Part shown: positions 1 to 64,000 of the stretch, in pieces
Layout of the letters: each line of letters opens with the position of its first letter
Position numbering within the stretch: the first letter of the stretch is position 1
NCBI GenBank assembly: GCA_030653545.1
Contig: JAURZE010000022.1
Coordinates: 124,001 to 188,000, forward strand
Length of the DNA stretch: 64,000 nt
Direction: 5' to 3'
From: Nitrospira sp.
GTDB taxonomy: Bacteria > Nitrospirota > Nitrospiria > Nitrospirales > Nitrospiraceae
Position numbers and translations under genes: made by a program
Notes under the pieces: generated by a model
What the model was told of the DNA's origin: nothing
Databases searched by the model: none
What the model saw: only the letters and a program-made list of their open reading frames with translations

Positions 1-2
1 AT

Positions 3-737
3 TCGGTCAACACGTCGCTTCTGGCCTTGTCGCTTGGGCGCAATCTGGGAATCGACGAAACGCTCTTGCATCAGCTCGGCGTCGGCACCTTGCTCCATGA
101 TATCGGGAAGACGAAAGTCCCGTTGGAGATCTTGAATAAGCCGGGGAAATACGAAGCCCATGAATTTGAAATCATGAAGCAGCATGTGATGCGAGGAGCC
201 GAAGTCCTGTCAGGGACGACCGGTTTGACGGACAACTACCTGATGCCGGCGCTGGAACATCACGAGCGCGTGGACGGGACCGGCTATCCGTATCAGCGCC
301 GCAAAGGCGACCTCAGCCAGTTCGGGATGATGGCCGCGGTTGTGGATATCTACGATGCCATCACAAGCGATCGCTGCTATCACAAAGCCAAGCCGGCGCA
401 TGAAGCGCTGCAATTCCTCTATCTCATCTCGCAAAAAGGCCACCTTGAGCATACGCTCGTCCAACGGTTCATCCAGGTCGTCGGCGTCTATCCGGTCGGC
501 TCAGTCGTCCGGCTCAATACTGGGGAGGTGGCGGTCGTCAGCCGAATCAATCGGGCCACACCACTCCAGCCCGAGATCATGGTCGTCAAAAGCGCAGGTA
601 ATACGATCCTGTCGCATCCCGAGACAGTCGATCTTGCTCGCCCCCAAGGAGCGACGCAGCGAACCATTGCAGCCGTGACCGACCCTGTCAGTACCGGCAT
701 CAATCCCACTGTCTATCTCGATCAGGAGCCCGCATGA
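3..737 (+). CDS. HD-GYP domain c-di-GMP phosphodiesterase, 5' truncated by window
   Basis: Only the C-terminal part of the protein is present. The reading frame is open to the window edge, so the true start lies outside; an internal TTG at 27 is not needed. The metal-binding HDIGK motif and the HHERVDGTGYP signature place it in the HD-GYP family, which hydrolyses the second messenger c-di-GMP. About 80 residues after the HD-GYP core form a small beta-rich tail often seen in this family. The stop overlaps the ATG of the following PilZ gene (ATGA), so turnover and sensing of c-di-GMP are probably co-translated. Any N-terminal sensor domain cannot be seen. Confidence 0.9.
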   Translation, partial: SVNTSLLALSLGRNLGIDETLLHQLGVGTLLHDIGKTKVPLEILNKPGKYEAHEFEIMKQHVMRGAEVLSGTTGLTDNYLMPALEHHERVDGTGYPYQRRKGDLSQFGMMAAVVDIYDAITSDRCYHKAKPAHEALQFLYLISQKGHLEHTLVQRFIQVVGVYPVGSVVRLNTGEVAVVSRINRATPLQPEIMVVKSAGNTILSHPETVDLARPQGATQRTIAAVTDPVSTGINPTVYLDQEPA

Positions 738-1453
738 ATGATGTGACCACGACACAACCCACGCCGACATCGTTTCTCACCGTCGGCCTTTCCCTCAAAC
801 TGTCGTTCACGCTCAACGGGCAGAAGGGGATGTACGGCTCGACACTCCTGGGATGGAAAGACTATGCCTGGCTGGTCTGCGAATGGCCGCTGCAGGTCGG
901 CCATGGGACCGATATTCCCAGGGGAACGCCCTGCACGGTCAGCTATCTCCACGACGGAAAGCTGGTCGGCTATCGAACCGAAATTCGTGACATGCTGAGC
1001 GCGCCGGTGCCACTGCTGTTCATTGCCTTTCCGCACACCGTGGAAGAAATGCATTTGCGCAAACATGCCCGCGTGACTTCCTGCGAGCCGATTGTCCTTG
1101 AACGGGTAGAGGGCAACGCGATCAGCGGAGCGCCGTCGTCGGCGATCGTCGGCGGTCTGCTTCAAAATCTGAGTATCGGAGGCTGCAGCGTCATCGTTCC
1201 GCATGCTCCGGTCTGGCTCCGGGCTGGAGCCACGCTACGCTTGGAGTTTGAGCTGGCCGGACTCGGTCACGTCACAAATTTGACTGGGCTTGTCAAAAGT
1301 GCCGAAGCCGCAGAGGGTACCTGGACGCTCGGCCTCGAATTTCGTTTTCAAGAAATGGAATACATCGAGTACCGCGGGTGGGGTGGATCCGTCCATCAGG
1401 CCATCGAACAATGGACCACGCAAAAAGTCACCGATTCGTTTCCACTTCAATAA
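734..1453 (+). CDS. PilZ domain c-di-GMP receptor, YcgR-like two-domain protein
   Basis: This 239-residue protein starts with an ATG inside the stop of the HD-GYP gene. The first ~100 residues resemble the YcgR-type N-terminal beta-barrel domain; the second half is PilZ with both c-di-GMP contact motifs, RKHAR (RxxxR) and NLSIGG (NxSxxG). YcgR-type proteins slow the flagellar motor or alter secretion when c-di-GMP is high. The link to an HD-GYP gene and to a motility region fits a flagellar brake, but the output is inferred. No membrane segment is seen. Confidence 0.85.
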   Translation: MNDVTTTQPTPTSFLTVGLSLKLSFTLNGQKGMYGSTLLGWKDYAWLVCEWPLQVGHGTDIPRGTPCTVSYLHDGKLVGYRTEIRDMLSAPVPLLFIAFPHTVEEMHLRKHARVTSCEPIVLERVEGNAISGAPSSAIVGGLLQNLSIGGCSVIVPHAPVWLRAGATLRLEFELAGLGHVTNLTGLVKSAEAAEGTWTLGLEFRFQEMEYIEYRGWGGSVHQAIEQWTTQKVTDSFPLQ

Positions 1454-1588
1454 CCTGCTGTTCCACTCGTTCCCCTTCAGCGTCTTCTCCTGTCGTTTCT
1501 TTCCTCCTGGCGCGGCACATTTTGCCGATCTCCTCGCACGACCTCCCACTGTTTCGCGATAAGTCGTCAGATTCTCTGAAAAACTTAA

Positions 1589-1604
1589 TGGCATACAACT
1601 TGTA
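1589..1604 (+). promoter_or_regulatory. possible sigma-54-like promoter ahead of the sugar operon
   Basis: The 206-bp gap 1454-1659 contains TGGCAT, then ACAAC, then TTGTA, about 56 bp before the first gene of the sugar operon. GG and GT are ten bases apart, as in -24/-12 elements, but the -12 GC is GT here. No activator site was recognised. The rest of the gap shows nothing clear. Confidence 0.25.
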
Positions 1605-1659
1605 CTAGTCTCACCCGCCAGACTCAGCGCATCCAGATTACGATCGAGGAGAGTACGCC

Positions 1660-2856
1660 ATGGAAGGCCGTCATTCACTTCAGCAAGCCATGAACCCGCG
1701 ATGGTGTCTTGCGTACGACACCATCGATCGCCAGGACATCGATAGATTGGTCGAATGGCTGCAAACCTATCCTCGTTTGACCAAAGGTCCGATCACCGTC
1801 GACTTCGAGTCGCGCTGGTCGAAATGGCTGGGAGCCTCCCATTCCGTGTTTTGCAATTCGGGATCGTCGGCGAATTTGCTCATGTATTACACCCTCCTGG
1901 CTTCCGGACGCCTGAGGAATAAGAAGGTCATTGTGCCCAGCGTAGGCTGGGTGACGTCGATTGCACCCGCGATTCAATTCGGCTTCGAACCCATCATGTG
2001 CGAAGCCGATCCGGACACGTTTGCGCTCGACCTCAACCATCTTGAAGCGCTCTTGAAACAGCATCAACCGCAGACGGTCATGCTCGTTCAGGTCTTGGGC
2101 GTCCCGCATAAGATGCGGGAACTGATGGCACTGAAAGAACGCTATGGATTCATCTTACTGGAAGACGCCTGTGCCGCGATCGGCGCGAGCTATGAAGGAC
2201 GCAAAGTCGGCTCTTTCGGCGATATGGCGAGCTTCTCCTTCTACTTCGGCCATCAAATGTCGACCATCGAAGGCGGCATGGTCTCGACCAATGACAAAGC
2301 CCTCGCCGATCTCCTCCTGATGCTCCGGAGTCACGGGTGGAGCAAGGATCTGGATACCGCAACCCATCGTGGACTGGTCACGCAACACCTGATCGATGAC
2401 TTTCACTCTCCGTTCGTCTTCTACGAACCGGGATTCAATCTTCGCTCGACCGATCTGAACGCCTTCATTGGAATCGGGCAAGTGGAGAAGCTGGATTGGA
2501 TGACGGAACAGCGTCGGGCGAATCACGGGCGTTACCTGGATCATCTCAGTTCCAGCTTCTATGTCCAACGGGCCCCGAAGAATAGTCAGGTCGCCAGTAT
2601 TTCGGTCGGCTTGCTGGCGGAATCTCGCCAGCAGCGCCAGCGGATCGTTCAAGCGCTCGTCGCGCGAGGGGTGGAAACTCGTATTTTCTCCGCGGGGAAT
2701 CTCGGTCTTCACCCGTTTTGGACCAGTCGATATGGAGCGACCAGTTTCCCCGTAGCCGATCGCATTCACCACTGCGGCTTCTTCCTCCCGAACCATGCGG
2801 CGCTGACGCCGGACGATGTCGCGGCTATTTCGCAAATCGTCCTGGAGGCCGCATGA
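1660..2856 (+). CDS. DegT/DnrJ/EryC1-fold PLP enzyme with His replacing the PLP lysine; ColD/RfbH-like NDP-sugar 3-dehydratase
   Basis: The 398-residue protein has the DegT/DnrJ/EryC1/StrS fold: a GSSANL phosphate-binding segment near residue 68 and EDACAAIGA near 168. At the usual Schiff-base position the sequence is FYFGHQMSTIEGGM, with His198 instead of Lys. In this fold that swap is known from ColD (GDP-4-keto-6-deoxymannose 3-dehydratase) and RfbH, which remove the C3 hydroxyl rather than only transaminate; the length is close to ColD (about 390). A GAGGAGA ribosome site precedes the start. It heads an operon of nucleotide-sugar genes. The substrate is unknown; a GDP-hexose or GDP-heptose is likely from the neighbours. 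Confidence 0.75.
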   Translation: MEGRHSLQQAMNPRWCLAYDTIDRQDIDRLVEWLQTYPRLTKGPITVDFESRWSKWLGASHSVFCNSGSSANLLMYYTLLASGRLRNKKVIVPSVGWVTSIAPAIQFGFEPIMCEADPDTFALDLNHLEALLKQHQPQTVMLVQVLGVPHKMRELMALKERYGFILLEDACAAIGASYEGRKVGSFGDMASFSFYFGHQMSTIEGGMVSTNDKALADLLLMLRSHGWSKDLDTATHRGLVTQHLIDDFHSPFVFYEPGFNLRSTDLNAFIGIGQVEKLDWMTEQRRANHGRYLDHLSSSFYVQRAPKNSQVASISVGLLAESRQQRQRIVQALVARGVETRIFSAGNLGLHPFWTSRYGATSFPVADRIHHCGFFLPNHAALTPDDVAAISQIVLEAA

Positions 2857-3809
2857 CAGGCCCGCTGCTGATCACTGGCGGAACCGGGTTGCTGGGATCG
2901 GCAATTCGGAAGATCCGTCCCGATGCGATCTATCTCGCGCGCGCAGACGGAGACCTCCGCGATCGCAGCGTTGCGCAACGGCTGATAGAAGACATTCGGC
3001 CAGGGCAAATCCTTCATCTGGCTGGTGTGGTCGGAGGCGTAAAGGCCAATGCCGCCTGTAATAGCCGCTTTTTTGAGGACAATGTGCTGATCAATACAGC
3101 AGTACTCTCCGCCGCTCGCGCCCTTGGAATACAGAGGCTTGTTTCACTTCTCTCAAGTTGCGCCTTCCCTCTCTTTTCGGATCGGGCAACGACCGAAGAC
3201 GATCTCCAGGCCGCACTCCCATATGACGGCAATGCGGGATACGGCTATGCCAAGCGCATGCTGGATCTCCACACCCGTCTCGTGGCGAAAGAAGAGGGGT
3301 GGAAGTGGACCACGCTGACACCGGTCACGCTCTATGGTCCCCAGGACTCGTTCGATCCCGAGAGCGGTCATGTGGTGGGTTCGCTGATCAGCCGCTGCTG
3401 GGCGGCGAAGACGACCGGCACTCCGTTGGTCGTGTGGGGAAGCGGCCGGGCGGTGCGCCAATTCGTCTTTGTCGATGATGTGGCCAAGATCGCCGTCGAT
3501 GCGATCGAGCGTAATCTCGATTCGACGACAACCATCATTACTCCTGACGGCGGCATCACGATTCGAGCCTTAGCCGAAACGATTGCGTCCGTCATGGGGT
3601 ATACGGGTCCGATGGTATTCGACTCGACTCAACCTGAAGGCGTGCCGGTGAAACGCTTGCAGAGCAGAACATTTTCATCGCTGTTTCCGGAGTGCCGATT
3701 CACCAACCTGAGACAGGGTCTTGAAGCGACGGTGCGATGGTTTATCGATCACTCAACATCGGGGGAAGGGGTGTCACGCGCATCGCTTCCGCTCTGTCAT
3801 CAGCCTTAA
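2853..3809 (+). CDS. NAD(P)-dependent sugar epimerase/reductase, GDP-L-fucose/GDP-L-colitose synthase-like
   Basis: I take the start as the ATG at 2853, which overlaps the previous stop (ATGA) and gives 318 residues, the usual size of GDP-fucose synthase (Fcl/WcaG) and ColC. The Rossmann motif GGTGLLG is at residues 9-15, followed by an SLLSSCAFP active-site strand and the YGYAK catalytic Tyr/Lys. Fcl and ColC epimerise and reduce 4-keto-deoxy GDP-sugars. Directly after a ColD-like dehydratase, a ColC-like role is attractive. No GDP-mannose 4,6-dehydratase is in the window to make the 4-keto substrate, so the product is inferred. Confidence 0.75.
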   Translation: MTGPLLITGGTGLLGSAIRKIRPDAIYLARADGDLRDRSVAQRLIEDIRPGQILHLAGVVGGVKANAACNSRFFEDNVLINTAVLSAARALGIQRLVSLLSSCAFPLFSDRATTEDDLQAALPYDGNAGYGYAKRMLDLHTRLVAKEEGWKWTTLTPVTLYGPQDSFDPESGHVVGSLISRCWAAKTTGTPLVVWGSGRAVRQFVFVDDVAKIAVDAIERNLDSTTTIITPDGGITIRALAETIASVMGYTGPMVFDSTQPEGVPVKRLQSRTFSSLFPECRFTNLRQGLEATVRWFIDHSTSGEGVSRASLPLCHQP

Positions 3810-3824
3810 GGAGTCGCGATCTCA

Positions 3825-4772
3825 ATGCCGACAAAACAGACACATGTACTGGTGACCGGGGGAGCCGGCTATATCGGATCGGTGCTGTGCAAACAGCTCC
3901 TTGACCGGGGTCATCGAGTGACCGTTCTCGATACCTTCATGTATCGACAAAACAGCCTGTTAGATTGCTGTGCCTTTGACACCTTTCGTGTCGTGCGCGG
4001 AGATTGCCGGGATGAACGAATCATCACGGATCTCCTACGTGACGCGGATGTCATCATTCCGCTCGCTGCACTGGTGGGAGCGCCGTTGTGCAATCGCGAT
4101 CGAGTCGGCGCCTACACGATCAACTTTGAAGCCGTGCAGATGCTGAGCAAGCTCACCTCGCAACAGCAACAGATCATCTTCCCCGTCACGAATAGCGGCT
4201 ATGGCATCGGGCAACCGGGCGTTCCCTGCACAGAGGATTCGCCGTTACGTCCCATCAGCTTGTATGGCGAGACGAAGGTCAAGGCCGAGCGGGTCGTGCT
4301 GGATCGCGGCAACGCGATCACCCTCCGGCTGGCCACAGTCTTTGGCGCGTCTCCTCGAATGCGGATGGACCTCCTGGTCAACGATTTTGTGTGGCGCGCG
4401 GTCCATGATCGAGCCGTCGTGGTGTTCGAGGGGCATTGCAAACGGAACTACATCCATATCCGTGACGTCGTGAAGGCCTTTCTTCACTCGATGGATCAGT
4501 TCGAGCGCATGAAGAATCGCGCCTACAATGTCGGCCTGGACGACGCCAATCTTTCGAAACTGGAACTGTGCCAGGAAATTCAACGACACATTCCTCAGTT
4601 TGTCTTCTTTGAAGCCCCGATCGGAGAAGATCCCGACAAACGGGACTACATCGTCTCGAATGAACGGATGCTCTCGACCGGGTTCAAGCCGGACTGGTCG
4701 TTAGGACGAGGGATCCAGGAATTGACCAAGTGCTACACCATCGTGACCGGAACGGGATACGGCAATGTCTAG
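3825..4772 (+). CDS. NAD-dependent nucleotide-sugar epimerase/dehydratase family protein (extended SDR)
   Basis: This 315-residue protein has an AAGGAG ribosome site ending 11 bp before the ATG. It carries TGGAGYIG (NAD binding, residues 11-18) and YGETK (catalytic Tyr/Lys). The strand before the Tyr reads VTNSGYG and lacks the acidic residue found in TDEVYG or TSELYG of 4,6-dehydratases, so an epimerase or reductase is more likely than a dehydratase. It probably modifies the same GDP-sugar as the flanking genes. The exact substrate cannot be told from sequence. Confidence 0.75.
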   Translation: MPTKQTHVLVTGGAGYIGSVLCKQLLDRGHRVTVLDTFMYRQNSLLDCCAFDTFRVVRGDCRDERIITDLLRDADVIIPLAALVGAPLCNRDRVGAYTINFEAVQMLSKLTSQQQQIIFPVTNSGYGIGQPGVPCTEDSPLRPISLYGETKVKAERVVLDRGNAITLRLATVFGASPRMRMDLLVNDFVWRAVHDRAVVVFEGHCKRNYIHIRDVVKAFLHSMDQFERMKNRAYNVGLDDANLSKLELCQEIQRHIPQFVFFEAPIGEDPDKRDYIVSNERMLSTGFKPDWSLGRGIQELTKCYTIVTGTGYGNV

Positions 4773-4805
4773 CGCCGGCATCCGACGGATAGAAGGAGGG
4801 GCTCG

Positions 4806-5885
4806 ATGATCATCAGCCGCACACCCTTTCGCATCTCCTTCTTCGGAGGCGGAACCGACTACCCCGTGTGGTTTAAAGAGCACGGCGGCGCCGTCCTCGC
4901 CACCACGATCGACAAGTATTGCTATATCTCGTGCCGCCATCTTCCGCCCTTCTTTGAACATAAGACGCGGATTGCCTACTCGCGAATCGAACATGCCAAT
5001 AATAATGCCGAGATCGAGCATCCAGCCGTCCGAGGCGTCCTCCAGTATCTCAAGATGACCGAAGGTCTTGAGATTCATCATGACGGCGATCTCCCGGCCC
5101 GTACCGGACTGGGATCAAGTTCCTCGTTCACGGTGGGCCTCCTCCATGCCCTCTATGCGATGCAACATCGGATGCCGACCAAATCCGAACTGGCTCATGC
5201 GGCCATTCATGTTGAACAGAATATCGTCAAAGAAGCGGTCGGATGCCAAGATCAGGTCTTGGCTGCCCATGGCGGTCTGTGTCGGCTCACCTTCTCTCCC
5301 ACCGGAGAGATCGGATACACCCCGTTGATCATGAAGCCCGAACGGCTCAAGCAATTTCAAGATCATCTGCTGCTGTATTTCACCGGCTTCTCCCGGACAG
5401 CCTCCGAGATCGCTAAAGAGCAAATTGAAAGAACTAAGCAGAGGCGGGTGGAACTATTTGCCATGCTACAGATGGTTCAGGAAGGCATATCTCTCCTGAC
5501 CGGCGACCATGACCTATCAGAGTTCGGCGAACTTCTGCACGAAGCTTGGATGGTCAAGCGGGGACTAACCAGTAAAATCACCACTCCGCTCATCGATCAG
5601 ATTTATGACGCCGCGAGAAATGCCGGCGCACTCGGCGGGAAACTGCTCGGTGCAGGCGGGGGAGGCTTCATGCTGATCTATGCCAAACCGGAGCTGCACG
5701 CCAAGATCAATGCAGCCTTGCCAGGCCTCTTGCAAGTTCCATTTCAGTTTGAAGGCTCGGGAAGCCAGATCGTATTTTTCCAACAGGAAGTTCCTGTCCG
5801 ACGGGCCCCCCTCTGGAATGACGTGCCGACTTCTGCAGAGCTCGAAGAACATACCGTTCAGACGTGGAAGAAGGACGCCGCCTGA
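4806..5885 (+). CDS. hddA: GHMP-family sugar kinase, HddA-like D-glycero-D-manno-heptose 7-phosphate kinase
   Basis: This 359-residue protein has the GHMP kinase signatures: an N-terminal FRISFFGGGTDYP, the ATP-binding GLGSSSSFTVG near residue 100, and a C-terminal GGKLLGAGGGGF. The arrangement is that of HddA, which phosphorylates D-glycero-D-manno-heptose 7-phosphate at C1 toward GDP-heptose. The next gene is an HddC-like guanylyltransferase overlapping the stop by one base, which supports the assignment. GmhA and GmhB, needed for a full pathway, are not in the window. A GGAGG-type site precedes the ATG. A fucokinase-like substrate is the main alternative. Confidence 0.7.
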   Translation: MIISRTPFRISFFGGGTDYPVWFKEHGGAVLATTIDKYCYISCRHLPPFFEHKTRIAYSRIEHANNNAEIEHPAVRGVLQYLKMTEGLEIHHDGDLPARTGLGSSSSFTVGLLHALYAMQHRMPTKSELAHAAIHVEQNIVKEAVGCQDQVLAAHGGLCRLTFSPTGEIGYTPLIMKPERLKQFQDHLLLYFTGFSRTASEIAKEQIERTKQRRVELFAMLQMVQEGISLLTGDHDLSEFGELLHEAWMVKRGLTSKITTPLIDQIYDAARNAGALGGKLLGAGGGGFMLIYAKPELHAKINAALPGLLQVPFQFEGSGSQIVFFQQEVPVRRAPLWNDVPTSAELEEHTVQTWKKDAA

Positions 5886-6613
5886 TGACGCACGCATCGA
5901 CTGACGTCGTCATGCTCTGCGGAGGCTTGGGAACCAGACTTCAACCGGTCCTAACGGATCGCCCCAAACCCATGGCCTCAATCAATGGCCGGCCATTCCT
6001 CGATTTAGTTGTTGACCATGTCCTCTCACACGGCTTTCGCCGGATCGTGTTCTGCACCGGCCATCATGGGAATTGGATCGCGCAGCATGTCGGCCGACGA
6101 ATGGACTGTAGTGCGATCATCTCACATGAACAGACCCCGCTCGGCACAGCCGGAGCCCTCCGGGCCTGCCATTCATTGATCGCAACACCGACCATCCTCG
6201 TGTTGAACGGCGACTCCCTGTGCCGAATCGACCTCCGCGCCTTCCTGACGGCGCATCAAGACAGACAAGCCGTGGCAACGATGGCCGTGGTTCCATCGAA
6301 TGAACGGACCGATGCGGGAGGAGTCCGGATGGATGCACTGGGATGGATTCGCTCATTTCAGGAAAAACAAACGGCCTCGATTCTTAATGCTGGCATCTAC
6401 GCCATCCAGACGGAAGCGATCCACCTCATACCTGATGCTCTCCCTTGTTCACTCGAGCGAGACTTCTTCCCTCGCCTGGTGGACGGCAGGCTCTACGGTT
6501 ATGCCTGCGACGTTCCACTCTACGACATCGGAACGCCGGCCCGCCTGGCGGCGTTCGAAGCGCTTGATAAGGAAACAACCGAGCACCATTACACCACCTC
6601 ACTGTCACAATAG
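5885..6613 (+). CDS. hddC: sugar-1-phosphate nucleotidyltransferase, HddC-like
   Basis: I choose the ATG at 5885, which shares its A with the upstream TGA; a longer frame from 5864 would lie inside the kinase gene. The 242-residue product begins with the nucleotidyltransferase signature GGLGTRL, then RPKPM and the Mg-binding NGDS. The size matches HddC, which makes GDP-D-glycero-D-manno-heptose, and the kinase neighbour supports that. UTP- or CTP-using relatives cannot be excluded from sequence alone. Confidence 0.72.
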   Translation: MTHASTDVVMLCGGLGTRLQPVLTDRPKPMASINGRPFLDLVVDHVLSHGFRRIVFCTGHHGNWIAQHVGRRMDCSAIISHEQTPLGTAGALRACHSLIATPTILVLNGDSLCRIDLRAFLTAHQDRQAVATMAVVPSNERTDAGGVRMDALGWIRSFQEKQTASILNAGIYAIQTEAIHLIPDALPCSLERDFFPRLVDGRLYGYACDVPLYDIGTPARLAAFEALDKETTEHHYTTSLSQ

Positions 6614-6623
6614 GAGCTGCACT

Positions 6624-7454
6624 ATGAAACATGCGTTGACACTTGCGAAACCGGTTTGGGGCATTGGGAAACACGTTGTGATTACCGGAGGTTCCAGCGG
6701 CATCGGGTTCGAAGTCGCAAAACGCCTCAATGGAGTATGCAGAAAAATTTCCCTGATCTCGAGAAATGAGAACGGCAAACTTGCCGAAGCGCGGGAAACG
6801 CTACTCCGGCTGCAAAAGAATACACGCAATAGCATTCATACGGAGATTAATACCTGTGCCATGGACGTCCGTAACATCGAATCCGCACAGGCCTGGATCG
6901 GCGATGTGTACTCCAAAGGGAAAGACCAAATCGATATTTTCGTGAGTTCAGCAGGCGGGAGCCACGTCTATGGGACGTTGGAAGAAATGACCATGGCGGA
7001 CATCAATGCGATTTTCGACGTGAATGCCAAGGCCCCGATCATGTGGATGCGCGCATTGCTGCCCTACATGAAGCTCAACAAGATCGACCGGCGGGACACC
7101 AAGCGGGGTCACGTCCTCATGCTGTCGTCCCGTTCAGGCGAGCGCACGTTGCCCAAGCTGAGCGTGTATACCGCAGCGAAAGGGGCGGTGGAGAAGCTGG
7201 TCGAGGCCATGCAAAAGGAATATGTCCAATACCGCATGGTCTTCACCCTCATCAATCCTGGGTCCGTCAATACCGATTTCACCGCTCATTGGGATAAGGC
7301 CACGAGAAAAGCGCATAACGACGAAAGCATGTCCGTGCAGGAAGCCGCCGATTCGATTCTGCACGCCATTCATTCACATGTCGCCATCAACAAGATCTCG
7401 TACGAATCGGTCAGTCAGTGGATGCATGAGCCCGGCGTGCTCTTAGCGAGCTAA
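6624..7454 (+). CDS. short-chain dehydrogenase/reductase (classical SDR)
   Basis: The start is the ATG at 6624, after an AGGAG site in the sequence following the HddC stop; the frame stays open upstream but only inside the neighbour. The 276-residue protein has TGGSSGIG for cofactor binding, SSAGG near residue 110, a catalytic Ser in LMLSSRSG and YTAAK. The family reduces or oxidises alcohols and ketones with NAD(P). Within this operon it may act on a keto-sugar or an acyl substituent. Nothing in the sequence decides the substrate. Confidence 0.75.
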   Translation: MKHALTLAKPVWGIGKHVVITGGSSGIGFEVAKRLNGVCRKISLISRNENGKLAEARETLLRLQKNTRNSIHTEINTCAMDVRNIESAQAWIGDVYSKGKDQIDIFVSSAGGSHVYGTLEEMTMADINAIFDVNAKAPIMWMRALLPYMKLNKIDRRDTKRGHVLMLSSRSGERTLPKLSVYTAAKGAVEKLVEAMQKEYVQYRMVFTLINPGSVNTDFTAHWDKATRKAHNDESMSVQEAADSILHAIHSHVAINKISYESVSQWMHEPGVLLAS

Positions 7455-7457
7455 ACC

Positions 7458-8675
7458 ATGACCCGCACGGCTTCAACCATGACCACGGCTGCCCAGCACT
7501 CGGTGAACGATGTGCTGGGAAGCCTTCCTCGCTCCGGCATTCGCCGGCTGACAGATCAGGTCATGGGAAGCCCGGACATGGACGACGCGATCCAGCTGGG
7601 ATTCGGGCAGCCACAGGAAGCGACGGACGACCTCATCCGGGAGGCCATCATCAAAGCCACCGGAGAGCACACGCTGGGATATACGGAAAATGCGGGCATG
7701 CGGGTGCTTCGTGACGCCATCGTGGAGAAACTCGCCGTCCGCAATCACGTCAAGACGAATAGCGAAAGTATATTTGTCACGCCTGGCGCCACCTATGGCG
7801 TCGCCGTTACAATTGGATGTTTGATCAACCCCGGAGATGAGGTCCTGGTGCCTGATCCGGGTTATCCCAACTTCGCCGCCGCCGTGCGGCATCACGGCGG
7901 CATGGTGAAATTCTATCAGCTCCGTGAGGAAGCAGGTTTCCTGCCGGACCTGGACGAGCTGTCAGCGCTCATCTCTCCGGCCACCAAAGTCATGATTGTC
8001 AATTCGCCTGGGAACCCGACCGGTGCCGTTATCGACGGCGGCAGGATGGAACAACTAGTCCACCTGACCCGTGAACGCGGCCTGTGGCTGGTTTCTGACG
8101 AGGTGTATGAAACCTATGTGTACGGGTGCCGGCATATCTCTCCGCTGTCATTCACGGGGAGCGACCATGTCGTCGGCCTCTACAGCTTCTCAAAAAGCTA
8201 TAACATCACCGGCCTTCGAGTGGGCTATGTCGTCACACGACATCCGTCTTTGCGCCGCGCATTACTGAACGCGCAAGAACTCTATATTTCCTGCGCCCCC
8301 TCCATCTCTCAATTCGCCGCGCTCCAGGCATTAGCCGATGGCGGCGCCTATCCCGAGTCTATGCGGGCAGCCTATCAACAGAAACGCGATCTGGTGATGA
8401 ACATGCTCGGCCCCTATGCCGGACGCAGGCCCGAGGGCGCCTTTTATCTGCTGGTCAATATCGGTTTCACCGGCCTTGATTCCGACGACTTCGCCGATCG
8501 TCTGCTCAGGGACACCCACGTCGTCGTGGCTCCGGGAGCGACCTTCGGCCCGACCTCCGACAAGTATATCCGTATCGCGTTTACTCCACGAGTGGAGAAG
8601 CTGGAAGCAGGCCTGACACGACTCAAAGAGTTTATGAGTCAGTGGTCCCTAGCTGATAAGAAGGATTATCGATGA
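7458..8675 (+). CDS. class I/II PLP-dependent aminotransferase
   Basis: This is a 405-residue fold-type I aminotransferase of the aspartate aminotransferase superfamily. It has VTPGATYG, the NSPGNPTG motif, SDEVYE and the PLP lysine in SFSKSYNITGLRVG. Unlike DegT enzymes, this class usually works on amino acids and 2-oxo acids. Its stop overlaps the ATG of the E1 alpha gene, suggesting that an amino or keto acid is handed to the thiamine enzyme, perhaps to make an unusual acyl or amino group. An ATG at 7479 is an alternative start. Confidence 0.8.
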   Translation: MTRTASTMTTAAQHSVNDVLGSLPRSGIRRLTDQVMGSPDMDDAIQLGFGQPQEATDDLIREAIIKATGEHTLGYTENAGMRVLRDAIVEKLAVRNHVKTNSESIFVTPGATYGVAVTIGCLINPGDEVLVPDPGYPNFAAAVRHHGGMVKFYQLREEAGFLPDLDELSALISPATKVMIVNSPGNPTGAVIDGGRMEQLVHLTRERGLWLVSDEVYETYVYGCRHISPLSFTGSDHVVGLYSFSKSYNITGLRVGYVVTRHPSLRRALLNAQELYISCAPSISQFAALQALADGGAYPESMRAAYQQKRDLVMNMLGPYAGRRPEGAFYLLVNIGFTGLDSDDFADRLLRDTHVVVAPGATFGPTSDKYIRIAFTPRVEKLEAGLTRLKEFMSQWSLADKKDYR

Positions 8676-9577
8676 ATTGCGAGCTGGAACAGAGAACACC
8701 CACGTTCGGCCTTATCTCCGATGTCGCCAGGACGTTTACAAAAGACTATGCCCTGAAACTCTTCACTCAAACCTGTTTTAACCGTTTCTTCGAGTTCGAA
8801 GTAAAAAAGGCCTACGACCGGGGATTGATGAAGCTGCCGATCTATCTGTCGGTCGGACAGGAACATATCCCGGCGGCCATCGCATCGGTCTTTTCCGACT
8901 GTTTGATCTTTGCCCAGCACCGGGCCCACTCGGTGTATCTGTCGTTCGGCGGCGATCCGCTCCAACTCATCGACGAGCTCCTGGGACGCCGGACAGGGTG
9001 CGCCCGCGGCATGGGAGGCTCTGCCTCCATACAGTCCCCGCAGATCGGCATGTTCGGGCACAGCGGACTCATGGGCGACCAAGTTCCCATCGCGGTGGGA
9101 GCGGCTTTAGGCGCGAACAAACCGGTGCTGACGGTCATGGGTGATGCCTCTGCTGAAGAGGATTACATCTACGGAGCCTTGGGGTTTGCCGTCACCAAGA
9201 AACTCCCGGTTCTCTTCGTCTGCGAGGACAATGATCTGTCGATTTTGACCAGGACGCCTGTCCGTCGTTCGTGGACCCTCTGCGGTCTCGCTCAAGGACT
9301 CGGACTTCCCGCAGTCGACATCACTGACGATCCTTGGTTGATTGCGCATCATGTAAGACAGTTCAGCCTGCAATTACCGGCTGTGATCAATATTAGAACC
9401 TGTCGCGGTTTATGGCACGCAGGCTCCGGTTGTGACGGCCCGCCGGAGTGGGATCGGTATGCCTTGATCAAGGACACCATGAAGACTCTTGGCTTGGAGC
9501 GCGATGCCCTCGCCATCGAATCCGACATTGAAAGGACCGTGCAGAACCTATGGGCAGAACAGTTGCGGAAGTCATAA
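8672..9577 (+). CDS. thiamine-diphosphate E1 alpha subunit (2-oxoacid dehydrogenase type)
   Basis: This 301-residue protein matches the alpha subunit of pyruvate/acetoin/branched-chain dehydrogenase E1: SVGQEHIPAA near residue 61, HRAHS, RGMGGS and the ThDP-Mg motif GDASAEED followed by VCEDN. It is somewhat shorter than typical E1 alpha (about 330-360). It begins inside the aminotransferase stop and its end overlaps the beta gene by 28 bp. No lipoyl E2 or E3 gene lies nearby, so it may form a stand-alone ThDP lyase/ligase or borrow E2 from elsewhere. Confidence 0.82.
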   Translation: MNCELEQRTPTFGLISDVARTFTKDYALKLFTQTCFNRFFEFEVKKAYDRGLMKLPIYLSVGQEHIPAAIASVFSDCLIFAQHRAHSVYLSFGGDPLQLIDELLGRRTGCARGMGGSASIQSPQIGMFGHSGLMGDQVPIAVGAALGANKPVLTVMGDASAEEDYIYGALGFAVTKKLPVLFVCEDNDLSILTRTPVRRSWTLCGLAQGLGLPAVDITDDPWLIAHHVRQFSLQLPAVINIRTCRGLWHAGSGCDGPPEWDRYALIKDTMKTLGLERDALAIESDIERTVQNLWAEQLRKS

Positions 9578-10494
9578 GAGACACCACCCGGAATCATCTG
9601 ACACACAACCGCGGTCTCTTTTTGGGACAGTGTGTGACGGCAGTCGGATGGATCGGCGGCACGGTACCGGACATGTCCGAGGCAGAGGGCCTCGTAGAAC
9701 TCTCGCTCGCCGATGTGACCAATGCCGGCATCGCCGTCGGAGCGGCGCTCACCGGCCGGCGGCCGATCTATACAGTGCGCTATCAAGGTTTCATGTGGTA
9801 CAACGCCGCGCCCATTGTGAACTATGCGGCGAAATCGAAGGATGTCTGGGGCGTACCCTGCCCGGTGTTTCTCCGGGCCATCGCCATGGAAGGGAACGGT
9901 ATCGGTCCGGTCGCTTCTGCGTCACAGCACGGTCTCATCATGCGGATGCCCGGAATGCCGGTCTGTGCGCCCATGTCGCCCAACGAGTGGACGGAGGCCT
10001 GGAATTGGTTCATGCACCATGACGATCCTCTCTATGTCAGCGAGCATCGGCGGAGTTTTACCATCGACTATGAATTCGAGAACCGCATCGAGCCCGAGGC
10101 CGACATCACTTTGTTCCCGATTTCGGCCGCCCGACTCAATGCCGTCGAAGCAGCCAACACATTGCGGCAGGAAGGCATCGTCTGCAACATCCAGCACCTC
10201 GTGTGGCTTAAACCGTTCGCGGTGACAGACGAGATGCGGCACAGCCTAACCCGAACCGCACTCGGGCTTGTCATCGATTCAGACTTTGAGATCGGCGGCC
10301 CGTCACGGTCGATTGCCTATGATCTCATGCATCAATCCGGCGCGCCGGTGTTCGCCCTTGGCTTGGAAGACCGATCTGCAGGCGTCGCCGAATCTCTGGA
10401 CAATCCGACCCCCACGCCGGAACGGATCGTGCGCGTCGTTCGGGAACTGGTTCGAAGTAGACGAACCTTACCGGCGGGAGTCACCGGTGAGTAG
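9550..10494 (+). CDS. thiamine-diphosphate E1 beta subunit (transketolase-like)
   Basis: This 314-residue partner of the preceding E1 alpha has the transketolase pyrimidine-binding domain, with SEAEGLVELSLADVTNAGIAVGAAL in two stretches supplying the conserved acidic residue region, and a C-terminal transketolase domain ending in an extended VVRELVR helix. The 28-bp overlap with the alpha gene indicates fixed stoichiometry. Alpha and beta together would decarboxylate a 2-oxo acid; the acceptor is unknown here. Confidence 0.8.
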   Translation: MGRTVAEVIRDTTRNHLTHNRGLFLGQCVTAVGWIGGTVPDMSEAEGLVELSLADVTNAGIAVGAALTGRRPIYTVRYQGFMWYNAAPIVNYAAKSKDVWGVPCPVFLRAIAMEGNGIGPVASASQHGLIMRMPGMPVCAPMSPNEWTEAWNWFMHHDDPLYVSEHRRSFTIDYEFENRIEPEADITLFPISAARLNAVEAANTLRQEGIVCNIQHLVWLKPFAVTDEMRHSLTRTALGLVIDSDFEIGGPSRSIAYDLMHQSGAPVFALGLEDRSAGVAESLDNPTPTPERIVRVVRELVRSRRTLPAGVTGE

Positions 10495-10539
10495 TGCCGG
10501 TCAGAGAAATGCCTCGTTGACAGACAGGGGAGGGGATCA

Positions 10540-12096
10540 ATGATCCAGATCGGACCAGTAACGTCAGCCCACAGCTCACAGGAGCGTGCCGTGACACTTC
10601 CCGGACGGCTTGATCTTCTGTTCATCAATCCGAACTCGCGTGCCCGTGTCTATCAAAGTCTCGGGTCTGATCTGGCTGCGGTCGAACCGCCGGTTTGGAT
10701 CGGTTTCATCGCAACCTTCATCCGTGACCGTGGCTATTCCGTCAGGATCCTGGATGCCGAAGCGGAAGGTATCGGACCGGAAGGAGTCGCAGAACGGGTA
10801 CGCCAACTGAACCCGAGACTGACCGCCGTCATTGTCTATGGACAACAGCCGTCTGCATCGACCCAAAACATGACGGCCGCCGGAGAGGTCTGCAAGGCCA
10901 TCAAACGTCTTGCGCCGGACCAGCCGCTTCTCATGGGCGGCCTGCATCCGTCAGCCCTGCCGGAACGGACCATGCGGGAAGAGTCGGTCGACTTTGTCTG
11001 TCAGGGTGAAGGACCCTACACGCTGCTCGGCCTCCTGCGGCAGCCTGAGTGGATCGCTCCGAGCGACTACAGCCAGGTCAGCGGACTCTGGTACCGGAAG
11101 CAGGGCGTCATCTGCTCAACGCCGCAAGCCCCGGTGATCGAAGACCTGGACAAAGACCTGCGCGCGGTCGCGTGGGATCTGCTCCCGATGGACAAATACC
11201 GCGCCCACAATTGGCACTGTTTCGGGCGTATCGACGATCGCAAGCCCTATGCGTCGATGTATACAAGCCTCGGATGTCCCTTTAAATGTTCCTTCTGTTG
11301 CATCAATACGCCATTCGGAAAACCGATGATTCGCTACCGCAGTCCGGAAAGTGTGATCCGGGAAATCGATGAGCTCGTCACGAAATACGGCGTGCGCAAC
11401 ATCAAGATGGCCGACGAAATGTTCATCCTGAATGAGCGGCAGGTCCTCGGTATCTGCGATCTCATCATCGAGCGCGGCTATGACCTGAACATTTGGGCGT
11501 ACGCGCGGATCGATACAGTGAAAGACAGCATGCTAAAGAAGCTGAAGCAGGCTGGTGTCAACTGGCTGGGCATCGGTATCGAATCCGCCAGCACATACGT
11601 CCGGGACGGAGTAGACAAGAGCTTCGGGAAGAAGGACATCAAAGAGATCTTCGATAAGATTCGCGCAGCGGATATCAATATCGGGGCGAATTTTATTTTC
11701 GGCCTTCCTGACGACACGCTGGCCACCATGCAGGAGACGCTGGATCTGGCCATTGAACTCTGCCCCGATTGGGCGAACTTCTATTCGGCGATGGCCTATC
11801 CAGGTTCAAAACTATACGACCTCGCGGTCACAAACGGCACCGCCTTGCCCGACACATGGGTGGGGTATTCGCAACACGCGTACGAGGCGCTGCCTTTACC
11901 GACCGACCACGTCTCGGCCTCCGCAGTCCTCCAATTCCGCGACCAGGCGTTCCACACATTTTTTGAGCACCCGCGGTATCTCGAACATGTGGAGCGGCGC
12001 TTCGGGACAGAGACCGTCGCTCATATTCAATCGATGACGACCCATCGTTTGAAACGCAAATTTGCAGAATCGCCGCTTCAACCAGAGGCAGCCTGA
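10540..12096 (+). CDS. B12-binding domain radical SAM protein
   Basis: The 518-residue protein has an N-terminal cobalamin-binding Rossmann-like domain (about residues 20-165) with GGLHPSALP, then a radical SAM core whose [4Fe-4S] motif is CPFKCSFC near residue 247. ADEMFI and GIGIESAS are typical radical SAM strands. The class (BchE/methyltransferase-like) often methylates unreactive carbons or rearranges carbon skeletons. In this operon a C-methylated or otherwise remodelled sugar is plausible. Substrate unknown. Confidence 0.82.
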   Translation: MIQIGPVTSAHSSQERAVTLPGRLDLLFINPNSRARVYQSLGSDLAAVEPPVWIGFIATFIRDRGYSVRILDAEAEGIGPEGVAERVRQLNPRLTAVIVYGQQPSASTQNMTAAGEVCKAIKRLAPDQPLLMGGLHPSALPERTMREESVDFVCQGEGPYTLLGLLRQPEWIAPSDYSQVSGLWYRKQGVICSTPQAPVIEDLDKDLRAVAWDLLPMDKYRAHNWHCFGRIDDRKPYASMYTSLGCPFKCSFCCINTPFGKPMIRYRSPESVIREIDELVTKYGVRNIKMADEMFILNERQVLGICDLIIERGYDLNIWAYARIDTVKDSMLKKLKQAGVNWLGIGIESASTYVRDGVDKSFGKKDIKEIFDKIRAADINIGANFIFGLPDDTLATMQETLDLAIELCPDWANFYSAMAYPGSKLYDLAVTNGTALPDTWVGYSQHAYEALPLPTDHVSASAVLQFRDQAFHTFFEHPRYLEHVERRFGTETVAHIQSMTTHRLKRKFAESPLQPEAA

Positions 12097-12151
12097 AGAG
12101 GGGATCAGTCGGACTCAGAGCCTATCGCCTGAGGTACGGAACAATACGAGA

Positions 12152-13207
12152 ATGGGATTAGACGTCAATATCATTACGGGCAACCTCGGGCAAGCCATTC
12201 ACACTGAAGACTTGCTGGAGTATGTACGGGAAGGGCTCACCAGCGCCGGACTGAAGGTCGGGTACTCGCAAACCGATTATTTAACCCATGGCATCAATAT
12301 CCTCGTAGAACATCCCTTCGGAGCCGTCTATGACCAGCTGTACGTGATGCGAAAGCTATTGCCTCACTCGAAACTGTTCATGATTGTGACTGAATTGCTC
12401 ACGCCGTCTGGCTTTAACTCGTCGAATTCGAAGCAAACGGGCCGGATAAATCCCGAAGATCATTACGATGATGCTAAATACTGGACCAATAGAACAAGGG
12501 AATTCATGCGGTTCGTGCCGGTCGTCGACGGCTTCATTATGGTCGGGCTGCACAAGGTTCGGGGAATACTCCCTGCGGGGTACGAGGAAGGAGTCACGAG
12601 CTATTTTCAATTGGGCAAGCCCGTGCATCTCGTACCTCTCTGCCATCCGCCGGCACAATCGCGCCCGACAGCTTCGGTCCGGCGGCGTGAAAAAGACATC
12701 GATATTCTGTTTACCGGAACATTGACTCCCTATCGCATCAAGGTGCTCGACGAACTCCGGTCGAGAAACTTTACGGTCGTGGCACTCGAAGCGCATATAC
12801 CGGCTTATCTCAGAAACGACTATATCGACCGATGCAAACTGTCCCTCGGCCTCAAATTGTCCAAAGAGACGAAGATCCTGTCCACGATGCGGGCCTATTA
12901 TCATCTGGTGCATCGCATCCCGCATGTATTTGAACGCACCTCGATACGGTCTCCCTTAGATCCATTCATCAATGTGGTCGACAGCGGGCAGCCGTTTATT
13001 GCGGTGTGCGCGGAACTCCTGTCCGGCATGCGGGAGTTTCCGGAACAACGCTTTCAGGAGTTTCAACATTCACAAGTGTTCAATTACCAGAACACCTTTG
13101 CGGAGCTAGGATCGCTGCTGACCGGAAAGTCGAGGCAATACGTTTCCGAGGAGAACGGACATGAAGACATTACCCTTGAACGTCATACCGCAGCATACAG
13201 ACGCTGA
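12152..13207 (+). CDS. glycosyltransferase-like protein of unknown specificity
   Basis: The frame opens at 12062 inside the preceding gene, but the ATG at 12152 gives a clean start for a 351-residue product. It is not firmly recognised. The central segment DIDILFTGTLTPYR followed by a helix and VVALE resembles the second Rossmann domain of GT-B enzymes such as the CgeB group, and a PFINVVDSGQPF stretch follows. There is no signal peptide or membrane segment. It overlaps the next radical SAM gene by 47 bp, so the two are probably coupled. Confidence 0.55.
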   Translation: MGLDVNIITGNLGQAIHTEDLLEYVREGLTSAGLKVGYSQTDYLTHGINILVEHPFGAVYDQLYVMRKLLPHSKLFMIVTELLTPSGFNSSNSKQTGRINPEDHYDDAKYWTNRTREFMRFVPVVDGFIMVGLHKVRGILPAGYEEGVTSYFQLGKPVHLVPLCHPPAQSRPTASVRRREKDIDILFTGTLTPYRIKVLDELRSRNFTVVALEAHIPAYLRNDYIDRCKLSLGLKLSKETKILSTMRAYYHLVHRIPHVFERTSIRSPLDPFINVVDSGQPFIAVCAELLSGMREFPEQRFQEFQHSQVFNYQNTFAELGSLLTGKSRQYVSEENGHEDITLERHTAAYRR

Positions 13208-15056
13208 AGACTCTGGCCGTTGCGGAGAGTCCCTCCCTGCGACGAAGACAATCATTTCCGAACGGCTGCAGACCCTACTTCCAAGGGGATGCCACCGCGT
13301 GCTCTTGATTACGCCGCCGGAATCCCCCGAGAAAGACTTCAATCGCGACTTGGTCTTGAGTAAACGATATCCCTGTTTCCCCCCCTATGGGCCCGGCATT
13401 CTTGCGCGTAACCTTGAGCAGCGCGGCTATCGAGCAGCCCTCCTTGATTTGCATTTCCAAGTCTTGAAACACGCACATGAGAATCCGTCGGACTTTAGAT
13501 TTCAGATATGGAAGGAGCGCTTGATAGAAAAGATCGAAGAGTTTCAGCCGGATCTTATAGGGATCAGCGTCATGTTCACCATTTCTCGGCCCTCGCTCGC
13601 CGATGTGGCGGCTTTTCTCAAAACGAACTTCCCTTCGCTTCCAATTATTGCCGGCGGAGTATGCATCTCCAATGACGTGGAGTCGATCCTGCGAACCGTT
13701 CCCCAGATCGACATCGGAAGTTTTTATGAAGGTGATCGCAGCTTCCCGGATTTACTGGACGTGATCAACGGGAAACAGCCGGTCTCTGAAATAAGACAGG
13801 TGGCGATGCTCAAAGGGGAGCAATTGGTCTCAACCAAAGAACGGGCCACGCCGTCCGACCAAGAGATGGATATTCAGCCGGAATATTATGATTTACCGAT
13901 TGGGGACTATACGAACTATGGTTCCATGGGGGCCTACAATTTCATGCGGGGTGAACGGAAAGCCTCCACCATCATCAGCAACAGAGGGTGCCGGGCAATG
14001 TGCTCTTTTTGTGCCGTCAGGAATTTCAACGACATCAGTGTCCGAGGCCGGGCCGTCTCCAGCGTGGTCGATGAAGTAGAACGCCTGTACTCCTCCTACG
14101 GTGTCACCCATTTTATGTGGCTCGACGATGATCTGCTCTACAACGGCAAACGCGCGATTGCGCTTTTCAATGAGATTACCCGGCGTAATCTCCACATTAC
14201 CTGGGACGCCAGCAATGGATTGATCGCGGCTGCCATCACGCCTGAGATCATGCAGGCGGCATCGGAATCCGGCTGTATCGGATTCAATCTCGGACTGGAG
14301 TCGGGGAATGACCGGATTCTAAAATCCATTCACAAGCCGGGCACGACAAAGAGCTACCGGCAGGCCCGCGTCATTCTGGATCAATATCCTCATGTCTTTG
14401 TCAAAGGCTTCATGATTATCGGGTTCCCGCATGAAACCATCGCGCAGATACGGGATACGGTCAATCTTGGCTGCGAGCTGCAGTTCGGATGGTACCCGCT
14501 GCAATTGCTGACCACGTTGCCCGGCACCGAAATTACGCTGAGCATGATCGAGCAGGGGCTGATACGTCCGCCCACTGATGCCAGTTTCAAAGGCCTGGCC
14601 GCCGGGTCCAAGAGCAAAGGGGGCGGCACGCTCCGTCAACGTGAACGGGCGGAGAAGCATGAGGCGCTCGCTTTTGTGGATCTGCTGCAATCACTCCCGG
14701 CCGACCATGTCCCGACGGCCGCCGAGTTGGATGACCTCTGGTTCGTAGCCGACTATAAAATGAACTATGAAAAGCTGCTTCACATTGACGAACCGGTCAA
14801 GCTGCGAAATATCAGGGTGATGTTGCAGCAAATCACCGACGAATACACCGTCGACAACGCGATGGGCAACCTGTTTCTCGCCGTCATTGCATCAAAGCTG
14901 CATGAATTCGGCGAGAGCCAGCGGCGTCTCGCATTGGCGAAACGCTTTCAGGAGGAATCCGCCTACTGGACAACGCGCTTTACCGTGTTGGGCATGAGTG
15001 AGATCGCCGGTCGTGTTCGAGCCGCGAACGCTCGAGCGATGCCTCTGGCGGCCTAA
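13161..15056 (+). CDS. B12-binding domain radical SAM protein with C-terminal extension
   Basis: This 631-residue enzyme starts after a GAGGAGA site located inside the previous gene. A cobalamin-binding domain spans about residues 45-210 (FPPYGPGILA, ISVMFT, IIAGGVCIS), then a radical SAM core with CRAMCSFC near residue 281, LWLDDD-like acidic strand and GLESGNDRIL. The last ~130 residues form a helical extension. It is distinct from the first radical SAM gene of the operon and shares little sequence outside the core motifs. It closes the biosynthetic part of the island. Confidence 0.82.
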   Translation: MKTLPLNVIPQHTDAEDSGRCGESLPATKTIISERLQTLLPRGCHRVLLITPPESPEKDFNRDLVLSKRYPCFPPYGPGILARNLEQRGYRAALLDLHFQVLKHAHENPSDFRFQIWKERLIEKIEEFQPDLIGISVMFTISRPSLADVAAFLKTNFPSLPIIAGGVCISNDVESILRTVPQIDIGSFYEGDRSFPDLLDVINGKQPVSEIRQVAMLKGEQLVSTKERATPSDQEMDIQPEYYDLPIGDYTNYGSMGAYNFMRGERKASTIISNRGCRAMCSFCAVRNFNDISVRGRAVSSVVDEVERLYSSYGVTHFMWLDDDLLYNGKRAIALFNEITRRNLHITWDASNGLIAAAITPEIMQAASESGCIGFNLGLESGNDRILKSIHKPGTTKSYRQARVILDQYPHVFVKGFMIIGFPHETIAQIRDTVNLGCELQFGWYPLQLLTTLPGTEITLSMIEQGLIRPPTDASFKGLAAGSKSKGGGTLRQRERAEKHEALAFVDLLQSLPADHVPTAAELDDLWFVADYKMNYEKLLHIDEPVKLRNIRVMLQQITDEYTVDNAMGNLFLAVIASKLHEFGESQRRLALAKRFQEESAYWTTRFTVLGMSEIAGRVRAANARAMPLAA

Positions 15057-15308
15057 GCTTTTTCCCCGCATGGCGTGCCACGTCTTTGTCCGCCCGCTGT
15101 TCACCTCAGCTATTCGCAGGGACATTGGTGCCGGATCACTCGGCAATATTTTCCCCTCAACGATCGGACACGCATAGACCCACGCAATCTGCCCCACTTT
15201 CTTCACAGCGAGACCAACCGGCGCTGGCACATTCCTTGAAGATCTTGCAACTGCGCCATCGGCCGGGATACCGGCGCGTGAGCGCAAACCTTCTGGCCGT
15301 GTCACAGG

Positions 15309-18300
15309 ATGTCGATGAAAGCGCTGCTTCTCCAACTCGAGTTTCCAACATGGAAGACGGCCAGACCTTGGACCTACGGCGCGAGCTTTGCCGTAGCGGA
15401 GGGACTCGCTGCCAATGGAGTCACCTGTCTGACGGTCCCGGTTCTTCCTGATACGACGGCCGCCTCTCCCGATTCCTGGTTATCCCACGCCCGCCGCATA
15501 CTGGCCGGACAGCGCTTCGACCAGGTCTGGATTTGGCTCGTGCATGCGTCCCTCGACACACGAATTCTCGAATGGGCGGCGGAGCTGGCCCCTGTCCGCA
15601 TCGGGTTTTTCATGGAGTCGCTACGGTATGAGGAAGAGGACTATCGTTGGGCTCCCGGATTGCGCAGTCGGCATGTCGCCTTTCACCGCCAGCTCGAGCA
15701 CCTGACTCACGCACTGATGGTCGATGAACGCGACGTGGCCGAGCTCACGGCACTCGGAACAAAGCCAGCGCTCTGGTGCCCAGGATTAGTGCCTCGCCGT
15801 TTCATCGCGGATCCCTCACGTGCTCCTCGTTACAATCGGGCCGTCTTTCATGGCAATGTGTATGGTGATCGCGCCAAGTGGATCGAGCATCCGCTGCTGC
15901 GCGACCGCATGACCTTCGCTCAGGCCCCGGCACAATACACTTCCAATCAACAGAAGTTCGATGAGCTCCAAAAGATTGCAAGCGAGCGGGTGCGCCATCT
16001 TCCAATGGTAACCGCTGTAGACCTGGAGCGCTATGTTCGGGCCTTGCACACCGTGCGTGAGGCAGAGTTTCGTGACTGGCTGTTTGGACTCGCCGACTGG
16101 GCCGGTATCGTCAACCTTCCCGGTCTGACTCGTTGTTTCGGTGGCCGTGTCTATGAAGCCATGGCGGCGGGACGCCCGGTGATCTCCTGGCGCATTCCCG
16201 ACCGGCCCAGAGTCAACGCCTTGTTTGAAGACAATCGGGAGATCCTATTGTTCTCTCCTGATGATCCCGCGGAGCTGGCTCATCAGATCGATCGCATCCT
16301 GCAAGATACACCATTCGCCCAAGCGATCGGCATCCAGGGACAGCGCAAACTGCTCGCGCATCATACGGCGGAACGTCGGATGAAGGACATCCTCCAGTGG
16401 CTTGAAAGCGGGAAAGAACCTGAGTACGGGAACCTTCCCACCCTTGCTGAACAACCGACGGGCGTCAAATCCGTGACGCCCGTCAATTCCTCGTCAGCCC
16501 CACGTCCTCAGGGGCCACACCCCATCTCCACCACTGTGTTTCTATTGACAGTCGGTGATCCGACCTTCCAAGCCTGTCAAGAGTCGGTCGAACAGCAAAC
16601 GGGAGCGACATTCAAGATCGAGACGATACAAGACGTCTGTCCCTTCAGCGCCGCCGCCCAGGAAATGATTGTGCGCTGTACGACTCCATACTTCATTCAG
16701 GTTGATGAAGACATGGTACTGCATCCCGATGCCGTCGGTCGAATGGAGCAGGCGATGACGCAGGCGCCGGCTGAAGTCGGCATGATTTGCTTCCACCTCT
16801 ATGACGAGGACCGGGAATGCCCGATCCAAGGCATCAAAATCTATCGGACGGAGCTGATGAAACGGCTGGCGTTCCGCGACTTGAAGGCCAGTGAAATGAA
16901 TCTGCTCGACCAGATGGGCGAGCAGGGGATTCGCTGGATTCTCCATCCCGATGCCTTGGGGCGCCACGGAACACGCTATACGCCAGAGACCATCTATCGG
17001 CGCTATAAAACGATGTACGAAAAGGACATTCGGCAGTGGAATCTTTTGACTGCGGATATCCACCGCAAAGCACACAAGTTTCGCGAGACCGGCGATATTC
17101 TCCAACTATTTGCTCTCCTCGGAGCTGCGCACGGAATCATCGATGCCCCGATGGCGCCAGACCGAGAGAAGGACGCCCGCGCGTACCATTTCAAAGAGCT
17201 GGAGATCTTTGGACGGCTTCTCAAGACTACTCCTCCGGTAAGCCAGAGCTACGATTTCTCTCGTGCAGCAGTACCTCTGAAGAATCCACCAATCCCCCTT
17301 GATCAGGTGCAGTGGAAGAGTGCGCCGGTTCCACCGCATACCGACGCTTCCCGTTCGGCATCGGAACAACCGACCCCTAGCCTTGCGCCAACACCCAAAC
17401 ACCCCACACCGCAGCCTGGTCACATCCTTATCGTGACTCCTTATTTTTGGCCCTCTGTCGGTGGCGTCGAAACGGTGGCGGAGGATCTGGGAGCGGGTTT
17501 GCTTACCGCCGGATTCCATGTAGAGGTCGCCTGCTATGAACAGCCCGACCGAAGGATGGACAGTCATCGGGGCATCAGCATTACCCAGCTGGCCCCTCAT
17601 GACCAAATGACGAACGGTATTCCTACCGCAGCCAACCAGGTGAAGCACCTGGTTGAGTCGAACCGCTACGACGCCTGTATCCTACTGGGCTCACCAATGA
17701 ATGCCTTGTTCTATGCCATCCTAGAGTTACAGGACCTGAAGAATCGACGCATTCTATTCCAGCCCACGATCAACCGGGAAGGGTACGCCTTCATTCAGCA
17801 AAGACCGATTGTCCAGTCACTCCTGGAGCGCCTGGCCAAACAGACGACTGCGATCATTGTGCTTGGTCATGACACATTCGATGCTCGCTTCTGTGGAGAG
17901 ACGGGGATTCCTGCCACCATTATCCCGAACGGCACGCCCACACTGAATCCCGCATTTGACTTTAGGCTGAAGTACCAGATTGACGAACAGCAATTCCTCA
18001 TCGTGCATGTCGCCAATCTCTATCGAATCAAGAACCATCTGAGCCTGCTCAAGACCCTGGATACGTTGCCCACCGGTGCCACGCTCGTCATGATCGGCCA
18101 TCCCACTCACGAAACCGCATACGTTGCGGAAGTGCAACGCGCGCTCTCGACTCGCCCTGACGTACTTTATATTCCTGGATTGCATCGAGATGGCGTGGCG
18201 GCAGCAATACAGGCTGCCAATCTTGTGGTCTTATCTTCTGAGGCGGAAGTCTCTCCGTTATGCCTGCTAGAAGCTATGAGCTTACAACGCCCTTGGTTAG

Positions 18301-21300
18301 CCACCCCTGGCTGCGGGACTGCCAATGAACAGGCCGGGGGGTTGATACTCCCGCTGGATGAATTCAGGTCGGCGATTGAATGCCTGATGGCACATCCGGA
18401 CTATTCGTCACAGCTGGCTCAGTCAGGTTACGACCATTGGAGGACGTGTTATCGATGGGAATCCTTCCTCGCAGCCTGGGTGGAATTAATTCGAGACGGG
18501 CGACTCACGCACACGTGCGATACCCCCGAACCTATCGCCCGCATGCGTGACGATCTTCGCGCTCGCTACCGAACACTGCGCACGGCAGCGACAGGATCCC
18601 TTCACAGCCAGAGTCCGTCAGGAAGCAAGCCGCGACTGACGAGACCTGTTTCACCTGACGTGAATCGATCAGTTCACACACCAGTCACAACATCACACGA
18701 GGGCTCAATGGACCAAGATCAGTTTTACATCAACATGTTTGTGAAGAGTCCTGGTTGGTCAACATCCGAACCGAATGATGATGAAGCCGCACGCTGGTCA
18801 AAAATCGCCGGATTCCTCGAACATATCCTCCGGAGGGTACAGGCCAATAATCCTGATGCCATGCTCCGCATCCTTGAAGTCGGAAGCGGCCGCGGATGGT
18901 TGAGCAATTTGGCCTCCCAATATGGGACAGTGGAAGGCGTTGAACCGGTCGCAGGCGTCGTAGCCCACGCCCGAAAGATGTTTCCGCACATTCGTTTCGA
19001 AGCCGGCACGGCAGAAGCCGTGCTGAGCCGCCCGGACTTCACCCCCTATGATGTGGTGCTGTGCTCAGAAGTCATTGAGCACGTACCGGACCCTGAGAAA
19101 CCGGCTTTTCTGGACGAGTTGAAGCAGCTTCTGACTTCCGACGGATACCTCATTCTGACCACGCCACGAGGAGAAATGTGGGAACAGTGGCAACGCATTG
19201 CACCCCCCTGCCAGCCAATCGAAGATTGGATCACTGAAGAACGGCTCACTCAGCATATGACGGCTCAGGGCTTCACGCCCTTGGGTCTCGAACGGATTTA
19301 CGTTGAGATACCGACTCTCCGATACATTCCCGCGCCCACTCCGCATAACCTCAAGACCATGAATTTGCTTCCCATTTATCAGGTGTGGATAGCACAGAGA
19401 ACGATCAGTTCACCGGGTCAGGCGCGTCCAATGATCAATAAGCCGCCGATGGTGAGCGTCATCATTCCGACACACAATCGTCCTGATCGTCTTCGCACGG
19501 CGATAACGAGCGTACTCAACCAAGACTATCACGACTTTCAGATCGTGGTGGTCAACGACGGGACGACTCCGGTCGAAGACATTGTGTCCGGGTTGAACCG
19601 CGATGGTCGCATCCTCCTTGTGACACATGATCGCAACCGAGGCCTCGCGGCCTCCCGCAACACCGGGTTGCGACAGGCGTCAGGGAAATACGTGTGCTAT
19701 TTGGATGACGACGACCGGTTCCTTCCGCACCATCTGCGGACATTGGTGACTCATCTTGAATCCTCCGGCGACAAGGTCGCCTACACCGATGCATGGCGGG
19801 TGCATGAATCTCTGATCGACAACACGGCGACCGAAATCGGACGAGATCAGCCCTATGCGGCTGATTTCAACCCGCATCAATTATTGATCAACAATTATCT
19901 TCCGGTCTTGTGCCTCATGCATGAGCGGGCCGTCCTTGATGAAGTCGGCGCGTTCGACGAAAGCCTCTTCGTCCATGAAGATTGGGATCTCTGGATCCGG
20001 ATGGCGACTCGATATCCGTTCAAGCACCTTGCCGTCACGACGGCCGAGTTCACGTGGCGTACGGACGGCTCGTCGATGACGAGTCACAGGAAAGATATAT
20101 TCCTGAGAACGATGGAACTCATTTATCGTAAGTACGCGCCCTATGCCGCCAAGTATGCAGGCGTGCGGGAAAATCAGCAGCAGAATCTCGCCAATCTCCG
20201 AAATAAGCAACTTCGCAAATCATTTGTCTGTTCCATCATCATTCCGGTCTGGAACAAGCTCGAGCTCACCCGTCAATGTCTCGTCGCACTCGGTCCAGCC
20301 ACTGAAGATGTGTCATTCGAACTCATCGTCGTTGATAACCATTCGACCGATGGCACGCCTGAATTTCTCGCATCGCTGGGTGGCGATGTCCGGATCATCA
20401 CGAACGACGAGAACCTGGGATTTGCCAAGGCCTGCAACCAAGGAGCTGCCGTTGCAACGGGCGAGTATCTCGTGTTTTTGAACAACGATACGATTCCACT
20501 CAAAGGTTGGCTGAGCGCGTTGGTCGATGAAGTCCGAACACAGCCCGACGTCACCGTCGTCGGCAGTAAACTGCTGTATCAGGACGGCACAATACAACAT
20601 GCCGGGGTCGCGATCGACCGCAATAACCTCACTCCCTACCATATATATAATGGATTCGCAGCCGATCATCCGGCCGTCAATAAACGGCGCGAACTGAACG
20701 CCGTGACAGCCGCCTGTCTCCTGATTCGCCGCACGGCGTTCGCAGATCTCGGTGGGTTTGATGAAGGCTACCTCAACGGTTTTGAAGATGTCGATCTCTG
20801 CCTGAGAGTACGGGAGAAACAGGGCCGCATTATCTACCAGCCTCACAGCGTGTTGTATCACCTGGAAAGTCAAACGCCAGGCCGTAAACAACACGACCAG
20901 TCGAATGCGAATCGCTTGCACCAGCGTTGGGGGCATTGCTGGTGGCTGGTGGATGACGATTGCATCTACGCGGGAGACGGCTACAAGGCCGTTGAGGAGG
21001 ATCAGAATGGAAGACCGTCGTATAAGCTCCATCTGATCGACGGCACAGAAGAGCGACAGGCGTGGGACCTCGTCGCGTCCATGCAACAGGCGGCACATCA
21101 TCAGGACTTGGCAACAGTCGAGTCTGTCTTGCGGCGGCATGCGGAGTGGCCGGCCGACGCGTCCATTCTGCAATGGGCCGCGTCCGTTGCGACGGCCATG
21201 AAACTCCCGGGCATTGCGGAGGAGTATCGACGCCGGGTTGCCAGCCTGAATGATCCGGCACTTCGCGAGCTGGAGGCCATTCGCGCCGCACTCACCGCCG

Positions 21301-21842
21301 GTCAATTGTCGATGGCGTCGAGCCGCGTCGACGCGTTACTGAAGCAATATCCCACCCATGCGGAGGCGCTCCTTCTTCGAGCCATCCTCCATATGCAGCG
21401 GGAACAATACCGCGAAGCTGAAATTGCCTTTACCACGGCGCTCAATCAGGGTGCGAACCGGAAGAAATGCCTCATGGGAATCGGCATGGCGTCGATGGGC
21501 CGCGCCTATCCGCAGGGAGCCTGGCAAACCTTTCTACGGGTTCTTGCGGAGAACCCCGATGACGCCGATGTGATTCATTGGCTACTGCGTGCGGGGACCG
21601 CGCAAAATCGCTGGCGGGAGCTCAGCGTCCAGCTACACAACTTCCTCGCGCGGAACCCCAGCGATCTGTCGGTCCGCTTCGCCTACGCCGGCGTCTTATT
21701 GCGTGACGATCAGGTGGACGCGGCGCGTCAGGAATACAATCAGTTGCGCGCGTTGGCTCCCACGTATGAAGGATTGGTTGAACTCGGGCAGGCCATCGCC
21801 GCCAAAGAGAGCGTGTTGGCGCTGAACGTGTCCAACGCCTAG
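15309..21842 (+). CDS. giant multidomain glycosyltransferase/methyltransferase/TPR protein (2177 aa)
   Basis: One uninterrupted frame encodes, in order: a CgeB-like GT-B domain (about 1-370, with CFGGRVYEAMAAGRPV); a GT-A-like domain (about 405-640, VDEDMV near 465); a GT4 domain (about 700-1070, PYFWPSVGGVE and the E-x7-E motif near 978); a SAM methyltransferase (about 1134-1370, LEVGSGRGW near 1189); a GT2 domain (about 1380-1620, DDDD near 1465); a second GT2 domain (about 1637-1880, NNDT near 1725); and TPR-like helices (about 1980-2177). Linkers between the early domains are Pro/Ser/Thr-rich. The start is ATG 15309 or 15315, with only a weak ribosome site. The 252-bp gap before it shows no clear site. 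A role in building a methylated flagellin glycan is inferred from the flagellin gene 5.4 kb downstream. Confidence 0.85.
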   Translation: MSMKALLLQLEFPTWKTARPWTYGASFAVAEGLAANGVTCLTVPVLPDTTAASPDSWLSHARRILAGQRFDQVWIWLVHASLDTRILEWAAELAPVRIGFFMESLRYEEEDYRWAPGLRSRHVAFHRQLEHLTHALMVDERDVAELTALGTKPALWCPGLVPRRFIADPSRAPRYNRAVFHGNVYGDRAKWIEHPLLRDRMTFAQAPAQYTSNQQKFDELQKIASERVRHLPMVTAVDLERYVRALHTVREAEFRDWLFGLADWAGIVNLPGLTRCFGGRVYEAMAAGRPVISWRIPDRPRVNALFEDNREILLFSPDDPAELAHQIDRILQDTPFAQAIGIQGQRKLLAHHTAERRMKDILQWLESGKEPEYGNLPTLAEQPTGVKSVTPVNSSSAPRPQGPHPISTTVFLLTVGDPTFQACQESVEQQTGATFKIETIQDVCPFSAAAQEMIVRCTTPYFIQVDEDMVLHPDAVGRMEQAMTQAPAEVGMICFHLYDEDRECPIQGIKIYRTELMKRLAFRDLKASEMNLLDQMGEQGIRWILHPDALGRHGTRYTPETIYRRYKTMYEKDIRQWNLLTADIHRKAHKFRETGDILQLFALLGAAHGIIDAPMAPDREKDARAYHFKELEIFGRLLKTTPPVSQSYDFSRAAVPLKNPPIPLDQVQWKSAPVPPHTDASRSASEQPTPSLAPTPKHPTPQPGHILIVTPYFWPSVGGVETVAEDLGAGLLTAGFHVEVACYEQPDRRMDSHRGISITQLAPHDQMTNGIPTAANQVKHLVESNRYDACILLGSPMNALFYAILELQDLKNRRILFQPTINREGYAFIQQRPIVQSLLERLAKQTTAIIVLGHDTFDARFCGETGIPATIIPNGTPTLNPAFDFRLKYQIDEQQFLIVHVANLYRIKNHLSLLKTLDTLPTGATLVMIGHPTHETAYVAEVQRALSTRPDVLYIPGLHRDGVAAAIQAANLVVLSSEAEVSPLCLLEAMSLQRPWLATPGCGTANEQAGGLILPLDEFRSAIECLMAHPDYSSQLAQSGYDHWRTCYRWESFLAAWVELIRDGRLTHTCDTPEPIARMRDDLRARYRTLRTAATGSLHSQSPSGSKPRLTRPVSPDVNRSVHTPVTTSHEGSMDQDQFYINMFVKSPGWSTSEPNDDEAARWSKIAGFLEHILRRVQANNPDAMLRILEVGSGRGWLSNLASQYGTVEGVEPVAGVVAHARKMFPHIRFEAGTAEAVLSRPDFTPYDVVLCSEVIEHVPDPEKPAFLDELKQLLTSDGYLILTTPRGEMWEQWQRIAPPCQPIEDWITEERLTQHMTAQGFTPLGLERIYVEIPTLRYIPAPTPHNLKTMNLLPIYQVWIAQRTISSPGQARPMINKPPMVSVIIPTHNRPDRLRTAITSVLNQDYHDFQIVVVNDGTTPVEDIVSGLNRDGRILLVTHDRNRGLAASRNTGLRQASGKYVCYLDDDDRFLPHHLRTLVTHLESSGDKVAYTDAWRVHESLIDNTATEIGRDQPYAADFNPHQLLINNYLPVLCLMHERAVLDEVGAFDESLFVHEDWDLWIRMATRYPFKHLAVTTAEFTWRTDGSSMTSHRKDIFLRTMELIYRKYAPYAAKYAGVRENQQQNLANLRNKQLRKSFVCSIIIPVWNKLELTRQCLVALGPATEDVSFELIVVDNHSTDGTPEFLASLGGDVRIITNDENLGFAKACNQGAAVATGEYLVFLNNDTIPLKGWLSALVDEVRTQPDVTVVGSKLLYQDGTIQHAGVAIDRNNLTPYHIYNGFAADHPAVNKRRELNAVTAACLLIRRTAFADLGGFDEGYLNGFEDVDLCLRVREKQGRIIYQPHSVLYHLESQTPGRKQHDQSNANRLHQRWGHCWWLVDDDCIYAGDGYKAVEEDQNGRPSYKLHLIDGTEERQAWDLVASMQQAAHHQDLATVESVLRRHAEWPADASILQWAASVATAMKLPGIAEEYRRRVASLNDPALRELEAIRAALTAGQLSMASSRVDALLKQYPTHAEALLLRAILHMQREQYREAEIAFTTALNQGANRKKCLMGIGMASMGRAYPQGAWQTFLRVLAENPDDADVIHWLLRAGTAQNRWRELSVQLHNFLARNPSDLSVRFAYAGVLLRDDQVDAARQEYNQLRALAPTYEGLVELGQAIAAKESVLALNVSNA

Positions 21843-21848
21843 GAGCGC

Positions 21849-23024
21849 ATGTCCAGAACGCTTGTCATTCAACTCGCGCGACTCGGCGACCTCGTGCAAA
21901 CGATGCCGATGATTGCCGCCTTGCGGAAGCAGTGTCCTCGCGACACGATCGACCTCCTCTGTCCTGAGCCGCTTCGGGACCTTGGCACGCTGATTCCCGG
22001 GCTCGATCGAGTGATCGGATGGGACGGCGCCAGATGGCATCGCTGGGCCGCGCGTGCCACACAGGGGATTCAGCCGGACCAGCGGAAGGAGATCGAGCAG
22101 GAGCTCGCCGCCCTCTGTCCGCGGCCCTACGATCGAGCATTCGTTCTCAATCAGCATACCCGGGCCATCGTCGCCGGGACGCTGCTGGCGAATGAATGTA
22201 TCGGACCGCTCGCTCAGGGACCGCTGAGTGAGGAGCTGACACCCTGGGCGGCCTATGTCCGGGAGATTGCGCGGACCCGCCGCTCAAACCGCATTCATTT
22301 ATCGGATGCCTTTTGCGGCATGTGCGGCCTTCTTCCTCCGGGAACGCCGCCCCGCTGCCTGACGCCGCTTGTTTCACCGTCGAGAAACCTGGAGCAAATC
22401 GGTCGAGGCGGGGGGCCCTGGATCGGGATCATTGTCGGAGCAGGGGATCCGGCCCGCCTGGTCCCGGTTGACGTCTGGCGTATATGGATTGTGCGCTTTC
22501 TGAGCGTGCTTCCGAGAGGCCGTGTCGTCTTGATCGGCCAGGGAGCGGAATGCGAGCGCGCAAGGGACATCCAGGAGACACTGCCGCCCTCGATACTCGG
22601 ACGCATCTGGGACATCACCGGACAGACGACCATTCATGAGCTCGCGCAGACGCTCACCCGTTGTCATCATGTCATTGGTTCAGATACAGGCCCCTTGCAT
22701 CTGGCCGCCGCGGTCGGCACTCCGACCCTGGGGTGGTATTTCGCGAGAGCCCGGGTCCACGAAACCGGCCCCTATGGTTCAGGTCACCGCATTTGGCAAG
22801 CCGAGAGTGAAGATGGGGGAGCCGTGGTCCCGACCGCGTGGCCCATCGAGCCCGCTCTGGATGCGCTCATGAACCAGTCCCCTCGAACGCAGACCCCATG
22901 GTCACTATGGACCAGTCAGACCGATGAATGGGGCACCTACTACACCGAAGCCGGGCAATCCTCGGCATCGCCACGGGAACGTGAAGCCCTGTGGCATGAG
23001 CTGTCACCAGCCATGCCGGCATGA
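21849..23024 (+). CDS. glycosyltransferase family 9 (heptosyltransferase-like)
   Basis: The 391-residue protein begins with LVIQLARLGDLVQTMPM, typical of GT9/ADP-heptose:LPS heptosyltransferases, and has the GSDTGPLHLAAAVGTP donor-binding segment near residue 277. It starts 6 bp after the giant gene (GAGCG site), so it belongs to the same transcript. GT9 enzymes transfer heptoses, which fits the HddA/HddC-like genes of the island. Part of the middle region is shorter than in LPS WaaC/WaaF. Acceptor unknown. Confidence 0.8.
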   Translation: MSRTLVIQLARLGDLVQTMPMIAALRKQCPRDTIDLLCPEPLRDLGTLIPGLDRVIGWDGARWHRWAARATQGIQPDQRKEIEQELAALCPRPYDRAFVLNQHTRAIVAGTLLANECIGPLAQGPLSEELTPWAAYVREIARTRRSNRIHLSDAFCGMCGLLPPGTPPRCLTPLVSPSRNLEQIGRGGGPWIGIIVGAGDPARLVPVDVWRIWIVRFLSVLPRGRVVLIGQGAECERARDIQETLPPSILGRIWDITGQTTIHELAQTLTRCHHVIGSDTGPLHLAAAVGTPTLGWYFARARVHETGPYGSGHRIWQAESEDGGAVVPTAWPIEPALDALMNQSPRTQTPWSLWTSQTDEWGTYYTEAGQSSASPREREALWHELSPAMPA

Positions 23025-23031
23025 GGAGCGT

Positions 23032-24849
23032 ATGAATCTTCTACAGACACATCTCGACGGTATTCGAAAGACCTTTCCGGACCTGGTTGCGGCGGTTTCA
23101 GACAGCGCTGGAGGAGTCCTCGCCATCGCACCGTCCCGAGAAGGCAGTCCGTCTGCCACGCAAGATGGACAATGGATTCACAGTGCCTACGACCCGAGAA
23201 AGGAAGCCCAGTCCTGGGCCGCGCTGCAAGCCAAGGAGTGGCACGCCGGAGAGCTGGGGGTAGTGCTGGGCGCAGGGCTGCTGTATCACATCGAGGCATT
23301 GGTCGCATCAAAGCCTGCCGGTGCTCGACTGGCGGTCGTGATCGCTGACCTTGCGGCGTTCAAGGATGCCCTGGCTGTCCGCCCTCTGGGCCCCTGGTTT
23401 AACGCCATTGAATGGATCTGGGGCGGCACCGATGAAATGGCGACGCAGCTCGCATCCAAATCGGCCCCGCTCCGCTTCTTCACCTACGCACCGGCGGCGC
23501 GCCCGTATGCCGCACAACACCAGGCCCTCGATGTGGAACTTCGCCGGCTGCTCGCGACCAGGCAACATGGACGTCTGCATGTGGCCGTCGTGGGGCCGAT
23601 CTACGGCGGCTCATTGCCGATCACCGGATACGTCGTGCGGGCCCTTGAATCCCTCGGGCACCGGGTGAGTTGGGTGGACCACAGTATCCATCACGCCAGC
23701 TATGCGCGGTTCAATACCTTCCGCGATCCTCGCCATCGGCTCTCGATGCAAAGCCGCTTTGCCGATGTGCTCAGCATGGGGACGCTGACGGAACTCGCGG
23801 AAGATCCTCCGGATCTCGTCCTGGCGATGGCGCAAGCCCCCATGTCGCTCGGCGCCCTGGAGCATCTGCGACGGAAGAAATTCATCACGGCCATGTGGTT
23901 CGTCGAAAACTATCGGCATTTGACGTACTGGCAGCAACTCGCTCCCGGATACGATTATTGGTTCACCATCCAACAGCAGGACTGTCACGACGCCCTCCGG
24001 CGGGCCGGTGCGCCGCATGTCAGTTACCTCCCCATGGCGGCCGATCCATCCGTGCATCGCCCGCTGACCTTGACGACGAACGACCAACTGGAATTCGGAT
24101 CGGATCTGTCATTTGTCGGCGCCGGCTATGCCAATCGCCGGGCCGTCCTTCCTCGTTGGATCAGCAAGGACTGGACATTCAAGGTATGGGGAAATGAATG
24201 GGAGGGGGCCGACGCGATGGCGCCCGTCTTACAACGGAACGGAGCGCGCATCGACACCGATACGTGCCTCAAAGTGTTTAATGCCACCGCCATCAATCTG
24301 AATCTCCACTCAAATACCGGTGGGGGACTGGACCCGGCGGCAGATTTTGTGAATCCCCGTACGTTTGAACTGGCTGCGGCAGGCGCCTTTCAACTCGTCG
24401 ATCAACGAGCGCTTCTTCCTGCCTGCTTTACCGAGGACGAGATCGTCAGTTTCGAAAACGCCGACGAGGTGCCATCCCTGATCAGGACCTGGCTTCGCGA
24501 TCCGGTCGGCCGCCGCACCATCGCCGATGCGGCCCGCCGGCGGGTCTTGCGGCAGCATACCTACGAACATCGCATGAAAGACCTTCTGGCCGAATTAGGC
24601 ATGCGGGAACCCGACCGCTTAGGCTCGATCCTGCGAGGGGAACGGACTGCAGAGGCGCTCGCCGCACAGACGACGACGCCGTCCGAACTGGCGCCGATGT
24701 TGAACCGGTTTGCGCCCGATCAGCGGGTCGAACTGAAGGATCTGGCGGCACAGATTCGCGCCCGCGGTCCCCGCACAGAACTCAGCCGCGAAGATCTGCT
24801 CATCCTCATGCTGGAAAGTTATCGGACTGAAACCAGGGATTTGGTATGA
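23032..24849 (+). CDS. CgeB/Maf-like glycosyltransferase
   Basis: I start at ATG 23032, after ATGAGGAGCGT, giving 605 residues; the longer frame from 22924 lies inside the GT9 gene. The N-terminal ~170 residues contain GVVLGAGLLYHIEAL, which resembles the GxGxGYHxxAL segment of Maf/DUF115 flagellin modification proteins. From about 180 onward it is a CgeB-type GT-B enzyme (GPIYGGSLPITGYVVRALESLG in two parts, SFVGAGYANRR, NPRTFELAAAGAF, HTYEHRM). It overlaps the next gene by ATGA. A role in transferring sugar to flagellin is inferred. Confidence 0.72.
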   Translation: MNLLQTHLDGIRKTFPDLVAAVSDSAGGVLAIAPSREGSPSATQDGQWIHSAYDPRKEAQSWAALQAKEWHAGELGVVLGAGLLYHIEALVASKPAGARLAVVIADLAAFKDALAVRPLGPWFNAIEWIWGGTDEMATQLASKSAPLRFFTYAPAARPYAAQHQALDVELRRLLATRQHGRLHVAVVGPIYGGSLPITGYVVRALESLGHRVSWVDHSIHHASYARFNTFRDPRHRLSMQSRFADVLSMGTLTELAEDPPDLVLAMAQAPMSLGALEHLRRKKFITAMWFVENYRHLTYWQQLAPGYDYWFTIQQQDCHDALRRAGAPHVSYLPMAADPSVHRPLTLTTNDQLEFGSDLSFVGAGYANRRAVLPRWISKDWTFKVWGNEWEGADAMAPVLQRNGARIDTDTCLKVFNATAINLNLHSNTGGGLDPAADFVNPRTFELAAAGAFQLVDQRALLPACFTEDEIVSFENADEVPSLIRTWLRDPVGRRTIADAARRRVLRQHTYEHRMKDLLAELGMREPDRLGSILRGERTAEALAAQTTTPSELAPMLNRFAPDQRVELKDLAAQIRARGPRTELSREDLLILMLESYRTETRDLV

Positions 24850-26522
24850 ACCGGCAGGTGCTGATCCTCAATATCACGCGGATGGGCGACCTGGTCCAGA
24901 TGGGGACGTTGCTGGCCCGGCTGCAAGAAGAATGGCCGGGCGTGGCGGTCGATGTAATCGTGGATCGCCGGTTTGCCGCCGTTGCGTCCTTGCTGCCCGG
25001 GATCCGGGACATTATCACCTACGACTTCCATGCCCTGATCGATGACAGCCGGGCGGCCGTGAAGAGTGTCACCGCGCTCTATACCGACCTCGCGACATGG
25101 GCTCGCCCCTTGGTGGACAGACGCTACAATCGCGTCATCAACCTGACCTTCAATCGTCCGAGCGCATTGTTGGCTTCGTACATCGGCGCACCGGATATCC
25201 GCGGAGCCCGATGCGCCTGGGACGGAGAGAGTGTCATCGAGAATCCCTGGATGGCGTATTTCACCGACATGCATCACTTCCGCGCCATGAATCGATTCAA
25301 TCTGGTCGACGTCTATGCGCTGGGAGGCAGCGGGCCAGGCACCCACGCGCCATTGTCGGTGCGAGTCACCCCTGCCGCGCGCGAATGGGCCCGGCGCTTT
25401 CTCACGACGGCGCCGGACGCGTCACAAGAATGGATTGCCGTGCAAGCCGGAGCAAGCGACGTCATGAAAGCCTGGCGGCCTGAGCATTTCGGCCGCACGC
25501 TGGCTCACCTGAGCAGCAGATGGACGGGCGGAATCGTCCTCATTGGAACCCCGGCCGAACAAGACACCATCGCCCAGGTCGTACGAATCTACCGGGAGGC
25601 CGGAGGACGCAATCCCGTCCTCAATGCGGCCGGCCACACGTCCCTGGAGCAGTTGGTGGGTTTGCTCGCGGAGTGCCGTCTGCTCTTAACCAACGACACC
25701 GGCCCGATGCATCTGGCCGTCGGCGTTCAGGTACCGGTGATTAATCTTTCCGTCGGGCACGTGGATTTCCGGGAGACCGGTCCCTATGGATCGGGGCATT
25801 GGGTCGTGCAGCCGGAGCTTGAATGTGCCCCCTGCGGATTCGACCAGGTCTGCGTCCATCAAACCTGCAAGGATCGTCTTCCAGTGACCATGGTAGCGGA
25901 ATTGCTGTTACACGTGTTGGTCAAAGGGGAGTGCCCCCCGGCGGCGCCAGGCTACCGGCTCTTTCGCTCGTCCGTCGACGAAGATCAGTTGGGGAGCTAC
26001 TGCGCGGTAGGAACAGAAGAGTCATCAGACCTCGACTGGTACAGCCGGTATTGGAGACGGTACTGGTATGAAACGCTGACCCACACCGTGAGCCGTATCC
26101 CTGCAGACTCGACCTTGCCTCACAACGCCGCCGCAGCGGCCCACCACCTGGCCGGCATGATGCCGGACGTGGAGCGCCTCTGCCGTCAAGCCGATGCGAT
26201 TGTGCAGGCCGCCGCACAGGTGGCGCCATCACCCGGCTCCTTGCAGTCATTACAGCGGGAGCAAACGGCACTGCGCGAGCGCATAGTACTTCTGGGGATG
26301 GCCCATATCGCCAGTTCCCCGGTGACAACCTCGTTCGTGCGCTCAATCCACCATGATCATGTCAGAGGGCTCGACCGCATGGCCCGGCATCATGCCCTGG
26401 CCTACCGCCAATGGAGGAAACATCTCACAGAGATCCATCGACACCTGACTCAGAGTCACCCGAAGTCCACCGTGCGGCGATTGACGATGTTCACCGATTC
26501 CTCAGTCGCCCATTCAGGATAG
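24846..26522 (+). CDS. glycosyltransferase family 9 with long C-terminal extension
   Basis: Residues 1-350 form a GT9 domain: LILNITRMGDLVQMGTL at the start, VQAGASDVMKAWRPEHF mid-way, NDTGPMHLAVGVQVPVI near residue 284 and a CAPCGFDQVCVHQTC cysteine cluster near 327, common in this enzyme group. About 210 residues follow that are not part of GT9 and look helical. The total of 558 is well over the usual 350. The start codon lies in the upstream stop (ATGA). It is the last enzyme before the flagellin genes. Confidence 0.8.
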   Translation: MNRQVLILNITRMGDLVQMGTLLARLQEEWPGVAVDVIVDRRFAAVASLLPGIRDIITYDFHALIDDSRAAVKSVTALYTDLATWARPLVDRRYNRVINLTFNRPSALLASYIGAPDIRGARCAWDGESVIENPWMAYFTDMHHFRAMNRFNLVDVYALGGSGPGTHAPLSVRVTPAAREWARRFLTTAPDASQEWIAVQAGASDVMKAWRPEHFGRTLAHLSSRWTGGIVLIGTPAEQDTIAQVVRIYREAGGRNPVLNAAGHTSLEQLVGLLAECRLLLTNDTGPMHLAVGVQVPVINLSVGHVDFRETGPYGSGHWVVQPELECAPCGFDQVCVHQTCKDRLPVTMVAELLLHVLVKGECPPAAPGYRLFRSSVDEDQLGSYCAVGTEESSDLDWYSRYWRRYWYETLTHTVSRIPADSTLPHNAAAAAHHLAGMMPDVERLCRQADAIVQAAAQVAPSPGSLQSLQREQTALRERIVLLGMAHIASSPVTTSFVRSIHHDHVRGLDRMARHHALAYRQWRKHLTEIHRHLTQSHPKSTVRRLTMFTDSSVAHSG

Positions 26523-26571
26523 CGGCCGGATCGCTCCGCCTATCCCGCGTCGTCAAGAAGGAGAGAACGTT

Positions 26572-27090
26572 ATGCATGTCATGCTCGATCAAGATCAGTG
26601 GGAAGTCGTCAATGGACTCAGCCTTGGAGACGTGCTGGCTGATATCAGCGAGAAAGCGCATGCCCGCTCGCGCCTGATCACATCCCTGACCGTGGATCAG
26701 CGCACCATTACCGATCGCGACTTGGACTCGACCTTCCTCGGCGAGCCGATCGCGCGGTTTACGCGCCTTCAAGCTGTTTCTCAAACCATGGACGAGGTGG
26801 TGCGCGGTGCCACCTCGACGATTCACCAGTACGCCGATCTCCTTCGCCATGAAGCCCAGGAACTCGCCTCGCATATCCGCATGGGAGAAGAACGGCTTAC
26901 GTCGTTGGATGCCTGGCTCGGCAAACTGGCCGATTATCTCGAGCTGGTGGAATCCAAGCCAGCGAAGACCTCTCCCGATCGTGCCATGACCCCCTGGGTG
27001 CAGGCCTTACTCGAAGCGCGCGCCCAACGAGACCTCATTCGTGTCGCCGATCTCCTGGAATATGAACTCGCGCCCAGGTTGGAGTCGTAG
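26572..27090 (+). CDS. small helical protein of unknown function preceding flagellin
   Basis: The 172-residue product is not recognised. It is largely helical with heptad-like spacing around residues 60-130 and many charged residues, with no signal peptide or membrane segment. An AAGGAGAG site precedes the ATG. It lies 49 bp after the GT9 gene and about 200 bp before flagellin, so it may be a regulator, chaperone or accessory factor of the flagellin modification machinery; this is position-based only. Confidence 0.65.
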   Translation: MHVMLDQDQWEVVNGLSLGDVLADISEKAHARSRLITSLTVDQRTITDRDLDSTFLGEPIARFTRLQAVSQTMDEVVRGATSTIHQYADLLRHEAQELASHIRMGEERLTSLDAWLGKLADYLELVESKPAKTSPDRAMTPWVQALLEARAQRDLIRVADLLEYELAPRLES

Positions 27091-27160
27091 GATGACCGCC
27101 GTGTTCATTACGTTCCGTTTCTGCCGACCCGTGTGGTTGACCGCTGTTCCTTCGGGCCTC

Positions 27161-27187
27161 TCAAGTCTTGAGGGTATCCTCCGATAA
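27161..27187 (+). promoter_or_regulatory. FliA (sigma-28)-like promoter of flagellin
   Basis: TCAA (27161-27164) and TCCGATAA (27180-27187) are separated by 15 bp, matching the TAAA-N15-GCCGATAA consensus at 10 of 12 positions. It lies about 100 bp upstream of the flagellin start. The -35 region overlaps a 13-bp palindrome CTCAAGTCTTGAG (27160-27172). Confidence 0.75.
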
Positions 27188-27287
27188 GGGATGCAACCGC
27201 TCTCTAGGCGTAGAGGGGTAAGACGCTTCTGCATGGACGCGGAAGCGAGGCACGGACAGTACAGCAGTCGGCAAGGAGGAAGCATCC

Positions 27288-28115
27288 ATGGCATTAATCA
27301 TTAACAACAACCCGGCATCAATTTCTGCCCAGCGAAATTTGTCGAACAGCACCAACCAGTTGGGACGCTCGGTCGAGCGCCTCTCTTCCGGCCTTCGGAT
27401 TACGCGAGCCGCGGACGATGCCGCCGGCCTCGGACTGTCCGAATCCTTGCGGGCGCAGATCCGCAGCATTAACCAATCTGTCCGGAACTCCTCGGACGGT
27501 ATCAGCTTGACGCAGATCGCGGACGGCGCCGCCTCGACCATCGGCAATCTCTTGTCGCGTCTTCGTGAACTGTCTTCGCAGTCAGCCAGCGGTACGGTCG
27601 GCAACACGGAACGGTCGTACATCGACCAGGAATTCGTGGCGTTGCGGTCGGAAATCGATCGTATCGCGCAGGTCACCGAATTCAACGGTCAGGCCCTGAC
27701 CAGCGGCAGCACCATCAGCTTCTCGATCGCCATCGGGTTCAGAAGTGGATCGGGCAACTCGCTCAGCCTCGATCTCAATGACATCACCACAAACTCATTG
27801 GGGATCAGCTCAGTGAACGTGTCCACGTCGGCGAATGCGACGAGCGCGCTGGCCAACATCGACAACGCCATCAGCGCCATCGCAACCGCCCGCGCCGAAT
27901 ACGGGTCGATTCAGAACCGCTTCGAAGCGACGATTGCGAATCTGCAGGTCACGAGTGAAAACCTGACCGCCGCAGAGTCGCGTATCCGCGATGCGGATAT
28001 TGCGCATGAAACGGCGGTGTTCACCAAGAATCAGATCCTGGTCCAGACCGGTATCTCGGTCTTGGCGCAAGCCAACAACCTCCCGCAACAGGCCTTAGCC
28101 TTGCTGCAGAGGTAG
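27288..28115 (+). CDS. fliC: flagellin
   Basis: The 275-residue protein has the conserved flagellin D0/D1 ends: an N-terminal INNNPASISAQRNL then RLSSGLRITRAADDAAGL, and a C-terminal segment ending in ANNLPQQALALLQR. The middle variable region is very short, so the filament surface is minimal and mostly D0/D1; it is rich in Ser, Thr and Asn, possible O-glycosylation sites. An AAGGAGG ribosome site precedes ATG. No cleaved signal is expected because flagellin is exported by the flagellar type III apparatus, helped by FliS encoded 1.9 kb downstream. Confidence 0.97.
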   Translation: MALIINNNPASISAQRNLSNSTNQLGRSVERLSSGLRITRAADDAAGLGLSESLRAQIRSINQSVRNSSDGISLTQIADGAASTIGNLLSRLRELSSQSASGTVGNTERSYIDQEFVALRSEIDRIAQVTEFNGQALTSGSTISFSIAIGFRSGSGNSLSLDLNDITTNSLGISSVNVSTSANATSALANIDNAISAIATARAEYGSIQNRFEATIANLQVTSENLTAAESRIRDADIAHETAVFTKNQILVQTGISVLAQANNLPQQALALLQR

Positions 28116-28124
28116 TCATCGGCG

Positions 28125-28155
28125 GGGGCGGCCGCTCCTCATGAACGGCCGCCCC
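28125..28155 (+). terminator. GC-rich hairpin after flagellin, likely terminator/attenuator
   Basis: GGGGCGGCCG (28125-28134) and CGGCCGCCCC (28146-28155) are perfect 10-bp arms around an 11-nt loop, 10 bp after the flagellin stop. Only a weak TTCCCT follows, so it may be partial termination or 3'-end protection that keeps flagellin mRNA more abundant than flaG-fliD. Confidence 0.6.
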
Positions 28156-28181
28156 TTCCCTAGGTTCACACGGAGGCTGCC

Positions 28182-28544
28182 ATGATTACACCAGTAACCG
28201 GCAAAGCAGATCTCCTGACCACACCCGCCCGCGGGGGTGAACCGGATCATGCAGCGGCTAAACAGCCGACTGCCGCACGGACGCAACCTGATACCGACAA
28301 TCAGCCAGCCGCCCCGATCGAGCGGGCAACCCTCGAACAGGCGGTGGCGAAGGTCAGTGAAGAGCTGAAAACGCACGATACCAATCTGAAGTTCGAAATC
28401 GATGATTCGACGGATCGGGTGATCGTGAAGGTCATCGAAAAAGACTCGGGGGAAGTGATTCGCCAATTTCCTCCAAAAGAGGTCCTGAATCTGGCTAAGT
28501 ATTTCAACAGCTCCAAGGGCCTGCTGCTCAAAGAGCAAGCCTGA
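28182..28544 (+). CDS. flaG: FlaG family flagellar protein
   Basis: This 120-residue protein has a variable N-terminal half and the conserved FlaG C-terminal domain: LKFEIDDSTDRVIVKVIE, then SGEVIRQFPPKEVLNL. FlaG genes usually sit beside flagellin and fliD and affect filament length. A CGGAGG site precedes ATG. Order fliC-flaG-fliD-fliS is standard. Confidence 0.93.
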   Translation: MITPVTGKADLLTTPARGGEPDHAAAKQPTAARTQPDTDNQPAAPIERATLEQAVAKVSEELKTHDTNLKFEIDDSTDRVIVKVIEKDSGEVIRQFPPKEVLNLAKYFNSSKGLLLKEQA

Positions 28545-28564
28545 AGAGGTGAGGGAGATGGAGC

Positions 28565-29962
28565 ATGGCGACGATCAGTTTCGGCGGGTTGGGCAACGGA
28601 CTTGATTTCGGTCAGGTCGTGGAGCAACTGGTCAAGGTGGCACGCCTCCCGGTTAACAGCTTGACCGAGAAAAAAGGCGCCCTGAACTCAAAGTCGACGG
28701 ATTACGCGACGTTGAGCACCAAGTTGATCGGCCTCCAGAGTGCCGCGGATAAGCTGCGGCTCTCGACCTCGTTTGACCGGACGACGACGAGCGTGTCCGA
28801 TACCAGTGCGTTGAGTGCCGTCGGCTCTTCCACTGCCACATCGGGCACGTACTCGCTTAGGATCACCCAGCTCGCGCAGTCCCATCAAATCACCAGCAAA
28901 GCCGCTAAAACCGTGGCCACGACGACGACTGATATCGTCGGAGGGGCGTCCGGGACTTTTACCTTCAAAGTCGGCACCGGAACCGATCAAACGGTGACGC
29001 TCAGCGACACGGCCACGCTGGAAGATCTCAAGAGTGCGATTAATGACCTCGGTGCCGGAGCGACCGCTTCGATTATCAATACCGGGAACGACACGACTCC
29101 GGCCTATCGCCTCGTCCTCACGTCCTCGACCACCGGAGCCTCCAACGGCATCACCATTGTCGCAGACAATACCACGTTAGATTTCTTGAACAGCAGCGGG
29201 ACCGGTGGCATCGATACCCTGCAAGCCGCCCAAGATGCCATCGCCATCGTCGGAGATCCTACGCTGAATCCCGTCACCGTGACACGAAGCACCAATGCCA
29301 TCTCCGATGCCATTGCCGGCGTCACCCTCACATTGTTGGAGACAACCGGAACTTCAACCGTTCAGGTGAATGTGAGCCGAGATGTCACCGCGGTGAAGGA
29401 CAATATCAAAGGGCTGGCGACCGCCTACAACGAAGTCCTCAAGTACATCAATGAGCGGACCACCTACGATGTAGCCACGAAGAAAGGCGGCAATTTCTTC
29501 GGGGAACCAACCGTTCGCGGGGTGCTGTCCCAGATTCGTACGGCACTGTCTTCATCCATATCCGGCGCAGGATCTCTGAATACCGTCGGAGCGCTGGGTT
29601 TCAAGACGGATCGAGAGGGGACCATCACCGTCGATGACGCGAAACTCGATACCGCATTGAGCGCGAGTTACAGCAATGTCCGGACCTTGTTTGTCAACCA
29701 AACCGGGAGCGCCGGAGTCGCCCAGCTGCTCAATACGGCGGTGGACTCCTTGACCAACGTCGCATCCGGTCAATTGACATTGAGAAAGAACGGACTTGCC
29801 AAGCAGATTACCAGCCTATCGGCAGACATTCTCAGAAAAGAAGATGCCGTCACCAAGTACGAAGATCGGCTCAAGGCACAATATGCGGCGCTGGATGGTC
29901 TCCTCAGACGTCTCCAGAGCCAAAGCAGTTCACTTCAATCCAATTCCTCTCGTGGAAACTGA
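28565..29962 (+). CDS. fliD: flagellar hook-associated protein 2 (filament cap)
   Basis: The 465-residue protein has the FliD N-terminal domain (GLGNGLDFGQVVEQLV at residues 8-23, then the LSTKLIGLQSAADKL helix) and the C-terminal FliD domain with GALGFKTDREGTITVDDAKL. Size and position are typical. FliD caps the growing filament and guides flagellin assembly. A GAGGGAGATGG ribosome region precedes the ATG. Confidence 0.96.
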   Translation: MATISFGGLGNGLDFGQVVEQLVKVARLPVNSLTEKKGALNSKSTDYATLSTKLIGLQSAADKLRLSTSFDRTTTSVSDTSALSAVGSSTATSGTYSLRITQLAQSHQITSKAAKTVATTTTDIVGGASGTFTFKVGTGTDQTVTLSDTATLEDLKSAINDLGAGATASIINTGNDTTPAYRLVLTSSTTGASNGITIVADNTTLDFLNSSGTGGIDTLQAAQDAIAIVGDPTLNPVTVTRSTNAISDAIAGVTLTLLETTGTSTVQVNVSRDVTAVKDNIKGLATAYNEVLKYINERTTYDVATKKGGNFFGEPTVRGVLSQIRTALSSSISGAGSLNTVGALGFKTDREGTITVDDAKLDTALSASYSNVRTLFVNQTGSAGVAQLLNTAVDSLTNVASGQLTLRKNGLAKQITSLSADILRKEDAVTKYEDRLKAQYAALDGLLRRLQSQSSSLQSNSSRGN

Positions 29963-29991
29963 ACTCATCACGCAGTAGGGGACACACGCCA

Positions 29992-30387
29992 ATGGTTGCA
30001 CAATACGCCCAGCAGTATCAGCAAACGCAGATCCTCACCTCTTCCCGGGTACAGATCGTGGTCTTACTCTATGACGCCGCCATTCAATCTATCGAATTGA
30101 CCCGGCGCGCCATTGAAACCAACAACTTACCGGACAAAGCGCGATTCATAGGCCGGGCGATCTCGATCGTAGGGGAACTCGACAGCGTGTTGGATTACGA
30201 GCAGGGGGGAGACATCGCGAAGTCGCTGCATCGTCTCTATGACTACATGTTGAGCGAACTCGTTGAAGCCAACGCCAAACATGTGAGCTCCCGGCTCGAT
30301 GGGCCGGCTCGCTGCCTCACGACGTTGCGCGAAGCCTGGAGAGAGGTCGCGACCCAACAGCAGGCCCCGTTGGCGTTGGCCCGTTAA
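29992..30387 (+). CDS. fliS: flagellar export chaperone FliS
   Basis: The 131-residue protein shows the FliS helical-bundle pattern: AQYAQQYQQTQILTSS, then VVLLYDAAIQSIELTRRAI, and a LYDYMLSELVEAN helix. FliS binds the flagellin C terminus in the cytoplasm and prevents premature polymerisation. It lies 29 bp after fliD, as usual. Confidence 0.95.
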   Translation: MVAQYAQQYQQTQILTSSRVQIVVLLYDAAIQSIELTRRAIETNNLPDKARFIGRAISIVGELDSVLDYEQGGDIAKSLHRLYDYMLSELVEANAKHVSSRLDGPARCLTTLREAWREVATQQQAPLALAR

Positions 30388-30391
30388 ACGC

Positions 30392-30718
30392 ATGGAACCT
30401 CGCTCTGACAAAGATCTGCACACGATCTTGGCTGTCACCGAGGCGGCAGGGATGGCGGCAACCCGAGGGGAATGGAATCGGGTGGATCACTACTATCAGG
30501 TGCGAGAGGCCCTTCTCGCTCACGAAGCCCTCTCTCCCGAACATCTGGCATACGTGCTGAGCATGGATCGAACGATCGCGGAACAGATCACGGTAGCCCA
30601 GGCAGGCGTGGCCGCACTCCTTGATGACTCCGCCAAGATCCGCCAACGACTACAGGGACTGCGCCGATGGAATGGCGCGATGTCCTCGGACTCAGGGACG
30701 ATTGAGCGGCACATCTAA
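30392..30718 (+). CDS. FliT-like small helical flagellar protein
   Basis: The ATG at 30392 follows the fliS stop by 4 bp and gives 108 residues; a longer frame upstream is only the fliS shadow. The product is all-helical and of FliT size, in the normal fliT position after fliS. FliT is the export chaperone of FliD. Sequence identity to FliT is not obvious, so the name rests on size and position. Confidence 0.6.
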   Translation: MEPRSDKDLHTILAVTEAAGMAATRGEWNRVDHYYQVREALLAHEALSPEHLAYVLSMDRTIAEQITVAQAGVAALLDDSAKIRQRLQGLRRWNGAMSSDSGTIERHI

Positions 30719-30741
30719 CCAATCGCCCCCGGGAGACGCCC

Positions 30742-30942
30742 ATGGGAATCGCCGTCCATCAGATACATAACCTGGTTCGCACCTATCAACGGGCGCTCCA
30801 GCCGGCACAGTCTGAGAACTCCCCCGAACCGACAAGAGGTCAGGCCGACCGCGTCTCCGTGTCAGCCGAAGCTCGTGAGCGCCACGAGCAATTCTCCGCA
30901 CGTCCAGAACATGACCGCGACAACACAAAGAGGTCCAGGTGA
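30742..30942 (+). CDS. small FlgM-associated-like protein
   Basis: The 66-residue protein has an N-terminal helix VHQIHNLVRTYQRAL, a polar linker and the motif DRVSVSAEARERHEQF. Small proteins with such a helix and a D-x-V-x-[IS]-S-x-EAR motif are often encoded near flgM in deep-branching flagellated bacteria (I recall the FlgM-associated DVU0524 type). No flgM itself is seen in the window. A GGGAG site precedes ATG; the stop overlaps the GTG of the next gene. Confidence 0.55.
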   Translation: MGIAVHQIHNLVRTYQRALQPAQSENSPEPTRGQADRVSVSAEARERHEQFSARPEHDRDNTKRSR

Positions 30943-32468
30943 GCACACAACCGCATGACGGTCTTTCGCGCATTCTTCTCGTCGGAACACCGCTCTTCCA
31001 TCGGGATATGCGCTGGACTCAACTCGCGCGGCAGGGCTTTGCATTTACACCCGTGACGAAACGACACTGCACCCTCGACTCCGACAGCACCGCGAACGTC
31101 CAGGCCATCGTGTATCAAGTGGGGGCGCGCGCAACGGATACTTTCGCTTTTCTCGAAGCCGTCGCAACTCGACAGAGTGACCTGTGCGTCATTCTCGTCG
31201 GACGCAATCAGAAACCTGACATGGTCGCGCAGTTTCTCCGCCAAGGCGCCTTCGACTATGTCAATTGGCCCGGGGCCCTCTCGCGCCTGACGGACTCACT
31301 GAACTGCGGGCTACGGAACCGCCAAACCTTCTTGGAAGTCCGCAACCTCTCCGGGGATCTGGCCTCCGCCAATCAATCCCTGGCCCGGGAGCGTGATACC
31401 CTCAAACAATTCAATCAACGCCTGGCCGGACTCAATCAGCTGACGCAAGCGCTGGCGAGATCCCTGAAGCCTGAGGATGTCGTTCAGGCTCTCTTTACCG
31501 GGCTTCCCGCACTGACCGGAGCGGAACTCATCGGCTTAGTCCGAACCAATCCCGAACATGTCTGGACATGGTCGCAAGGCGGCGATCAAGAGCGAGAACG
31601 GACACTCACAACGCAACTCCTCGGACGGCTCGGCCGATCGCCGCAGCGGGTCACGTCAGGAGCGACCACACTGCGCCTGGTCGGCTCGCGTCCCATGCCG
31701 CTGATGAGAGGGGAAGACGCCCTCCTCGCGCACCCGCAGCCTGAGACGCATGCCATGCACGATATTCCCTTGGCCATCGGACCGCACGCCATCGGAGTGC
31801 TCCACGTTCAACGAGCAGGATCCGCCCCCTTCACAGAAGACGAACAGCAGTTGCTGGCCACCATCGGCACGTCCCTTTCGCTCACTTTGCGGAATGCCGA
31901 TGCTCACCAGGATCTCCAAGACATGGCTTTGCGGGATCCGCTGACAGGCGTGTTCAATCGCCGGGCACTTGATGAACCCCTCATGCGTGAGTTGAAGGCT
32001 GGACTTCGCTATGGAGCACCGGCCTGCCTGATGATCCTGGACCTCGATTATTTCAAAACCGTGAACGACCGCTTGGGACACACGGCCGGGGACCTCGTCT
32101 TGCGAGAGCTGGCCTCCTTAATGACGGACACCGTGCGCGACGTCGATACGGTCGGACGATACGGGGGAGAAGAGTTTGCCATTATCCTGCCGCATACCTC
32201 GATCGAGCAGGCGCAACCTTTAGCCGAACGCCTGCGAAATCTCATTGAAACCCATGCGTTCGACGTCGAAGATGGCACCGTTCGACTGACCGCCAGCATC
32301 GGGATTGCCGAGGTGTGCAATCCGGCCATCGCCGCGGTTGAGGATTGGGTGAACGCGGCCGATACGGCACTGTACGACGCGAAAGCACAGGGCCGTAATC
32401 GGGTGGTCGTGCACGCACCGGCTCCATTGGCTCCGGTTCAAGCCGCGACGCTCTGCGTCGCCGCCTAG
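30939..32468 (+). CDS. diguanylate cyclase: REC-like, coiled coil, GAF, GGDEF domains
   Basis: A GTG start overlapping the previous stop (GTGA) gives 509 residues. An N-terminal receiver-like domain (about 10-125) lacks an obvious phosphoacceptor pattern. A coiled coil (about 130-165), a GAF-like domain (about 170-325) and a GGDEF domain follow; the active site is GRYGGEEF. RDVD lies exactly five residues before GGEEF, the allosteric inhibitory I-site, so product feedback is likely. It makes c-di-GMP from GTP and sits beside a PilZ gene, forming a synthesis-readout pair within the flagellar cluster. Confidence 0.9.
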   Translation: MSTQPHDGLSRILLVGTPLFHRDMRWTQLARQGFAFTPVTKRHCTLDSDSTANVQAIVYQVGARATDTFAFLEAVATRQSDLCVILVGRNQKPDMVAQFLRQGAFDYVNWPGALSRLTDSLNCGLRNRQTFLEVRNLSGDLASANQSLARERDTLKQFNQRLAGLNQLTQALARSLKPEDVVQALFTGLPALTGAELIGLVRTNPEHVWTWSQGGDQERERTLTTQLLGRLGRSPQRVTSGATTLRLVGSRPMPLMRGEDALLAHPQPETHAMHDIPLAIGPHAIGVLHVQRAGSAPFTEDEQQLLATIGTSLSLTLRNADAHQDLQDMALRDPLTGVFNRRALDEPLMRELKAGLRYGAPACLMILDLDYFKTVNDRLGHTAGDLVLRELASLMTDTVRDVDTVGRYGGEEFAIILPHTSIEQAQPLAERLRNLIETHAFDVEDGTVRLTASIGIAEVCNPAIAAVEDWVNAADTALYDAKAQGRNRVVVHAPAPLAPVQAATLCVAA

Positions 32469-32471
32469 CGT

Positions 32472-33095
32472 ATGGAAGAAAGAGTCAGGCCCACGATGAA
32501 TCACACACAATCGCTCCGAGACTCTTCCCTCGCCGTCGATGAACGCCGGGAGTGGATTCGTGTCGATGATCACCTCCTGATGGAGTTCCGCCTCACGAGC
32601 GAATCGGCCGACACGCCCCAGCCGGGCACGCCTCCGCTGACCGATGAGATGATTGCCGCCGCCGTCGGAAAGCCGACCGCCGATCTGCTGGCACGCACGG
32701 GCGATACGCTGGCGACGTCGCCGTTCCTCCCGTGGATCATGAAAGTCGATTGGTTGATGGAGGTGCTGCTGCGTGGCATGGCGCATATTCAGCCGGACAG
32801 TATCGCCATCGCGCGACTGACCGAGGTGAATATCAGCGGGGGAGGGATCAGCTTCGTCTCACCGCGCCCGTTCCAACCAGCCGACCTGTTGACGCTGAAA
32901 CTGATTCTTCCCCCCTTCACTCCCGTCAACACGAGCGCCAAGGTCATTCGCACCTCGCCGCTGACCGGGGCGCCCGGCTACCTGATCGCCACGCAATACG
33001 TCGACCTGTCTCCGGATCATCAAGAAGACATCATTCGCCACATCATCCAGACGCAAGCCGAACGGCTGCGGGCCAGACGGAACACCGGAAGCTAG
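32472..33095 (+). CDS. PilZ domain c-di-GMP receptor
   Basis: The 207-residue protein carries RREWIR near residue 24 (containing RxxxR) and, about 95 residues later, NISGGGISF (NxSxxG), both PilZ c-di-GMP motifs. The long spacing means a helical insertion of about 70 residues in the domain. It follows the diguanylate cyclase by 3 bp. An ATG at 32496 is an alternative start; neither has a strong ribosome site. The output target is unknown. Confidence 0.8.
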   Translation: MEERVRPTMNHTQSLRDSSLAVDERREWIRVDDHLLMEFRLTSESADTPQPGTPPLTDEMIAAAVGKPTADLLARTGDTLATSPFLPWIMKVDWLMEVLLRGMAHIQPDSIAIARLTEVNISGGGISFVSPRPFQPADLLTLKLILPPFTPVNTSAKVIRTSPLTGAPGYLIATQYVDLSPDHQEDIIRHIIQTQAERLRARRNTGS

Positions 33096-33165
33096 GCGAA
33101 GGCCATACGCCGTTCGTTCCTCACCCTCGGCATTCCCACACGAAAATACATTCGCCAATTGGAGT

Positions 33166-34065
33166 TTAAGCGGCTTTCGCTGGAGAACCAGTAATCCGTT
33201 GTAGCAGAGTGTCGGCGATGTGTCCAAGCGCCACCGCGGCCGGAGCCGCCGGTTCCAGCTCGGTGACCGGCAGATAACTGCGCACAGCCCGTTCCATGGC
33301 AGGGTCGTCTGGAATTTCTCCCAGGAGCGTCAGGTCACCACCGACATACTCCTTCAAGAGCTTCCGAAGCTGCAACACATTCACCCGCGAGCGGCCGGCG
33401 ACGCGATTGAGGATCAGAGCCGGTTGAAACGTACGCAGCGAGGTCTCGGCGATCCCACGTCCCGCTTCATCCGTCTTTCCCGCCACATCCAAGACTTCTT
33501 CAACGCTGCAGAAGTCCCGGTCAGACAGCGCTTCCGCCATCGCGTCACGGGCAAGAAACGAGGACAGCACGCGGCGGATGGCCGCCAGTTTGATGAAGCG
33601 ATAGAGGTCCAAGACCGAGGTAGGGTCCGGCGTGGCCACGGCGACGTGGTAATCGGCCATGAGGAAGAAATCCAGGGCATGGTAGCTGGTCCCGGCGCCG
33701 ATATCTGCAACGATGATGTCGGTGTCCAACTCCTGAAAGTTCCGGATGAGGCGCTTTTTCTTCGAGTAGGACATATTGGCCGTGGCCAACGTGTCACCGG
33801 TGCCAGGAATAATGCGCAGATTCTTATGGACGGAGAGCGGTTGGGCAATCTCGATGAGCGTCGGCACACGGCGATTGAGAAAATCCGTCAGGGTGAGCGG
33901 CGGATTCAAAAGACCGAAGAGAATGTGGCTATCCGCTCCCCCCACATCGAGGTCGGCCAACACCACCCGTTGCCCGCGCTTGGCCAATAAAAGAGCGAGG
34001 TTGGCCGACACCACACTCTTACCGACGCCGCCCTTTCCCGACGCGATCGAGATGATCGTGGCCAT
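33166..34065 (-). CDS. MinD/ParA-family ATPase, FlhG/FleN-like
   Basis: The chosen start (ATG at 34065, 299 residues) begins MATIISIASGKGGVGKS, with the deviant Walker A typical of MinD/ParA ATPases; longer upstream frames add 31 unrelated residues. VVLADLDVGGADSH is the A' region and DIIVADIGAGTSYHALDF the Walker B region. FlhG/FleN relatives set flagellar number and position. It is the only minus-strand gene longer than 240 bp before 60 kb, divergent from the chemotaxis operon and convergent with the PilZ gene. A chemotaxis-array positioning ParC-like role is an alternative. Confidence 0.8.
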   Translation of the reverse strand: MATIISIASGKGGVGKSVVSANLALLLAKRGQRVVLADLDVGGADSHILFGLLNPPLTLTDFLNRRVPTLIEIAQPLSVHKNLRIIPGTGDTLATANMSYSKKKRLIRNFQELDTDIIVADIGAGTSYHALDFFLMADYHVAVATPDPTSVLDLYRFIKLAAIRRVLSSFLARDAMAEALSDRDFCSVEEVLDVAGKTDEAGRGIAETSLRTFQPALILNRVAGRSRVNVLQLRKLLKEYVGGDLTLLGEIPDDPAMERAVRSYLPVTELEPAAPAAVALGHIADTLLQRITGSPAKAA

Positions 34066-34217
34066 TGCGCAAAGTTCCTGATGGTTAGCGGTGAATATCG
34101 AGTACTTCATCGGTTGAAGCCTCTTCAAACCTGAGCACCACTCGTTCCTGAATCGCATTGATCACTCAAACCGACAACACCGAGAGCCCCCCTGTGTTAT
34201 TCGGCGTGAGTGCCCGC

Positions 34218-34245
34218 TCAAGTTTTCTATCGAGCACACCGATAA
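34218..34245 (+). promoter_or_regulatory. FliA (sigma-28)-like promoter of the first chemotaxis operon
   Basis: TCAAGTTT starts at 34218 and ACCGATAA is at 34238-34245, with 16 bp between TCAA and ACCGATAA. Both boxes match the TAAAGTTT/GCCGATAA consensus at seven of eight bases; the spacer is one base longer than the enteric optimum. Confidence 0.7.
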
Positions 34246-34255
34246 CCCACTCACT

Positions 34256-34477
34256 ATGAATAATCCTATGACCGCATCAACCGTGACACAGGCAAACACA
34301 ACGGATGGCGAGATCATGACGGTCCAGGAAGTGGCGCGGTTTCTCCGCGTACCCAAGTCCACCGTCTATAAGCTCGCGCGTGTCGGCGAATTGCCGGCCT
34401 CGAAGATCGGGAAGCACTGGCGCTTTCTGCGACGCGACATCCATGACTGGATGCATAGCCGTTCACAAGCCGCGTAA
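34256..34477 (+). CDS. excisionase/MerR-type helix-turn-helix protein
   Basis: The C-terminal ~53 residues form an HTH_17 (Xis-like) domain: MTVQEVARFLRVPKSTVYKL, then KHWRFLRRDIHDWM. From ATG 34256 the protein is 73 residues, but the sigma-28 box would then leave almost no leader; the ATG at 34316, right before the domain, gives a 53-residue protein and a more normal leader. No phage genes are near, so this is probably a small DNA-binding regulator heading the chemotaxis operon rather than an excisionase. Confidence 0.75.
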   Translation: MNNPMTASTVTQANTTDGEIMTVQEVARFLRVPKSTVYKLARVGELPASKIGKHWRFLRRDIHDWMHSRSQAA

Positions 34478-34589
34478 CGCAGTTCGCGGCGGAGAACGGC
34501 TGAGAACAACCTCCGACAGTCGAGGTGCGCCCCAGAGCGGGGAATACCACGACTAACGCGCAACACCCGCACGCGGGTAAGGGAGTCTC

Positions 34590-35453
34590 ATGGGCAGTCC
34601 TGTCACAAAAGCGGAAGCAGAACAGAGCAAACGCGGCATGGATGCCGAGACGTTCAAGCTGCTGCGGGAGTTTATCTACGAGCAGACGGGGATCACCTTT
34701 CAGGAGAATCAGAAGTATCTCCTGGAAAGTCGCCTGGCTTCGCGTCTCAAGGAACACAAGCTCACGACCTATGCCGACTACGTCAACTATCTCCGCTTTG
34801 ATACCTATCGTGACCGAGAGCTCGTCTCCCTCTATGGCCTGATCACGACGAACGAGACCTATTTCTATCGGGATCAACCACAGCTCGACTCTTTCATCAA
34901 GACCGTCATCCCGGCCGTCATGGAAGCCAACAAGGCGTCCCGCCAGATCCGGATCTGGAGCGCCGCCTGTTCATCGGGAGATGAGCCCTACACGCTGGCC
35001 CTCATGTTGTCGGACTACGCGCCCCTGGTGAACTGGAATATTGAAATCCTGGCCACCGACATCAGCGAACCGATTCTGAAACTGGCCAAGGCCGGTGTCT
35101 ATACCGCCCATGCCTTGCGTCACGTTCCCCCGCACCTCAAGACCAGACACTTCAATGCGCAAGGGGAGAATTTTGCCATTTCCTCGACGATCAAGAGTCG
35201 GGTGAAGTTCATGAATCTGAATCTCTACGATCGCCCACGCTTGAAACTGGTACGCGGCATCGACATCGTCTTCTGCCGGAACTGTCTGATCTATTTCGAT
35301 GAGAAAGCAAAACATCAAATTGCGACTGATCTCGCCGGCGCGTTGAAGCCCAACGGCTATCTGATCATCGGCTTTTCGGAGTCCCTGACGAAAATGAGTG
35401 ATGTACTTCGATCGCAACACGTCGGCCGAGCCGTCGTCTATCAAAAACTGTAA
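34590..35453 (+). CDS. cheR: chemotaxis protein methyltransferase CheR (first copy)
   Basis: This 287-residue protein has the CheR N-terminal helical domain (about 18-80) and SAM-dependent methyltransferase domain: TNETYFYRD, IRIWSAACSSGDEPYTLAL, and FCRNCLIYFDEKAK. CheR methylates glutamates on chemoreceptors. It opens a cheR-cheY-cheZ-cheA-cheV-cheB run. The second cheR at 52281 differs clearly in sequence. Confidence 0.95.
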   Translation: MGSPVTKAEAEQSKRGMDAETFKLLREFIYEQTGITFQENQKYLLESRLASRLKEHKLTTYADYVNYLRFDTYRDRELVSLYGLITTNETYFYRDQPQLDSFIKTVIPAVMEANKASRQIRIWSAACSSGDEPYTLALMLSDYAPLVNWNIEILATDISEPILKLAKAGVYTAHALRHVPPHLKTRHFNAQGENFAISSTIKSRVKFMNLNLYDRPRLKLVRGIDIVFCRNCLIYFDEKAKHQIATDLAGALKPNGYLIIGFSESLTKMSDVLRSQHVGRAVVYQKL

Positions 35454-35471
35454 GCCGCAAGAGGAGGACCC

Positions 35472-35852
35472 ATGCCAGCAGATCTCAACATGAAGATTCT
35501 CGTCGTCGATGACATGTCGACCATGCGCCGTATTGTCAAAAACATTCTCAAGCAACTCGGCTTTTCCAATATGGAAGAAGCCGAAAACGGGCAGGAAGCC
35601 CTTCAGAAGCTGCGGACTGAGCCGTTCGGCTTTGTCGTGTCGGATTGGAACATGCCGGTCATGCCCGGCATCGAAATGCTCCGCGCCATTCGCGCCGACG
35701 AGAAGCTGAAACACATCCCCGTGCTTATGGTGACGGCCGAAGCGCAGAAAGAGAACCTCATCGAAGCCATCCAGGCTGGCGTGAACAACTATGTCGTCAA
35801 GCCGTTCACCGCGGAAACCATGCAGGAGAAGATCAACAAGATCTTCAAATAG
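35472..35852 (+). CDS. cheY: chemotaxis response regulator CheY
   Basis: A single receiver domain of 126 residues with the acidic pair VVDD (13-14), phosphoacceptor Asp58 in VVSDWNMP, Thr in MVTAE and Lys in VVKPF. The sequence ([22 protein letters not shown]) is close to classical CheY that binds FliM. An AAGAGGAGG site precedes the ATG. A cheZ gene follows directly, supporting a role at the motor. Confidence 0.95.
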
Positions 35853-35866
35853 GAAGGATCGGACTC

Positions 35867-36505
35867 ATGATTTCACGAGCCAACGTGAATGCCAGCGCTC
35901 CCGCAAAGACTCTAGACGACGACATCGAGCCCGAGAATGCCGAGACCGCACTCTATGAGAAGCTCGGAGAACTGACCCGGTTCATCGACAAGACCATCAA
36001 GACGATTTCGCAATTCAGCGCCCCGATGAGCGCCACGACCGAGCAGCTGCCTGATGCGACCACGCATTTGCGCGATTTGCGCAAGTTGACGGAAGAAGGC
36101 ACGCATAAAGTCATGCAGCAGGTCGAAACCGTCGAGGACAACCGCAAGCGGGTCTTCGCCCAAATGGACGCCCTCGCCCAGCACCTGACCGGAGACGACG
36201 CGGCGGCGCTGGCCTCCATCCGCACCGGATTAAAGAAGGACGATAAGCCGCTGATCGACATCATCACCGCGCTGTCGTTTCAGGACCTGGTCGCCCAACG
36301 CGTCAACAAGTTGGTGACGATTGTGGAAGAAGTCGAGCACAAACTGCTCGAACTGGTGGTGGTCTTCGGCCCCTACACGAAGGGCGCAGGAAAAGATGAG
36401 GCCGGAAAGGCCGCGGAAATGCTCAAACAGTTGGAAGCGTCGAAAAAGACGTCCATGAACCAGGATGTCGCGGACGAGATTTTGAAGCAGTTCGGATTTA
36501 ATTAG
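35867..36505 (+). CDS. cheZ: CheY-phosphate phosphatase CheZ
   Basis: The start at ATG 35867 gives 212 residues. The protein is a long helical hairpin with the CheZ active-site segment SFQDLVAQRVNKLV, where Asp140 and Gln144 form the DxxxQ motif, and a C-terminal CheY-binding peptide ending DEILKQFGF. CheZ speeds dephosphorylation of CheY-P. A longer frame upstream lies in the cheY region and is not coding. Confidence 0.93.
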   Translation: MISRANVNASAPAKTLDDDIEPENAETALYEKLGELTRFIDKTIKTISQFSAPMSATTEQLPDATTHLRDLRKLTEEGTHKVMQQVETVEDNRKRVFAQMDALAQHLTGDDAAALASIRTGLKKDDKPLIDIITALSFQDLVAQRVNKLVTIVEEVEHKLLELVVVFGPYTKGAGKDEAGKAAEMLKQLEASKKTSMNQDVADEILKQFGFN

Positions 36506-36509
36506 CCGG

Positions 36510-36592
36510 GTGAAGCGTGATGTGTGATGGGTGGGAACGGCATGACCTCGGAATCGGATCTTACCCATCACTGATCACCCATCACGCATCAC
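36510..36592 (+). repeat. heptamer repeat array A (GTGANNN units, dyad symmetric)
   Basis: Left side has four consecutive 7-bp units from 36510: GTGAAGC, GTGATGT, GTGATGG, GTGGGAA. Right side has four inverted units from 36565: CCATCAC, TGATCAC, CCATCAC, GCATCAC. The outer 16 bases (36517-36532 and 36577-36592) pair with one mismatch. It fills the cheZ-cheA gap. Similar arrays lie at 44250 and 47060. Confidence 0.85.
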
Positions 36593-36613
36593 TGTATTTC
36601 ACCGGAGGGTGCC

Positions 36614-38494
36614 ATGGACGATGAAACGCAGGAAATACTCAACGACTTTCTGACCGAAACGACGGAGATGATCGACGGACTCGATCAGAAATTCGTCGAG
36701 CTCGAAGCGCAGCCGGAGAATAAAGATCTTCTCAACGAGATCTTCCGGGCCATGCACAGCATGAAGGGCTCGGCCGGCTTTCTAGGCTTCACTCATCTCG
36801 TCGATGTCACCCATCGGGCCGAAAGTATTCTGAATAAACTCCGGCAGGGGGAGATGGCCGTCGTTCCGGAAATCATCACGGTGATTCTTGAAACCGTCGA
36901 TACCGTCAAGCTCATCATGACCGAGATTCGGACGTCCGGGACCGACGTGAAGATTCCCGTCGAGACGATGTCCCAGAAACTCGACGACATTCTCGCAGGG
37001 AAGTTCAGCGAGGCGGCGGCCGCTCCGAAGCCTCCGGTCGCTCCGGCACCGGCGGCCGCCCAGCCCCAGGAACCTCCGCAACCGGCCGCGCCGCCGCCCC
37101 AGTTGGGAGAAATTCTCGTCACCGAAGGTCTGGCGACCAAAGAGCAGGTGTTCGATGCCCTGACGGAGCAATCCAAACAGCCGGATCCCAAACAGCCGCT
37201 CGGAGAATTGCTTATCCAAGCGAAAGCGATCTCCGAGAAAGCGCTCGATCAGGCGTTGCAGAAGCAAGAGAAGCATCCCAAGGCCGAAGAGGATGCCACG
37301 ATCCGCGTGGAAACGAAACGGCTCGACTCCGTCATGAATCTCGTCGGTGAATTGGTCCTCGGAAGAAATCGCCTGATCAAAATCGGCGGGATACTGGAAC
37401 AGACACACGAAACGGATCCTCAGGTCCGGGCGCTCAGCGAAACACTCACCCAGCTGAATCTGGTGACGACAGACCTGCAACTTGCCGTCATGAAGACCCG
37501 CATGCTGCCGATCAAGAAAGTCATGGCCAAGCTGCCCCGCATGGTCCGGGACCTGTCGTCGAAACTCGGCAAGCAGGTGCGGCTGGAGACGCACGGAGAA
37601 GAGACCGAACTCGATAAGTCCGTGGCCGATGAAATCGGCGATCCGCTGGTCCACCTCGTGCGGAATGCCATCGACCACGGCATCGAAATGCCGACCGAAC
37701 GGCATGCCGCCAGAAAACCCAGCGAGGGCGTCTTGCGTATTGCCGCAAGTCAGGAGGGCAACAGCATCGTCATTCGCATCCAGGACGACGGAAAAGGCAT
37801 CGCGCTCAGCAAGATTAAAGCCAAGGCCTTGCAGAAGGGACTCATCAGCGAGGCGGAGCTGGCGACCATGGAACCACGGGAAGTCGTCAACTTGATCTTC
37901 CTGCCGGGCTTCAGCACGGCTGAGAAAGTCACGGATGTCTCCGGTCGCGGCGTCGGCATGGATGTCGTCCGAACCAATATCCGCAAGATGAACGGCACCG
38001 TCGAAATCGAGTCTGAAGAAGGCAAGGGGAGCCTCATCACGATCAAGCTGCCGCTGACCATCGCCATTATTCAAGCCTTGATGGTGGAAGTCGAACGGGC
38101 GACGTTTGCCATTCCCCTCAGCTCCGTCATCGAAGCCGTCCGGATTTCCAAGGATGAGATCAAGACCATCAACGGACGGGAAGTGTTGCATTTACGGGAT
38201 CGCGTGCTGCCGCTGCTCCGGCTGGCCAAGGAGTTTGACATTCCCACAGACACGGATCGGGACCGCTTCTACGTGGTGGTCGCCGCGCTCGGGGATCGGC
38301 GCATCGGCGTCGTCGTCGATGAATTGCGGTCGCAGGAAGAAGTCGTCATTAAATCCATTTGGGAGTACTTGGACAGCATCAAAGGTATTTCCGGCGCCAC
38401 GATCACCGGCGAAGGAAAGGTCGTCCTCATCCTGGATATTTCAGAACTCGTGGAAAACGCGCAAGCCTGGCATGCCTCCGCCATGGTGGCCTAG
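36614..38494 (+). CDS. cheA: chemotaxis histidine kinase CheA (first copy) with MshEN-like repeats
   Basis: 626 residues: Hpt/P1 with phospho-accepting His48 (AMHSMKGSAGF); a Pro/Ala linker (about 135-162); two 24-residue repeats at about 163-218 starting QLGEILVTEG and PLGELLIQAK, which fit the MshEN pattern; P3 dimerisation helices; P4 ATPase (VRNAIDHGIE N box, DDGKGI, GRGVGMDVV); and a C-terminal CheW-like P5. A normal CheY-binding P2 domain is not evident. CheA phosphorylates CheY and CheB in response to receptors. A GGAGGG site precedes ATG. Confidence 0.95.
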   Translation: MDDETQEILNDFLTETTEMIDGLDQKFVELEAQPENKDLLNEIFRAMHSMKGSAGFLGFTHLVDVTHRAESILNKLRQGEMAVVPEIITVILETVDTVKLIMTEIRTSGTDVKIPVETMSQKLDDILAGKFSEAAAAPKPPVAPAPAAAQPQEPPQPAAPPPQLGEILVTEGLATKEQVFDALTEQSKQPDPKQPLGELLIQAKAISEKALDQALQKQEKHPKAEEDATIRVETKRLDSVMNLVGELVLGRNRLIKIGGILEQTHETDPQVRALSETLTQLNLVTTDLQLAVMKTRMLPIKKVMAKLPRMVRDLSSKLGKQVRLETHGEETELDKSVADEIGDPLVHLVRNAIDHGIEMPTERHAARKPSEGVLRIAASQEGNSIVIRIQDDGKGIALSKIKAKALQKGLISEAELATMEPREVVNLIFLPGFSTAEKVTDVSGRGVGMDVVRTNIRKMNGTVEIESEEGKGSLITIKLPLTIAIIQALMVEVERATFAIPLSSVIEAVRISKDEIKTINGREVLHLRDRVLPLLRLAKEFDIPTDTDRDRFYVVVAALGDRRIGVVVDELRSQEEVVIKSIWEYLDSIKGISGATITGEGKVVLILDISELVENAQAWHASAMVA

Positions 38495-38527
38495 GACAAC
38501 GGGTAGGGGCCGTAAAGGAGTTTGCTG

Positions 38528-39481
38528 ATGTCTACGCTGATCAATGAAATCGACGCACGGACGAGACTGGCGGGTGCCAATCAGATGGAGCTGCTCTTGT
38601 TCCATCTGGGCACCGGTGAAGTCTTCGGCATTAACGTGTTCAAAGTCCGCGAGGTCATGAAGTTGCCGCCCCTGACCAGAGTGCCGGAAGCCGACGGCCG
38701 CGTCCTGGGCATGGCCAATATCCGAGGGACCATGGTGCCGGTCATCGCCCTGAGACGAGCCCTCGGCTTGGGCGAACAGGAAGTGGATCTGATGAAGCCC
38801 GAGTGCAAGGAAAACGGCATCCTGATCATCACCGAATACAACGCCAGCTTGCAGGCCTTCCATGTCGCGGCGGTTGATCGCATCATCCGGACCTCCTGGT
38901 CCAAGATCAAAACACCGCCGGCGCTCGTCCGAGAAAATAACAAAGGGGCCGTCACCGCCGTCACCATGCTCGACGACAGCCGCATGGTGTTGATCCTGGA
39001 TGTTGAGAAAGTGCTGAGCGATATCTGCCCTCGCCCGGACGAGGAAGTGTATGCCGGCCTGGCTGAGCGCCCCGAATTGAAGACGAAATGCGTCCTGTTT
39101 GCCGACGATTCCTCCGTCGCCAGGACCCAGATCCGCAAAGCCCTGGAAAAGTTGGGCGTCGCCTACATTCAAACGACGACCGGCAAGGAAGCCTGGGATT
39201 ACCTCACGGAACTCGCCGAGGAGGCGGTGAATCAGGGCCTGCCGCAAGTCAATCGGATTCAACTGATCCTCAGCGACATTGAAATGCCGGACATGGATGG
39301 ATTCACCCTGACCAAGCACATTCGCTCCGATCCGAGACTGGCCCATCTTCCCGTCGTGCTGCACTCGTCTTTGACGGGCAGCTGCAATCAGGAAAAAGGG
39401 GCGCAAGTCGGGGCGACGGATTACGTCACAAAATTCGATCCGAAAGAATTTTCCAGCAAACTGATGCGCTACATCCTGTAG
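38528..39481 (+). CDS. cheV: CheV-type coupling protein (CheW domain plus receiver)
   Basis: The ATG at 38528, after AAAGGAG, gives 317 residues. Residues 15-170 are a CheW domain (FHLGTGEVFGINVFKVREV), and 185-317 a receiver domain with phosphoacceptor in ILSDIEMPDMDGF. CheV couples receptors to CheA, and its phosphorylation is thought to give adaptation. It lies between cheA and cheB. Confidence 0.92.
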   Translation: MSTLINEIDARTRLAGANQMELLLFHLGTGEVFGINVFKVREVMKLPPLTRVPEADGRVLGMANIRGTMVPVIALRRALGLGEQEVDLMKPECKENGILIITEYNASLQAFHVAAVDRIIRTSWSKIKTPPALVRENNKGAVTAVTMLDDSRMVLILDVEKVLSDICPRPDEEVYAGLAERPELKTKCVLFADDSSVARTQIRKALEKLGVAYIQTTTGKEAWDYLTELAEEAVNQGLPQVNRIQLILSDIEMPDMDGFTLTKHIRSDPRLAHLPVVLHSSLTGSCNQEKGAQVGATDYVTKFDPKEFSSKLMRYIL

Positions 39482-39531
39482 CCGAGGGGACTCGTCGTTG
39501 AGCGGTGCGTGGGGGAAGGACGGAACCGTTT

Positions 39532-40602
39532 ATGGCCAAGACAATCCAAGTGCTCGTCGTCGATGACTCGACGTTCATGAGAAAGAGTCTGTCGGCAATG
39601 ATGACCAGCGATCCTCGCATCGCCGTCGCAGGCTTGGCCCGAAACGGGGAGGAAGCGATTCAGCAGGTCAAGACATTGAAGCCGGACGTCGTGACCATGG
39701 ACGTCGAAATGCCCGGCATGAACGGGATTGAAGCGGTCAGGCGCATCATGGCGGAATGTCCGGTCCCCATCATCATGGTGAGTTCGCTCACGACGGAAGG
39801 CGCCAACGATACGCTGAAAGCCTTGGAGTACGGGGCCGTTGACTTCATCTCCAAGCAATTGGACGGCGTGGCCACCAATATCGTCGAAATCGAACGGGCC
39901 CTGGTAGCAAAGATCGTGGGCGCCAGCCAGGCGACCGGCAAGCTGGCCATCAGGCGAAGCAGCGGCCCGATGGCCACGATCGTCAAGCCAGCCGGTGGGG
40001 CCTTGTCGGCGCATTCCATCAGCGTCACCCGCGGCAATCGCATCGTGGCGATCGGCTGCTCGACGGGGGGCCCGCAGGCTCTCATGGAAATCCTGCCGAT
40101 GCTACCCGCTGATTTTCCCGCAGGCATCGTCATCGTGCAACACATGCCCAAATCGTTTACCAAACCCTTTGCCGATCGCATGAATCAGATTTGTCCGTTG
40201 GAAGTCAAAGAAGCGGTCGACGGGGATGAGGTGAAAGCCGGCCGCGTCCTCATCGCCCCCGGAGGGGTCCAATTTCGCGTCAAGAAGAAATCCATCACCA
40301 CCAATGTGGTGTCGCTGAGCCCGAACTATGAAAAGCATCTGCATGCGCCGGCCGCCGACATCATGCTGCAGTCGGTCGCGGCCCTGTATGGAGAGCGCGG
40401 CATCGGCGTCATTCTCACCGGCATGGGCCATGACGGGCTTGAAGGGATGAAGGCCATCAAGGCCTCGAAAGGCCGTACGATCGTGCAGGATGAAAACACC
40501 TGCATCGTCTATGGCATGCCGAAGGCGGTCGTGGAAGCGGGCTGTGCGGATAAAGTCGTCCCGTTGCCGCATATCGTCGGCGAAGTGTTGAACATGGTCT
40601 AA
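39532..40602 (+). CDS. cheB: chemotaxis methylesterase/deamidase CheB (first copy)
   Basis: Start at ATG 39532 (GGAAGGA upstream) gives 356 residues. The N-terminal receiver has Asp57 in VTMDVEMPG; the C-terminal esterase has the triad in GCSTGGPQAL, IVQHMP and GMGHDGLEG. CheB removes methyl groups added by CheR. The last ~50 bp of the gene recur in degraded form downstream at 40690-40753. Confidence 0.95.
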   Translation: MAKTIQVLVVDDSTFMRKSLSAMMTSDPRIAVAGLARNGEEAIQQVKTLKPDVVTMDVEMPGMNGIEAVRRIMAECPVPIIMVSSLTTEGANDTLKALEYGAVDFISKQLDGVATNIVEIERALVAKIVGASQATGKLAIRRSSGPMATIVKPAGGALSAHSISVTRGNRIVAIGCSTGGPQALMEILPMLPADFPAGIVIVQHMPKSFTKPFADRMNQICPLEVKEAVDGDEVKAGRVLIAPGGVQFRVKKKSITTNVVSLSPNYEKHLHAPAADIMLQSVAALYGERGIGVILTGMGHDGLEGMKAIKASKGRTIVQDENTCIVYGMPKAVVEAGCADKVVPLPHIVGEVLNMV

Positions 40603-40616
40603 ATGAGAGAGGATCC

Positions 40617-40647
40617 ATCGAACCCTGCCCAGCAGGCCTGGTTCGAT
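40617..40647 (+). repeat. hairpin after cheB
   Basis: ATCGAACC (40617-40624) and GGTTCGAT (40640-40647) are perfect inverted arms around a 15-nt loop, 14 bp after the cheB stop. No T-run follows, so simple termination is doubtful. Confidence 0.45.
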
Positions 40648-40683
40648 CCCTCTGTCCGCGAGGTGTTGACTATGGCCTAGCAG

Positions 40684-40711
40684 TACAGGATCAGGCGAAG
40701 GGTGCCGATAA
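40684..40711 (+). promoter_or_regulatory. FliA (sigma-28)-like promoter of the heme chemoreceptor gene
   Basis: A perfect -10 box GCCGATAA (40704-40711) is preceded by TACA at 40684-40687 with 16 bp between. It lies about 120 bp upstream of the MCP start. The -10 box sits in what looks like a decayed copy of the cheB 3' end, so its origin may be coding. Confidence 0.55.
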
Positions 40712-40753
40712 GGTAGTGACCACTCCTACCTCACCGGCGAGGTGTTGAACATG
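40690..40753 (+). repeat. degenerate duplicate of the cheB 3' end
   Basis: GCCGATAAGGTAGTG at 40704 and CGGCGAGGTGTTGAACATG at 40735 align with GCGGATAAAGTCGTC and CGGCGAAGTGTTGAACATG near the end of cheB (40550-40596), at nearly the same spacing (one base shorter). A further partial copy, CGCGAGGTGTTGACTATGG, lies at 40657. Confidence 0.6.
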
Positions 40754-40832
40754 CCGTACGGCATGAGACGAGTGAGAAAGAAATGACAGGGCACGCACTC
40801 ACTTCATTCACAAGCAGCAGGTAGGAGGACCT

Positions 40833-42518
40833 ATGAACCAGCTGGTTAAGAATATGAACATCGGGCCCAAATTCGTGACCGCCATCTGTCTCGTGGCTGT
40901 GGCTATTATGGCAGGTGGCTATGTCATTCTCAGCCGCCAGGCCGACGCCAATCTGGACGAACTGTTGACCCAGCGGCTCAAGCAGATCGAGGCCGTGGTG
41001 CAGACGTCCCGTGCCTACATCGCGACCAACTACGTCGCGAAAATCAAGAAGAGCAAAGTCGGCAGCGAGATCATCACTTCGAAAGACCATGCCAATGACC
41101 CCAATGCCATTCCATTCCCTGCCACAGCCGCACGGGAAATCGGCGAAGAGTTGATGAAGAGCGGGACGATGAATTTCCGATACATTTCGCAGAGCCCACT
41201 CAATTCAAACAATCTTCCGAAAGACGGCTTTGAAACGGAGGCCCTAAAAGCTCTTGCGTCTGGAACCGACAGCTATAGCCGCCGTGAAGACATGAACGGC
41301 GCCCTGACGTTTCGTCGGGCCATATCCGACAAGGCTACGTCGGCTGCCTGCATCTCCTGCCACACCGACAAACAGGTAGGGGATACCCTGGGCGCACTGG
41401 TCATCAACAGCCGGATGTCCATTGCGAAAGATAACTCAGACAAGGCCTTAATGAATACCGTCGGTCTGATGGCCGGAATGGTCCTGCTGATCGTCGGACT
41501 GACCTATGCGCTCCTCCGCGCGATTGTGTTGAAGCCGATTCATGAGATGGCTGCCATCTCCAAAGACATCGCCCAGGGTGAAGGAGACCTGACGAAACGG
41601 GTGCCGGTGCATGGCACGGACGAGATCGCCACGCTCGGCGGTTATTTCAATCAGTTCATTGAAAAGCTGCAAGGGATGATCAGCAAGGTGGCGCATGTGA
41701 CCGACAAGGTCGCCTCTGCCTCCGTCGAACTCTCCGCAACCGCGGAGGAAATCTCCAAGGGCACCGACACGCTCACGTCGCGCGCCTCGCAGACCGCCGC
41801 GGCGGTCGAAGAGATGAACGCGACGGTCAGCCAGGTGGCGCAGAACTCAGGGAAAGCGGCGACGCTCGCCCAGGAGACGGTCAAGACCGCCAAGGACGGC
41901 GGCTCGGTGGTCTCCGACACCATCTCGGGCATGCAACAGCTCTCGGATGCCGTATCCAGCTCGGCGACCATCATTGCGGAACTCGGCAAGTCGTCCGATC
42001 AGATCGGCGAAATCGTCCGGGTCATCGAAGACATTGCCGACCAGACCAACTTGCTGGCCTTGAACGCGGCCATCGAAGCGGCCCGGGCAGGCGAACAGGG
42101 ACGGGGATTCGCGGTCGTCGCCGACGAAGTCAGAAAGCTGGCCGAACGGACGACGAAAGCCACGAAGGAAATCGGCGACATGATCCGCCAGATCCAACAG
42201 GATACCCGAGGGGCGGTCGAGTCGATGCAGCAGGGGACCGTGAAGGTGACCAGCGGCGTGGACCTCGTCAACCGGACCGGCGAAGCGCTCTCCCGCATCG
42301 TCGAAATGGTCTCCGAGAGCGCCGACATGATCCGGCAGATCGCGGTCGCCTCCGAAGAACAATCGGTCGCGACCCAGCAGATCGCGAACGATATCGAAAA
42401 CGTCGCGAAGGTCACCAAGGAATCGGCGTCCGGCGCCAACGAATCGGCGAAGGCCAGTCATGACCTGAGCCAGTTGGCCACCGAACTCCAAGGCATTGTC
42501 GGGTCCTTCAAGCTCTAA
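40833..42518 (+). CDS. methyl-accepting chemotaxis protein with periplasmic c-type heme site
   Basis: 561 residues. TM1 is at about 13-33, a periplasmic domain at about 35-203, TM2 at about 205-230, then HAMP and a cytoplasmic signalling domain with the hairpin ENIADQ-like [21 protein letters not shown]. The periplasmic domain resembles the Tll0287/DUF3365 sensor and contains ACISCH (Cys173, Cys176, His177), a CxxCH heme c site. Such receptors are expected to sense redox state or small gaseous ligands. No C-terminal CheR-tether pentapeptide (ends GSFKL). A TAGGAGG site precedes ATG. Confidence 0.9.
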
Positions 42519-42522
42519 GAAC

Positions 42523-42554
42523 TCCGGCGCGCGCCGCCGTCGGCGCGCGCCGGA
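42523..42554 (+). terminator. very stable GC hairpin between MCP and cheW
   Basis: A perfect 14-bp stem, TCCGGCGCGCGCCG (42523-42536) with its complement at 42541-42554, closes a 4-nt loop CCGT. It starts 5 bp after the MCP stop. There is no following T-run, so it may attenuate transcription or protect the upstream mRNA. Confidence 0.5.
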
Positions 42555-42584
42555 CCGAGCGACCCGCAACACAAGGAGAGACTG

Positions 42585-43112
42585 ATGATTGTCGAAGAGA
42601 AAACGCCGGGCCAGGTTCAGCAGGGAGCCGGGCCCAGCGGCACCGGCAAAGGCGGGGACGACCTGGTGCAATTCGTCACCTGCCGGATTGCCCAGGAAGA
42701 ATTCGCGCTCGATGTACTCAGTGTGCAGGAAATCAACCGCATGGTCGAAGTCACGCGCGTCCCCAAAGCGCCGTACTTCGTCGAAGGGGTCATCAACCTC
42801 CGCGGGCGAATCATCCCGGTGCTGGATCTCCGCCGGCGGTTCGGTCTCTCGACCGTCGAACGGACGGACAACTCACGCATCATGGTGGTGCTGGTCCGAC
42901 AGCGGATGGTCGGCCTCATCGTCGATGAAGTGGTGGAAGTCCTGCGGCTGCCCAAAGTCATGATCGAACCGCCCCCCTCCGTCGGCAATTCAGCCGGCGC
43001 AGAATTTACCCAGGGGGTCGGGCGGATCGATGACCGGCTGCTGATCGTGCTGGACCTGAATCGGCTGCTCCTGCCGAGCGAGCAGGCGGCCATGGAGGCG
43101 GCCACACACTAG
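42585..43112 (+). CDS. cheW: chemotaxis coupling protein CheW (first copy)
   Basis: 175 residues with a short polar N-terminal tail and a CheW domain: FVTCRIAQEEFALDVLSVQEI, in parts, then VEGVINLRGRIIPVLDLRRRFGL. CheW links receptors to CheA. An AAGGAGAG site precedes the ATG. It ends 2 bp before the convergent small gene. Confidence 0.93.
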   Translation: MIVEEKTPGQVQQGAGPSGTGKGGDDLVQFVTCRIAQEEFALDVLSVQEINRMVEVTRVPKAPYFVEGVINLRGRIIPVLDLRRRFGLSTVERTDNSRIMVVLVRQRMVGLIVDEVVEVLRLPKVMIEPPPSVGNSAGAEFTQGVGRIDDRLLIVLDLNRLLLPSEQAAMEAATH

Positions 43113-43114
43113 AG

Positions 43115-43351
43115 TTATGCGAGGGGACCGTTCTGAGGATTCTCCGGAGGGGGCTGGCGATGTGTTTCAAGCACCCGTTCGAGCAAGGTCAGAGAATCCG
43201 TCAACAGATCCGAGGCACAATGCATCGTGGTCTGGAACTGTTGCATCGCCTCCGCCCACTTGCCTTCCTTCTGGAGCGCCTGAAACCGGCGATGCTGTTC
43301 CTCCAGAATGGCTTGCTTGGCATCGAGCATCAAACTGTCGGACGAATCCAT
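43115..43351 (-). CDS. small helical hypothetical protein on the opposite strand
   Basis: The 78-residue frame has an AAGGAG site 8 bp before its ATG on the minus strand. It is helical with charged residues, for example LEEQHRRFQALQKEGKWAEAMQQ, a TPR-like or coiled pattern, and a Pro-rich tail. No family is recognised. It is convergent with cheW and lies in the only minus-strand gap of the chemotaxis region. Plus-strand frames over the same bases look like shadows. Confidence 0.6.
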   Translation of the reverse strand: MDSSDSLMLDAKQAILEEQHRRFQALQKEGKWAEAMQQFQTTMHCASDLLTDSLTLLERVLETHRQPPPENPQNGPLA

Positions 43352-43482
43352 GCGCAGACTCCTTCTGTTGGGTAGCGCACCCTAACAGAGGCGGAATTCT
43401 CGGCGCAATAGTTCAAAAGTAGGCATCAGGCATCACATGAGGGCTCTCGCACAAGCCTTCGCATTGTAAGGAATATGTCTTC

Positions 43483-44253
43483 GTGGATATCGCGACAATA
43501 CTTGGAATCGTACTCTCGATCGGATCGATTATCGGCGGGCAGGCGCTGGAGGGCGGTCACCTCAGCTCCATCATGCAACTCACGGCCTTCATTATCGTGG
43601 CCGGAGGCACGATCGGGGCCTGCTGCGTGCAAAATCCGCTGTCGGTCGTGCTCAAGTCCTTGGGATCGCTCGACATGGTGTTCGGCAACACCCCCATCGA
43701 TACCAAGGGCACGATCAAGTTGATTCTGGATTTGGCCAATGTCTCGCGCAAACAGGGACTGCTGGCGCTGGAAGGCAAACTCAAGGACATCAAGGATCCG
43801 TTCTTCAAGAAGGGCGTGCAGCTCATCGTGGACGGAACCGATCCGAAAGCCGTGCACGAAATTCTGGAAATCGAAGTCGAGCATCACGAAGAAGCCGGCG
43901 TGAAAGCCGCCAAAGTGTGGGAGGCCGCCGGCGGTTATGCTCCGACCGTCGGCATCTTGGGCGCGGTCTTGGGACTGATCCACGTGATGGAAAACCTGGC
44001 CGATCCGTCCAAGCTGGGCGGCGGCATCGCGGTGGCCTTCGTGGCCACGGTATACGGCGTCGGCCTCGCCAACCTCTTTTTTCTGCCCTTCGCGAACAAG
44101 ATCAAGATGAAGCTGAAGGAAGAGTCCGGGGCGCGCAACATCATCATCATGGGACTCGTCGGCCTGGCCCAAGGCGAGAATCCCCGGCTGCTCCAGGAAA
44201 AGCTGGAAAGCTTCCTGCCCCACGAGGAACGAACGAAGGAGACGAAGAAGTGA
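43483..44253 (+). CDS. motA: flagellar motor stator protein MotA (MotC/PomA-like)
   Basis: A GTG start with AAGGAA upstream gives 256 residues. Four membrane segments are seen (about 4-22, 30-50, 150-170, 183-203); the loop between TM2 and TM3 is cytoplasmic. GGYAPTVGILGAVLGLIHVM and GGGIAVAFVATVYGVGLANL are conserved MotA TM3/TM4 sequences. The size fits PomA/MotC rather than the longer enteric MotA. With MotB it forms the proton-driven stator. Its stop lies inside repeat array B. Confidence 0.95.
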   Translation: MDIATILGIVLSIGSIIGGQALEGGHLSSIMQLTAFIIVAGGTIGACCVQNPLSVVLKSLGSLDMVFGNTPIDTKGTIKLILDLANVSRKQGLLALEGKLKDIKDPFFKKGVQLIVDGTDPKAVHEILEIEVEHHEEAGVKAAKVWEAAGGYAPTVGILGAVLGLIHVMENLADPSKLGGGIAVAFVATVYGVGLANLFFLPFANKIKMKLKEESGARNIIIMGLVGLAQGENPRLLQEKLESFLPHEERTKETKK

Positions 44254-44313
44254 AGCGTATCTCGTCCTGAACTCGGACGCTTCACGTTTCACGTTTCACG
44301 CTTCACCCTTCAC
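44250..44313 (+). repeat. heptamer repeat array B (NNTTCAC units)
   Basis: Five consecutive 7-bp units from 44279: GCTTCAC, GTTTCAC, GTTTCAC, GCTTCAC, CCTTCAC. The complementary GTGAAGC is at 44250-44256, overlapping the motA stop codon. It fills the motA-motB gap and leaves no clear ribosome site for motB. Confidence 0.85.
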
Positions 44314-44321
44314 GGATTTAA

Positions 44322-45140
44322 ATGGCCAAACACAAACACGAAGAACACGAGAACCATGAACGCTGGCTGGTATCTTACGCCGACTTCATCACATTGCTGT
44401 TTGCCTTCTTCGTTGTGATGTATTCCGTCTCCTCCGTCAATGAGGGCAAATATCGCACGGTCAGCGAATCCATCAAGGCGGCGTTAAATCCTCTGGCTAC
44501 GCCTACGGCCTCCTCAATGGCCTTTACCCTCGGGCAGCAGCGGCCCACGTTGATGACCCAGAATCTTCCTGGCAACAAAGAAGTCGCCATCAGAAAGATG
44601 CGCGAGCTGGTCAAAAACATGAAGGCGAACTCCCAATTCGACTTCATGCAGCTCCAAGAAAAGTTGAACGGGGACATCGTCATCACCATTCCGGATCAAG
44701 TCCTCTTTAATAGCGGAGAAGCCGCCGTTCGCCCCGAAGCCTTGCCCTTTCTTCAGGGACTCTCCCAAGCCATGATCGAGCTCAACCGGCACGTGCGCGT
44801 CGAAGGGCATACGGACAATGTGCCGATTCGCACCACGCTGTTTCCGTCGAATTGGGAATTGTCGGCCACCCGCGCCGTCATCGTGGTCCGGGTCTTATCG
44901 GAACTCTATTCGGTGCCGGCTGAGCACCTGGCGGCGCTCGGCTATGCCGACTCCCGGCCGCTCGTCGAGAACCTCACGCTCGAACAGCGCGCCAAAAACC
45001 GCCGGGTTGAAGTGGTGATCCTCGAACATGCGCCGGTCCGGCCGGAGCAGCAAGACAATGCATTCCCCTCTGCGCCGTTGGATGACATGCCGGCAGAACT
45101 CCAGTCCCCAGGGTCAAGCAGTACCCCCTCGACGAATTAA
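44322..45140 (+). CDS. motB: flagellar motor stator protein MotB (MotD-like)
   Basis: 272 residues with a short cytoplasmic tail rich in His/Glu, one TM segment containing the proton-binding Asp21 in SYADFITLLFAFFVVMYSV, and an OmpA-like peptidoglycan-binding domain (VEGHTDNVPI, NWELSATRA, NRRVEVVI). The FFVVMYSVSSVNEGKYR continuation is typical of the MotD-type subgroup. Translation start lacks a good ribosome site because the repeat array occupies the leader, so coupling to motA or an unusual start mechanism is likely. Confidence 0.95.
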   Translation: MAKHKHEEHENHERWLVSYADFITLLFAFFVVMYSVSSVNEGKYRTVSESIKAALNPLATPTASSMAFTLGQQRPTLMTQNLPGNKEVAIRKMRELVKNMKANSQFDFMQLQEKLNGDIVITIPDQVLFNSGEAAVRPEALPFLQGLSQAMIELNRHVRVEGHTDNVPIRTTLFPSNWELSATRAVIVVRVLSELYSVPAEHLAALGYADSRPLVENLTLEQRAKNRRVEVVILEHAPVRPEQQDNAFPSAPLDDMPAELQSPGSSSTPSTN

Positions 45141-45164
45141 TCGCAGATATTCTTCACAACGAAC

Positions 45165-45191
45165 TCAAGATCGCGCACACCGCGCCGATAT
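45165..45191 (+). promoter_or_regulatory. FliA (sigma-28)-like promoter of the STAS-MCP genes
   Basis: TCAA (45165-45168) and GCCGATAT (45184-45191) are 15 bp apart, about 60 bp before the STAS gene. The bases after the -10, GGTAGTG, also follow the -10 box at 40704. Confidence 0.65.
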
Positions 45192-45251
45192 GGTAGTGCT
45201 TCGATAGATAGTGAGGGATACGGACGTTTTGGATTCACGACAGGAGACTCG

Positions 45252-45521
45252 ATGACTGACCCTTTGCTTCTTGCCCCCAGCGGCGACCTGACGATATTTG
45301 AAATCAGCGACTTCAAAACCCAATTGCAGGCGGGCTTGAAACAAGGCCAGGGCATCACCGTCGATCTTGGAGAAACAGGAACCGTGGATGCATCCGCGCT
45401 CCAGCTGCTCATCGCGGCCAGTCTCCACGAGTCGGTGCAACTCATCAATGTGCCAGCTCGCGTCACAGAACGGTTCGTACAGATGGGATGGACGCGACCG
45501 AAAGGACAAGGGCTCACGTGA
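45252..45521 (+). CDS. STAS domain protein
   Basis: The 89-residue protein is a single STAS domain ([17 protein letters not shown], then [17 protein letters not shown]) with a Ser in the DAS position that partner-switch kinases phosphorylate. An AGGAG site precedes ATG. Its stop shares a base with the next ATG (TGATG), so it is co-translated with an unusual MCP. MlaB-like and chemotaxis-linked STAS proteins are the nearest types; a scaffold or switch function with the MCP is inferred. Confidence 0.8.
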
Positions 45522-46618
45522 TGTGGAACGAAGTCGCGTTCGCTGCGATGGGAGTCGTCTGTGGCGCCCTGGGGATGGCCGGGTATTGCCGGCGCCGCCT
45601 GGCTATCCGGCTCGCGGAAGAAACGGCGCGCCTCGAAGCGACGCAGGCGAAGACCAGCACGCGCTACCAATCCGCCGTGTGTGCCACGCTGGCGCCGCTC
45701 GTGCCGATCATGAACGGCCAGTTGCAGGGCGTAATCGCGCAGAGCGAACAGGCGATCCTCGACTTGGGCCAACGCTTTCAAGAGATCGCCCATCGGGCCA
45801 AGGAACAGGCCAACGAATCCGCCGCGCTCTTTTCGAACGGAGACGAGGACAACGTAGACGTCGTGGGGGAAACCTCCAAGATGCTCGACCAATTTGTCAG
45901 GGACGTGGCGCAATCCTCGACCATCGCCATGAGTGTGTCCACGACGATGGACAAGATGGATTCCAGCACCAAGGCCATCAGCGGTATTCTCGGCGAGATC
46001 ACCTTTATAGCCGACCAGACCCGGTTACTGGCTCTGAATGCCGCCATCGAAGCAGCCCGAGCCGGGGAGCATGGACGGGGCTTTGCCGTAGTGGCAGACG
46101 AAGTCACGAAGCTGGCGAACCGTTCTGGGCAAGCCGCGATCAATATCAAGAAGCTCGTCATGGATGTGCAGCGAGAAAGCCAGCAGGCGATGACCGAGGT
46201 CGAGGAACTTGCGTCCATCGACCTCACCAAGACCTTGGCCTCAAAGGAAAAACTCGATCATATGACGAAGACCCTCACGGAAAAGAACGACGCCCTGCGC
46301 TCGAATGTCGGCAACACGCAGCTCAGCGCCGAACGGTTAGGCCAGGATATCGCCGCTATCGTCATGGCCCTGCAGTTCCAGGATAGCGCCCGACAGAAGC
46401 TCGAGCATGTCATCGAGCCTTTAAAAGTGTTGCAGGAGGATCTCCTTGCAGCCACCCGCGGGGTGGCTCCCGAGTCGTTCAACGGGACGACGGAGTATGT
46501 GCACAAGCTCCAGCAGAGCTACACCATGCGGGAGGAACGTCAGGTGCATTCCACGAACCTGGGCACCGATCAGGGCGCCGCCCAGCAGCCGGCCCATGAG
46601 GATATCGTGTTGTTTTAG
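45521..46618 (+). CDS. methyl-accepting chemotaxis protein-like transducer without sensor domain
   Basis: Starting at ATG 45521 the protein has 365 residues: one N-terminal TM helix (about 5-24), a helical linker, and an MCP signalling tip ([20 protein letters not shown], then [11 protein letters not shown]). There is no periplasmic sensor domain or HAMP. Input may therefore come from the cytoplasm, possibly from the co-translated STAS protein. The signalling helices look shorter than in the other two MCPs of the window. Ends with a polar tail, no tether motif. Confidence 0.85.
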
Positions 46619-46683
46619 GCAGTCATGCGCAGGGATACCGCGTCGCACGGAAACCGATAACGCCACACCGGGTGGAGGATGAC

Positions 46684-47055
46684 ATGGGAAAGACAGTGTT
46701 GATCGTAGACGACTCATCGACCATGAGGCAAATGGTCGCCTATACCTTGAAAGGGGCGGGATATGAGATCGTCGAGGCTGGCAACGGCAAGGAAGCCGTC
46801 GGCAAGTTGAACGGCGGCGCCAAACCCGCCCTGGTCGTCACCGACCTCAATATGCCCGAGATGGACGGCATTACCCTGATCCAAGAGATTCGGAAGATGC
46901 CGGCCTTCAAATTCACGCCGATCTTGATGCTCACCACCGAGTCGGCCGATGACAAGAAGAAGGCGGGACAGGCCGCCGGCGCAACCGGCTGGATCGTCAA
47001 ACCGTTCAATCCCGAACAAATGCTGAAAGTCGTCCAAAAGGTATTGCCCACATAA
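46684..47055 (+). CDS. cheY: CheY-like response regulator (second copy)
   Basis: 123 residues from ATG 46684 (GGTGGAGG upstream). A receiver domain with VDD at 8-10, phosphoacceptor Asp54 in VVTDLNMPEMDG, Thr in MLTTES and Lys in IVKPF. It precedes the second cheA and is probably its main target. A sigma-28-like -10 box (ACCGATAA, 46653-46660) lies 24 bp upstream, but no good -35. Confidence 0.93.
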   Translation: MGKTVLIVDDSSTMRQMVAYTLKGAGYEIVEAGNGKEAVGKLNGGAKPALVVTDLNMPEMDGITLIQEIRKMPAFKFTPILMLTTESADDKKKAGQAAGATGWIVKPFNPEQMLKVVQKVLPT

Positions 47056-47059
47056 AAGC

Positions 47060-47127
47060 CATCAGCGGTCAGCCGTCAGCTAAGAGATCATCCGATCCGG
47101 CTGAGAGCTGAAGACTGAAGGCTGAAA
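47060..47127 (+). repeat. heptamer repeat array C (GCTGANN units, dyad symmetric)
   Basis: Left side from 47060: CATCAGC, GGTCAGC, CGTCAGC. Right side from 47100: GCTGAGA, GCTGAAG, ACTGAAG, GCTGAAA. The two sides are inverted relative to each other. It fills the gap between the second cheY and second cheA and uses a different core from arrays A and B. Confidence 0.85.
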
Positions 47128-47134
47128 GCCATTT

Positions 47135-49285
47135 ATGACCACCGATCTCTCCCAATTTCAGGACGCCTTCTTTGAAGAGTCGTCGGAACACCTCACCACA
47201 ATCGAGGACGGATTGCTGCAACTCGAACAGCGTCCGGACGATCTCGATCTCCTGAACAGGATCTTCCGGGCCGCCCATTCCATCAAAGGGAACAGCGGGA
47301 TGTTCGGCTTCACCGCCGTGGGTCAGTTCACCCATAAGATGGAAACGCTCCTGGATCAACTGCGGAACGGCAAATTTTCCGTGACCCCCGAGATCACCGA
47401 CATCCTCTTGCGGTCGACCGACCAGCTCAAGATTCTGATCGAAGCCGCCAGAGGCGGAGCGGCACCCGATACGGACCTCTTGCTGCAACTGGAACGGGAA
47501 CTCGCCGCAGCGGCTGAAGGCGAAGAGACTCCTGGGAATACGTCCTCCGCACCCGCCTCTGCATCGTCCGCTACACCGGCCGCTGCATCCTCCACGCCTA
47601 ACCTTCATCGTTTTCGCATCAGGTGGGCCGCGCCTGCCTGGTTGTTCCAACGAGGGCTCGATCCGGTTCGGATGATCGGCGAACTTGAAGACCTGGGCAC
47701 AATCGTCTCGCGCCGGCTGGATACCAGCAGGTTTCCTGCAATCGATTCCCTGGACCCGGAGTGCTGCTATCTGAGCTGGACGCTGGAACTCGAGACAGCC
47801 AAAGAACAGGCAGTTGTCGAAGGGGTCTTTGACTTCGTTCGGGATGAAGGCGAATTGACCATTGAAGATTGTGCCCCCGCCATTCCACCCGTGGTCGCCT
47901 CCGATGACAGCGAACCTAAACCGTTGGGCGAGATCCTGATCGAAAGCGGTGTGGTCTCACGCGAAACACTGGACAAAGCGCTGTCTCAACAAAAGCGGCT
48001 CGGAGAGATTCTGGTCGAGCAACACGCGGCCACGCCCCAACAGATTTCCCAGGCTCTGCAGAAACAGGGCGATACCGCCACCCAGGCGAAGAAAGGCGGC
48101 GACGCCGCCTCGATTCGCGTGGATACCGGCAAGATCGACAAGCTGATCAATCTGGTCGGAGAACTGGTCATCACCCAATCAATGTTGAGCTCGCTGGGCA
48201 CCCGCTTCGACATGAGCCAGCTGCCTGTCCTGGTCGAACGGGTCGCCCAGCTGGAACGCAATACCCGAGAAATCCAAGAGCGGGTCATGGGCATTCGCAT
48301 GCTTCCCATCGGCAGTACCTTCAGCCGCTTCCCCCGACTGGTGCGCGATCTCTCCGGCAATGCCGGGAAGAAGATCCAGCTCCTCCTCTCGGGCGAAGAG
48401 ACCGAACTCGATAAAACCGTCATCGAATCGATCGGCGATCCGCTCACGCACCTGGTCCGAAACTCCGCCGACCATGGGCTGGAGCCACCGGAAGAACGCC
48501 TCGCCGCCGGCAAGCCGGAACTGGGTACGATCCGCATGAACGCCTTTCATGAAGGGGGCAGCATCTGCATCACGGTCGAAGACGACGGGCGCGGGCTGAA
48601 CCGGGACAAGATCCTGGCCAAGGCCATCAAGCAAGGCCTGATCGCAGACGGGGAGAAGCTCTCCGACGATCAGATCAACGGACTGATTTTCCGTCCGGGC
48701 TTTTCCACCGCCGACAAGATCACCGACGTCTCCGGACGCGGCGTCGGCATGGATGTCGTGAAAAAGAATATCGAAGCCCTCGGCGGAACCGTCAGCATCA
48801 AGACCGCGCTGGGCAAAGGCACGACGTTTACCCTCAAGCTCCCGCTGACCCTGGCTATCATCGAAGGGATGACCGTGCGGGTCGGACGGGAAAGTTACAT
48901 TATCCCGCTGGTCTCGATCCTGGAATCGATTCAACCGACGGCGGCGTCCGTCAAGACTATTACCGGTAAGGGCGAAGTGGTGGAAGTGCGCGGCTCGTAC
49001 CATCCGATTGTGCGCCTCTCCGAGGCCTTTTCCATCGACGCGGATTGCCAGGATCCGACCAAGGCGATCCTGGTCATGCTCGAAACCGAGCAGGAGCGCG
49101 TGGCGGTCATGGTGGATGAGCTGTTGGGACAACAGCAGGTGGTCATCAAGAGTCTTGAAAAGAACTTCAGAAAAGTCGAGGGCATCGCTGGCGCGACGAT
49201 TCTCGGCGATGGAACGGTCAGCTTCATTCTCGATGTGCGGGGCTTAATCGAACTCAGCCGTCACGGGCTTTCCGTCGCGGCCTAA
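47135..49285 (+). CDS. cheA: chemotaxis histidine kinase CheA (second copy) with MshEN-like repeats
   Basis: 716 residues: Hpt with His48 (RAAHSIKGNSGMFGF); an Ala/Ser linker; a small alpha/beta domain (about 155-250) common after Hpt in large CheAs; two adjacent 24-residue repeats at about 263-311 beginning PLGEILIESG and RLGEILVEQH; then P3, P4 (VRNSADHGLE, DDGRGL, GRGVGMDVV) and CheW-like P5. It differs from the first CheA in length and in the extra domain. The gene leads cheW and a tethered MCP. Array C occupies the leader, so no good ribosome site is seen. Confidence 0.95.
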   Translation: MTTDLSQFQDAFFEESSEHLTTIEDGLLQLEQRPDDLDLLNRIFRAAHSIKGNSGMFGFTAVGQFTHKMETLLDQLRNGKFSVTPEITDILLRSTDQLKILIEAARGGAAPDTDLLLQLERELAAAAEGEETPGNTSSAPASASSATPAAASSTPNLHRFRIRWAAPAWLFQRGLDPVRMIGELEDLGTIVSRRLDTSRFPAIDSLDPECCYLSWTLELETAKEQAVVEGVFDFVRDEGELTIEDCAPAIPPVVASDDSEPKPLGEILIESGVVSRETLDKALSQQKRLGEILVEQHAATPQQISQALQKQGDTATQAKKGGDAASIRVDTGKIDKLINLVGELVITQSMLSSLGTRFDMSQLPVLVERVAQLERNTREIQERVMGIRMLPIGSTFSRFPRLVRDLSGNAGKKIQLLLSGEETELDKTVIESIGDPLTHLVRNSADHGLEPPEERLAAGKPELGTIRMNAFHEGGSICITVEDDGRGLNRDKILAKAIKQGLIADGEKLSDDQINGLIFRPGFSTADKITDVSGRGVGMDVVKKNIEALGGTVSIKTALGKGTTFTLKLPLTLAIIEGMTVRVGRESYIIPLVSILESIQPTAASVKTITGKGEVVEVRGSYHPIVRLSEAFSIDADCQDPTKAILVMLETEQERVAVMVDELLGQQQVVIKSLEKNFRKVEGIAGATILGDGTVSFILDVRGLIELSRHGLSVAA

Positions 49286-49307
49286 CAGAGGTGTGAAGGA
49301 GGACAGT

Positions 49308-49838
49308 ATGGCAGCAGGCACGACACAGGCATCCGACACCCTGAGCGCGGAAGCAACGGCCGGCCTCGGCCTCTCGACCGGCGGCAATCAGTTCCTGAGC
49401 TTCACGCTGGGTGAGGAACATTACGGCGTCGATATCCTGCGCGTCCAGGAGATCAAAGGCTACACCGCCGTCACCCGCATCCCCAACACGCCCGGCTTCA
49501 TCAAGGGCGTGCTGAACCTGCGCGGGACTATCGTGCCCATCGTGAATCTCCGCACCAAGTTCGGGATGCCGGAAGTCGAGCCGACCATGTTCACCGTCAT
49601 CGTCGTCGTCGTCGTGCGCGATCGCATCATGGGCGTGATCGTGGATGCCGTGTCGGACGTTCTGGATATCGCGGCCAAAGATATTCAGCCCCCTCCGCAG
49701 TTCGGGACCAACGTCGATGTCAGCTTTCTCAGCGGCATCGGTAAATGCGGGGACAAGCTGGTCTCCTTGCTCAATATCGACCAGGTACTCACCGCCGACG
49801 AGACAGAAGCCATGCACGCACTCGACAAGGCAGCCTAA
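49308..49838 (+). CDS. cheW: chemotaxis coupling protein CheW (second copy)
   Basis: ATG 49308 follows AAGGAGG and gives 176 residues; a longer frame from 49293 is less likely. CheW domain: FLSFTLGEEHYGVDILRVQEI in parts, then GFIKGVLNLRGTIVPIVNLRTKFGM. It clearly differs from the first CheW and probably serves the second CheA. Confidence 0.93.
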   Translation: MAAGTTQASDTLSAEATAGLGLSTGGNQFLSFTLGEEHYGVDILRVQEIKGYTAVTRIPNTPGFIKGVLNLRGTIVPIVNLRTKFGMPEVEPTMFTVIVVVVVRDRIMGVIVDAVSDVLDIAAKDIQPPPQFGTNVDVSFLSGIGKCGDKLVSLLNIDQVLTADETEAMHALDKAA

Positions 49839-49885
49839 CGCATTCGCGCGACAGCGTTCGCAACCATCATCGAAAGGACGTCATC

Positions 49886-51646
49886 ATGTTCAGTTGGTTC
49901 AACAATATGAAAGTGGGCAGTAAGTTAATGCTGGGCTTTGCCGCCATGGGAGCGATCATGGCCTTTGTCGGCTACATGGGCGTCACCAATATGGGGACGA
50001 TCACCCAATCCACCGACAATATCTACACCGTGCAGCTCAAGCCCCTCATGACCCTCACCAAAGTGCGTGGCCTGGTGTACCAGATGCGCTCGCAAACGAT
50101 CACGGCATTGCTGACCGCCAATGCCGCCGACCGCGAAGACTCGCTGGCCAAAGTGAAAGAGCTGAACAAGCTCGTCGACGAGAACCGGGAGAACTTTGCG
50201 AAATCCATCAAGGCCGAGCTCGTCCAAAAGGCTTACGACGATTTCGCCAAGGTCTATGACGATTATCGTGCCTATCGGGACAATACCGTGTTCCGTCTGT
50301 TGCTGGCCGGTGATCATGCTGGGGCACTCGCCGCCATGAAAGGCGACGGAGCCGTGAAATTCAAGGCCTCCATCGACGCGATCAACAATCTGGTGGACAT
50401 CAAAGTCAAAATTGCCCAAGGCAAATACGATGAAGCCCAAGCGATCTATGCCAACTCGAAGATGCTGTTGACCGGCATCATCATCGGCGGCATCGGCCTC
50501 GGCATGTTCCTCGGATGGATCATTGCCCGCATGATCGCCAACCCGCTTCGGCAGGTCGGTGAAGTCGCCTTATCTGCCGCAGAGGGCAATCTGACCCGCC
50601 GTGTCGCTTGTGATACCAAAGACGAAATCGGCACCATGGCGCAAGCCTTCAATGACATGATGGAACGCTTGACCGCGGTCGTGACCACGGTCCGGCACGC
50701 GACCGACAGCGTGGGGGCGGCCTCGGAACAGATCACCAAGGGGAACGAAGATCTGGCGCAGCGCACCAGCGAGCAGGCCAGCGCACTGGAGGAAACCTCG
50801 GCTTCAATGGAAGAATTGACCTCGACGGTCAAGCAGAATGCCGACAACGCCAAGCAGGCCAACCAGCTGGCCATCGCCGCCCGTGATATTGCCGACAAAG
50901 GCGGGGCCATCACCACCCGCGCGGTTGACGCCATGGGCGAGATCAACAAGAGCAGCAAGAAGATCGCCGACATCATTACCGTGATCGACGAGATCGCCTT
51001 CCAGACGAACCTCCTGGCCTTGAATGCCGCCGTCGAAGCGGCCCGGGCCGGGGAGCATGGCCGCGGCTTCGCAGTGGTCGCAGCGGAAGTGCGGAATCTG
51101 GCCCAGCGGTCGGCCACGGCCGCCAAGGAGATCAAAGGATTGATCAATGAATCGATCCAGCGGGTCACCGATGGCAGCGAACTGGTCAATCAGTCCGGCA
51201 AGACGCTGGATGAGATCGTCAGTTCCGTAAAGCGGGTGACCGACATCATCGCCGAGATCACCGCAGCCTCGCAGGAACAGGCGAGCGGGATCGATCAGGT
51301 GAACAAGGCCATCATGCAGATGGACGAGACGACCCAGCAGAACGCCGCTCTCGTCGAAGAAACCACCTCCGCCAGCCAATCCATGAAGGAGCAGGCCAAA
51401 GACTTAACCAAAGAAATGGGCTTCTTCACCGTATCCGAGCATGGCGGCACGGCCGCGCCCCAACCGACCGTGCCCCGTCGGCCGGCCGCGCCGCCCAGCA
51501 GCGGTCTGTTGAAGCGACTCGCCAAGTCATCCAGCGCCAAACCGGCTGAGAAAGCGGAACACGCCTCAAGTCATGAACCGGTCGGCATCGCCAGCGGCAA
51601 CGGCAAAGATCGCCGTCAGTCGCACGATGACTTCGAAGAGTTCTAG
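49886..51646 (+). CDS. methyl-accepting chemotaxis protein, four-helix-bundle sensor, C-terminal tether
   Basis: 586 residues from ATG 49886 (AAAGGA upstream). TM1 about 12-32; a periplasmic helical domain of the 4HB_MCP type (about 33-193); TM2 about 196-216; HAMP; methylation helices; tip [22 protein letters not shown] ~65-residue Pro/Ala/Lys linker leads to the C-terminal DFEEF, matching the x-[HFYW]-x-x-[HFYW] pentapeptide that tethers CheR/CheB. Ligand unknown. Confidence 0.93.
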   Translation: MFSWFNNMKVGSKLMLGFAAMGAIMAFVGYMGVTNMGTITQSTDNIYTVQLKPLMTLTKVRGLVYQMRSQTITALLTANAADREDSLAKVKELNKLVDENRENFAKSIKAELVQKAYDDFAKVYDDYRAYRDNTVFRLLLAGDHAGALAAMKGDGAVKFKASIDAINNLVDIKVKIAQGKYDEAQAIYANSKMLLTGIIIGGIGLGMFLGWIIARMIANPLRQVGEVALSAAEGNLTRRVACDTKDEIGTMAQAFNDMMERLTAVVTTVRHATDSVGAASEQITKGNEDLAQRTSEQASALEETSASMEELTSTVKQNADNAKQANQLAIAARDIADKGGAITTRAVDAMGEINKSSKKIADIITVIDEIAFQTNLLALNAAVEAARAGEHGRGFAVVAAEVRNLAQRSATAAKEIKGLINESIQRVTDGSELVNQSGKTLDEIVSSVKRVTDIIAEITAASQEQASGIDQVNKAIMQMDETTQQNAALVEETTSASQSMKEQAKDLTKEMGFFTVSEHGGTAAPQPTVPRRPAAPPSSGLLKRLAKSSSAKPAEKAEHASSHEPVGIASGNGKDRRQSHDDFEEF

Positions 51647-51657
51647 ACGCGGATTCA

Positions 51658-51686
51658 GCGGGGTGGGCAATTTGTGCCTACCCCGC
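51658..51686 (+). terminator. hairpin after MCP, likely terminator
   Basis: GCGGGGTGGGCA (51658-51669) pairs with TGCCTACCCCGC (51675-51686) with one G-T wobble and a 5-nt loop, 11 bp after the MCP stop. A T-run is missing. A promoter-like element follows at 51740, so a transcript boundary here is plausible. Confidence 0.5.
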
Positions 51687-51739
51687 GCACGCCTCCTTCC
51701 GTTGACCCCGACTGAATTCCACCCGAATCCATCGACTCC

Positions 51740-51767
51740 TCAAGAATCACCACAAATCGGCCGATAC
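51740..51767 (+). promoter_or_regulatory. FliA (sigma-28)-like promoter of the DUF420-cheR-cheD-cheB operon
   Basis: TCAA (51740-51743) and GCCGATAC (51760-51767) are 16 bp apart, about 50 bp before the DUF420 gene. Same boxes and spacing as at 34218. Confidence 0.6.
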
Positions 51768-51814
51768 ACAGACGGGTGCGTGTGCGCTTGTTCACCCTGA
51801 ACTGAGGGTATTGT

Positions 51815-52276
51815 ATGGACCTCAAATCACTCCTTTGGTACGTCGTGCTGACCAGCATTACCGGCGCGTATTTTGTGGCGTTAGCCGGGGTGCGCTCCGC
51901 CAAAGTCCATGATGTTTCACATCACTCCCGACGGATGATCATTGCCTGCACCGTGGTCGGGATCTGGCTGATCGCCTATGTGCTCAAACAAACGCTGTTT
52001 GGGCGGGAGCAATTCGGGGGAACCACTCAACAGTACTGGACGATGTATCTCCCCATCTTTGCCACGCACATGCTGTTCGCCGTGACCACGATCGGACTGG
52101 GAAGCTACAACCTCTACATGGGCTTGCATCGTCTGCGCTATGGCAGTGTCGGCGCCATGGCGGCCGGAATGACCACGCATCGGAGACTCGGGCATCTCCT
52201 CATGTGGACCTTCTCCGGCACGATCGGGACCGCCTATCTGGTCTATATGATGATTTTCGTCTGGTACAAGGGATAA
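51815..52276 (+). CDS. DUF420 family membrane protein
   Basis: 153 residues with four membrane segments and conserved His positions: HHSRRM, IFATHMLFAVTTIGLGSYNL and HRRLGHLLMWTFSGTIGTAYLVYMM in parts. This pattern is DUF420, a family usually found near heme-copper oxidase assembly genes (CtaM-like). Here it heads a chemotaxis adaptation operon, 4 bp before cheR. A GAGGG site precedes ATG. Why it lies here is unknown; a heme or redox link to signalling is a guess. Confidence 0.75.
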   Translation: MDLKSLLWYVVLTSITGAYFVALAGVRSAKVHDVSHHSRRMIIACTVVGIWLIAYVLKQTLFGREQFGGTTQQYWTMYLPIFATHMLFAVTTIGLGSYNLYMGLHRLRYGSVGAMAAGMTTHRRLGHLLMWTFSGTIGTAYLVYMMIFVWYKG

Positions 52277-52280
52277 CGGG

Positions 52281-53099
52281 ATGGATTACCCGATCAGCAA
52301 ACAGGAATACGACCGGATCCGCACGCTACTCTACGACGAAAGCGGGATCTCGCTCGGGGATAATAAGCAATCCCTCGTCGTCTCCCGCCTGTCCAAACGG
52401 CTGCGCGAGCTGGAGATCGACAGCTTCGCGGCCTACTACGACCAGGTGACGCAGGACGACAGCGGCGGCGAATTCACCCGGATGCTGGATCTGCTCTCAA
52501 CCAACAAGACCGATTTCTTTCGCGAGCCCAAACACTTCGACTATCTCAGGGAGCAGATCCTGCCGACGCTGGAGCGAGAGAAACGGATTCGGATCTGGTC
52601 CTCGGCCTGTTCAACCGGAGAAGAACCCTACACCATTGCGATCACCCTCCACGAAGCCATCACATCGCCGGCTCAGTGGGATATGGGGATTCTGGCCTCC
52701 GACATCTCGACGCGAGTTCTGGCCCACGCCGCCGCAGGACTGTATGGCGAGGAGCGAATCACGACCGTCTCGCCGGACATCGCACGAAGGCACTTCTTGA
52801 AGGGCCGGGGCAAGAGCGCCGGCCTGGTCAAAGTGAAGCCGCACCTCTCCAAGCTCATCACCTTCCGCCGGCTCAATCTGATGAGCGACACGTTCCCTAT
52901 TCGGTCACCGTTGGATCTAATATTTTGCCGCAATGTGATGATTTATTTCGACCGCCCGACGCAAGAGCGGCTCATTGCCAAGTTCCACCGCTACTTAAAG
53001 CCGGGCGGCCACCTGTTCATCGGACATTCTGAGAGCCTCCAGTGGATCAAGCATGACTTTTCGACCATCGCCCCCACGATTTATCGGAAGGGGACCTAG
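52281..53099 (+). CDS. cheR: chemotaxis protein methyltransferase CheR (second copy)
   Basis: 272 residues with CheR N-terminal helices and methyltransferase domain: TNKTDFFREPKHF, IRIWSSACSTGEEPYTIAI, FCRNVMIYFDRPTQ, GHSESL. Together with cheD and cheB it forms the adaptation set of the second cluster. One of the MCPs (49886) has a tether that could bind it. Confidence 0.95.
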   Translation: MDYPISKQEYDRIRTLLYDESGISLGDNKQSLVVSRLSKRLRELEIDSFAAYYDQVTQDDSGGEFTRMLDLLSTNKTDFFREPKHFDYLREQILPTLEREKRIRIWSSACSTGEEPYTIAITLHEAITSPAQWDMGILASDISTRVLAHAAAGLYGEERITTVSPDIARRHFLKGRGKSAGLVKVKPHLSKLITFRRLNLMSDTFPIRSPLDLIFCRNVMIYFDRPTQERLIAKFHRYLKPGGHLFIGHSESLQWIKHDFSTIAPTIYRKGT

Positions 53100-53104
53100 C
53101 CGGA

Positions 53105-53719
53105 ATGCCTACCCTGGACACTGAGCATTTTAGTCATATCCGGCGCATGACGGATCGGCGCTTTCCTCATGAAATCGCCTCGATCCTGCCCGGAGAATTC
53201 TTTGTCAGCTGCGAACCGATGGTGGTCTATACCGTGCTCGGCTCCTGCATCTCGGCCTGCATTCGCGATCCCATCTCCGGAGTAGGAGGCATGAATCACT
53301 TCATGCTGCCCAAACCCAACGAGCATCAGTCCAGTGATGCCTGGGGCGGGGAGTCCACCCGGTATGGCTCGTTTGCGATGGAGCAATTGATCAACGGCAT
53401 TCTCAAGCGCGGCGGCATGAAGCACCGCCTCGAGGTGAAGCTGTTCGGAGCGGGACGGATTTACGAAGGGAACATCGACGTCGGTGCGCGGAACATCGAA
53501 TGGGTTCTGCACTACCTGAAGAATGAAGGGTTTGGGATCGCCAAGAGCGATCTGGGCGATGTGTTTCCAAGAAAGGTCTACTACTTCACGGAGTCCGGCC
53601 GTGTATTGATGAAGAAGATTGAACGGATCAAAAACACGACCATCATCGACCGCGAGGCGGAATACTCCCGCCATCTCAAGCTAGAGGAACAAGTGCAGAG
53701 CGATATCACATTGTTCTGA
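53105..53719 (+). CDS. cheD: chemoreceptor glutamine deamidase CheD
   Basis: 204 residues with the CheD Cys-His pair: Cys48 in VLGSCISACI and His65 in GGMNHFMLP, plus KLFGAGRI and NIEWVLHYL. CheD deamidates receptor glutamines and may interact with phosphatases. It is longer than minimal CheDs (about 160) because of N- and C-terminal tails. Spaced 5 bp after cheR and 9 bp before cheB. Confidence 0.93.
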   Translation: MPTLDTEHFSHIRRMTDRRFPHEIASILPGEFFVSCEPMVVYTVLGSCISACIRDPISGVGGMNHFMLPKPNEHQSSDAWGGESTRYGSFAMEQLINGILKRGGMKHRLEVKLFGAGRIYEGNIDVGARNIEWVLHYLKNEGFGIAKSDLGDVFPRKVYYFTESGRVLMKKIERIKNTTIIDREAEYSRHLKLEEQVQSDITLF

Positions 53720-53728
53720 GAGGTACTC

Positions 53729-54784
53729 ATGGCCAAGATACGCGTCCTGAATGTCGATGATTCCGCGCTGATGCGCCAGGTCCTCGCCCAGCTGTTGTCC
53801 AAAGATCCCGGGATTGAGGTGATCGGTTCAGCCCCGGATCCTTACATCGCGCGCGAAAAGATCAAGGCGCTGAATCCCGATGTCATCACCTTAGACGTCG
53901 AAATGCCCAAGATGGACGGGCTCACCTTCTTGGAGAAATTGATGCGGGGCCGGCCCATGCCGGTGGTGATGGTGAGCTCGCTGACAGAAGCCGGATGCCA
54001 GACAACCCTGCGGGCTCTGGAGCTCGGCGCAGTCGACTATATCACCAAACCTAAGATCGATCTTCGCAACGGCATGGAAGGGATTGCCGACGATTTGATC
54101 GAGAAGGTAAAAGCCGCCGCTATCGCCAAGATACGCGGAGTCGCGAACGGGTCCGGTCACGGGCAGCCGCGGCAGGCAACGCCGCTCTCCTCGGCGATGA
54201 TCAAAACGACCGATACCATTATTGCGATCGGCTCCTCAACCGGCGGAACGGAAGCGGTCAAAGAGGTCCTGGAAGTGCTTCCCCCCAATACGCCTCCCAT
54301 TCTGATCACCCAGCACATGCCTGAACACTTCACGAAGACCTGGGCCGACCGGATGAACCAGATTTGCCGGATCTCGGTCAAAGAAGCGCAGGATGGGGAT
54401 AGCGTACTCCCGGGCCATGCCCTGATCGCCCCGGGCAGTTATCACATGACGCTGGTGCGCAACGGCGCCCGCTATTCCGTGCGCATCAATCAAGACCCGC
54501 CGGTCAATCGGCACCGGCCTTCCGTGGATGTGATGTTCGACTCTGTCGCGCGGTATGCCGGCGGCAACGCCGTCGGGGTCATCCTGACCGGGATGGGCGG
54601 AGACGGCGCCAAAGGCATGCTCACGATGAAAGAGGCCGGCGCCTATACCATCGCGCAGGATGAAGCGAGTTGTGTGGTCTTTGGAATGCCCAAGGAAGCC
54701 ATCAAGTTAGGCGGTGTCGACAAGATCCTCCCCCTGGGAGACATCGCCAGTGCCGTGCTGACTCATGTATCTCACCATTCTTAA
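53729..54784 (+). CDS. cheB: chemotaxis methylesterase/deamidase CheB (second copy)
   Basis: 351 residues: receiver with Asp56 (ITLDVEMPKMDGL), linker, and esterase with GSSTGGTEA, ITQHMPEHF and GMGGDGAKGM. It diverges from the first CheB throughout. AGAGGTACTC precedes the ATG. Confidence 0.95.
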   Translation: MAKIRVLNVDDSALMRQVLAQLLSKDPGIEVIGSAPDPYIAREKIKALNPDVITLDVEMPKMDGLTFLEKLMRGRPMPVVMVSSLTEAGCQTTLRALELGAVDYITKPKIDLRNGMEGIADDLIEKVKAAAIAKIRGVANGSGHGQPRQATPLSSAMIKTTDTIIAIGSSTGGTEAVKEVLEVLPPNTPPILITQHMPEHFTKTWADRMNQICRISVKEAQDGDSVLPGHALIAPGSYHMTLVRNGARYSVRINQDPPVNRHRPSVDVMFDSVARYAGGNAVGVILTGMGGDGAKGMLTMKEAGAYTIAQDEASCVVFGMPKEAIKLGGVDKILPLGDIASAVLTHVSHHS

Positions 54785-54800
54785 ACTCTGGAGGTTTGTC

Positions 54801-55133
54801 ATGCAGATCACGCATCGTTCCTATCGCAATGCCGATGTCCTCGACATCACCGGGCAGTTCAATTTCGGAACCCGGAAGGATTTCTCTGCCGCAATCGAAA
54901 AGGTGAAAACGTGCGCGCATGTCATTCTGAATTTCAAAAGCGTTACTTTTGTCGACAGTGCCGCGATCGGACTGCTCGCGCTGGCTGCACAGCAATTCAA
55001 AAGCTCTAACCGGAGCTTGTCCTTGGTCGGCGCTCAAGGAACAGTGAAACAAGTGTTGAACCTGGCTCATATCGAGCAAATGATTCCAACCTTTGCGAGT
55101 GAAGACGCCGCGCTGAGCAAAAAAGCCGCCTAA
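54801..55133 (+). CDS. STAS domain anti-sigma factor antagonist (first of tandem pair)
   Basis: ATG 54801, after GGAGG, gives 110 residues. STAS fold with the phosphorylatable Ser in VTFVDSAAIGLLAL. It is a likely substrate of the HATPase kinase encoded 2.3 kb downstream and of the PP2C phosphatase between them. Partner-switch antagonists bind an anti-sigma or other kinase-like protein when unphosphorylated. Confidence 0.87.
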   Translation: MQITHRSYRNADVLDITGQFNFGTRKDFSAAIEKVKTCAHVILNFKSVTFVDSAAIGLLALAAQQFKSSNRSLSLVGAQGTVKQVLNLAHIEQMIPTFASEDAALSKKAA

Positions 55134-55183
55134 GCGCAAAGGCCGATTGTTGCGACCCGACCAATCAGATTGAAAGGATAACC

Positions 55184-55531
55184 ATGATGCAGATTAAAGA
55201 ACGACCGATTCCCAACGCCGTGATCCTCGACCTGAACGGAGATCTGACCTACGCCCATCGTGACGTGTTCAAAGCTGCCGTTGAAACATTGCGCCAAAAA
55301 GGCTGCCGCCATGTCATTCTGAATATGGCCGACGTGCGGTTCGTCGACAGCTCGGGCCTGGGCCTGCTGGCGCTGGTCTCTCAGAATTTCAAGCTGAATC
55401 AGGGCAAGGTCAGCATGCTCAGACCCCAGAGCTATGTGCGGGAAATTCTGGGACTGGCCAATATCCCGAAGCTGATTCCGGTGTTTGATAACGAACAGGA
55501 TGCGGTGAACGGGAAAGCCCAAGCCGCATAG
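55184..55531 (+). CDS. STAS domain anti-sigma factor antagonist (second of tandem pair)
   Basis: 115 residues; canonical SpoIIAA-like site VRFVDSSGLGLLAL. Related to the preceding STAS protein but clearly diverged, so this is an old duplication. Start may be 55184 or the adjacent ATG at 55187; AAAGGA precedes both. Confidence 0.88.
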   Translation: MMQIKERPIPNAVILDLNGDLTYAHRDVFKAAVETLRQKGCRHVILNMADVRFVDSSGLGLLALVSQNFKLNQGKVSMLRPQSYVREILGLANIPKLIPVFDNEQDAVNGKAQAA

Positions 55532-55544
55532 CGATAGGGACATT

Positions 55545-56744
55545 ATGAGTGTTGACACCCTTTCGAAAGCGGCTGTCCCCCCCGCTACCGCCACGGTGCT
55601 CCTGGTGGATGACGAGCCAGTGAGCCGTTTGAGTATGGCCGCGCGGCTGAAGCGGATGGGACTTCGTGTCCTCGAAGCCGGCAATGGCAAGGAGGGACTC
55701 GCCATTCTGCGGCGCGAACGTCCCGATCTGACGATCCTGGACTGGATCATGCCGGAAATGGACGGCCCCACGGTTTGCGAGCAGGTTCGGCAAGACCCGG
55801 ACATCCTGTCCAGTCAGCTCATTCTGATGACCTCCCACGACCAACCGGAACAAATCGCCGAGGGTTTGGCGCGGGGGGCCGACGATTTTCTGAGCAAAGC
55901 TGCCAGCAAGCAGGAAGTGCTCGCCCGTGTGCAATCCGGCCTGCGTGCGGCCTCGCTGGTCCGGAGCATCGAAAGCACGCGAGATGAACTCCGCGCCAAG
56001 CAAGGGGAGTTGGAAGCCGAACTCAAGTCGGCTGCCGGCTACATCCAATCCTTGCTTCCCGTCGCCGGAGAGCTCACCAGGGACATCCGCATGTCCTGGA
56101 GCTATCGCCCGTCGCAGGCGCTCGGCGGCGATCTGTTCAATGTGTCGCACTGGGATGACCAGTCGGTCTACTTCTATATCCTGGATGCCTCCGGGCATGG
56201 CGTGGCGCCCGCGTTGCGCGCGGCATCGCTCTCGACGTTTCTCCGTGCCGACAATCTTCGGCACTATATGAGTTCCAGTGATCCGGCTCGCATGATGACG
56301 GAAGCCAATCGGCAATACCCGCTGACTGAAGACGGCAACTACTTCACCCTCTGGCTCGGATCCTTTGATCGGCGCACCAGCCAGCTGCGCTATACCACAG
56401 CCGGTCACGGGGGGGCGCTTCTTCAACGGCGGAGCGGGACGGTGGAATGGCTGACGCATACTCAGCTTCCGCTAGGTTTTGAATCGGACACCACCTACGA
56501 GCTCACGACCGTCCAGATTGCCGACGGGGATCGCCTCCTGCTCATGAGCGACGGGATCTACGAAGCCCCTGCGCCTACGGGAGAACTCTGGGGGACCACC
56601 CGCTTGGAGACCACCCTCATGGCACATCGAACCGCACCACTCGGAGCGGCGCTTCAGGCGCTCATGGCCGAAGCCGAACGCTGGCATGGCTCTCCGGTCT
56701 TTCCCGACGACGCGGCCTTACTCGGATTGGAGTTCAGACTATGA
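55545..56744 (+). CDS. response regulator with PP2C-type (RsbU/SpoIIE) phosphatase domain
   Basis: 399 residues: receiver domain (about 15-130; phosphoacceptor in LTILDWIMPEMDG), a coiled-coil linker (about 140-170) and an SpoIIE/RsbU-type PP2C phosphatase (LGGDLFNV, LDASGHGVAPAL, SDGIYEA, DDAALLGL) with the metal-binding Asp residues present. It should dephosphorylate one or both STAS proteins when its receiver is phosphorylated, possibly by a CheA or through the Hpt protein encoded next. The stop overlaps the Hpt start (ATGA). Confidence 0.9.
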   Translation: MSVDTLSKAAVPPATATVLLVDDEPVSRLSMAARLKRMGLRVLEAGNGKEGLAILRRERPDLTILDWIMPEMDGPTVCEQVRQDPDILSSQLILMTSHDQPEQIAEGLARGADDFLSKAASKQEVLARVQSGLRAASLVRSIESTRDELRAKQGELEAELKSAAGYIQSLLPVAGELTRDIRMSWSYRPSQALGGDLFNVSHWDDQSVYFYILDASGHGVAPALRAASLSTFLRADNLRHYMSSSDPARMMTEANRQYPLTEDGNYFTLWLGSFDRRTSQLRYTTAGHGGALLQRRSGTVEWLTHTQLPLGFESDTTYELTTVQIADGDRLLLMSDGIYEAPAPTGELWGTTRLETTLMAHRTAPLGAALQALMAEAERWHGSPVFPDDAALLGLEFRL

Positions 56745-57100
56745 GCACCGACGTTGTGTTTAATCTTGCCGAAGCGCTCACGCGGGTCGATGAGGACGAA
56801 GAGCTCTTTCTCACGCTGGCTGAACTGTTCGTCGAACAGGCCCCCTTGGACATGGCCGCCGCCCAGGCCGCGCTCGATGCCGGCGATGCCGAGGCCCTGG
56901 CCCGCGCCGCGCACCGGATGAAAGGCGCCATTTTGCAATTCTCCGCTCCCCGTGTGTTCGAGGCGACCAAAGAGCTGGAAGCCCTCGGGAAAGCCGGCAC
57001 CTTGGACCGCGCCGCGACGGTGTGCGCCCACGTCGATCGGGAACTCCAACAACTCATTGCGGCGCTGCGCGCATACGTCGCAAACGGATCTGCATCATGA
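56741..57100 (+). CDS. histidine phosphotransfer (Hpt) domain protein
   Basis: 119 residues; single Hpt domain with the phospho-His at 58 in AAHRMKGAILQFSA. Its ATG lies in the stop of the phosphatase gene and its stop holds the ATG of the next gene, so the three are translationally linked. It could shuttle phosphate between the two receivers on either side. Confidence 0.88.
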   Translation: MSTDVVFNLAEALTRVDEDEELFLTLAELFVEQAPLDMAAAQAALDAGDAEALARAAHRMKGAILQFSAPRVFEATKELEALGKAGTLDRAATVCAHVDRELQQLIAALRAYVANGSAS

Positions 57101-57996
57101 CGACTCCCGTCCCGTCCTGCACGGTCCTGGTGGTCGATCCCTGCCGGGAGACGCAAGCGCAGATCCTGGGCCATATGCAAGATCGGGGGTTTTCCGTGAT
57201 CACGGCGTCCGACCCGAGCACGGCGCTCGCGACCATCGAGCTCACGGCCCCGGATATCGTGTTGACCGATTCGTTCCTCCCGGAAGGCGCCGGCCTGACC
57301 CTGACCAAAACGCTTCGAGCGCGACAGGTCCCGTGCCCGGTCATCGTGATGGCCGAGCATCAATCCGAGCAGGCGGTCATCCATGCGCTGCGCGCCGGAG
57401 CCGTGGATTTTCTGCAGAAGCCGATCGGCGTGGAAGAGCTGGCGCATGCGTTGCAACGCGCGCGCTATCTGCTTCCGGCCGATATGGCGGATACACCAGG
57501 CCTGGTGCGCTCCGACTACGCCCTGACCGTCGATTCAGACCCGCGGCATATCCCCGGGATTGTGTCCTGGCTGATCAGAGCCACGGCCGGGGCCTTGTCC
57601 GATACCACACAGCTCCATCTCCGAGGCACGCTGCAAGAGTTGCTGCTCAACGCCGTCGAGCACGGCAATCTGGAGATTTCCTACCAGGTCAAGCAACAGG
57701 CCATCGATCAGAATCGGCTGAGCCAACTCGTGCAGGAACGTCTGGCTCAACCGCGCCTGGCCCAACGCACCGTCACGATCCATGTGCATTGCGACCGTCA
57801 GGCCGGACAGCTGGAATATCGGATTGCCGATCAGGGGAAAGGGTTTCAATGGAAAACCTTGCTGCATCGGGCCACGACACCCTGCAACGCCGAAGATGCC
57901 AGCGGACGGGGGATCTTCCTGGCTCGTTCGTTCTTTCCCAATCTCCGTTACAACGATCGCGGAAATGAAGTGACGGTGCAGATCCCTATCGACTGA
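57097..57996 (+). CDS. receiver plus RsbW-like HATPase (anti-sigma/serine kinase type) protein
   Basis: Start at ATG 57097 (ATGA overlap) gives 299 residues. The receiver (about 8-125) has Asp in VLTDSFLPEG and Lys in LQKPIG, but only one Asp (VVDP) at the usual acidic pair. The C-terminal domain has a HATPase N box QELLLNAVEHGN, a DQGKGF G1 box and GRGIFLARSF G2 box, like RsbW/SpoIIAB kinases. It should phosphorylate STAS serines; it could equally bind a sigma factor not encoded here. Confidence 0.87.
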   Translation: MTTPVPSCTVLVVDPCRETQAQILGHMQDRGFSVITASDPSTALATIELTAPDIVLTDSFLPEGAGLTLTKTLRARQVPCPVIVMAEHQSEQAVIHALRAGAVDFLQKPIGVEELAHALQRARYLLPADMADTPGLVRSDYALTVDSDPRHIPGIVSWLIRATAGALSDTTQLHLRGTLQELLLNAVEHGNLEISYQVKQQAIDQNRLSQLVQERLAQPRLAQRTVTIHVHCDRQAGQLEYRIADQGKGFQWKTLLHRATTPCNAEDASGRGIFLARSFFPNLRYNDRGNEVTVQIPID

Positions 57997-58112
57997 CGTT
58001 TTCCAACAGTGTCTATCTCGTCCGCCCGGCGAGACCGGTGGGCGACGCGCGAGGCGCGCGACTAGTCGGTCAGTCTTATCGCGCCTGTCCCGCTCGTCCC
58101 GCGGGTTATCTC

Positions 58113-58142
58113 TTGACGCCACCCCCTCGGAGGCTCTATCTT
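58113..58142 (+). promoter_or_regulatory. possible sigma-70 promoter of the lipoprotein gene
   Basis: TTGACG (58113-58118) and TATCTT (58137-58142) with an 18-bp spacer, 35 bp before the ATG. The upstream part of the 180-bp gap is GC-rich with a short CGCGC/GCGCG hairpin but no clear terminator. Confidence 0.45.
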
Positions 58143-58176
58143 CCGGCATCATCCGTCTGCCACCGGGAGGTTTTAC

Positions 58177-58413
58177 ATGACCAATCGCCTCATCCTCGCA
58201 TCGCTCCTCCTCTCAGGACTCCTCGCCGGTTGCGGAGGTAGCAATTGGGTCCACCCCAATAAACCGTCCTCGGAATTTACGAACGAATATAACCGCTGCC
58301 AGAATCTCGTTATGCGGGATCCCAAACTTCAGCAGGGGAGCCAGTTGCTGATCCTCAACGCCACCGAGCGCTGCCTGCAGCGGGAGGGCTGGCGCATCGT
58401 GGAAAGCGAATAG
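58177..58413 (+). CDS. small lipoprotein of unknown function
   Basis: 78 residues with a lipoprotein signal peptide: basic start, hydrophobic core and lipobox LLAGC (Cys19). The mature part is short and polar with two further Cys residues (RCQNLV and ERCLQRE) that could form a disulfide. A GGGAGG site precedes ATG. No family recognised. Confidence 0.8.
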   Translation: MTNRLILASLLLSGLLAGCGGSNWVHPNKPSSEFTNEYNRCQNLVMRDPKLQQGSQLLILNATERCLQREGWRIVESE

Positions 58414-58511
58414 CCCCTCGTTTCACGCGTGCTCGTACGTTCGACCGGCCCCCTTCCGCGGAGAGTGCTGTCTACAGTGCCACGATTCCTGCAAAACGCC
58501 TCTCATCCTGC

Positions 58512-58531
58512 GAGTTAACCAAGAGTTAACC
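58512..58531 (+). promoter_or_regulatory. direct repeat resembling a Pho box
   Basis: GAGTTAACC occurs twice at exactly 11-bp spacing (58512-58520 and 58523-58531). TTAACN repeats with 11-bp period are the PhoP/PhoB binding pattern in several phyla. It lies 84 bp before a small operon containing a PsiE-like gene and near pst-phoU. The rest of the gap 58414-58615 shows nothing firm. Confidence 0.5.
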
Positions 58532-58615
58532 CATCGGTGATCCCCCTGGAATAACCGGGCGGTACAGTTTGCCCATACAAGGAGCCGGTCTCAGAGGCTC
58601 CAGGAAAGGCGAACC

Positions 58616-58843
58616 ATGACGCAGGAAATCGGGCTCTTCATCGGATTACTCTCCCTCAGCCTCGCGGTGCCTCTCGCCTATGCCGGCCATACCCTGCTCG
58701 GGCTCCGGGGAAAGACCTGTGTCCCGTTGCTTCGCACACGCGATGCAGCCGGCGTCTCCCATCTCATCAACCGGACGATTCCATCGCTCTCGCAACCATC
58801 CGTTCAAAGGAGGTTTCTATGGTCACAGTCAGTCACATTATGA
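58616..58843 (+). CDS. possible small membrane protein
   Basis: 75 residues with an N-terminal hydrophobic helix (about 5-28). An AGGAAAGG site stands 6 bp before ATG. The C-terminal half has no recognisable pattern and overlaps the CBS gene by 25 bp. It may be real or a short leader; no family recognised. Confidence 0.4.
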   Translation: MTQEIGLFIGLLSLSLAVPLAYAGHTLLGLRGKTCVPLLRTRDAAGVSHLINRTIPSLSQPSVQRRFLWSQSVTL

Positions 58844-59202
58844 CCCCTCGTGTCGTCCACATCGAAGCAGGCACCTCGGCGATCGATGCCGCCAAATTGA
58901 TGACGCGGCACAAGATCGGCAGCGTCTTCGTCAAGAAGAACAACCAGTTCATCGGCATCGTCACGGAGCCGGACATCGTCCGGAAGGTGGTCGGAGCAGA
59001 CCGCGTGCCCTACTACATTCCGGTCGAAGAGATCATGAGCAGCCCCATCCTCGGGATCGATGAAGAGCGGCCCATTACGGAAGCCGCCGACCTCATGGAA
59101 CTCCATGGCACGCGCCATCTGGCGGTATTCAAGAGCGGCGCCATCGTCGGCACGCTCTCCGTCCGGGATCTCCTTCACCCGGTCTCCATCGACGAATTTT
59201 AG
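58819..59202 (+). CDS. CBS domain pair protein
   Basis: 127 residues made of two CBS motifs: SHIMTPRVVHIEAGTS then GIVTEPDIVRKVV, and EIMSSPILGIDE then GTLSVRDLL. CBS pairs bind adenine nucleotides and act as energy sensors. No catalytic domain is attached. Strong AAAGGAGG site. It is followed by small membrane proteins that may be its partners. Confidence 0.88.
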   Translation: MVTVSHIMTPRVVHIEAGTSAIDAAKLMTRHKIGSVFVKKNNQFIGIVTEPDIVRKVVGADRVPYYIPVEEIMSSPILGIDEERPITEAADLMELHGTRHLAVFKSGAIVGTLSVRDLLHPVSIDEF

Positions 59203-59236
59203 AGAAGACAGACACTATGAACCGGAGAACACATTG

Positions 59237-59368
59237 ATGTTATCGCAAGTCATCGGTGAGGCCTTGCTCGTCGGCTTCCAGGGCCTGGTGGTCCTGGGGC
59301 TGCTCCTGTTTCTGCAATCGCTCTGGCGCGATCTGACAGTCCTCGTTTCAGGAAAGGAGAGTCTATGA
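59237..59368 (+). CDS. 43-residue single-pass membrane protein
   Basis: ATG 59237 with GGAGAA upstream begins a 43-residue protein with one hydrophobic helix (about 6-29). A six-codon frame, 59217-59237, ends in a TGA overlapping this ATG. Its own stop overlaps the start of the PsiE-like gene (ATGA). The tight packing supports a real gene. Confidence 0.6.
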   Translation: MLSQVIGEALLVGFQGLVVLGLLLFLQSLWRDLTVLVSGKESL

Positions 59369-59886
59369 TCGGCAGCCTGGCATCGGCTGAAACCCGTCTG
59401 CGTCTGCCCCGGATCTGGCAGCTCTTCGCGTCGCCGGATCTGACCCTGCTCTGGGAAAAAGGCACGCAGGCAGTCCTGAGCCTGCTCATCGTCACGATCC
59501 TGGTCGGACTGGCGGGAGGGGTCATCAAGACCTTTATCGGGCTGCGGATTCTCTTGACCGCCGACATCGATCTCGGCCTGCGTCATCTCATCGTCAACAC
59601 GCTCATGTTGCTCGCTGTGGTGGAAGTGCTGAAAACGACGCTGGCGTATTTTTCAGAAGGCCGCGTGCGCGTCACCTTTATCGTCGACACCGTGCTGGTC
59701 GTCATGTTGACGGAAGTCATTTCCCAGTGGTTCACCGGCGGGGACTGGCAGAAGCTGGCCATCCTGGCGGTGATCCTCCTCACGCTCGGACTCATCCGGG
59801 TGATGGCCGTCCGGTTCAGCCCGGCGCAACCGGCTCATTCCACACCATCGCCAACCATAGGCCCGATCTTCTCATCCACACTCTAG
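59365..59886 (+). CDS. PsiE-like phosphate-starvation-inducible membrane protein
   Basis: 173 residues with about four membrane helices (roughly 35-57, 70-90, 105-125, 130-150). The layout and the EVLKTTLAYFSEGRVRVTFI and TVLVVMLTEVISQWF segments resemble PsiE-family proteins, whose function is unknown. Its place between a possible Pho box and the pst-phoU operon supports the assignment. Confidence 0.65.
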   Translation: MIGSLASAETRLRLPRIWQLFASPDLTLLWEKGTQAVLSLLIVTILVGLAGGVIKTFIGLRILLTADIDLGLRHLIVNTLMLLAVVEVLKTTLAYFSEGRVRVTFIVDTVLVVMLTEVISQWFTGGDWQKLAILAVILLTLGLIRVMAVRFSPAQPAHSTPSPTIGPIFSSTL

Positions 59887-59895
59887 GAGGATTAT

Positions 59896-60144
59896 ATGTC
59901 TGTTCAGGCACTTCTCGACACACCAACTCCCGGCCGGATAGGGACCGAGTCACTCGAATCCGCCATTCTCGGCCACCTCGAAGAACAGGCCGTGATCGGG
60001 CTGGATGCGCTCGTCATTCTTCTGCCCGAGTATAGCTGGAGCCAGATCTTCCACGTCGTCGACCGCTTGGCCCGCAGTGGGGGCATCACGTTGCGCCGGC
60101 ACCGCTCCGAGTACACGCTCTTCTCCGCGCTCTACGCCGCTTAA
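59896..60144 (+). CDS. small winged-helix-like protein of unknown function
   Basis: 82 residues after a TAGGAGG site. The segment LDALVILLPEYSWSQIFHVVDRLARSG then ITLRRHRSEYTLF has the helix-helix-beta-wing pattern of a winged HTH. It might be a regulator of the small operon it ends. Not assigned to a family. Confidence 0.6.
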   Translation: MSVQALLDTPTPGRIGTESLESAILGHLEEQAVIGLDALVILLPEYSWSQIFHVVDRLARSGGITLRRHRSEYTLFSALYAA

Positions 60145-60210
60145 CGGCCCGTTCATCGACCGACTTCCTTTTCCCTCTGATCACAATCAGCGCCGGCAAG
60201 AAACGGGAGG

Positions 60211-60225
60211 GGGGGCACTTCCCCC
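60211..60225. terminator. short GC hairpin between convergent operons
   Basis: GGGGG CACTT CCCCC lies in the 117-bp gap between the winged-helix gene and the end of phoU. GGCAC/GTGCC offers an alternative stem. It could act for either strand; there is no strong T-run. Confidence 0.35.
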
Positions 60226-60261
60226 TTGTGCCTCTGCGTCCTGCGGCGGTGTGTCTGGATG

Positions 60262-60939
60262 CTAGACGGTGGGGGAGGCGGCTGGAGGGGTCATGTGTCG
60301 CACGATCTTGCCTTCCACCATATAGATGACCAACTCACTGACATTGGTGGCGTGATCCGCGATCCGCTCGATGTATTTCCCGATAAACGTGAGACGAATC
60401 GCCCGGGTAATGGTGGAAGGGTTTTCGATCATGAACGAAACGAGTTCACGAAAGAGTTGATGCGTCAGATTATCGACAAAGTCATCGTCGGCACAGACTT
60501 TTCGAGCCAGGGCCGCATCCTGCCGGACAAAGGCATCCAGCGCTTCACGCACCATCTTCATCGTCCAGGCGGCCATGCGCGGAAGATCGATGTAGGGTTT
60601 CAGCTGGGGCTCTTCATTCAACTCGATGACCCGCTCGCAGATATTCTCGGCAAGATCGCTCATGCGTTCGAGTTCTGTGGAAATCTTCATCGCCGTCGTG
60701 ACAAACCGCAGGTCTTTTGCTGTCGGCGCCTGCAAGGCCAACAGGCGGATGCAGGTTTCGTCGATCTCCACATCGTAGCGATTCACCAGGGTATCCCGCT
60801 CGATGACTTGCCCCGCCAGCACGGCATCGCGTTCAATCATGGCCGTAATCGCGCGCTCGATCTGCTCTTCGACCAGCGCCCCCATCTGGAGCAAGCGGTC
60901 TTTCAAGTCACCAAGCTCTTGATCGATATGTCGCTGCAT
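60262..60939 (-). CDS. phoU: phosphate transport regulator PhoU
   Basis: 225 residues forming two three-helix repeats with the metal-binding ExxxD-type motifs: VEIDETCIRLLALQAPTAKDLR in parts, KISTELERMSDLAENI, and FIGKYIERIADHATNVSE. PhoU links PstSCAB to the PhoR kinase and restrains phosphate uptake. It ends the pst operon, 17 bp after pstB. Confidence 0.95.
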   Translation of the reverse strand: MQRHIDQELGDLKDRLLQMGALVEEQIERAITAMIERDAVLAGQVIERDTLVNRYDVEIDETCIRLLALQAPTAKDLRFVTTAMKISTELERMSDLAENICERVIELNEEPQLKPYIDLPRMAAWTMKMVREALDAFVRQDAALARKVCADDDFVDNLTHQLFRELVSFMIENPSTITRAIRLTFIGKYIERIADHATNVSELVIYMVEGKIVRHMTPPAASPTV

Positions 60940-60956
60940 GCTGTGAACTCCGATTC

Positions 60957-61742
60957 TTACCCGAAACGACCGGTGACATAGTCTTCCGTCAGTTTGACCG
61001 ACGGGTTGGTAAACATCTTCTCCGTACGATCAAACTCGACCAACCGCCCCTCGTACATGAAGGCCGTGTGGTCCGAAACTCGCGCCGCCTGCTGCATATT
61101 GTGCGTCACGATGACGATCGCCACTTTCTGCTTCAGCTCCGTGACCAGCTCTTCGATGCGCGAGGTGGCCGTCGGATCGAGAGCCGAGGTCGGCTCATCG
61201 AATAAGAGAAGTTCCGGACTGGTCGCCAGAGCCCGGGCAATACACAGGCGTTGCTGTTGCCCGCCCGAAAGATTCATCGCGGATGCCTGGAGCCGGTCTT
61301 TGACTTCTCCCCATAAGGCCGCTTCTTGCAGCGCCCGCTCGACAACCATATCCAGATCGGCTTTCGATGATACTCCTCTGATCCGCATCCCATACGCCAC
61401 ATTTTCATAGATGGACTTGGGGAACGGGTTGGGCTTTTGAAACACCATCCCGATGCGCATCCGCACCTCGATCGGATCGACCTCAGGCCCCACGATATTC
61501 ACCCGATCCGGATACAGAATGACAGCCCCTTCGTAGCGATTTCCGGGATACAAGTCATGCATGCGATTGAAGCAGCGCAAATAGGTGGTTTTCCCACAGC
61601 CGGAGGGACCGATCAGCGCCGTCACACAGCGGTCATAAACCGGGAGGGTCAGGCCATGGAGCGCCTGCGCCTGGCCATAGAAGAAGTTGAGTCCCTGCGA
61701 CTCCGCTTTTAATACCGTTTGCGATACATCCAAGGCTTTCAT
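60957..61742 (-). CDS. pstB: phosphate ABC transporter ATP-binding protein PstB
   Basis: ATG at 61742 gives 261 residues; a longer frame lies in pstA. Walker [11 protein letters not shown]-loop [11 protein letters not shown], signature LSGGQQQR, Walker [14 protein letters not shown] and the H-loop VTHNMQQA are complete. Powers phosphate import with PstCA. 4 bp from pstA. Confidence 0.97.
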
Positions 61743-61746
61743 GGCA

Positions 61747-62700
61747 TCACCAGTGGATCCGTTTTCTGAACCGCGCCCGAATGACGATCGCCACCGCATT
61801 CATCGCCAGACTCATTGCTAATAAGATTAGACCGGCGGCCGCCGCATTGACGTGAAACTCCTCTTGCGGTCGGGATACCCAATTGAACATTTGAATCGGC
61901 ATGACGGTAAAGGGATCGAACAGCCATTCGAACGACACAAAGGGGAACGTTTCCTGCCAGGGCGGGTGGGGGAGAAAGGCGATGAATGAGAGGGCACCGA
62001 CAGTGATCAGGGGGGCTGTCTCGCCGACGGCGCGCGAGAGCGCCAGGATTATCCCGGTCAGAATGCCGCCCATCGAATAGGGCAGAACATGATCCCGAAC
62101 GGTCTGCCACTTAGTGGCACCGAGCGCATAGGCCGCTTCGCGCACGGCAGGGGGCACCGAACGAATCGCCTCGCGCGTCGCAATGATGACCATCGGAAGA
62201 ATCAACATACCCAGTGTTAGCCCGGCCGTCAGAAAGCTTTGCCCCAGATGCAGTTCGTAGACCAGCAGCCCGAGAGCCATAAGCCCGTAAACGATCGACG
62301 GCACGCCGGCGAGATTGGCGATGTTGATTTCGATCACCTCGGTCAACCAGCTTTTCGCGGCATACTCTTCCAGATAAATGGCAGCTCCGATGCCCAATGG
62401 AATGGCCGTCAGCGCCGTCAGCAGCATGACGAGGAGAGTGCCGATCCAGGCGGTCAGAATGCCGGCTTGCGCCGGAAATCGCGACGGGAAAGAGGTGAGG
62501 AATTGCCAGGACAAGCGGCCCGCTCCATCAGCCGCGAGTTGTCCCACCAGGGCGAACAGGACGAGCAGGGCGACGCCCATCACAAACAGTCCTTCGAAGG
62601 CAAAGAAGCGATCGAGGCCCTTGCGCCGCATGATGCGCCGTTGCAAGGCGGTGGACCTAATATACTTGGCGATACCGTTTTTTAAGCGCATGGCCTGCAA
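61747..62700 (-). CDS. pstA: phosphate ABC transporter permease PstA
   Basis: 317 residues with about six membrane helices and the permease EAA-type loop ([21 protein letters not shown] in parts). The start overlaps pstC by 44 bp; an ATG at 62691 is also possible. PstA and PstC form the channel for phosphate. Confidence 0.95.
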
Positions 62701-63610
62701 TGTTAAACAAAAGGGTGATCAATAAGAGCATGAGCCCCGTCGCAAAGATCGTCTGATAGCCCACGCTCCCGTGCGGCAGGTCGCCCAAGCTGACCTGCAC
62801 AATATACGCGGTCATCGTCGCCGCCGGTTCCAGCGGATTCAGGGTCAGTGTCGGTTGCATCCCCGCGGCAATCGCCACGACCATCGTTTCGCCGATCGCC
62901 CGGGAGACACCGAGGACATAGGCAGCCGTGATGCCGGACAGGGCGGAGGGGAAGACGACGCGCAGCGCCGTTTGCATGCGGGTGGCGCCCAAGGCAAAGG
63001 CGCCTTCGCGCAAATAGACCGGAACCGCGCGCATGGCATCCTCGCTCACGGAGCTGACATAGGGAACAATCATGAAGCCGATGACGAGCCCCGCGCTCAG
63101 CATGTTGAAGCCGGGAAGGTCGGGCCAGATCTTTTGCAAGGCGGGCGTCACGAACAACAGCGCAAAGTATCCATACACAACGGTCGGCACGGCGCTGAGC
63201 AGCTCCAGCACCGGCTTCACGAATTCGCGCACCGGACGCGAGGCATACTCGCTCAAATAGATGGCGATCAGGCTGCCCATCGGGATCGCCACGAGCAAGG
63301 CCACGGTCGTCGTGACAAGCGTTCCCGATACGAGGGGAAGAATCCCGTAGTGCGCGTCGGCGAACAATGGGGTCCATTGGCGGTCTGTCAGAAAATCCAC
63401 CACGGAGACCTGTTGAAAGAAGTGGAACGACTCGTAGGCGAGGACACCGACAATCCCGAGCGTAATCGCCACGGAGGTGAAGGCAGCCAACTGCAAGAGC
63501 AGCTCGATCGCTTTCTCCTTGAAACGGGGGACAAGTCGAGGGGACAGACTCCCGACGACGGTCTTCTTCTCGACTGGGATATCGGTGATGTGAGCCTCCA
63601 TCGTGTCCAT
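62657..63610 (-). CDS. pstC: phosphate ABC transporter permease PstC
   Basis: 317 residues, about six membrane helices after a ~35-residue cytoplasmic tail; ELLSAVPTVVYGYFALLF and REGAFALGATRMQTAL are conserved PstC regions. It starts 12 bp after pstS. Confidence 0.95.
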   Translation of the reverse strand: MDTMEAHITDIPVEKKTVVGSLSPRLVPRFKEKAIELLLQLAAFTSVAITLGIVGVLAYESFHFFQQVSVVDFLTDRQWTPLFADAHYGILPLVSGTLVTTTVALLVAIPMGSLIAIYLSEYASRPVREFVKPVLELLSAVPTVVYGYFALLFVTPALQKIWPDLPGFNMLSAGLVIGFMIVPYVSSVSEDAMRAVPVYLREGAFALGATRMQTALRVVFPSALSGITAAYVLGVSRAIGETMVVAIAAGMQPTLTLNPLEPAATMTAYIVQVSLGDLPHGSVGYQTIFATGLMLLLITLLFNIAGHALKKRYRQVY

Positions 63611-63622
63611 CCCCTTGCTCCT

Positions 63623-64000
63623 TCAGAGTTTCGCTTCGCGTCGGAGCAGTTCTTCGATCTTCAGCCCGATCGTCGAGCCGCCTTGAAACGCGGTCCCGTG
63701 TCGTCCGTTCATAAAATGCTCACCAGCCAGTGCATAGGCCTGCGGCGGCAGCGGAACATATTTCACTTGCGGAGCCAGCACCGGCACCTGCGCCAGGTAA
63801 AACTCGACAAAGCGTTTCACTTCAGGCCGGGCGGCGGACTTCGCACTCACATAGATAAACAACGGGCGAGAGAGGGGCTGATAGGAGCCATTTTCGACCG
63901 TCTCGCGTGACGGACTCACCGGCCCATGCCCGCCGTCGATGGAGACCGCTTTCAACCGCTTCTTGTTCGGTTCGTAATAGGCGAAGGGAATGTAGCCGAG
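63623..64000 (-). CDS. pstS: phosphate-binding protein PstS, N-terminal part beyond window
   Basis: The C-terminal 125 residues of a phosphate ABC transporter substrate-binding protein are present; the frame is open to the window edge. YQPLSRPLFIYV and the preceding ETVENGSYQP are typical PstS C-terminal sequences. The signal peptide and phosphate-binding Ser/Arg loop cannot be seen. Confidence 0.88.
   Translation of the reverse strand, partial: LGYIPFAYYEPNKKRLKAVSIDGGHGPVSPSRETVENGSYQPLSRPLFIYVSAKSAARPEVKRFVEFYLAQVPVLAPQVKYVPLPPQAYALAGEHFMNGRHGTAFQGGSTIGLKIEELLRREAKL

Follow-up and report, generated by a model that had tools for sequence, protein, structure and literature searches.

In the window, the 64,000-nucleotide stretch of Nitrospira DNA that was analysed as a whole, positions 15309 to 21842 of the forward strand form a single open frame of 2177 codons, present in one copy in this genome. 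The start codon common to relatives is the Met codon at 15315 (MKALLLQLEF; AGGA-N5-ATG) and not the one at 15309, and, judged from this comparison, translation of the giant ORF probably begins at 15315. The features of the locus are as follows.

1660-6613, + strand: nucleotide-sugar genes common to many loci, encoding a DegT-type aminotransferase, a GDP-fucose-synthase-like protein, an epimerase, a heptose-kinase-like GHMP kinase and a sugar-1-P guanylyltransferase-like protein (NCBIfam best matches, all below curated cut-offs)
6630-15056, + strand: type-specific cassette of SDR, PLP aminotransferase, TPP E1-like alpha/beta, B12 radical SAM 1, small CgeB-like gene and B12 radical SAM 2
15315-16415, + strand: M1, CgeB-like GT-B glycosyltransferase, residues 3-369 (Pfam Glyco_trans_1_2, PF13524, at 276-363)
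16521-17273, + strand: M2, GT-A glycosyltransferase, residues 405-655, invariant DED (alignment and AlphaFold2/Foldseek)
17421-18518, + strand: M3, GT4-type GT-B glycosyltransferase, residues 705-1070 (Pfam Glyco_transf_4/Glycos_transf_1, PF13439/PF13692/PF00534, at 717-1028; conserved EX7E)
18699-18703, + strand: Shine-Dalgarno (SD)-like GAGGG within the ORF, 4-5 bases 5' of the internal ATG
18708-18710, + strand: internal ATG (Met 1134), the start codon of stand-alone relatives and a candidate second start
18708-19424, + strand: M4, class I SAM-dependent methyltransferase, residues 1134-1372 (Pfam Methyltransf_23/25/11, PF13489/PF13649/PF08241, at 1166-1323)
19434-20204, + strand: M5, GT2 glycosyltransferase, residues 1376-1632 (Pfam Glycos_transf_2 at 1383-1493; invariant DDDD and HEDWDLWIR)
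20214-20948, + strand: M6, GT2 glycosyltransferase, residues 1636-1880 (Pfam Glycos_transf_2 at about 1641-1874; NNDT and FEDVDLC)
21045-21839, + strand: M7, TPR solenoid, residues about 1913-2177, proposed flagellin dock (Pfam TPR families; AlphaFold2)
21849-23024, + strand: GT9-like glycosyltransferase (NCBIfam heptosyltransferase models; conserved order)
about 23032-24849, + strand: CgeB-like glycosyltransferase (conserved order)
24846-26522, + strand: GT9-like glycosyltransferase (NCBIfam heptosyltransferase models; conserved order)
27288-28115, + strand: flagellin, fliC
28565-29962, + strand: fliD
29992-30387, + strand: fliS

Module composition of the giant protein

All domains recognised by Pfam fall within one protein, and the module order is M1 (CgeB-like)-M2 (GT-A)-M3 (GT4)-methyltransferase-GT2-GT2-TPR. 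Pfam placed TPRs at about residues 1990-2160; in the AlphaFold2 model, which is all-helical with pLDDT mostly about 90, the solenoid is wider and extends from about residue 1913 to the C terminus. M2 matched no Pfam model and, by sequence, no PDB entry, and structure prediction was therefore used. Its AlphaFold2 model (pLDDT 76) matched the GT-A glycosyltransferases WrtF, SpsA and RmlT in Foldseek (E values down to 9e-9), and the DED triad was invariant in an alignment of 24 orthologues. The predicted structure thus combines a Rossmann-like GT-A core with a DXD-type triad, at moderate model confidence and with TM-scores near 0.5, and M2 was assigned to the GT-A fold on this basis.

M4 contains conserved methyltransferase motifs (motif I, LEVGSGRGWL, plus SEVIEH), matched PF08241 with an E value of 2.4e-10 and has UbiG-type O-methyltransferases as its nearest PDB entries. 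PF00535 scored 203.6 bits against the whole protein (cut-off, 23.3; E = 2.6e-60) in two stretches, M5 and M6, and across 40 core sequences the DDDD of M5 was invariant and the NND of M6 nearly so; family score and acidic motifs together place both modules in GT2. The sequence-only reading had described five glycosyltransferase modules, a methyltransferase and TPRs in one frame, and the Pfam domains and the structural match of M2 agree with it. A loss of catalytic residues from most modules, which would have spoken against that description, was not seen: the alignment of relatives showed the catalytic motifs conserved in all modules.

Fused and split forms and the internal start

A sequencing or assembly error that merged separate genes could in principle create such a frame, and the sequence-only reading had named this as a possible refutation. 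The explanation was ruled out, and we regard it as exceedingly improbable, because full-length single-frame orthologues with the same module order, at 52-80% identity, occur in at least 18 other independent Nitrospira assemblies from different studies. Split versions, for which a search had been suggested alongside that for the same domain order, were also found. At two loci (L065 and L066), M1-M2-M3 and methyltransferase-GT2-GT2-TPR are two adjacent genes, and at a third (L070), methyltransferase-GT2-GT2-TPR stands alone as a 1051-aa protein whose first residue is the equivalent of Met 1134. The break lies at the boundary predicted from the window, an internal Met near residue 1134, and the fusion of formerly separate genes is well supported by these sequences. 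The modules ahead of the core vary, giving about eight architectures plus the split versions, while the GT2-GT2-TPR core remains constant. This comparison shows a pathway that appears fused, split and reshuffled inside one genus.

The internal ATG and its SD-like sequence might be a fossil of recent, repeated fusion of adjacent genes, with a ribosome-binding site not yet decayed and only the full-length protein made. The split adjacent genes of deeper relatives fit this explanation, as do ten fused loci with a weak site or none (L046, L048, L049, L050, L051, L053, L062, L072, L077 and L078), and we give it close to an even chance; it bears on the second product alone and not on a role in flagellin modification. 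Several observations nevertheless argue against a fossil. All 22 fused ORFs that keep the boundary Met (the motif-located set) carry GAGG-N3-8-ATG, a pattern seen at 1.7% of the 1139 internal Met codons elsewhere. The Gly codon within the SD sequence was GGA in 10/10 sequences of a clade in which none of 17 conserved Gly codons has an invariant third base, and synonymous shuffling predicted SD retention in 5.9 of 14 sequences, with 14 of 14 observed (nominal P = 3e-6, uncorrected for relatedness). The clade that lacks Met 1134 has an alternative ATG with a purine-rich SD sequence 27 codons upstream, and of the 61-nt stretches sampled along the ORF in the window, the one at the internal start had the least structure. 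These patterns suggest that a ribosome-binding site inside the fused genes is apparently under selection and that a second product of about 1044 residues and 117 kDa (methyltransferase-GT2-GT2-TPR) may be made from Met 1134.

Linkage to flagellin and exchange of the first module

The sequence-only reading had named no target; the genomic data point to flagellin. Among 79 Nitrospira genomes, 64 had both flagellin and the C-terminal GT2-GT2-TPR core, 10 had neither, 3 had flagellin without the core and 2 had the core without flagellin (Fisher p = 1.2e-8), so that the core was present in 64/67 flagellin-bearing genomes and in 2/12 without detected flagellin. The three flagellin-bearing genomes without the core, which speak against the link, were G094 (99% complete, with a long flagellin), G068 and G067. 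In all 56 same-contig pairs, flagellin followed the core on the same strand at a distance of 5178-6037 bp, and loci long enough to show it had the recurrent order core-GT9-CgeB-GT9-orf172-fliC-fliD-fliS. Co-occurrence and fixed spacing together ruled out chance co-location. A sigma-70 promoter scan returned no site. The papers searched contained no glycan, proteomic or genetic support for glycosylated flagellin in Nitrospira, which counts against a role in flagellin modification, and none of them dealt with comparable giant enzymes.

An enzyme of cell-surface polysaccharide or LPS, merely encoded within a flagellar cluster, was also considered. LPS heptosyltransferases are the best-scoring match for the neighbouring GT9-like genes, and Foldseek found a resemblance of the M5-M6 pair to the bifunctional polysaccharide polymerases K4CP and PmHS2, although these matches are weak (query TM-score 0.24) and come from two individual GT-A domains. 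The core, however, tracks flagellin presence and keeps a constant spacing to fliC in all 56 testable genomes, and the subset of neighbouring genes that was scanned included none recognisable as an export or polymerisation gene. We therefore consider this alternative unlikely.

None of the upstream proteins scored above a curated NCBIfam cut-off, and the sugars are for this reason left unnamed. M1 has a history of its own. In the M1 tree, the window grouped with L020, L024 and L030 (support 100/99), while in the core tree L024 grouped with L044; a sliding comparison of L020 with L025 gave mostly 88-94% identity in the core and 39-57% in M1. All three loci with M1 at 84% identity carry the SDR-aminotransferase-TPP-TPP-radical SAM cassette (82-98%), and no other locus does. 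Across all loci, M1 identity and mean upstream identity were not significantly rank-correlated (rho 0.22, p = 0.19); a graded relationship was dropped, and the claim is confined to this discrete three-versus-rest match. By these comparisons, M1 has been exchanged between lineages along with the upstream sugar-biosynthesis cassette.

A predicted flagellin-glycan synthase

Taken with the flagellin linkage, the module content makes it likely, in our judgment, that the giant protein is the central cytoplasmic modular flagellin-glycan synthase of a Nitrospira flagellin-glycosylation locus. We infer that a methylated oligosaccharide would be built on flagellin in the cytoplasm, before export. Flagellin would be held by the C-terminal TPR solenoid, and the gene for the flagellin chaperone FliS lies close by. 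Synthesis of the glycan probably starts with the fixed GT2 pair M5-M6, which would attach the first sugars and then extend them. The N-terminal transferases that differ between architectures (M1, plus M2-M3 in proteins that have them) would add lineage-specific sugars, with M4 O-methylating one residue of the chain; these swappable units and the methyltransferase would finish the glycan. The donor of M1 would be a nucleotide sugar made by the directly upstream genes that travel with it. The earlier idea that one complex makes the whole oligosaccharide is plausible but overstated: complete loci encode two GT9-like and one CgeB-like transferase directly downstream, so the giant protein is not the sole glycosyltransferase of the system, and these enzymes would contribute further sugars.

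The fused gene would have formed by joining adjacent genes at the residue-1134 boundary. Less surely, the retained start would also give rise to a separate protein consisting of the methyltransferase-GT2-GT2-TPR half. Our fuller proposal, to which we assign somewhat less than an even chance, is a dual-output, module-swapping assembly line in which the 2177-residue synthase and, via the internal ribosome-binding site at 18699-18710, the separate half-protein are both made, the first module is swapped with its sugar-donor genes, and the product ratio could set whether a flagellin carries a short or a complete glycan.

In FlmG, the flagellin O-glycosyltransferase of Caulobacter crescentus, TPRs bind flagellins and a GT domain transfers the sugar (PMC7591256), and by analogy the TPRs here probably dock flagellin in the same way. 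Both are soluble flagellin glycosyltransferases (here predicted) with a TPR domain in the same chain, as Pfam and the AlphaFold2 solenoid beside GT2 indicate. FlmG, however, is a 596-aa protein with an N-terminal TPR and one C-terminal GT-B domain that transfers pseudaminic acid (PMC7591256), whereas the Nitrospira TPRs are C-terminal and adjoin two GT2 modules of GT-A type, accompanied by up to three more glycosyltransferases and a methyltransferase. The Clostridium difficile type B flagellin enzyme GT2 (CDR20291_0242) is a GT2-methyltransferase fusion for which the addition of rhamnoses and their methylation have been proposed, a methylation that may block chain extension (PMC5207246); this offers a precedent for methylation as a possible chain-ending step, which the sequence-only reading had suggested. 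The Nitrospira protein likewise joins PF00535 and PF08241 in one chain of a predicted flagellin-glycan locus, with flagellin downstream, but no TPR, GT4 or CgeB-like module is described for the C. difficile enzyme, and a different protein, GT1, acts there as the initiating GlcNAc transferase. No Maf family appeared among the best 25 Pfam and best 25 NCBIfam matches listed, and we do not class the protein as FlmG, Maf or C. difficile GT2.

The best whole-core Foldseek matches, K4CP (2z86/2z87) and heparosan synthase 2 (8vh7), share tandem GT-A domains in one chain but polymerise capsule disaccharides, have no TPR, methyltransferase or flagellin link, and are not superposable on the core in domain arrangement. 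Homologous M5-M6 pairs at about 40-55% identity occur in Brocadia, Kuenenia, Ignavibacteria and Syntrophobacterales (L081-L092), inside multi-glycosyltransferase proteins of 1200-3900 aa, some with TPRs, from anammox and other bacteria; these differ in their partner modules, and close flagellin linkage is not constant.

Most work on flagellin glycosylation has dealt with groups of smaller enzymes that are separate from one another, chiefly in pathogens. Here, nearly all flagellated Nitrospira sampled carry the locus, and since the pathway appears fused, split and reshuffled within one genus, natural exchanges make it possible to see how a transferase module is tied to its sugar-donor genes. 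The locus thus offers a natural series for asking which module sets which sugar, as well as a case in which internal translation initiation at a conserved site within a fused gene can be put to the test. Nitrospira are the main nitrite-oxidising bacteria, and the prediction is that they would bear methylated, lineage-specific flagellar glycans.

The giant open reading frame and its arrangements

The window's features discussed here are as follows.

6630-15056 (+), upstream sugar cassette: SDR, PLP aminotransferase, TPP E1-like alpha/beta, two B12 radical SAM genes and a small CgeB-like gene
10540-12096 and 13161-15056, the two B12-binding radical SAM proteins, relatives of which are often present in other loci at low identity
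12062-13207, the stand-alone CgeB-like gene, fused in locus L055 (7955-14317) to the giant protein's N terminus
15309-21842 (+), giant ORF, one copy in the source genome
18699-18710, Shine-Dalgarno (SD) GAGGG (18699-18703) plus ATG inside the giant ORF, conserved in most fused relatives

The giant ORF is an uninterrupted frame of 2177 codons; the Met start that it shares with relatives lies at 15315 (MKALLLQLEF). The sequence-only reading had described five glycosyltransferase modules, a methyltransferase and TPRs, and this description holds because the Pfam regions, the M2 model with its invariant DED, and the model of the C-terminal core agree. Pfam regions covered CgeB-like/GT-B (M1), GT4 (M3), methyltransferase (M4), two GT2 (M5 and M6) and TPR (M7) modules. 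Sequence searches with M2 (residues 405 to 655) gave no Pfam match and no convincing PDB match, and its AlphaFold2 model has a GT-A fold, with DED invariant in the orthologue alignment. The core model (M5-M6-M7, residues 1376 to 2177; pLDDT 88.8) consists of a pair of GT-A domains followed, from residue ∼1913, by an all-helical TPR solenoid. Catalytic motifs were conserved in M2 (DED), M3 (EX7E), the methyltransferase (LEVGSGRGW and SEVIEH), M5 (DDDD and HEDWD) and M6 (NNDT and FEDVD).

The source contig's relatives are Nitrospira. The seven-module order was found in a single frame in at least 18 other assemblies (52 to 80% identity), which rules out an artefact as the origin of the ORF. Across loci, the core was constant and the N-terminal part variable.

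Arrangements of the giant protein (MT, methyltransferase M4; L-numbers, relative loci)
M1-M2-M3-MT-core: window and 19 loci (three cut by contig ends)
M1-MT-core: seen among loci
MT24-M1-MT-core: e.g., L046
CgeB-MT24-M1-MT-core: L055
M1-GT2-MT-core: N. defluvii L058, also L056
Another GT2-MT-core group: L057, L059-L061
CgeB-GT2-core, without methyltransferase: N. moscoviensis L075, also L069
MT-core alone: L070
Split M1-M2-M3 / MT-core: L065, L066
Split M1-M2-M3-MT / core: L078
Split M1-MT / core: L072
Split, M1, M2 and M3 in separate genes, followed by a protein of ∼3500 residues with three GT2b-TPR units: L080

False splits can arise from MAG assembly, but L065, L066, L078 and L080 belong to different genomes and are well diverged from the window. 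The L080 protein (12554-22963; Nitrospirales MAG OFTM76) has 3470 residues, includes a further methyltransferase and lies ∼5.5 kb before flagellin. Brocadia (anammox) loci L083, L086 and L088 carry GT2-pair relatives inside 1500-residue multi-GT proteins, with a flagellin-like gene within ∼7 to 23 kb.

A candidate second start at Met 1134

The stand-alone L070 gene starts at the equivalent of Met 1134, the internal methionine flagged by the sequence-only reading, and the split genes of L065 and L066 start close to it. Among motif-located fused ORFs keeping this Met, 22 of 22 have GAGG 3 to 8 nt before it, versus 1.7% of the remaining internal Met codons (n = 1139). Mean SD energy was strongest at Met 1134 among 48 Met columns (19 full-length proteins) and second strongest at an ATG that lies 27 codons further upstream and replaces it in the clade that lost Met 1134. 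The nucleotide motif persists although the residues it encodes vary by clade (EGS, EDR, GGx). All 10 sequences of the NGGxM clade use GGA as the SD codon, versus a third base kept in 0/17 other conserved Gly codons. Synonymous codon shuffling of 14 representatives, picked among loci with a readable motif region, predicted 5.9 motifs versus 14 observed (nominal P = 3e-6, kinship ignored). In the window, this site falls in the least structured 61-nt stretch among those sampled across the ORF; the same site is less clear in other loci (median structure rank, 14%). Set against a weak or missing site in at least 10 fused loci, this SD and codon evidence makes dual initiation likely enough to test.

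Apparent exchange of M1 together with upstream sugar genes

In the M1 tree, the window clusters with L020, L024 and L030 (support 100/99). In both the M2-M3 and core trees it joins L020-L023, L025 and L030, and L024 joins L033 and L044 (M2-M3) or L044 (core); the discordance breaks near residue 400. The upstream SDR, aminotransferase, TPP-alpha/beta and radical SAM genes (82 to 98% identity) occurred only in loci of the same M1 type (L020, L024, L030). Of these, L020 comes from a bin, G017, with two different cores (the L009/L020 pair), one adjoining its flagellin and the other ending at a contig end, which may reflect a second copy or contamination. The upstream genes were missing from L021, L023 (short upstream flank) and L025, which have another M1 type and M6 identity of at least 90%. 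M1 therefore appears to travel with its donor genes: the upstream genes match M1 type and not M6 identity. The rank correlation between M1 and upstream-gene identity over all loci was not significant, and the claim is therefore limited to the M1-type match. Proteins encoded upstream of the giant ORF show similarity to enzymes of nucleotide-sugar metabolism (GDP-fucose synthase, heptose kinase and guanylyltransferase families); none passes curated cutoffs.

Flagellin as the probable acceptor

The order 3′ of the giant ORF is fixed: GT9-like, CgeB-like, GT9-like, small ORF, fliC, fliD, fliS. Among 79 Nitrospira genomes, in which fragmentation can hide either gene, 64 had both flagellin and core, 10 neither, 3 flagellin only and 2 core only (Fisher P = 1.2e-8, species kinship ignored). 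Wherever both lay on one contig, flagellin was on the same strand, 5.2 to 6.0 kb downstream of the core (56/56). This co-occurrence and constant placement are strong evidence, short of biochemistry, for flagellin as acceptor of the glycan. Genome G094 (Nitrospira, 99% complete) lacks a core protein and encodes a flagellin of unusual length (652-codon frame), as if another kind of flagellin had escaped the core's glycosylation system.

The best model for the giant protein is glycan assembly on flagellin in the cytoplasm, with the order of action and the sugars inferred. The TPR region would dock flagellin, a proposal drawn from FlmG, the precedent for TPR docking (PMC7591256). Profile similarity to polypeptide GalNAc-transferases is a weak hint that M6 could be the initiating enzyme. 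The methyltransferase would add one methylation to the glycan; in C. difficile flagellin glycosylation, which uses a GT2-methyltransferase fusion, there is a hint that methylation limits extension (PMC5207246). The giant protein is not assigned to FlmG, Maf or the C. difficile GT2 members. It is best read as a flagellin-glycosylation enzyme of a kind already known, unusual in size and modularity: its GT2 pair would be the fixed part and its N-terminal modules the lineage-specific one.

Follow-up and report, generated by a model that had tools for sequence, protein, structure and literature searches.

The five genes at positions 54801–57996 of the window (the whole stretch analysed: 64,000 nt of Nitrospira sp., GCA_030653545.1, contig JAURZE010000022.1, positions 124,001–188,000, forward strand) can with reasonable likelihood be read as a partner switch linked to chemotaxis and motility, in which a phosphorelay controls one arm only. 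This reading rests on the parts, order and conservation of the module, the asymmetry between its two receivers and its association with flagellar genes, all observed directly in sequence. The phosphate signal probably steers one side of the switch only. The relevant features are as follows.

30939–32468, plus strand: GGDEF protein, candidate output (PF00990, 7.5e-46)
32472–33095: PilZ protein, directly after the GGDEF protein (PF07238, 5.6e-10)
47135–49285, plus strand: CheA of the adjacent cluster, possible phosphate donor (Pfam)
52281–53099, plus strand: CheR (PF01739, 5.3e-63)
53105–53719, plus strand: CheD (PF03975, 6.8e-26)
53729–54784, plus strand: CheB, immediately upstream of the module (PF01339, 8.7e-68)
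54801–55133, plus strand: STAS1 (PF01740, STAS, 9.7e-16)
55184–55531, plus strand: STAS2, the core STAS protein (PF01740, STAS, 2.5e-18)
55545–56744, plus strand: REC-PP2C phosphatase of the RsbU/SpoIIE type, with a canonical receiver (PF07228, SpoIIE, 5.5e-38; PF00072, Response_reg, 1.8e-25)
56741–57100, plus strand: stand-alone Hpt (PF01627, 3.1e-13)
57097–57996, plus strand: REC-HATPase, an RsbW-like kinase with a pseudo-receiver (PF13581, HATPase_c_2, 4.6e-14; PF00072, Response_reg, 4.7e-21)

Open reading frames and Pfam matches bear out the gene order of the original prediction, as well as its placement of the module at the end of a chemotaxis cluster, directly 3' of cheR-cheD-cheB. The last three genes overlap as ATGA, as had been noted, at 56741 (PP2C/Hpt) and 57097 (Hpt/kinase), and a 13-base gap separates STAS2 from PP2C. 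The start of STAS1 was taken as the ATG at 54801; the longest frame opens at 54765, within cheB. STAS1 contains a candidate phosphorylatable serine in the motif VDSAAIG, and STAS2, with which it shares 45% sequence identity, contains VDSSGLG, of which DSSG is present in 30/30 aligned rows. The aspartate motifs of the PP2C domain are retained wherever the sequence is readable. The candidate phosphorylatable histidine of Hpt lies within AHRMKGA and is retained in all 50 stand-alone Hpt proteins read (31/31 aligned rows and 19/19 further sequences). The HATPase residues N185, E188, H189, G190, D245, G247, G249, G270, R271 and G272 are invariant among 46 aligned sequences, and the AlphaFold model of the whole REC-HATPase has a mean pLDDT of 86.2. 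A serine-bearing STAS protein, an RsbU-type PP2C and an RsbW-type HATPase are encoded together, i.e. the complete RsbU/RsbV/RsbW-type set with an added Hpt that had been predicted. Promoter and terminator scans gave results close to those of shuffled sequences (one promoter-like site against a shuffle mean of 2.4, and seven terminator-like sites against 5.6).

STAS1 and STAS2 are the sole PF01740 matches in the genome. Two further PF07228 matches (contig C23, 28 bits) were considered as additional RsbU phosphatases and rejected; by eye they are PP2C proteins, presumably Stp1-like. PF13581 has 22 matches, eight above the cut-off, and most of the 22 sit in long frames taken for histidine kinases. 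The module kinase is not the sole RsbW-like HATPase, as a Cache-PAS-GAF protein on contig C6 also carries HATPase_c_2 (32.5 bits, no HisKA match, 38% identical to the kinase HATPase); this protein may likewise target the STAS proteins.

Of 30 loci from close relatives, 29 share the order STAS2, PP2C, Hpt and kinase, the exception ending at a contig edge, and therefore the arrangement is not due to chance. In 27 of these loci the module is preceded by CheB. STAS1 is an optional, lineage-variable member: among the 28 loci with a readable CheB-STAS2 stretch, 13 have it and the other 15, in which the gap measures at most 249 bases, lack it. A hybrid kinase (HisKA-HATPase-REC-REC) is encoded between PP2C and Hpt in genome G004, and in the operon of G113 Hpt is fused to a hybrid histidine kinase of the same kind. 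The ortholog tree came from a quick search that gave long-branch warnings.

The two receivers of the module differ markedly. Receivers were scored on five active-site residues and called canonical only if all were present. By this test the phosphatase receiver is canonical in 49 of 50 aligned orthologs, whereas the kinase receiver is non-canonical in 50 of 51; among distant REC-HATPases used for comparison, 39 of 44 aligned receivers are canonical (Fisher p of 1e-26 and 6e-20 for the contrasts, without phylogenetic correction). Six sequences, including three from Kiloniella that were later read by eye, were left out of this alignment. A pseudo-receiver is defined as a domain recognised as a receiver in which key active-site residues are missing (accessible part of PMC12632262), and the kinase receiver, recognised by PF00072 yet lacking such residues, is therefore a pseudo-receiver. 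In the window it reads D-P, D, A, K, with the second residue of the acidic pair replaced by proline and the switch Thr/Ser by alanine; the former position binds the metal directly, according to the same part of PMC12632262. Because this domain still has Asp58, the lysine and one of the two paired acids, it may yet be phosphorylated weakly or in an unusual way. The lesions in the window genus differ from those in genus g14. Mean pairwise identities over 49 loci run in the same direction, with 0.72 for the receiver and 0.55 for the catalytic domain of the phosphatase, compared to 0.49 for the receiver and 0.56 for the HATPase of the kinase. A further 50-row alignment matches only the receiver half of the kinase and is uninformative for the HATPase half. 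Canonical kinase receivers occur in G113, where two-armed control may therefore operate, and in another che-linked Nitrospirota locus (L058). In the distant Kiloniella lineage, a REC-HATPase beside a che cluster has proline at the second acidic position in 3/3 genomes, by eye.

The presence of the module tracks flagellar genes, with FliG in 86 of 90 module genomes compared to 8 of 30 genomes without the module, and an output in motility or lifestyle is therefore plausible. Eight genomes have FliG but not the module, and the association was not seen in genus g11. Genome G107 has the complete module and no match for CheA (PF02895), FliG, FlhA or FlgM, and G055 and G016 are module genomes without matches for FliG, FlhA and FlgM; these cases argue against a circuit that is fed by CheA alone or that works solely through FlgM. 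The original prediction saw no sigma factor or cyclase nearby. This needs qualifying, since the GGDEF and PilZ genes lie in the window about 22 kb upstream of the module, and FliA (about 72 kb upstream) and FlgM (about 65 kb upstream) are encoded on the same contig, outside the window.

From these observations we infer the enzyme activities, the direction of phosphate flow, its effect on the phosphatase and the class of target. The HATPase would phosphorylate the STAS2 serine, and that of STAS1 too, and the PP2C domain would remove the phosphate. Phosphate would reach the canonical receiver of REC-PP2C, and alter phosphatase activity, either by way of Hpt, loaded from the receiver of a hybrid histidine kinase encoded elsewhere in the genome, or directly from CheA. 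Because the kinase receiver appears to keep the fold but not the chemistry, the kinase arm would either run constitutively or be governed by binding, and the phosphatase side would set the balance of STAS phosphorylation. The phosphorylation state of the STAS protein would choose its partner and carry the output. By analogy with HsbA, the likeliest target class would be motility or lifestyle control, via FlgM/FliA or a diguanylate cyclase.

The original prediction likened the module to HptB-HsbR-HsbA of Pseudomonas aeruginosa with its parts split otherwise, and this comparison holds. In the accessible part of PMC6482189, Hpt feeds a REC-PP2C, which in turn acts on a STAS protein, the output being motility or biofilm formation; here too, a stand-alone Hpt with a conserved histidine is encoded beside the phosphatase receiver. 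The Pseudomonas system, for which the target is known and in which the STAS protein binds FlgM, has a single fused REC-PP2C-kinase with one receiver, whereas here the phosphatase and kinase are separate proteins (55545–56744 and 57097–57996). By gene neighbourhood, CrsR-CrsA of Shewanella oneidensis is the closer relative, with partner-switch genes inside a chemosensory cluster as in Nitrospira. The che1 cluster consists of 10 genes in the part of PMC9855816 available (cheA1, Y1, W1, R1, D1, B1, two MCPs, crsR and crsA), among which neither an Hpt nor a second STAS gene is named, in contrast to the present module. CrsR is a single protein that carries both the phosphatase and the kinase/anti-sigma domains (accessible part of PMC6482189), while in Nitrospira these lie on two proteins and the kinase bears its own pseudo-receiver. 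The order of REC followed by an RsbW-like HATPase is shared with TciR of Vogesella and LvrC of Leptospira. LvrC (PDB code 9qih) is the best solved match to the kinase (1.3e-40 by profile, Foldseek rank 1); the whole-chain TM-score is only 0.46–0.49 (rmsd 12–13), and therefore the domain arrangement does not superpose. LvrC has a canonical receiver, which LvrB phosphorylates (accessible part of PMC13269768), in contrast to the degenerate receiver of Nitrospira, whose gene also differs from TciR and LvrC in sitting with PP2C, STAS and Hpt. The TciR authors, in the accessible part of PMC12826045, name Nitrospira among the taxa with TciR-like proteins and report no RsbV homolog in Vogesella. The phosphatase, STAS and RsbW-like kinase are common to RsbU-RsbV-RsbW of Bacillus, in which RsbT is the phosphatase input (accessible part of PMC12143880); in Nitrospira that input is a receiver.

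One alternative, possible though doubtful, is that the kinase acts in the manner of RsbW or LvrC as an anti-sigma factor, holding an RpoS-like sigma factor, FliA or RpoH until an unphosphorylated STAS protein frees it, which is compatible with one-armed control. The HATPase_c_2 domain fits such a role, as do the likeness to LvrC, a proposed anti-sigma factor in the available text of its report (PMC13269768), the interaction of HsbR and CrsR with RpoS (accessible part of PMC6482189) and the presence in the genome of FliA and an RpoS-like sigma factor (322.5 bits against a cut-off of 378.7). Of six proteins matching PF04539, however, the five scanned sigma-70-family proteins all fall short of the SigB/F/G cut-off (TIGR02980), a further difference from Bacillus; the sixth is RpoD by eye. 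No sigma gene was recognised beside the module in relatives.

It is unlikely that one of the two CheA proteins, both found in the window as the original prediction presumed (36614–38494 and 47135–49285), phosphorylates REC-PP2C directly, leaving Hpt as a phosphate sink or a second input. The position of the module directly downstream of cheB in 27/30 loci and a neighbourhood of the same kind as Shewanella che1 with CrsR favour this scheme; the retained Hpt histidine, the G107 genome with no PF02895 match and the hybrid kinases encoded within the G004 and G113 operons weigh against it. We regard as similarly improbable a scheme in which the pseudo-receiver is a docking or sensing domain that pairs with the phosphatase receiver or Hpt via the receiver dimer face, so that the kinase is turned off in trans once the phosphatase is phosphorylated. 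If it held, a circuit of the G113 type, with two receivers, would have been rewired so that one chemical input is read out by protein contact, and the che-linked Kiloniella kinase may have followed independently. Least probable is the predicted scheme in which both receivers take phosphate from Hpt, so that one arm is activated as the other is inhibited: the Hpt gene does lie between both receiver genes, overlapping each, and the sister ortholog in G113 is canonical on both proteins, so that an ancestor may have worked in this way, but the kinase receiver lacks at least one of the five residues in 50/51 orthologs, with lesions that differ by genus, and it is therefore unlikely that phosphotransfer from Hpt drives both arms.

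The module suggests a way in which Nitrospira may couple its chemotaxis genes to a choice of lifestyle. A literature search by title and abstract, with subscription journals mostly outside its coverage, found no description of the Nitrospira module. According to the TciR authors, no REC-RsbW protein had to their knowledge been functionally characterised before (accessible part of PMC12826045), and the characterisation of LvrC came in 2026 (PMC13269768, likewise in part). How bacterial pseudo-receivers are activated or inactivated is still a mystery according to a 2025 review (accessible part of PMC12632262). The orthologs offer a natural series in which the kinase receiver ranges from canonical (G113) to variously degenerate, while the phosphatase encoded with it in one operon has retained an intact receiver. 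Beside the module, no target gene could be recognised; the downstream frames common to most relatives include opposite-strand genes that by eye resemble type II secretion genes.

The five genes of the module lie on the plus strand where the original prediction had placed them, with every domain supported by Pfam:

54801-55133, plus strand, STAS1 (Pfam domain support)
55184-55531, plus strand, STAS2 (Pfam domain support)
55545-56744, plus strand, REC-PP2C phosphatase (Pfam support for each domain)
56741-57100, plus strand, Hpt (Pfam domain support)
57097-57996, plus strand, REC-HATPase, the kinase (Pfam support for each domain)

The predicted ATGA overlaps were borne out at the phosphatase/Hpt and Hpt/kinase junctions. 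CheR, CheD and CheB are encoded upstream, with gaps of 5, 9 and 16 bases respectively, and the window also encodes two CheA proteins, MCPs, CheW, MotA/MotB and flagellar genes. The kinase shares 97% identity with that of a Nitrospira MAG, which points to Nitrospira as the probable source. The window also contains an open frame of 2177 codons (15309-21842), with genes for B12-binding radical SAM proteins and glycosyltransferases nearby.

Relatives were sought in one genome from each of 84,980 species, and the best 80 of 147 candidates were kept. The order STAS2, phosphatase, Hpt, kinase is found in 29 of the 30 loci L012-L041, the exception being L040, where the contig begins inside the phosphatase gene; in L032, the start of the contig truncates STAS2. 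CheB is immediately 5' of the module in 27 of these 30 loci; L032 and L040 are cut by contig ends, and in L015, a close relative (kinase identity 86%), the module follows a DUF420 gene with no CheR, CheD or CheB between. STAS1 was found in 13 of the 28 loci with a readable stretch (11 flagged, plus L029 and L030 with a matching separate frame) and is missing from 15, where the gap is at most 249 bases. In a second sample (20 loci, each from a different genome of the family, hand-chosen to cover other genera), STAS, phosphatase, Hpt and kinase genes are consecutive in 15 loci (L107-L121), L124 and L125 include a hybrid histidine kinase, and L126 is cut by a contig end. The remaining two, both of genus g14, carry an additional receiver gene between Hpt and kinase (L122:5036-6022 and L123:2299-2907), which may be a partial kinase duplicate; that of L122 combines a receiver and an Hpt within one open frame.

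Conservation is unusually high for the phosphatase receiver, in contrast to the kinase receiver. The active site was compared at five positions (two acids, the phospho-acceptor Asp, Thr/Ser and Lys) in a profile alignment that used the window CheY as its anchor. With this profile, built from eight phosphatase receivers, CheY and two CheB receivers and thus biased towards the phosphatase side, 49 of the 50 phosphatase receivers aligned (of 51; L040 was not aligned) are canonical, the remaining one (L126) being cut by the contig end, and 1 of 51 aligned kinase receivers (L125) is canonical. Among distant REC-HATPases, 44 of 50 were aligned and 39 are canonical; L079, L053, L057, L061 and L086 fail, the last scored so for a gap at the first acid, and the six outside the alignment are L043 (a fragment), L075, L089 and three Kiloniella proteins. 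The window kinase receiver reads D-P-D-A-K. Pro or Ser mostly replaces the second acid in the window genus and in genus g11, and g14 has Ala at the first acid and Gln for Lys; different residues have thus been lost in different genera. The Nitrospira set, aligned separately, agrees. According to Bourret and colleagues (PMC12632262), every true receiver has acidic residues at both positions, and the second acid binds the metal directly. Across 49 loci (without L040 and L126), mean pairwise identity is 0.72 for the phosphatase receiver versus 0.55 for its catalytic domain, and 0.49 for the kinase receiver versus 0.56 for its HATPase domain.

The HATPase residues N185, E188, H189, G190, D245, G247, G249, G270, R271 and G272 are kept across 46 aligned kinases. 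The kinase copy of L126 (G055:C16), outside this alignment, deviates in two motifs, with changed conserved residues (VHGN, GLGI), and its genome holds two further partial matches. The Hpt histidine is present in 31/31 rows of one alignment and in 19/19 second-sample loci read (all except L125, with its fused Hpt). STAS2 has the D-S motif in 30/30 rows, as does at least one STAS in 18 of 19 second-sample loci (L122 was missed by a crude string search). Together the parts are expected to work as a partner switch.

Since phosphatase and kinase are separate proteins, the module is not of the HsbR or CrsR type in the strict sense. It shares the che neighbourhood with CrsR-CrsA of Shewanella, and its kinase shares the architecture of TciR and LvrC. 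The kinase (AlphaFold model with mean pLDDT 86.2 and pTM 0.74) has LvrC of Leptospira (9qih) as its best solved match both by sequence profile (E 1.3e-40) and by Foldseek (E 1.1e-18), and the LvrC receiver site is intact in the alignment. TM-scores of 0.46-0.49 and an rmsd of 12-13 indicate that the domains match and their arrangement does not. The literature searched contained no description of a split layout with a conserved kinase pseudo-receiver and a strictly kept phosphatase receiver.

In a quick maximum-likelihood tree, a branch with SH-aLRT 95 sets all 51 kinases apart from the rest. With the root placed among the distant relatives, L125 is sister to the other 50 (SH-aLRT 97), and loss of the receiver residues after that split would be the simplest reading. 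The three Kiloniella REC-HATPases (L064, L065, L083), far from the Nitrospira clade, all show E-P, by eye, where the acidic pair would be, and their genes adjoin PP2C, STAS and cheB-cheD-cheR genes on the opposite strand; in this one genus, a second che-linked kinase has perhaps lost the same metal-binding residue independently. The che-linked kinase of L058 (Nitrospirae J017, another Nitrospirota lineage) has a canonical receiver; REC-PP2C, STAS and REC-HATPase genes are there close to MCP, CheY, CheA and CheW genes, and no Hpt was detected at the locus.

Of 120 genomes of the family, 90 have a kinase ortholog (E 1e-59 or better); in the other 30 the best match is 3e-23. FliG is found in 86/90 genomes with the module versus 8/30 without (p 1e-13, kinship ignored; two weak matches near 6e-4 treated as absent), and FlgM in 83/90 versus 8/30. 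Taken genus by genus, the association with FliG is seen in g1 and g14; in g11 it is absent (p 1), two genomes with FliG being without the module and one with the module being without FliG. There are exceptions to the association: searches for FliG, FlgM and FlhA gave no match in three kinase-bearing genomes (G107, G055, G016), nor did that for CheA (PF02895) in G107; G103 has an FlhA match and none for FliG or FlgM. The G107 genome (99% complete) retains CheR, CheD, CheB and the whole module (L119).

Going by open-frame size, the genome encodes three stand-alone Hpt proteins, that of the module included. In the G004 operon, phosphatase and Hpt are separated by a PAS/GAF hybrid kinase that has two receivers, and in G113 a similar kinase carries a C-terminally fused Hpt (25.3 bits, cut-off 24.6); these operons favour a hybrid kinase as the putative phosphate source. 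CheA is a possible donor, kept as a candidate for its gene neighbourhood and the Shewanella che1 parallel (PMC9855816). Elsewhere in the genome, a Cache-PAS-GAF protein of ~1080 aa (G000:C6:24740-27979; L106:3741-6980) ends in an RsbW-like HATPase_c_2 domain, has no HisKA match and is possibly a second STAS kinase; its neighbour is a hybrid kinase with REC-REC-Hpt.

The module STAS proteins are the only two PF01740 proteins of the genome, which by our reading has one RsbU-type phosphatase. No target gene was recognised beside the module, and none of five sigma-70 proteins scanned reached the SigB/F/G cut-off. FlgM/FliA, an RpoS-like sigma factor and a GGDEF protein (30939-32468) are candidate outputs only. 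The GGDEF gene is followed three bases on by one for a PilZ protein (together 30939-33095), between FliS and the first chemotaxis cluster.
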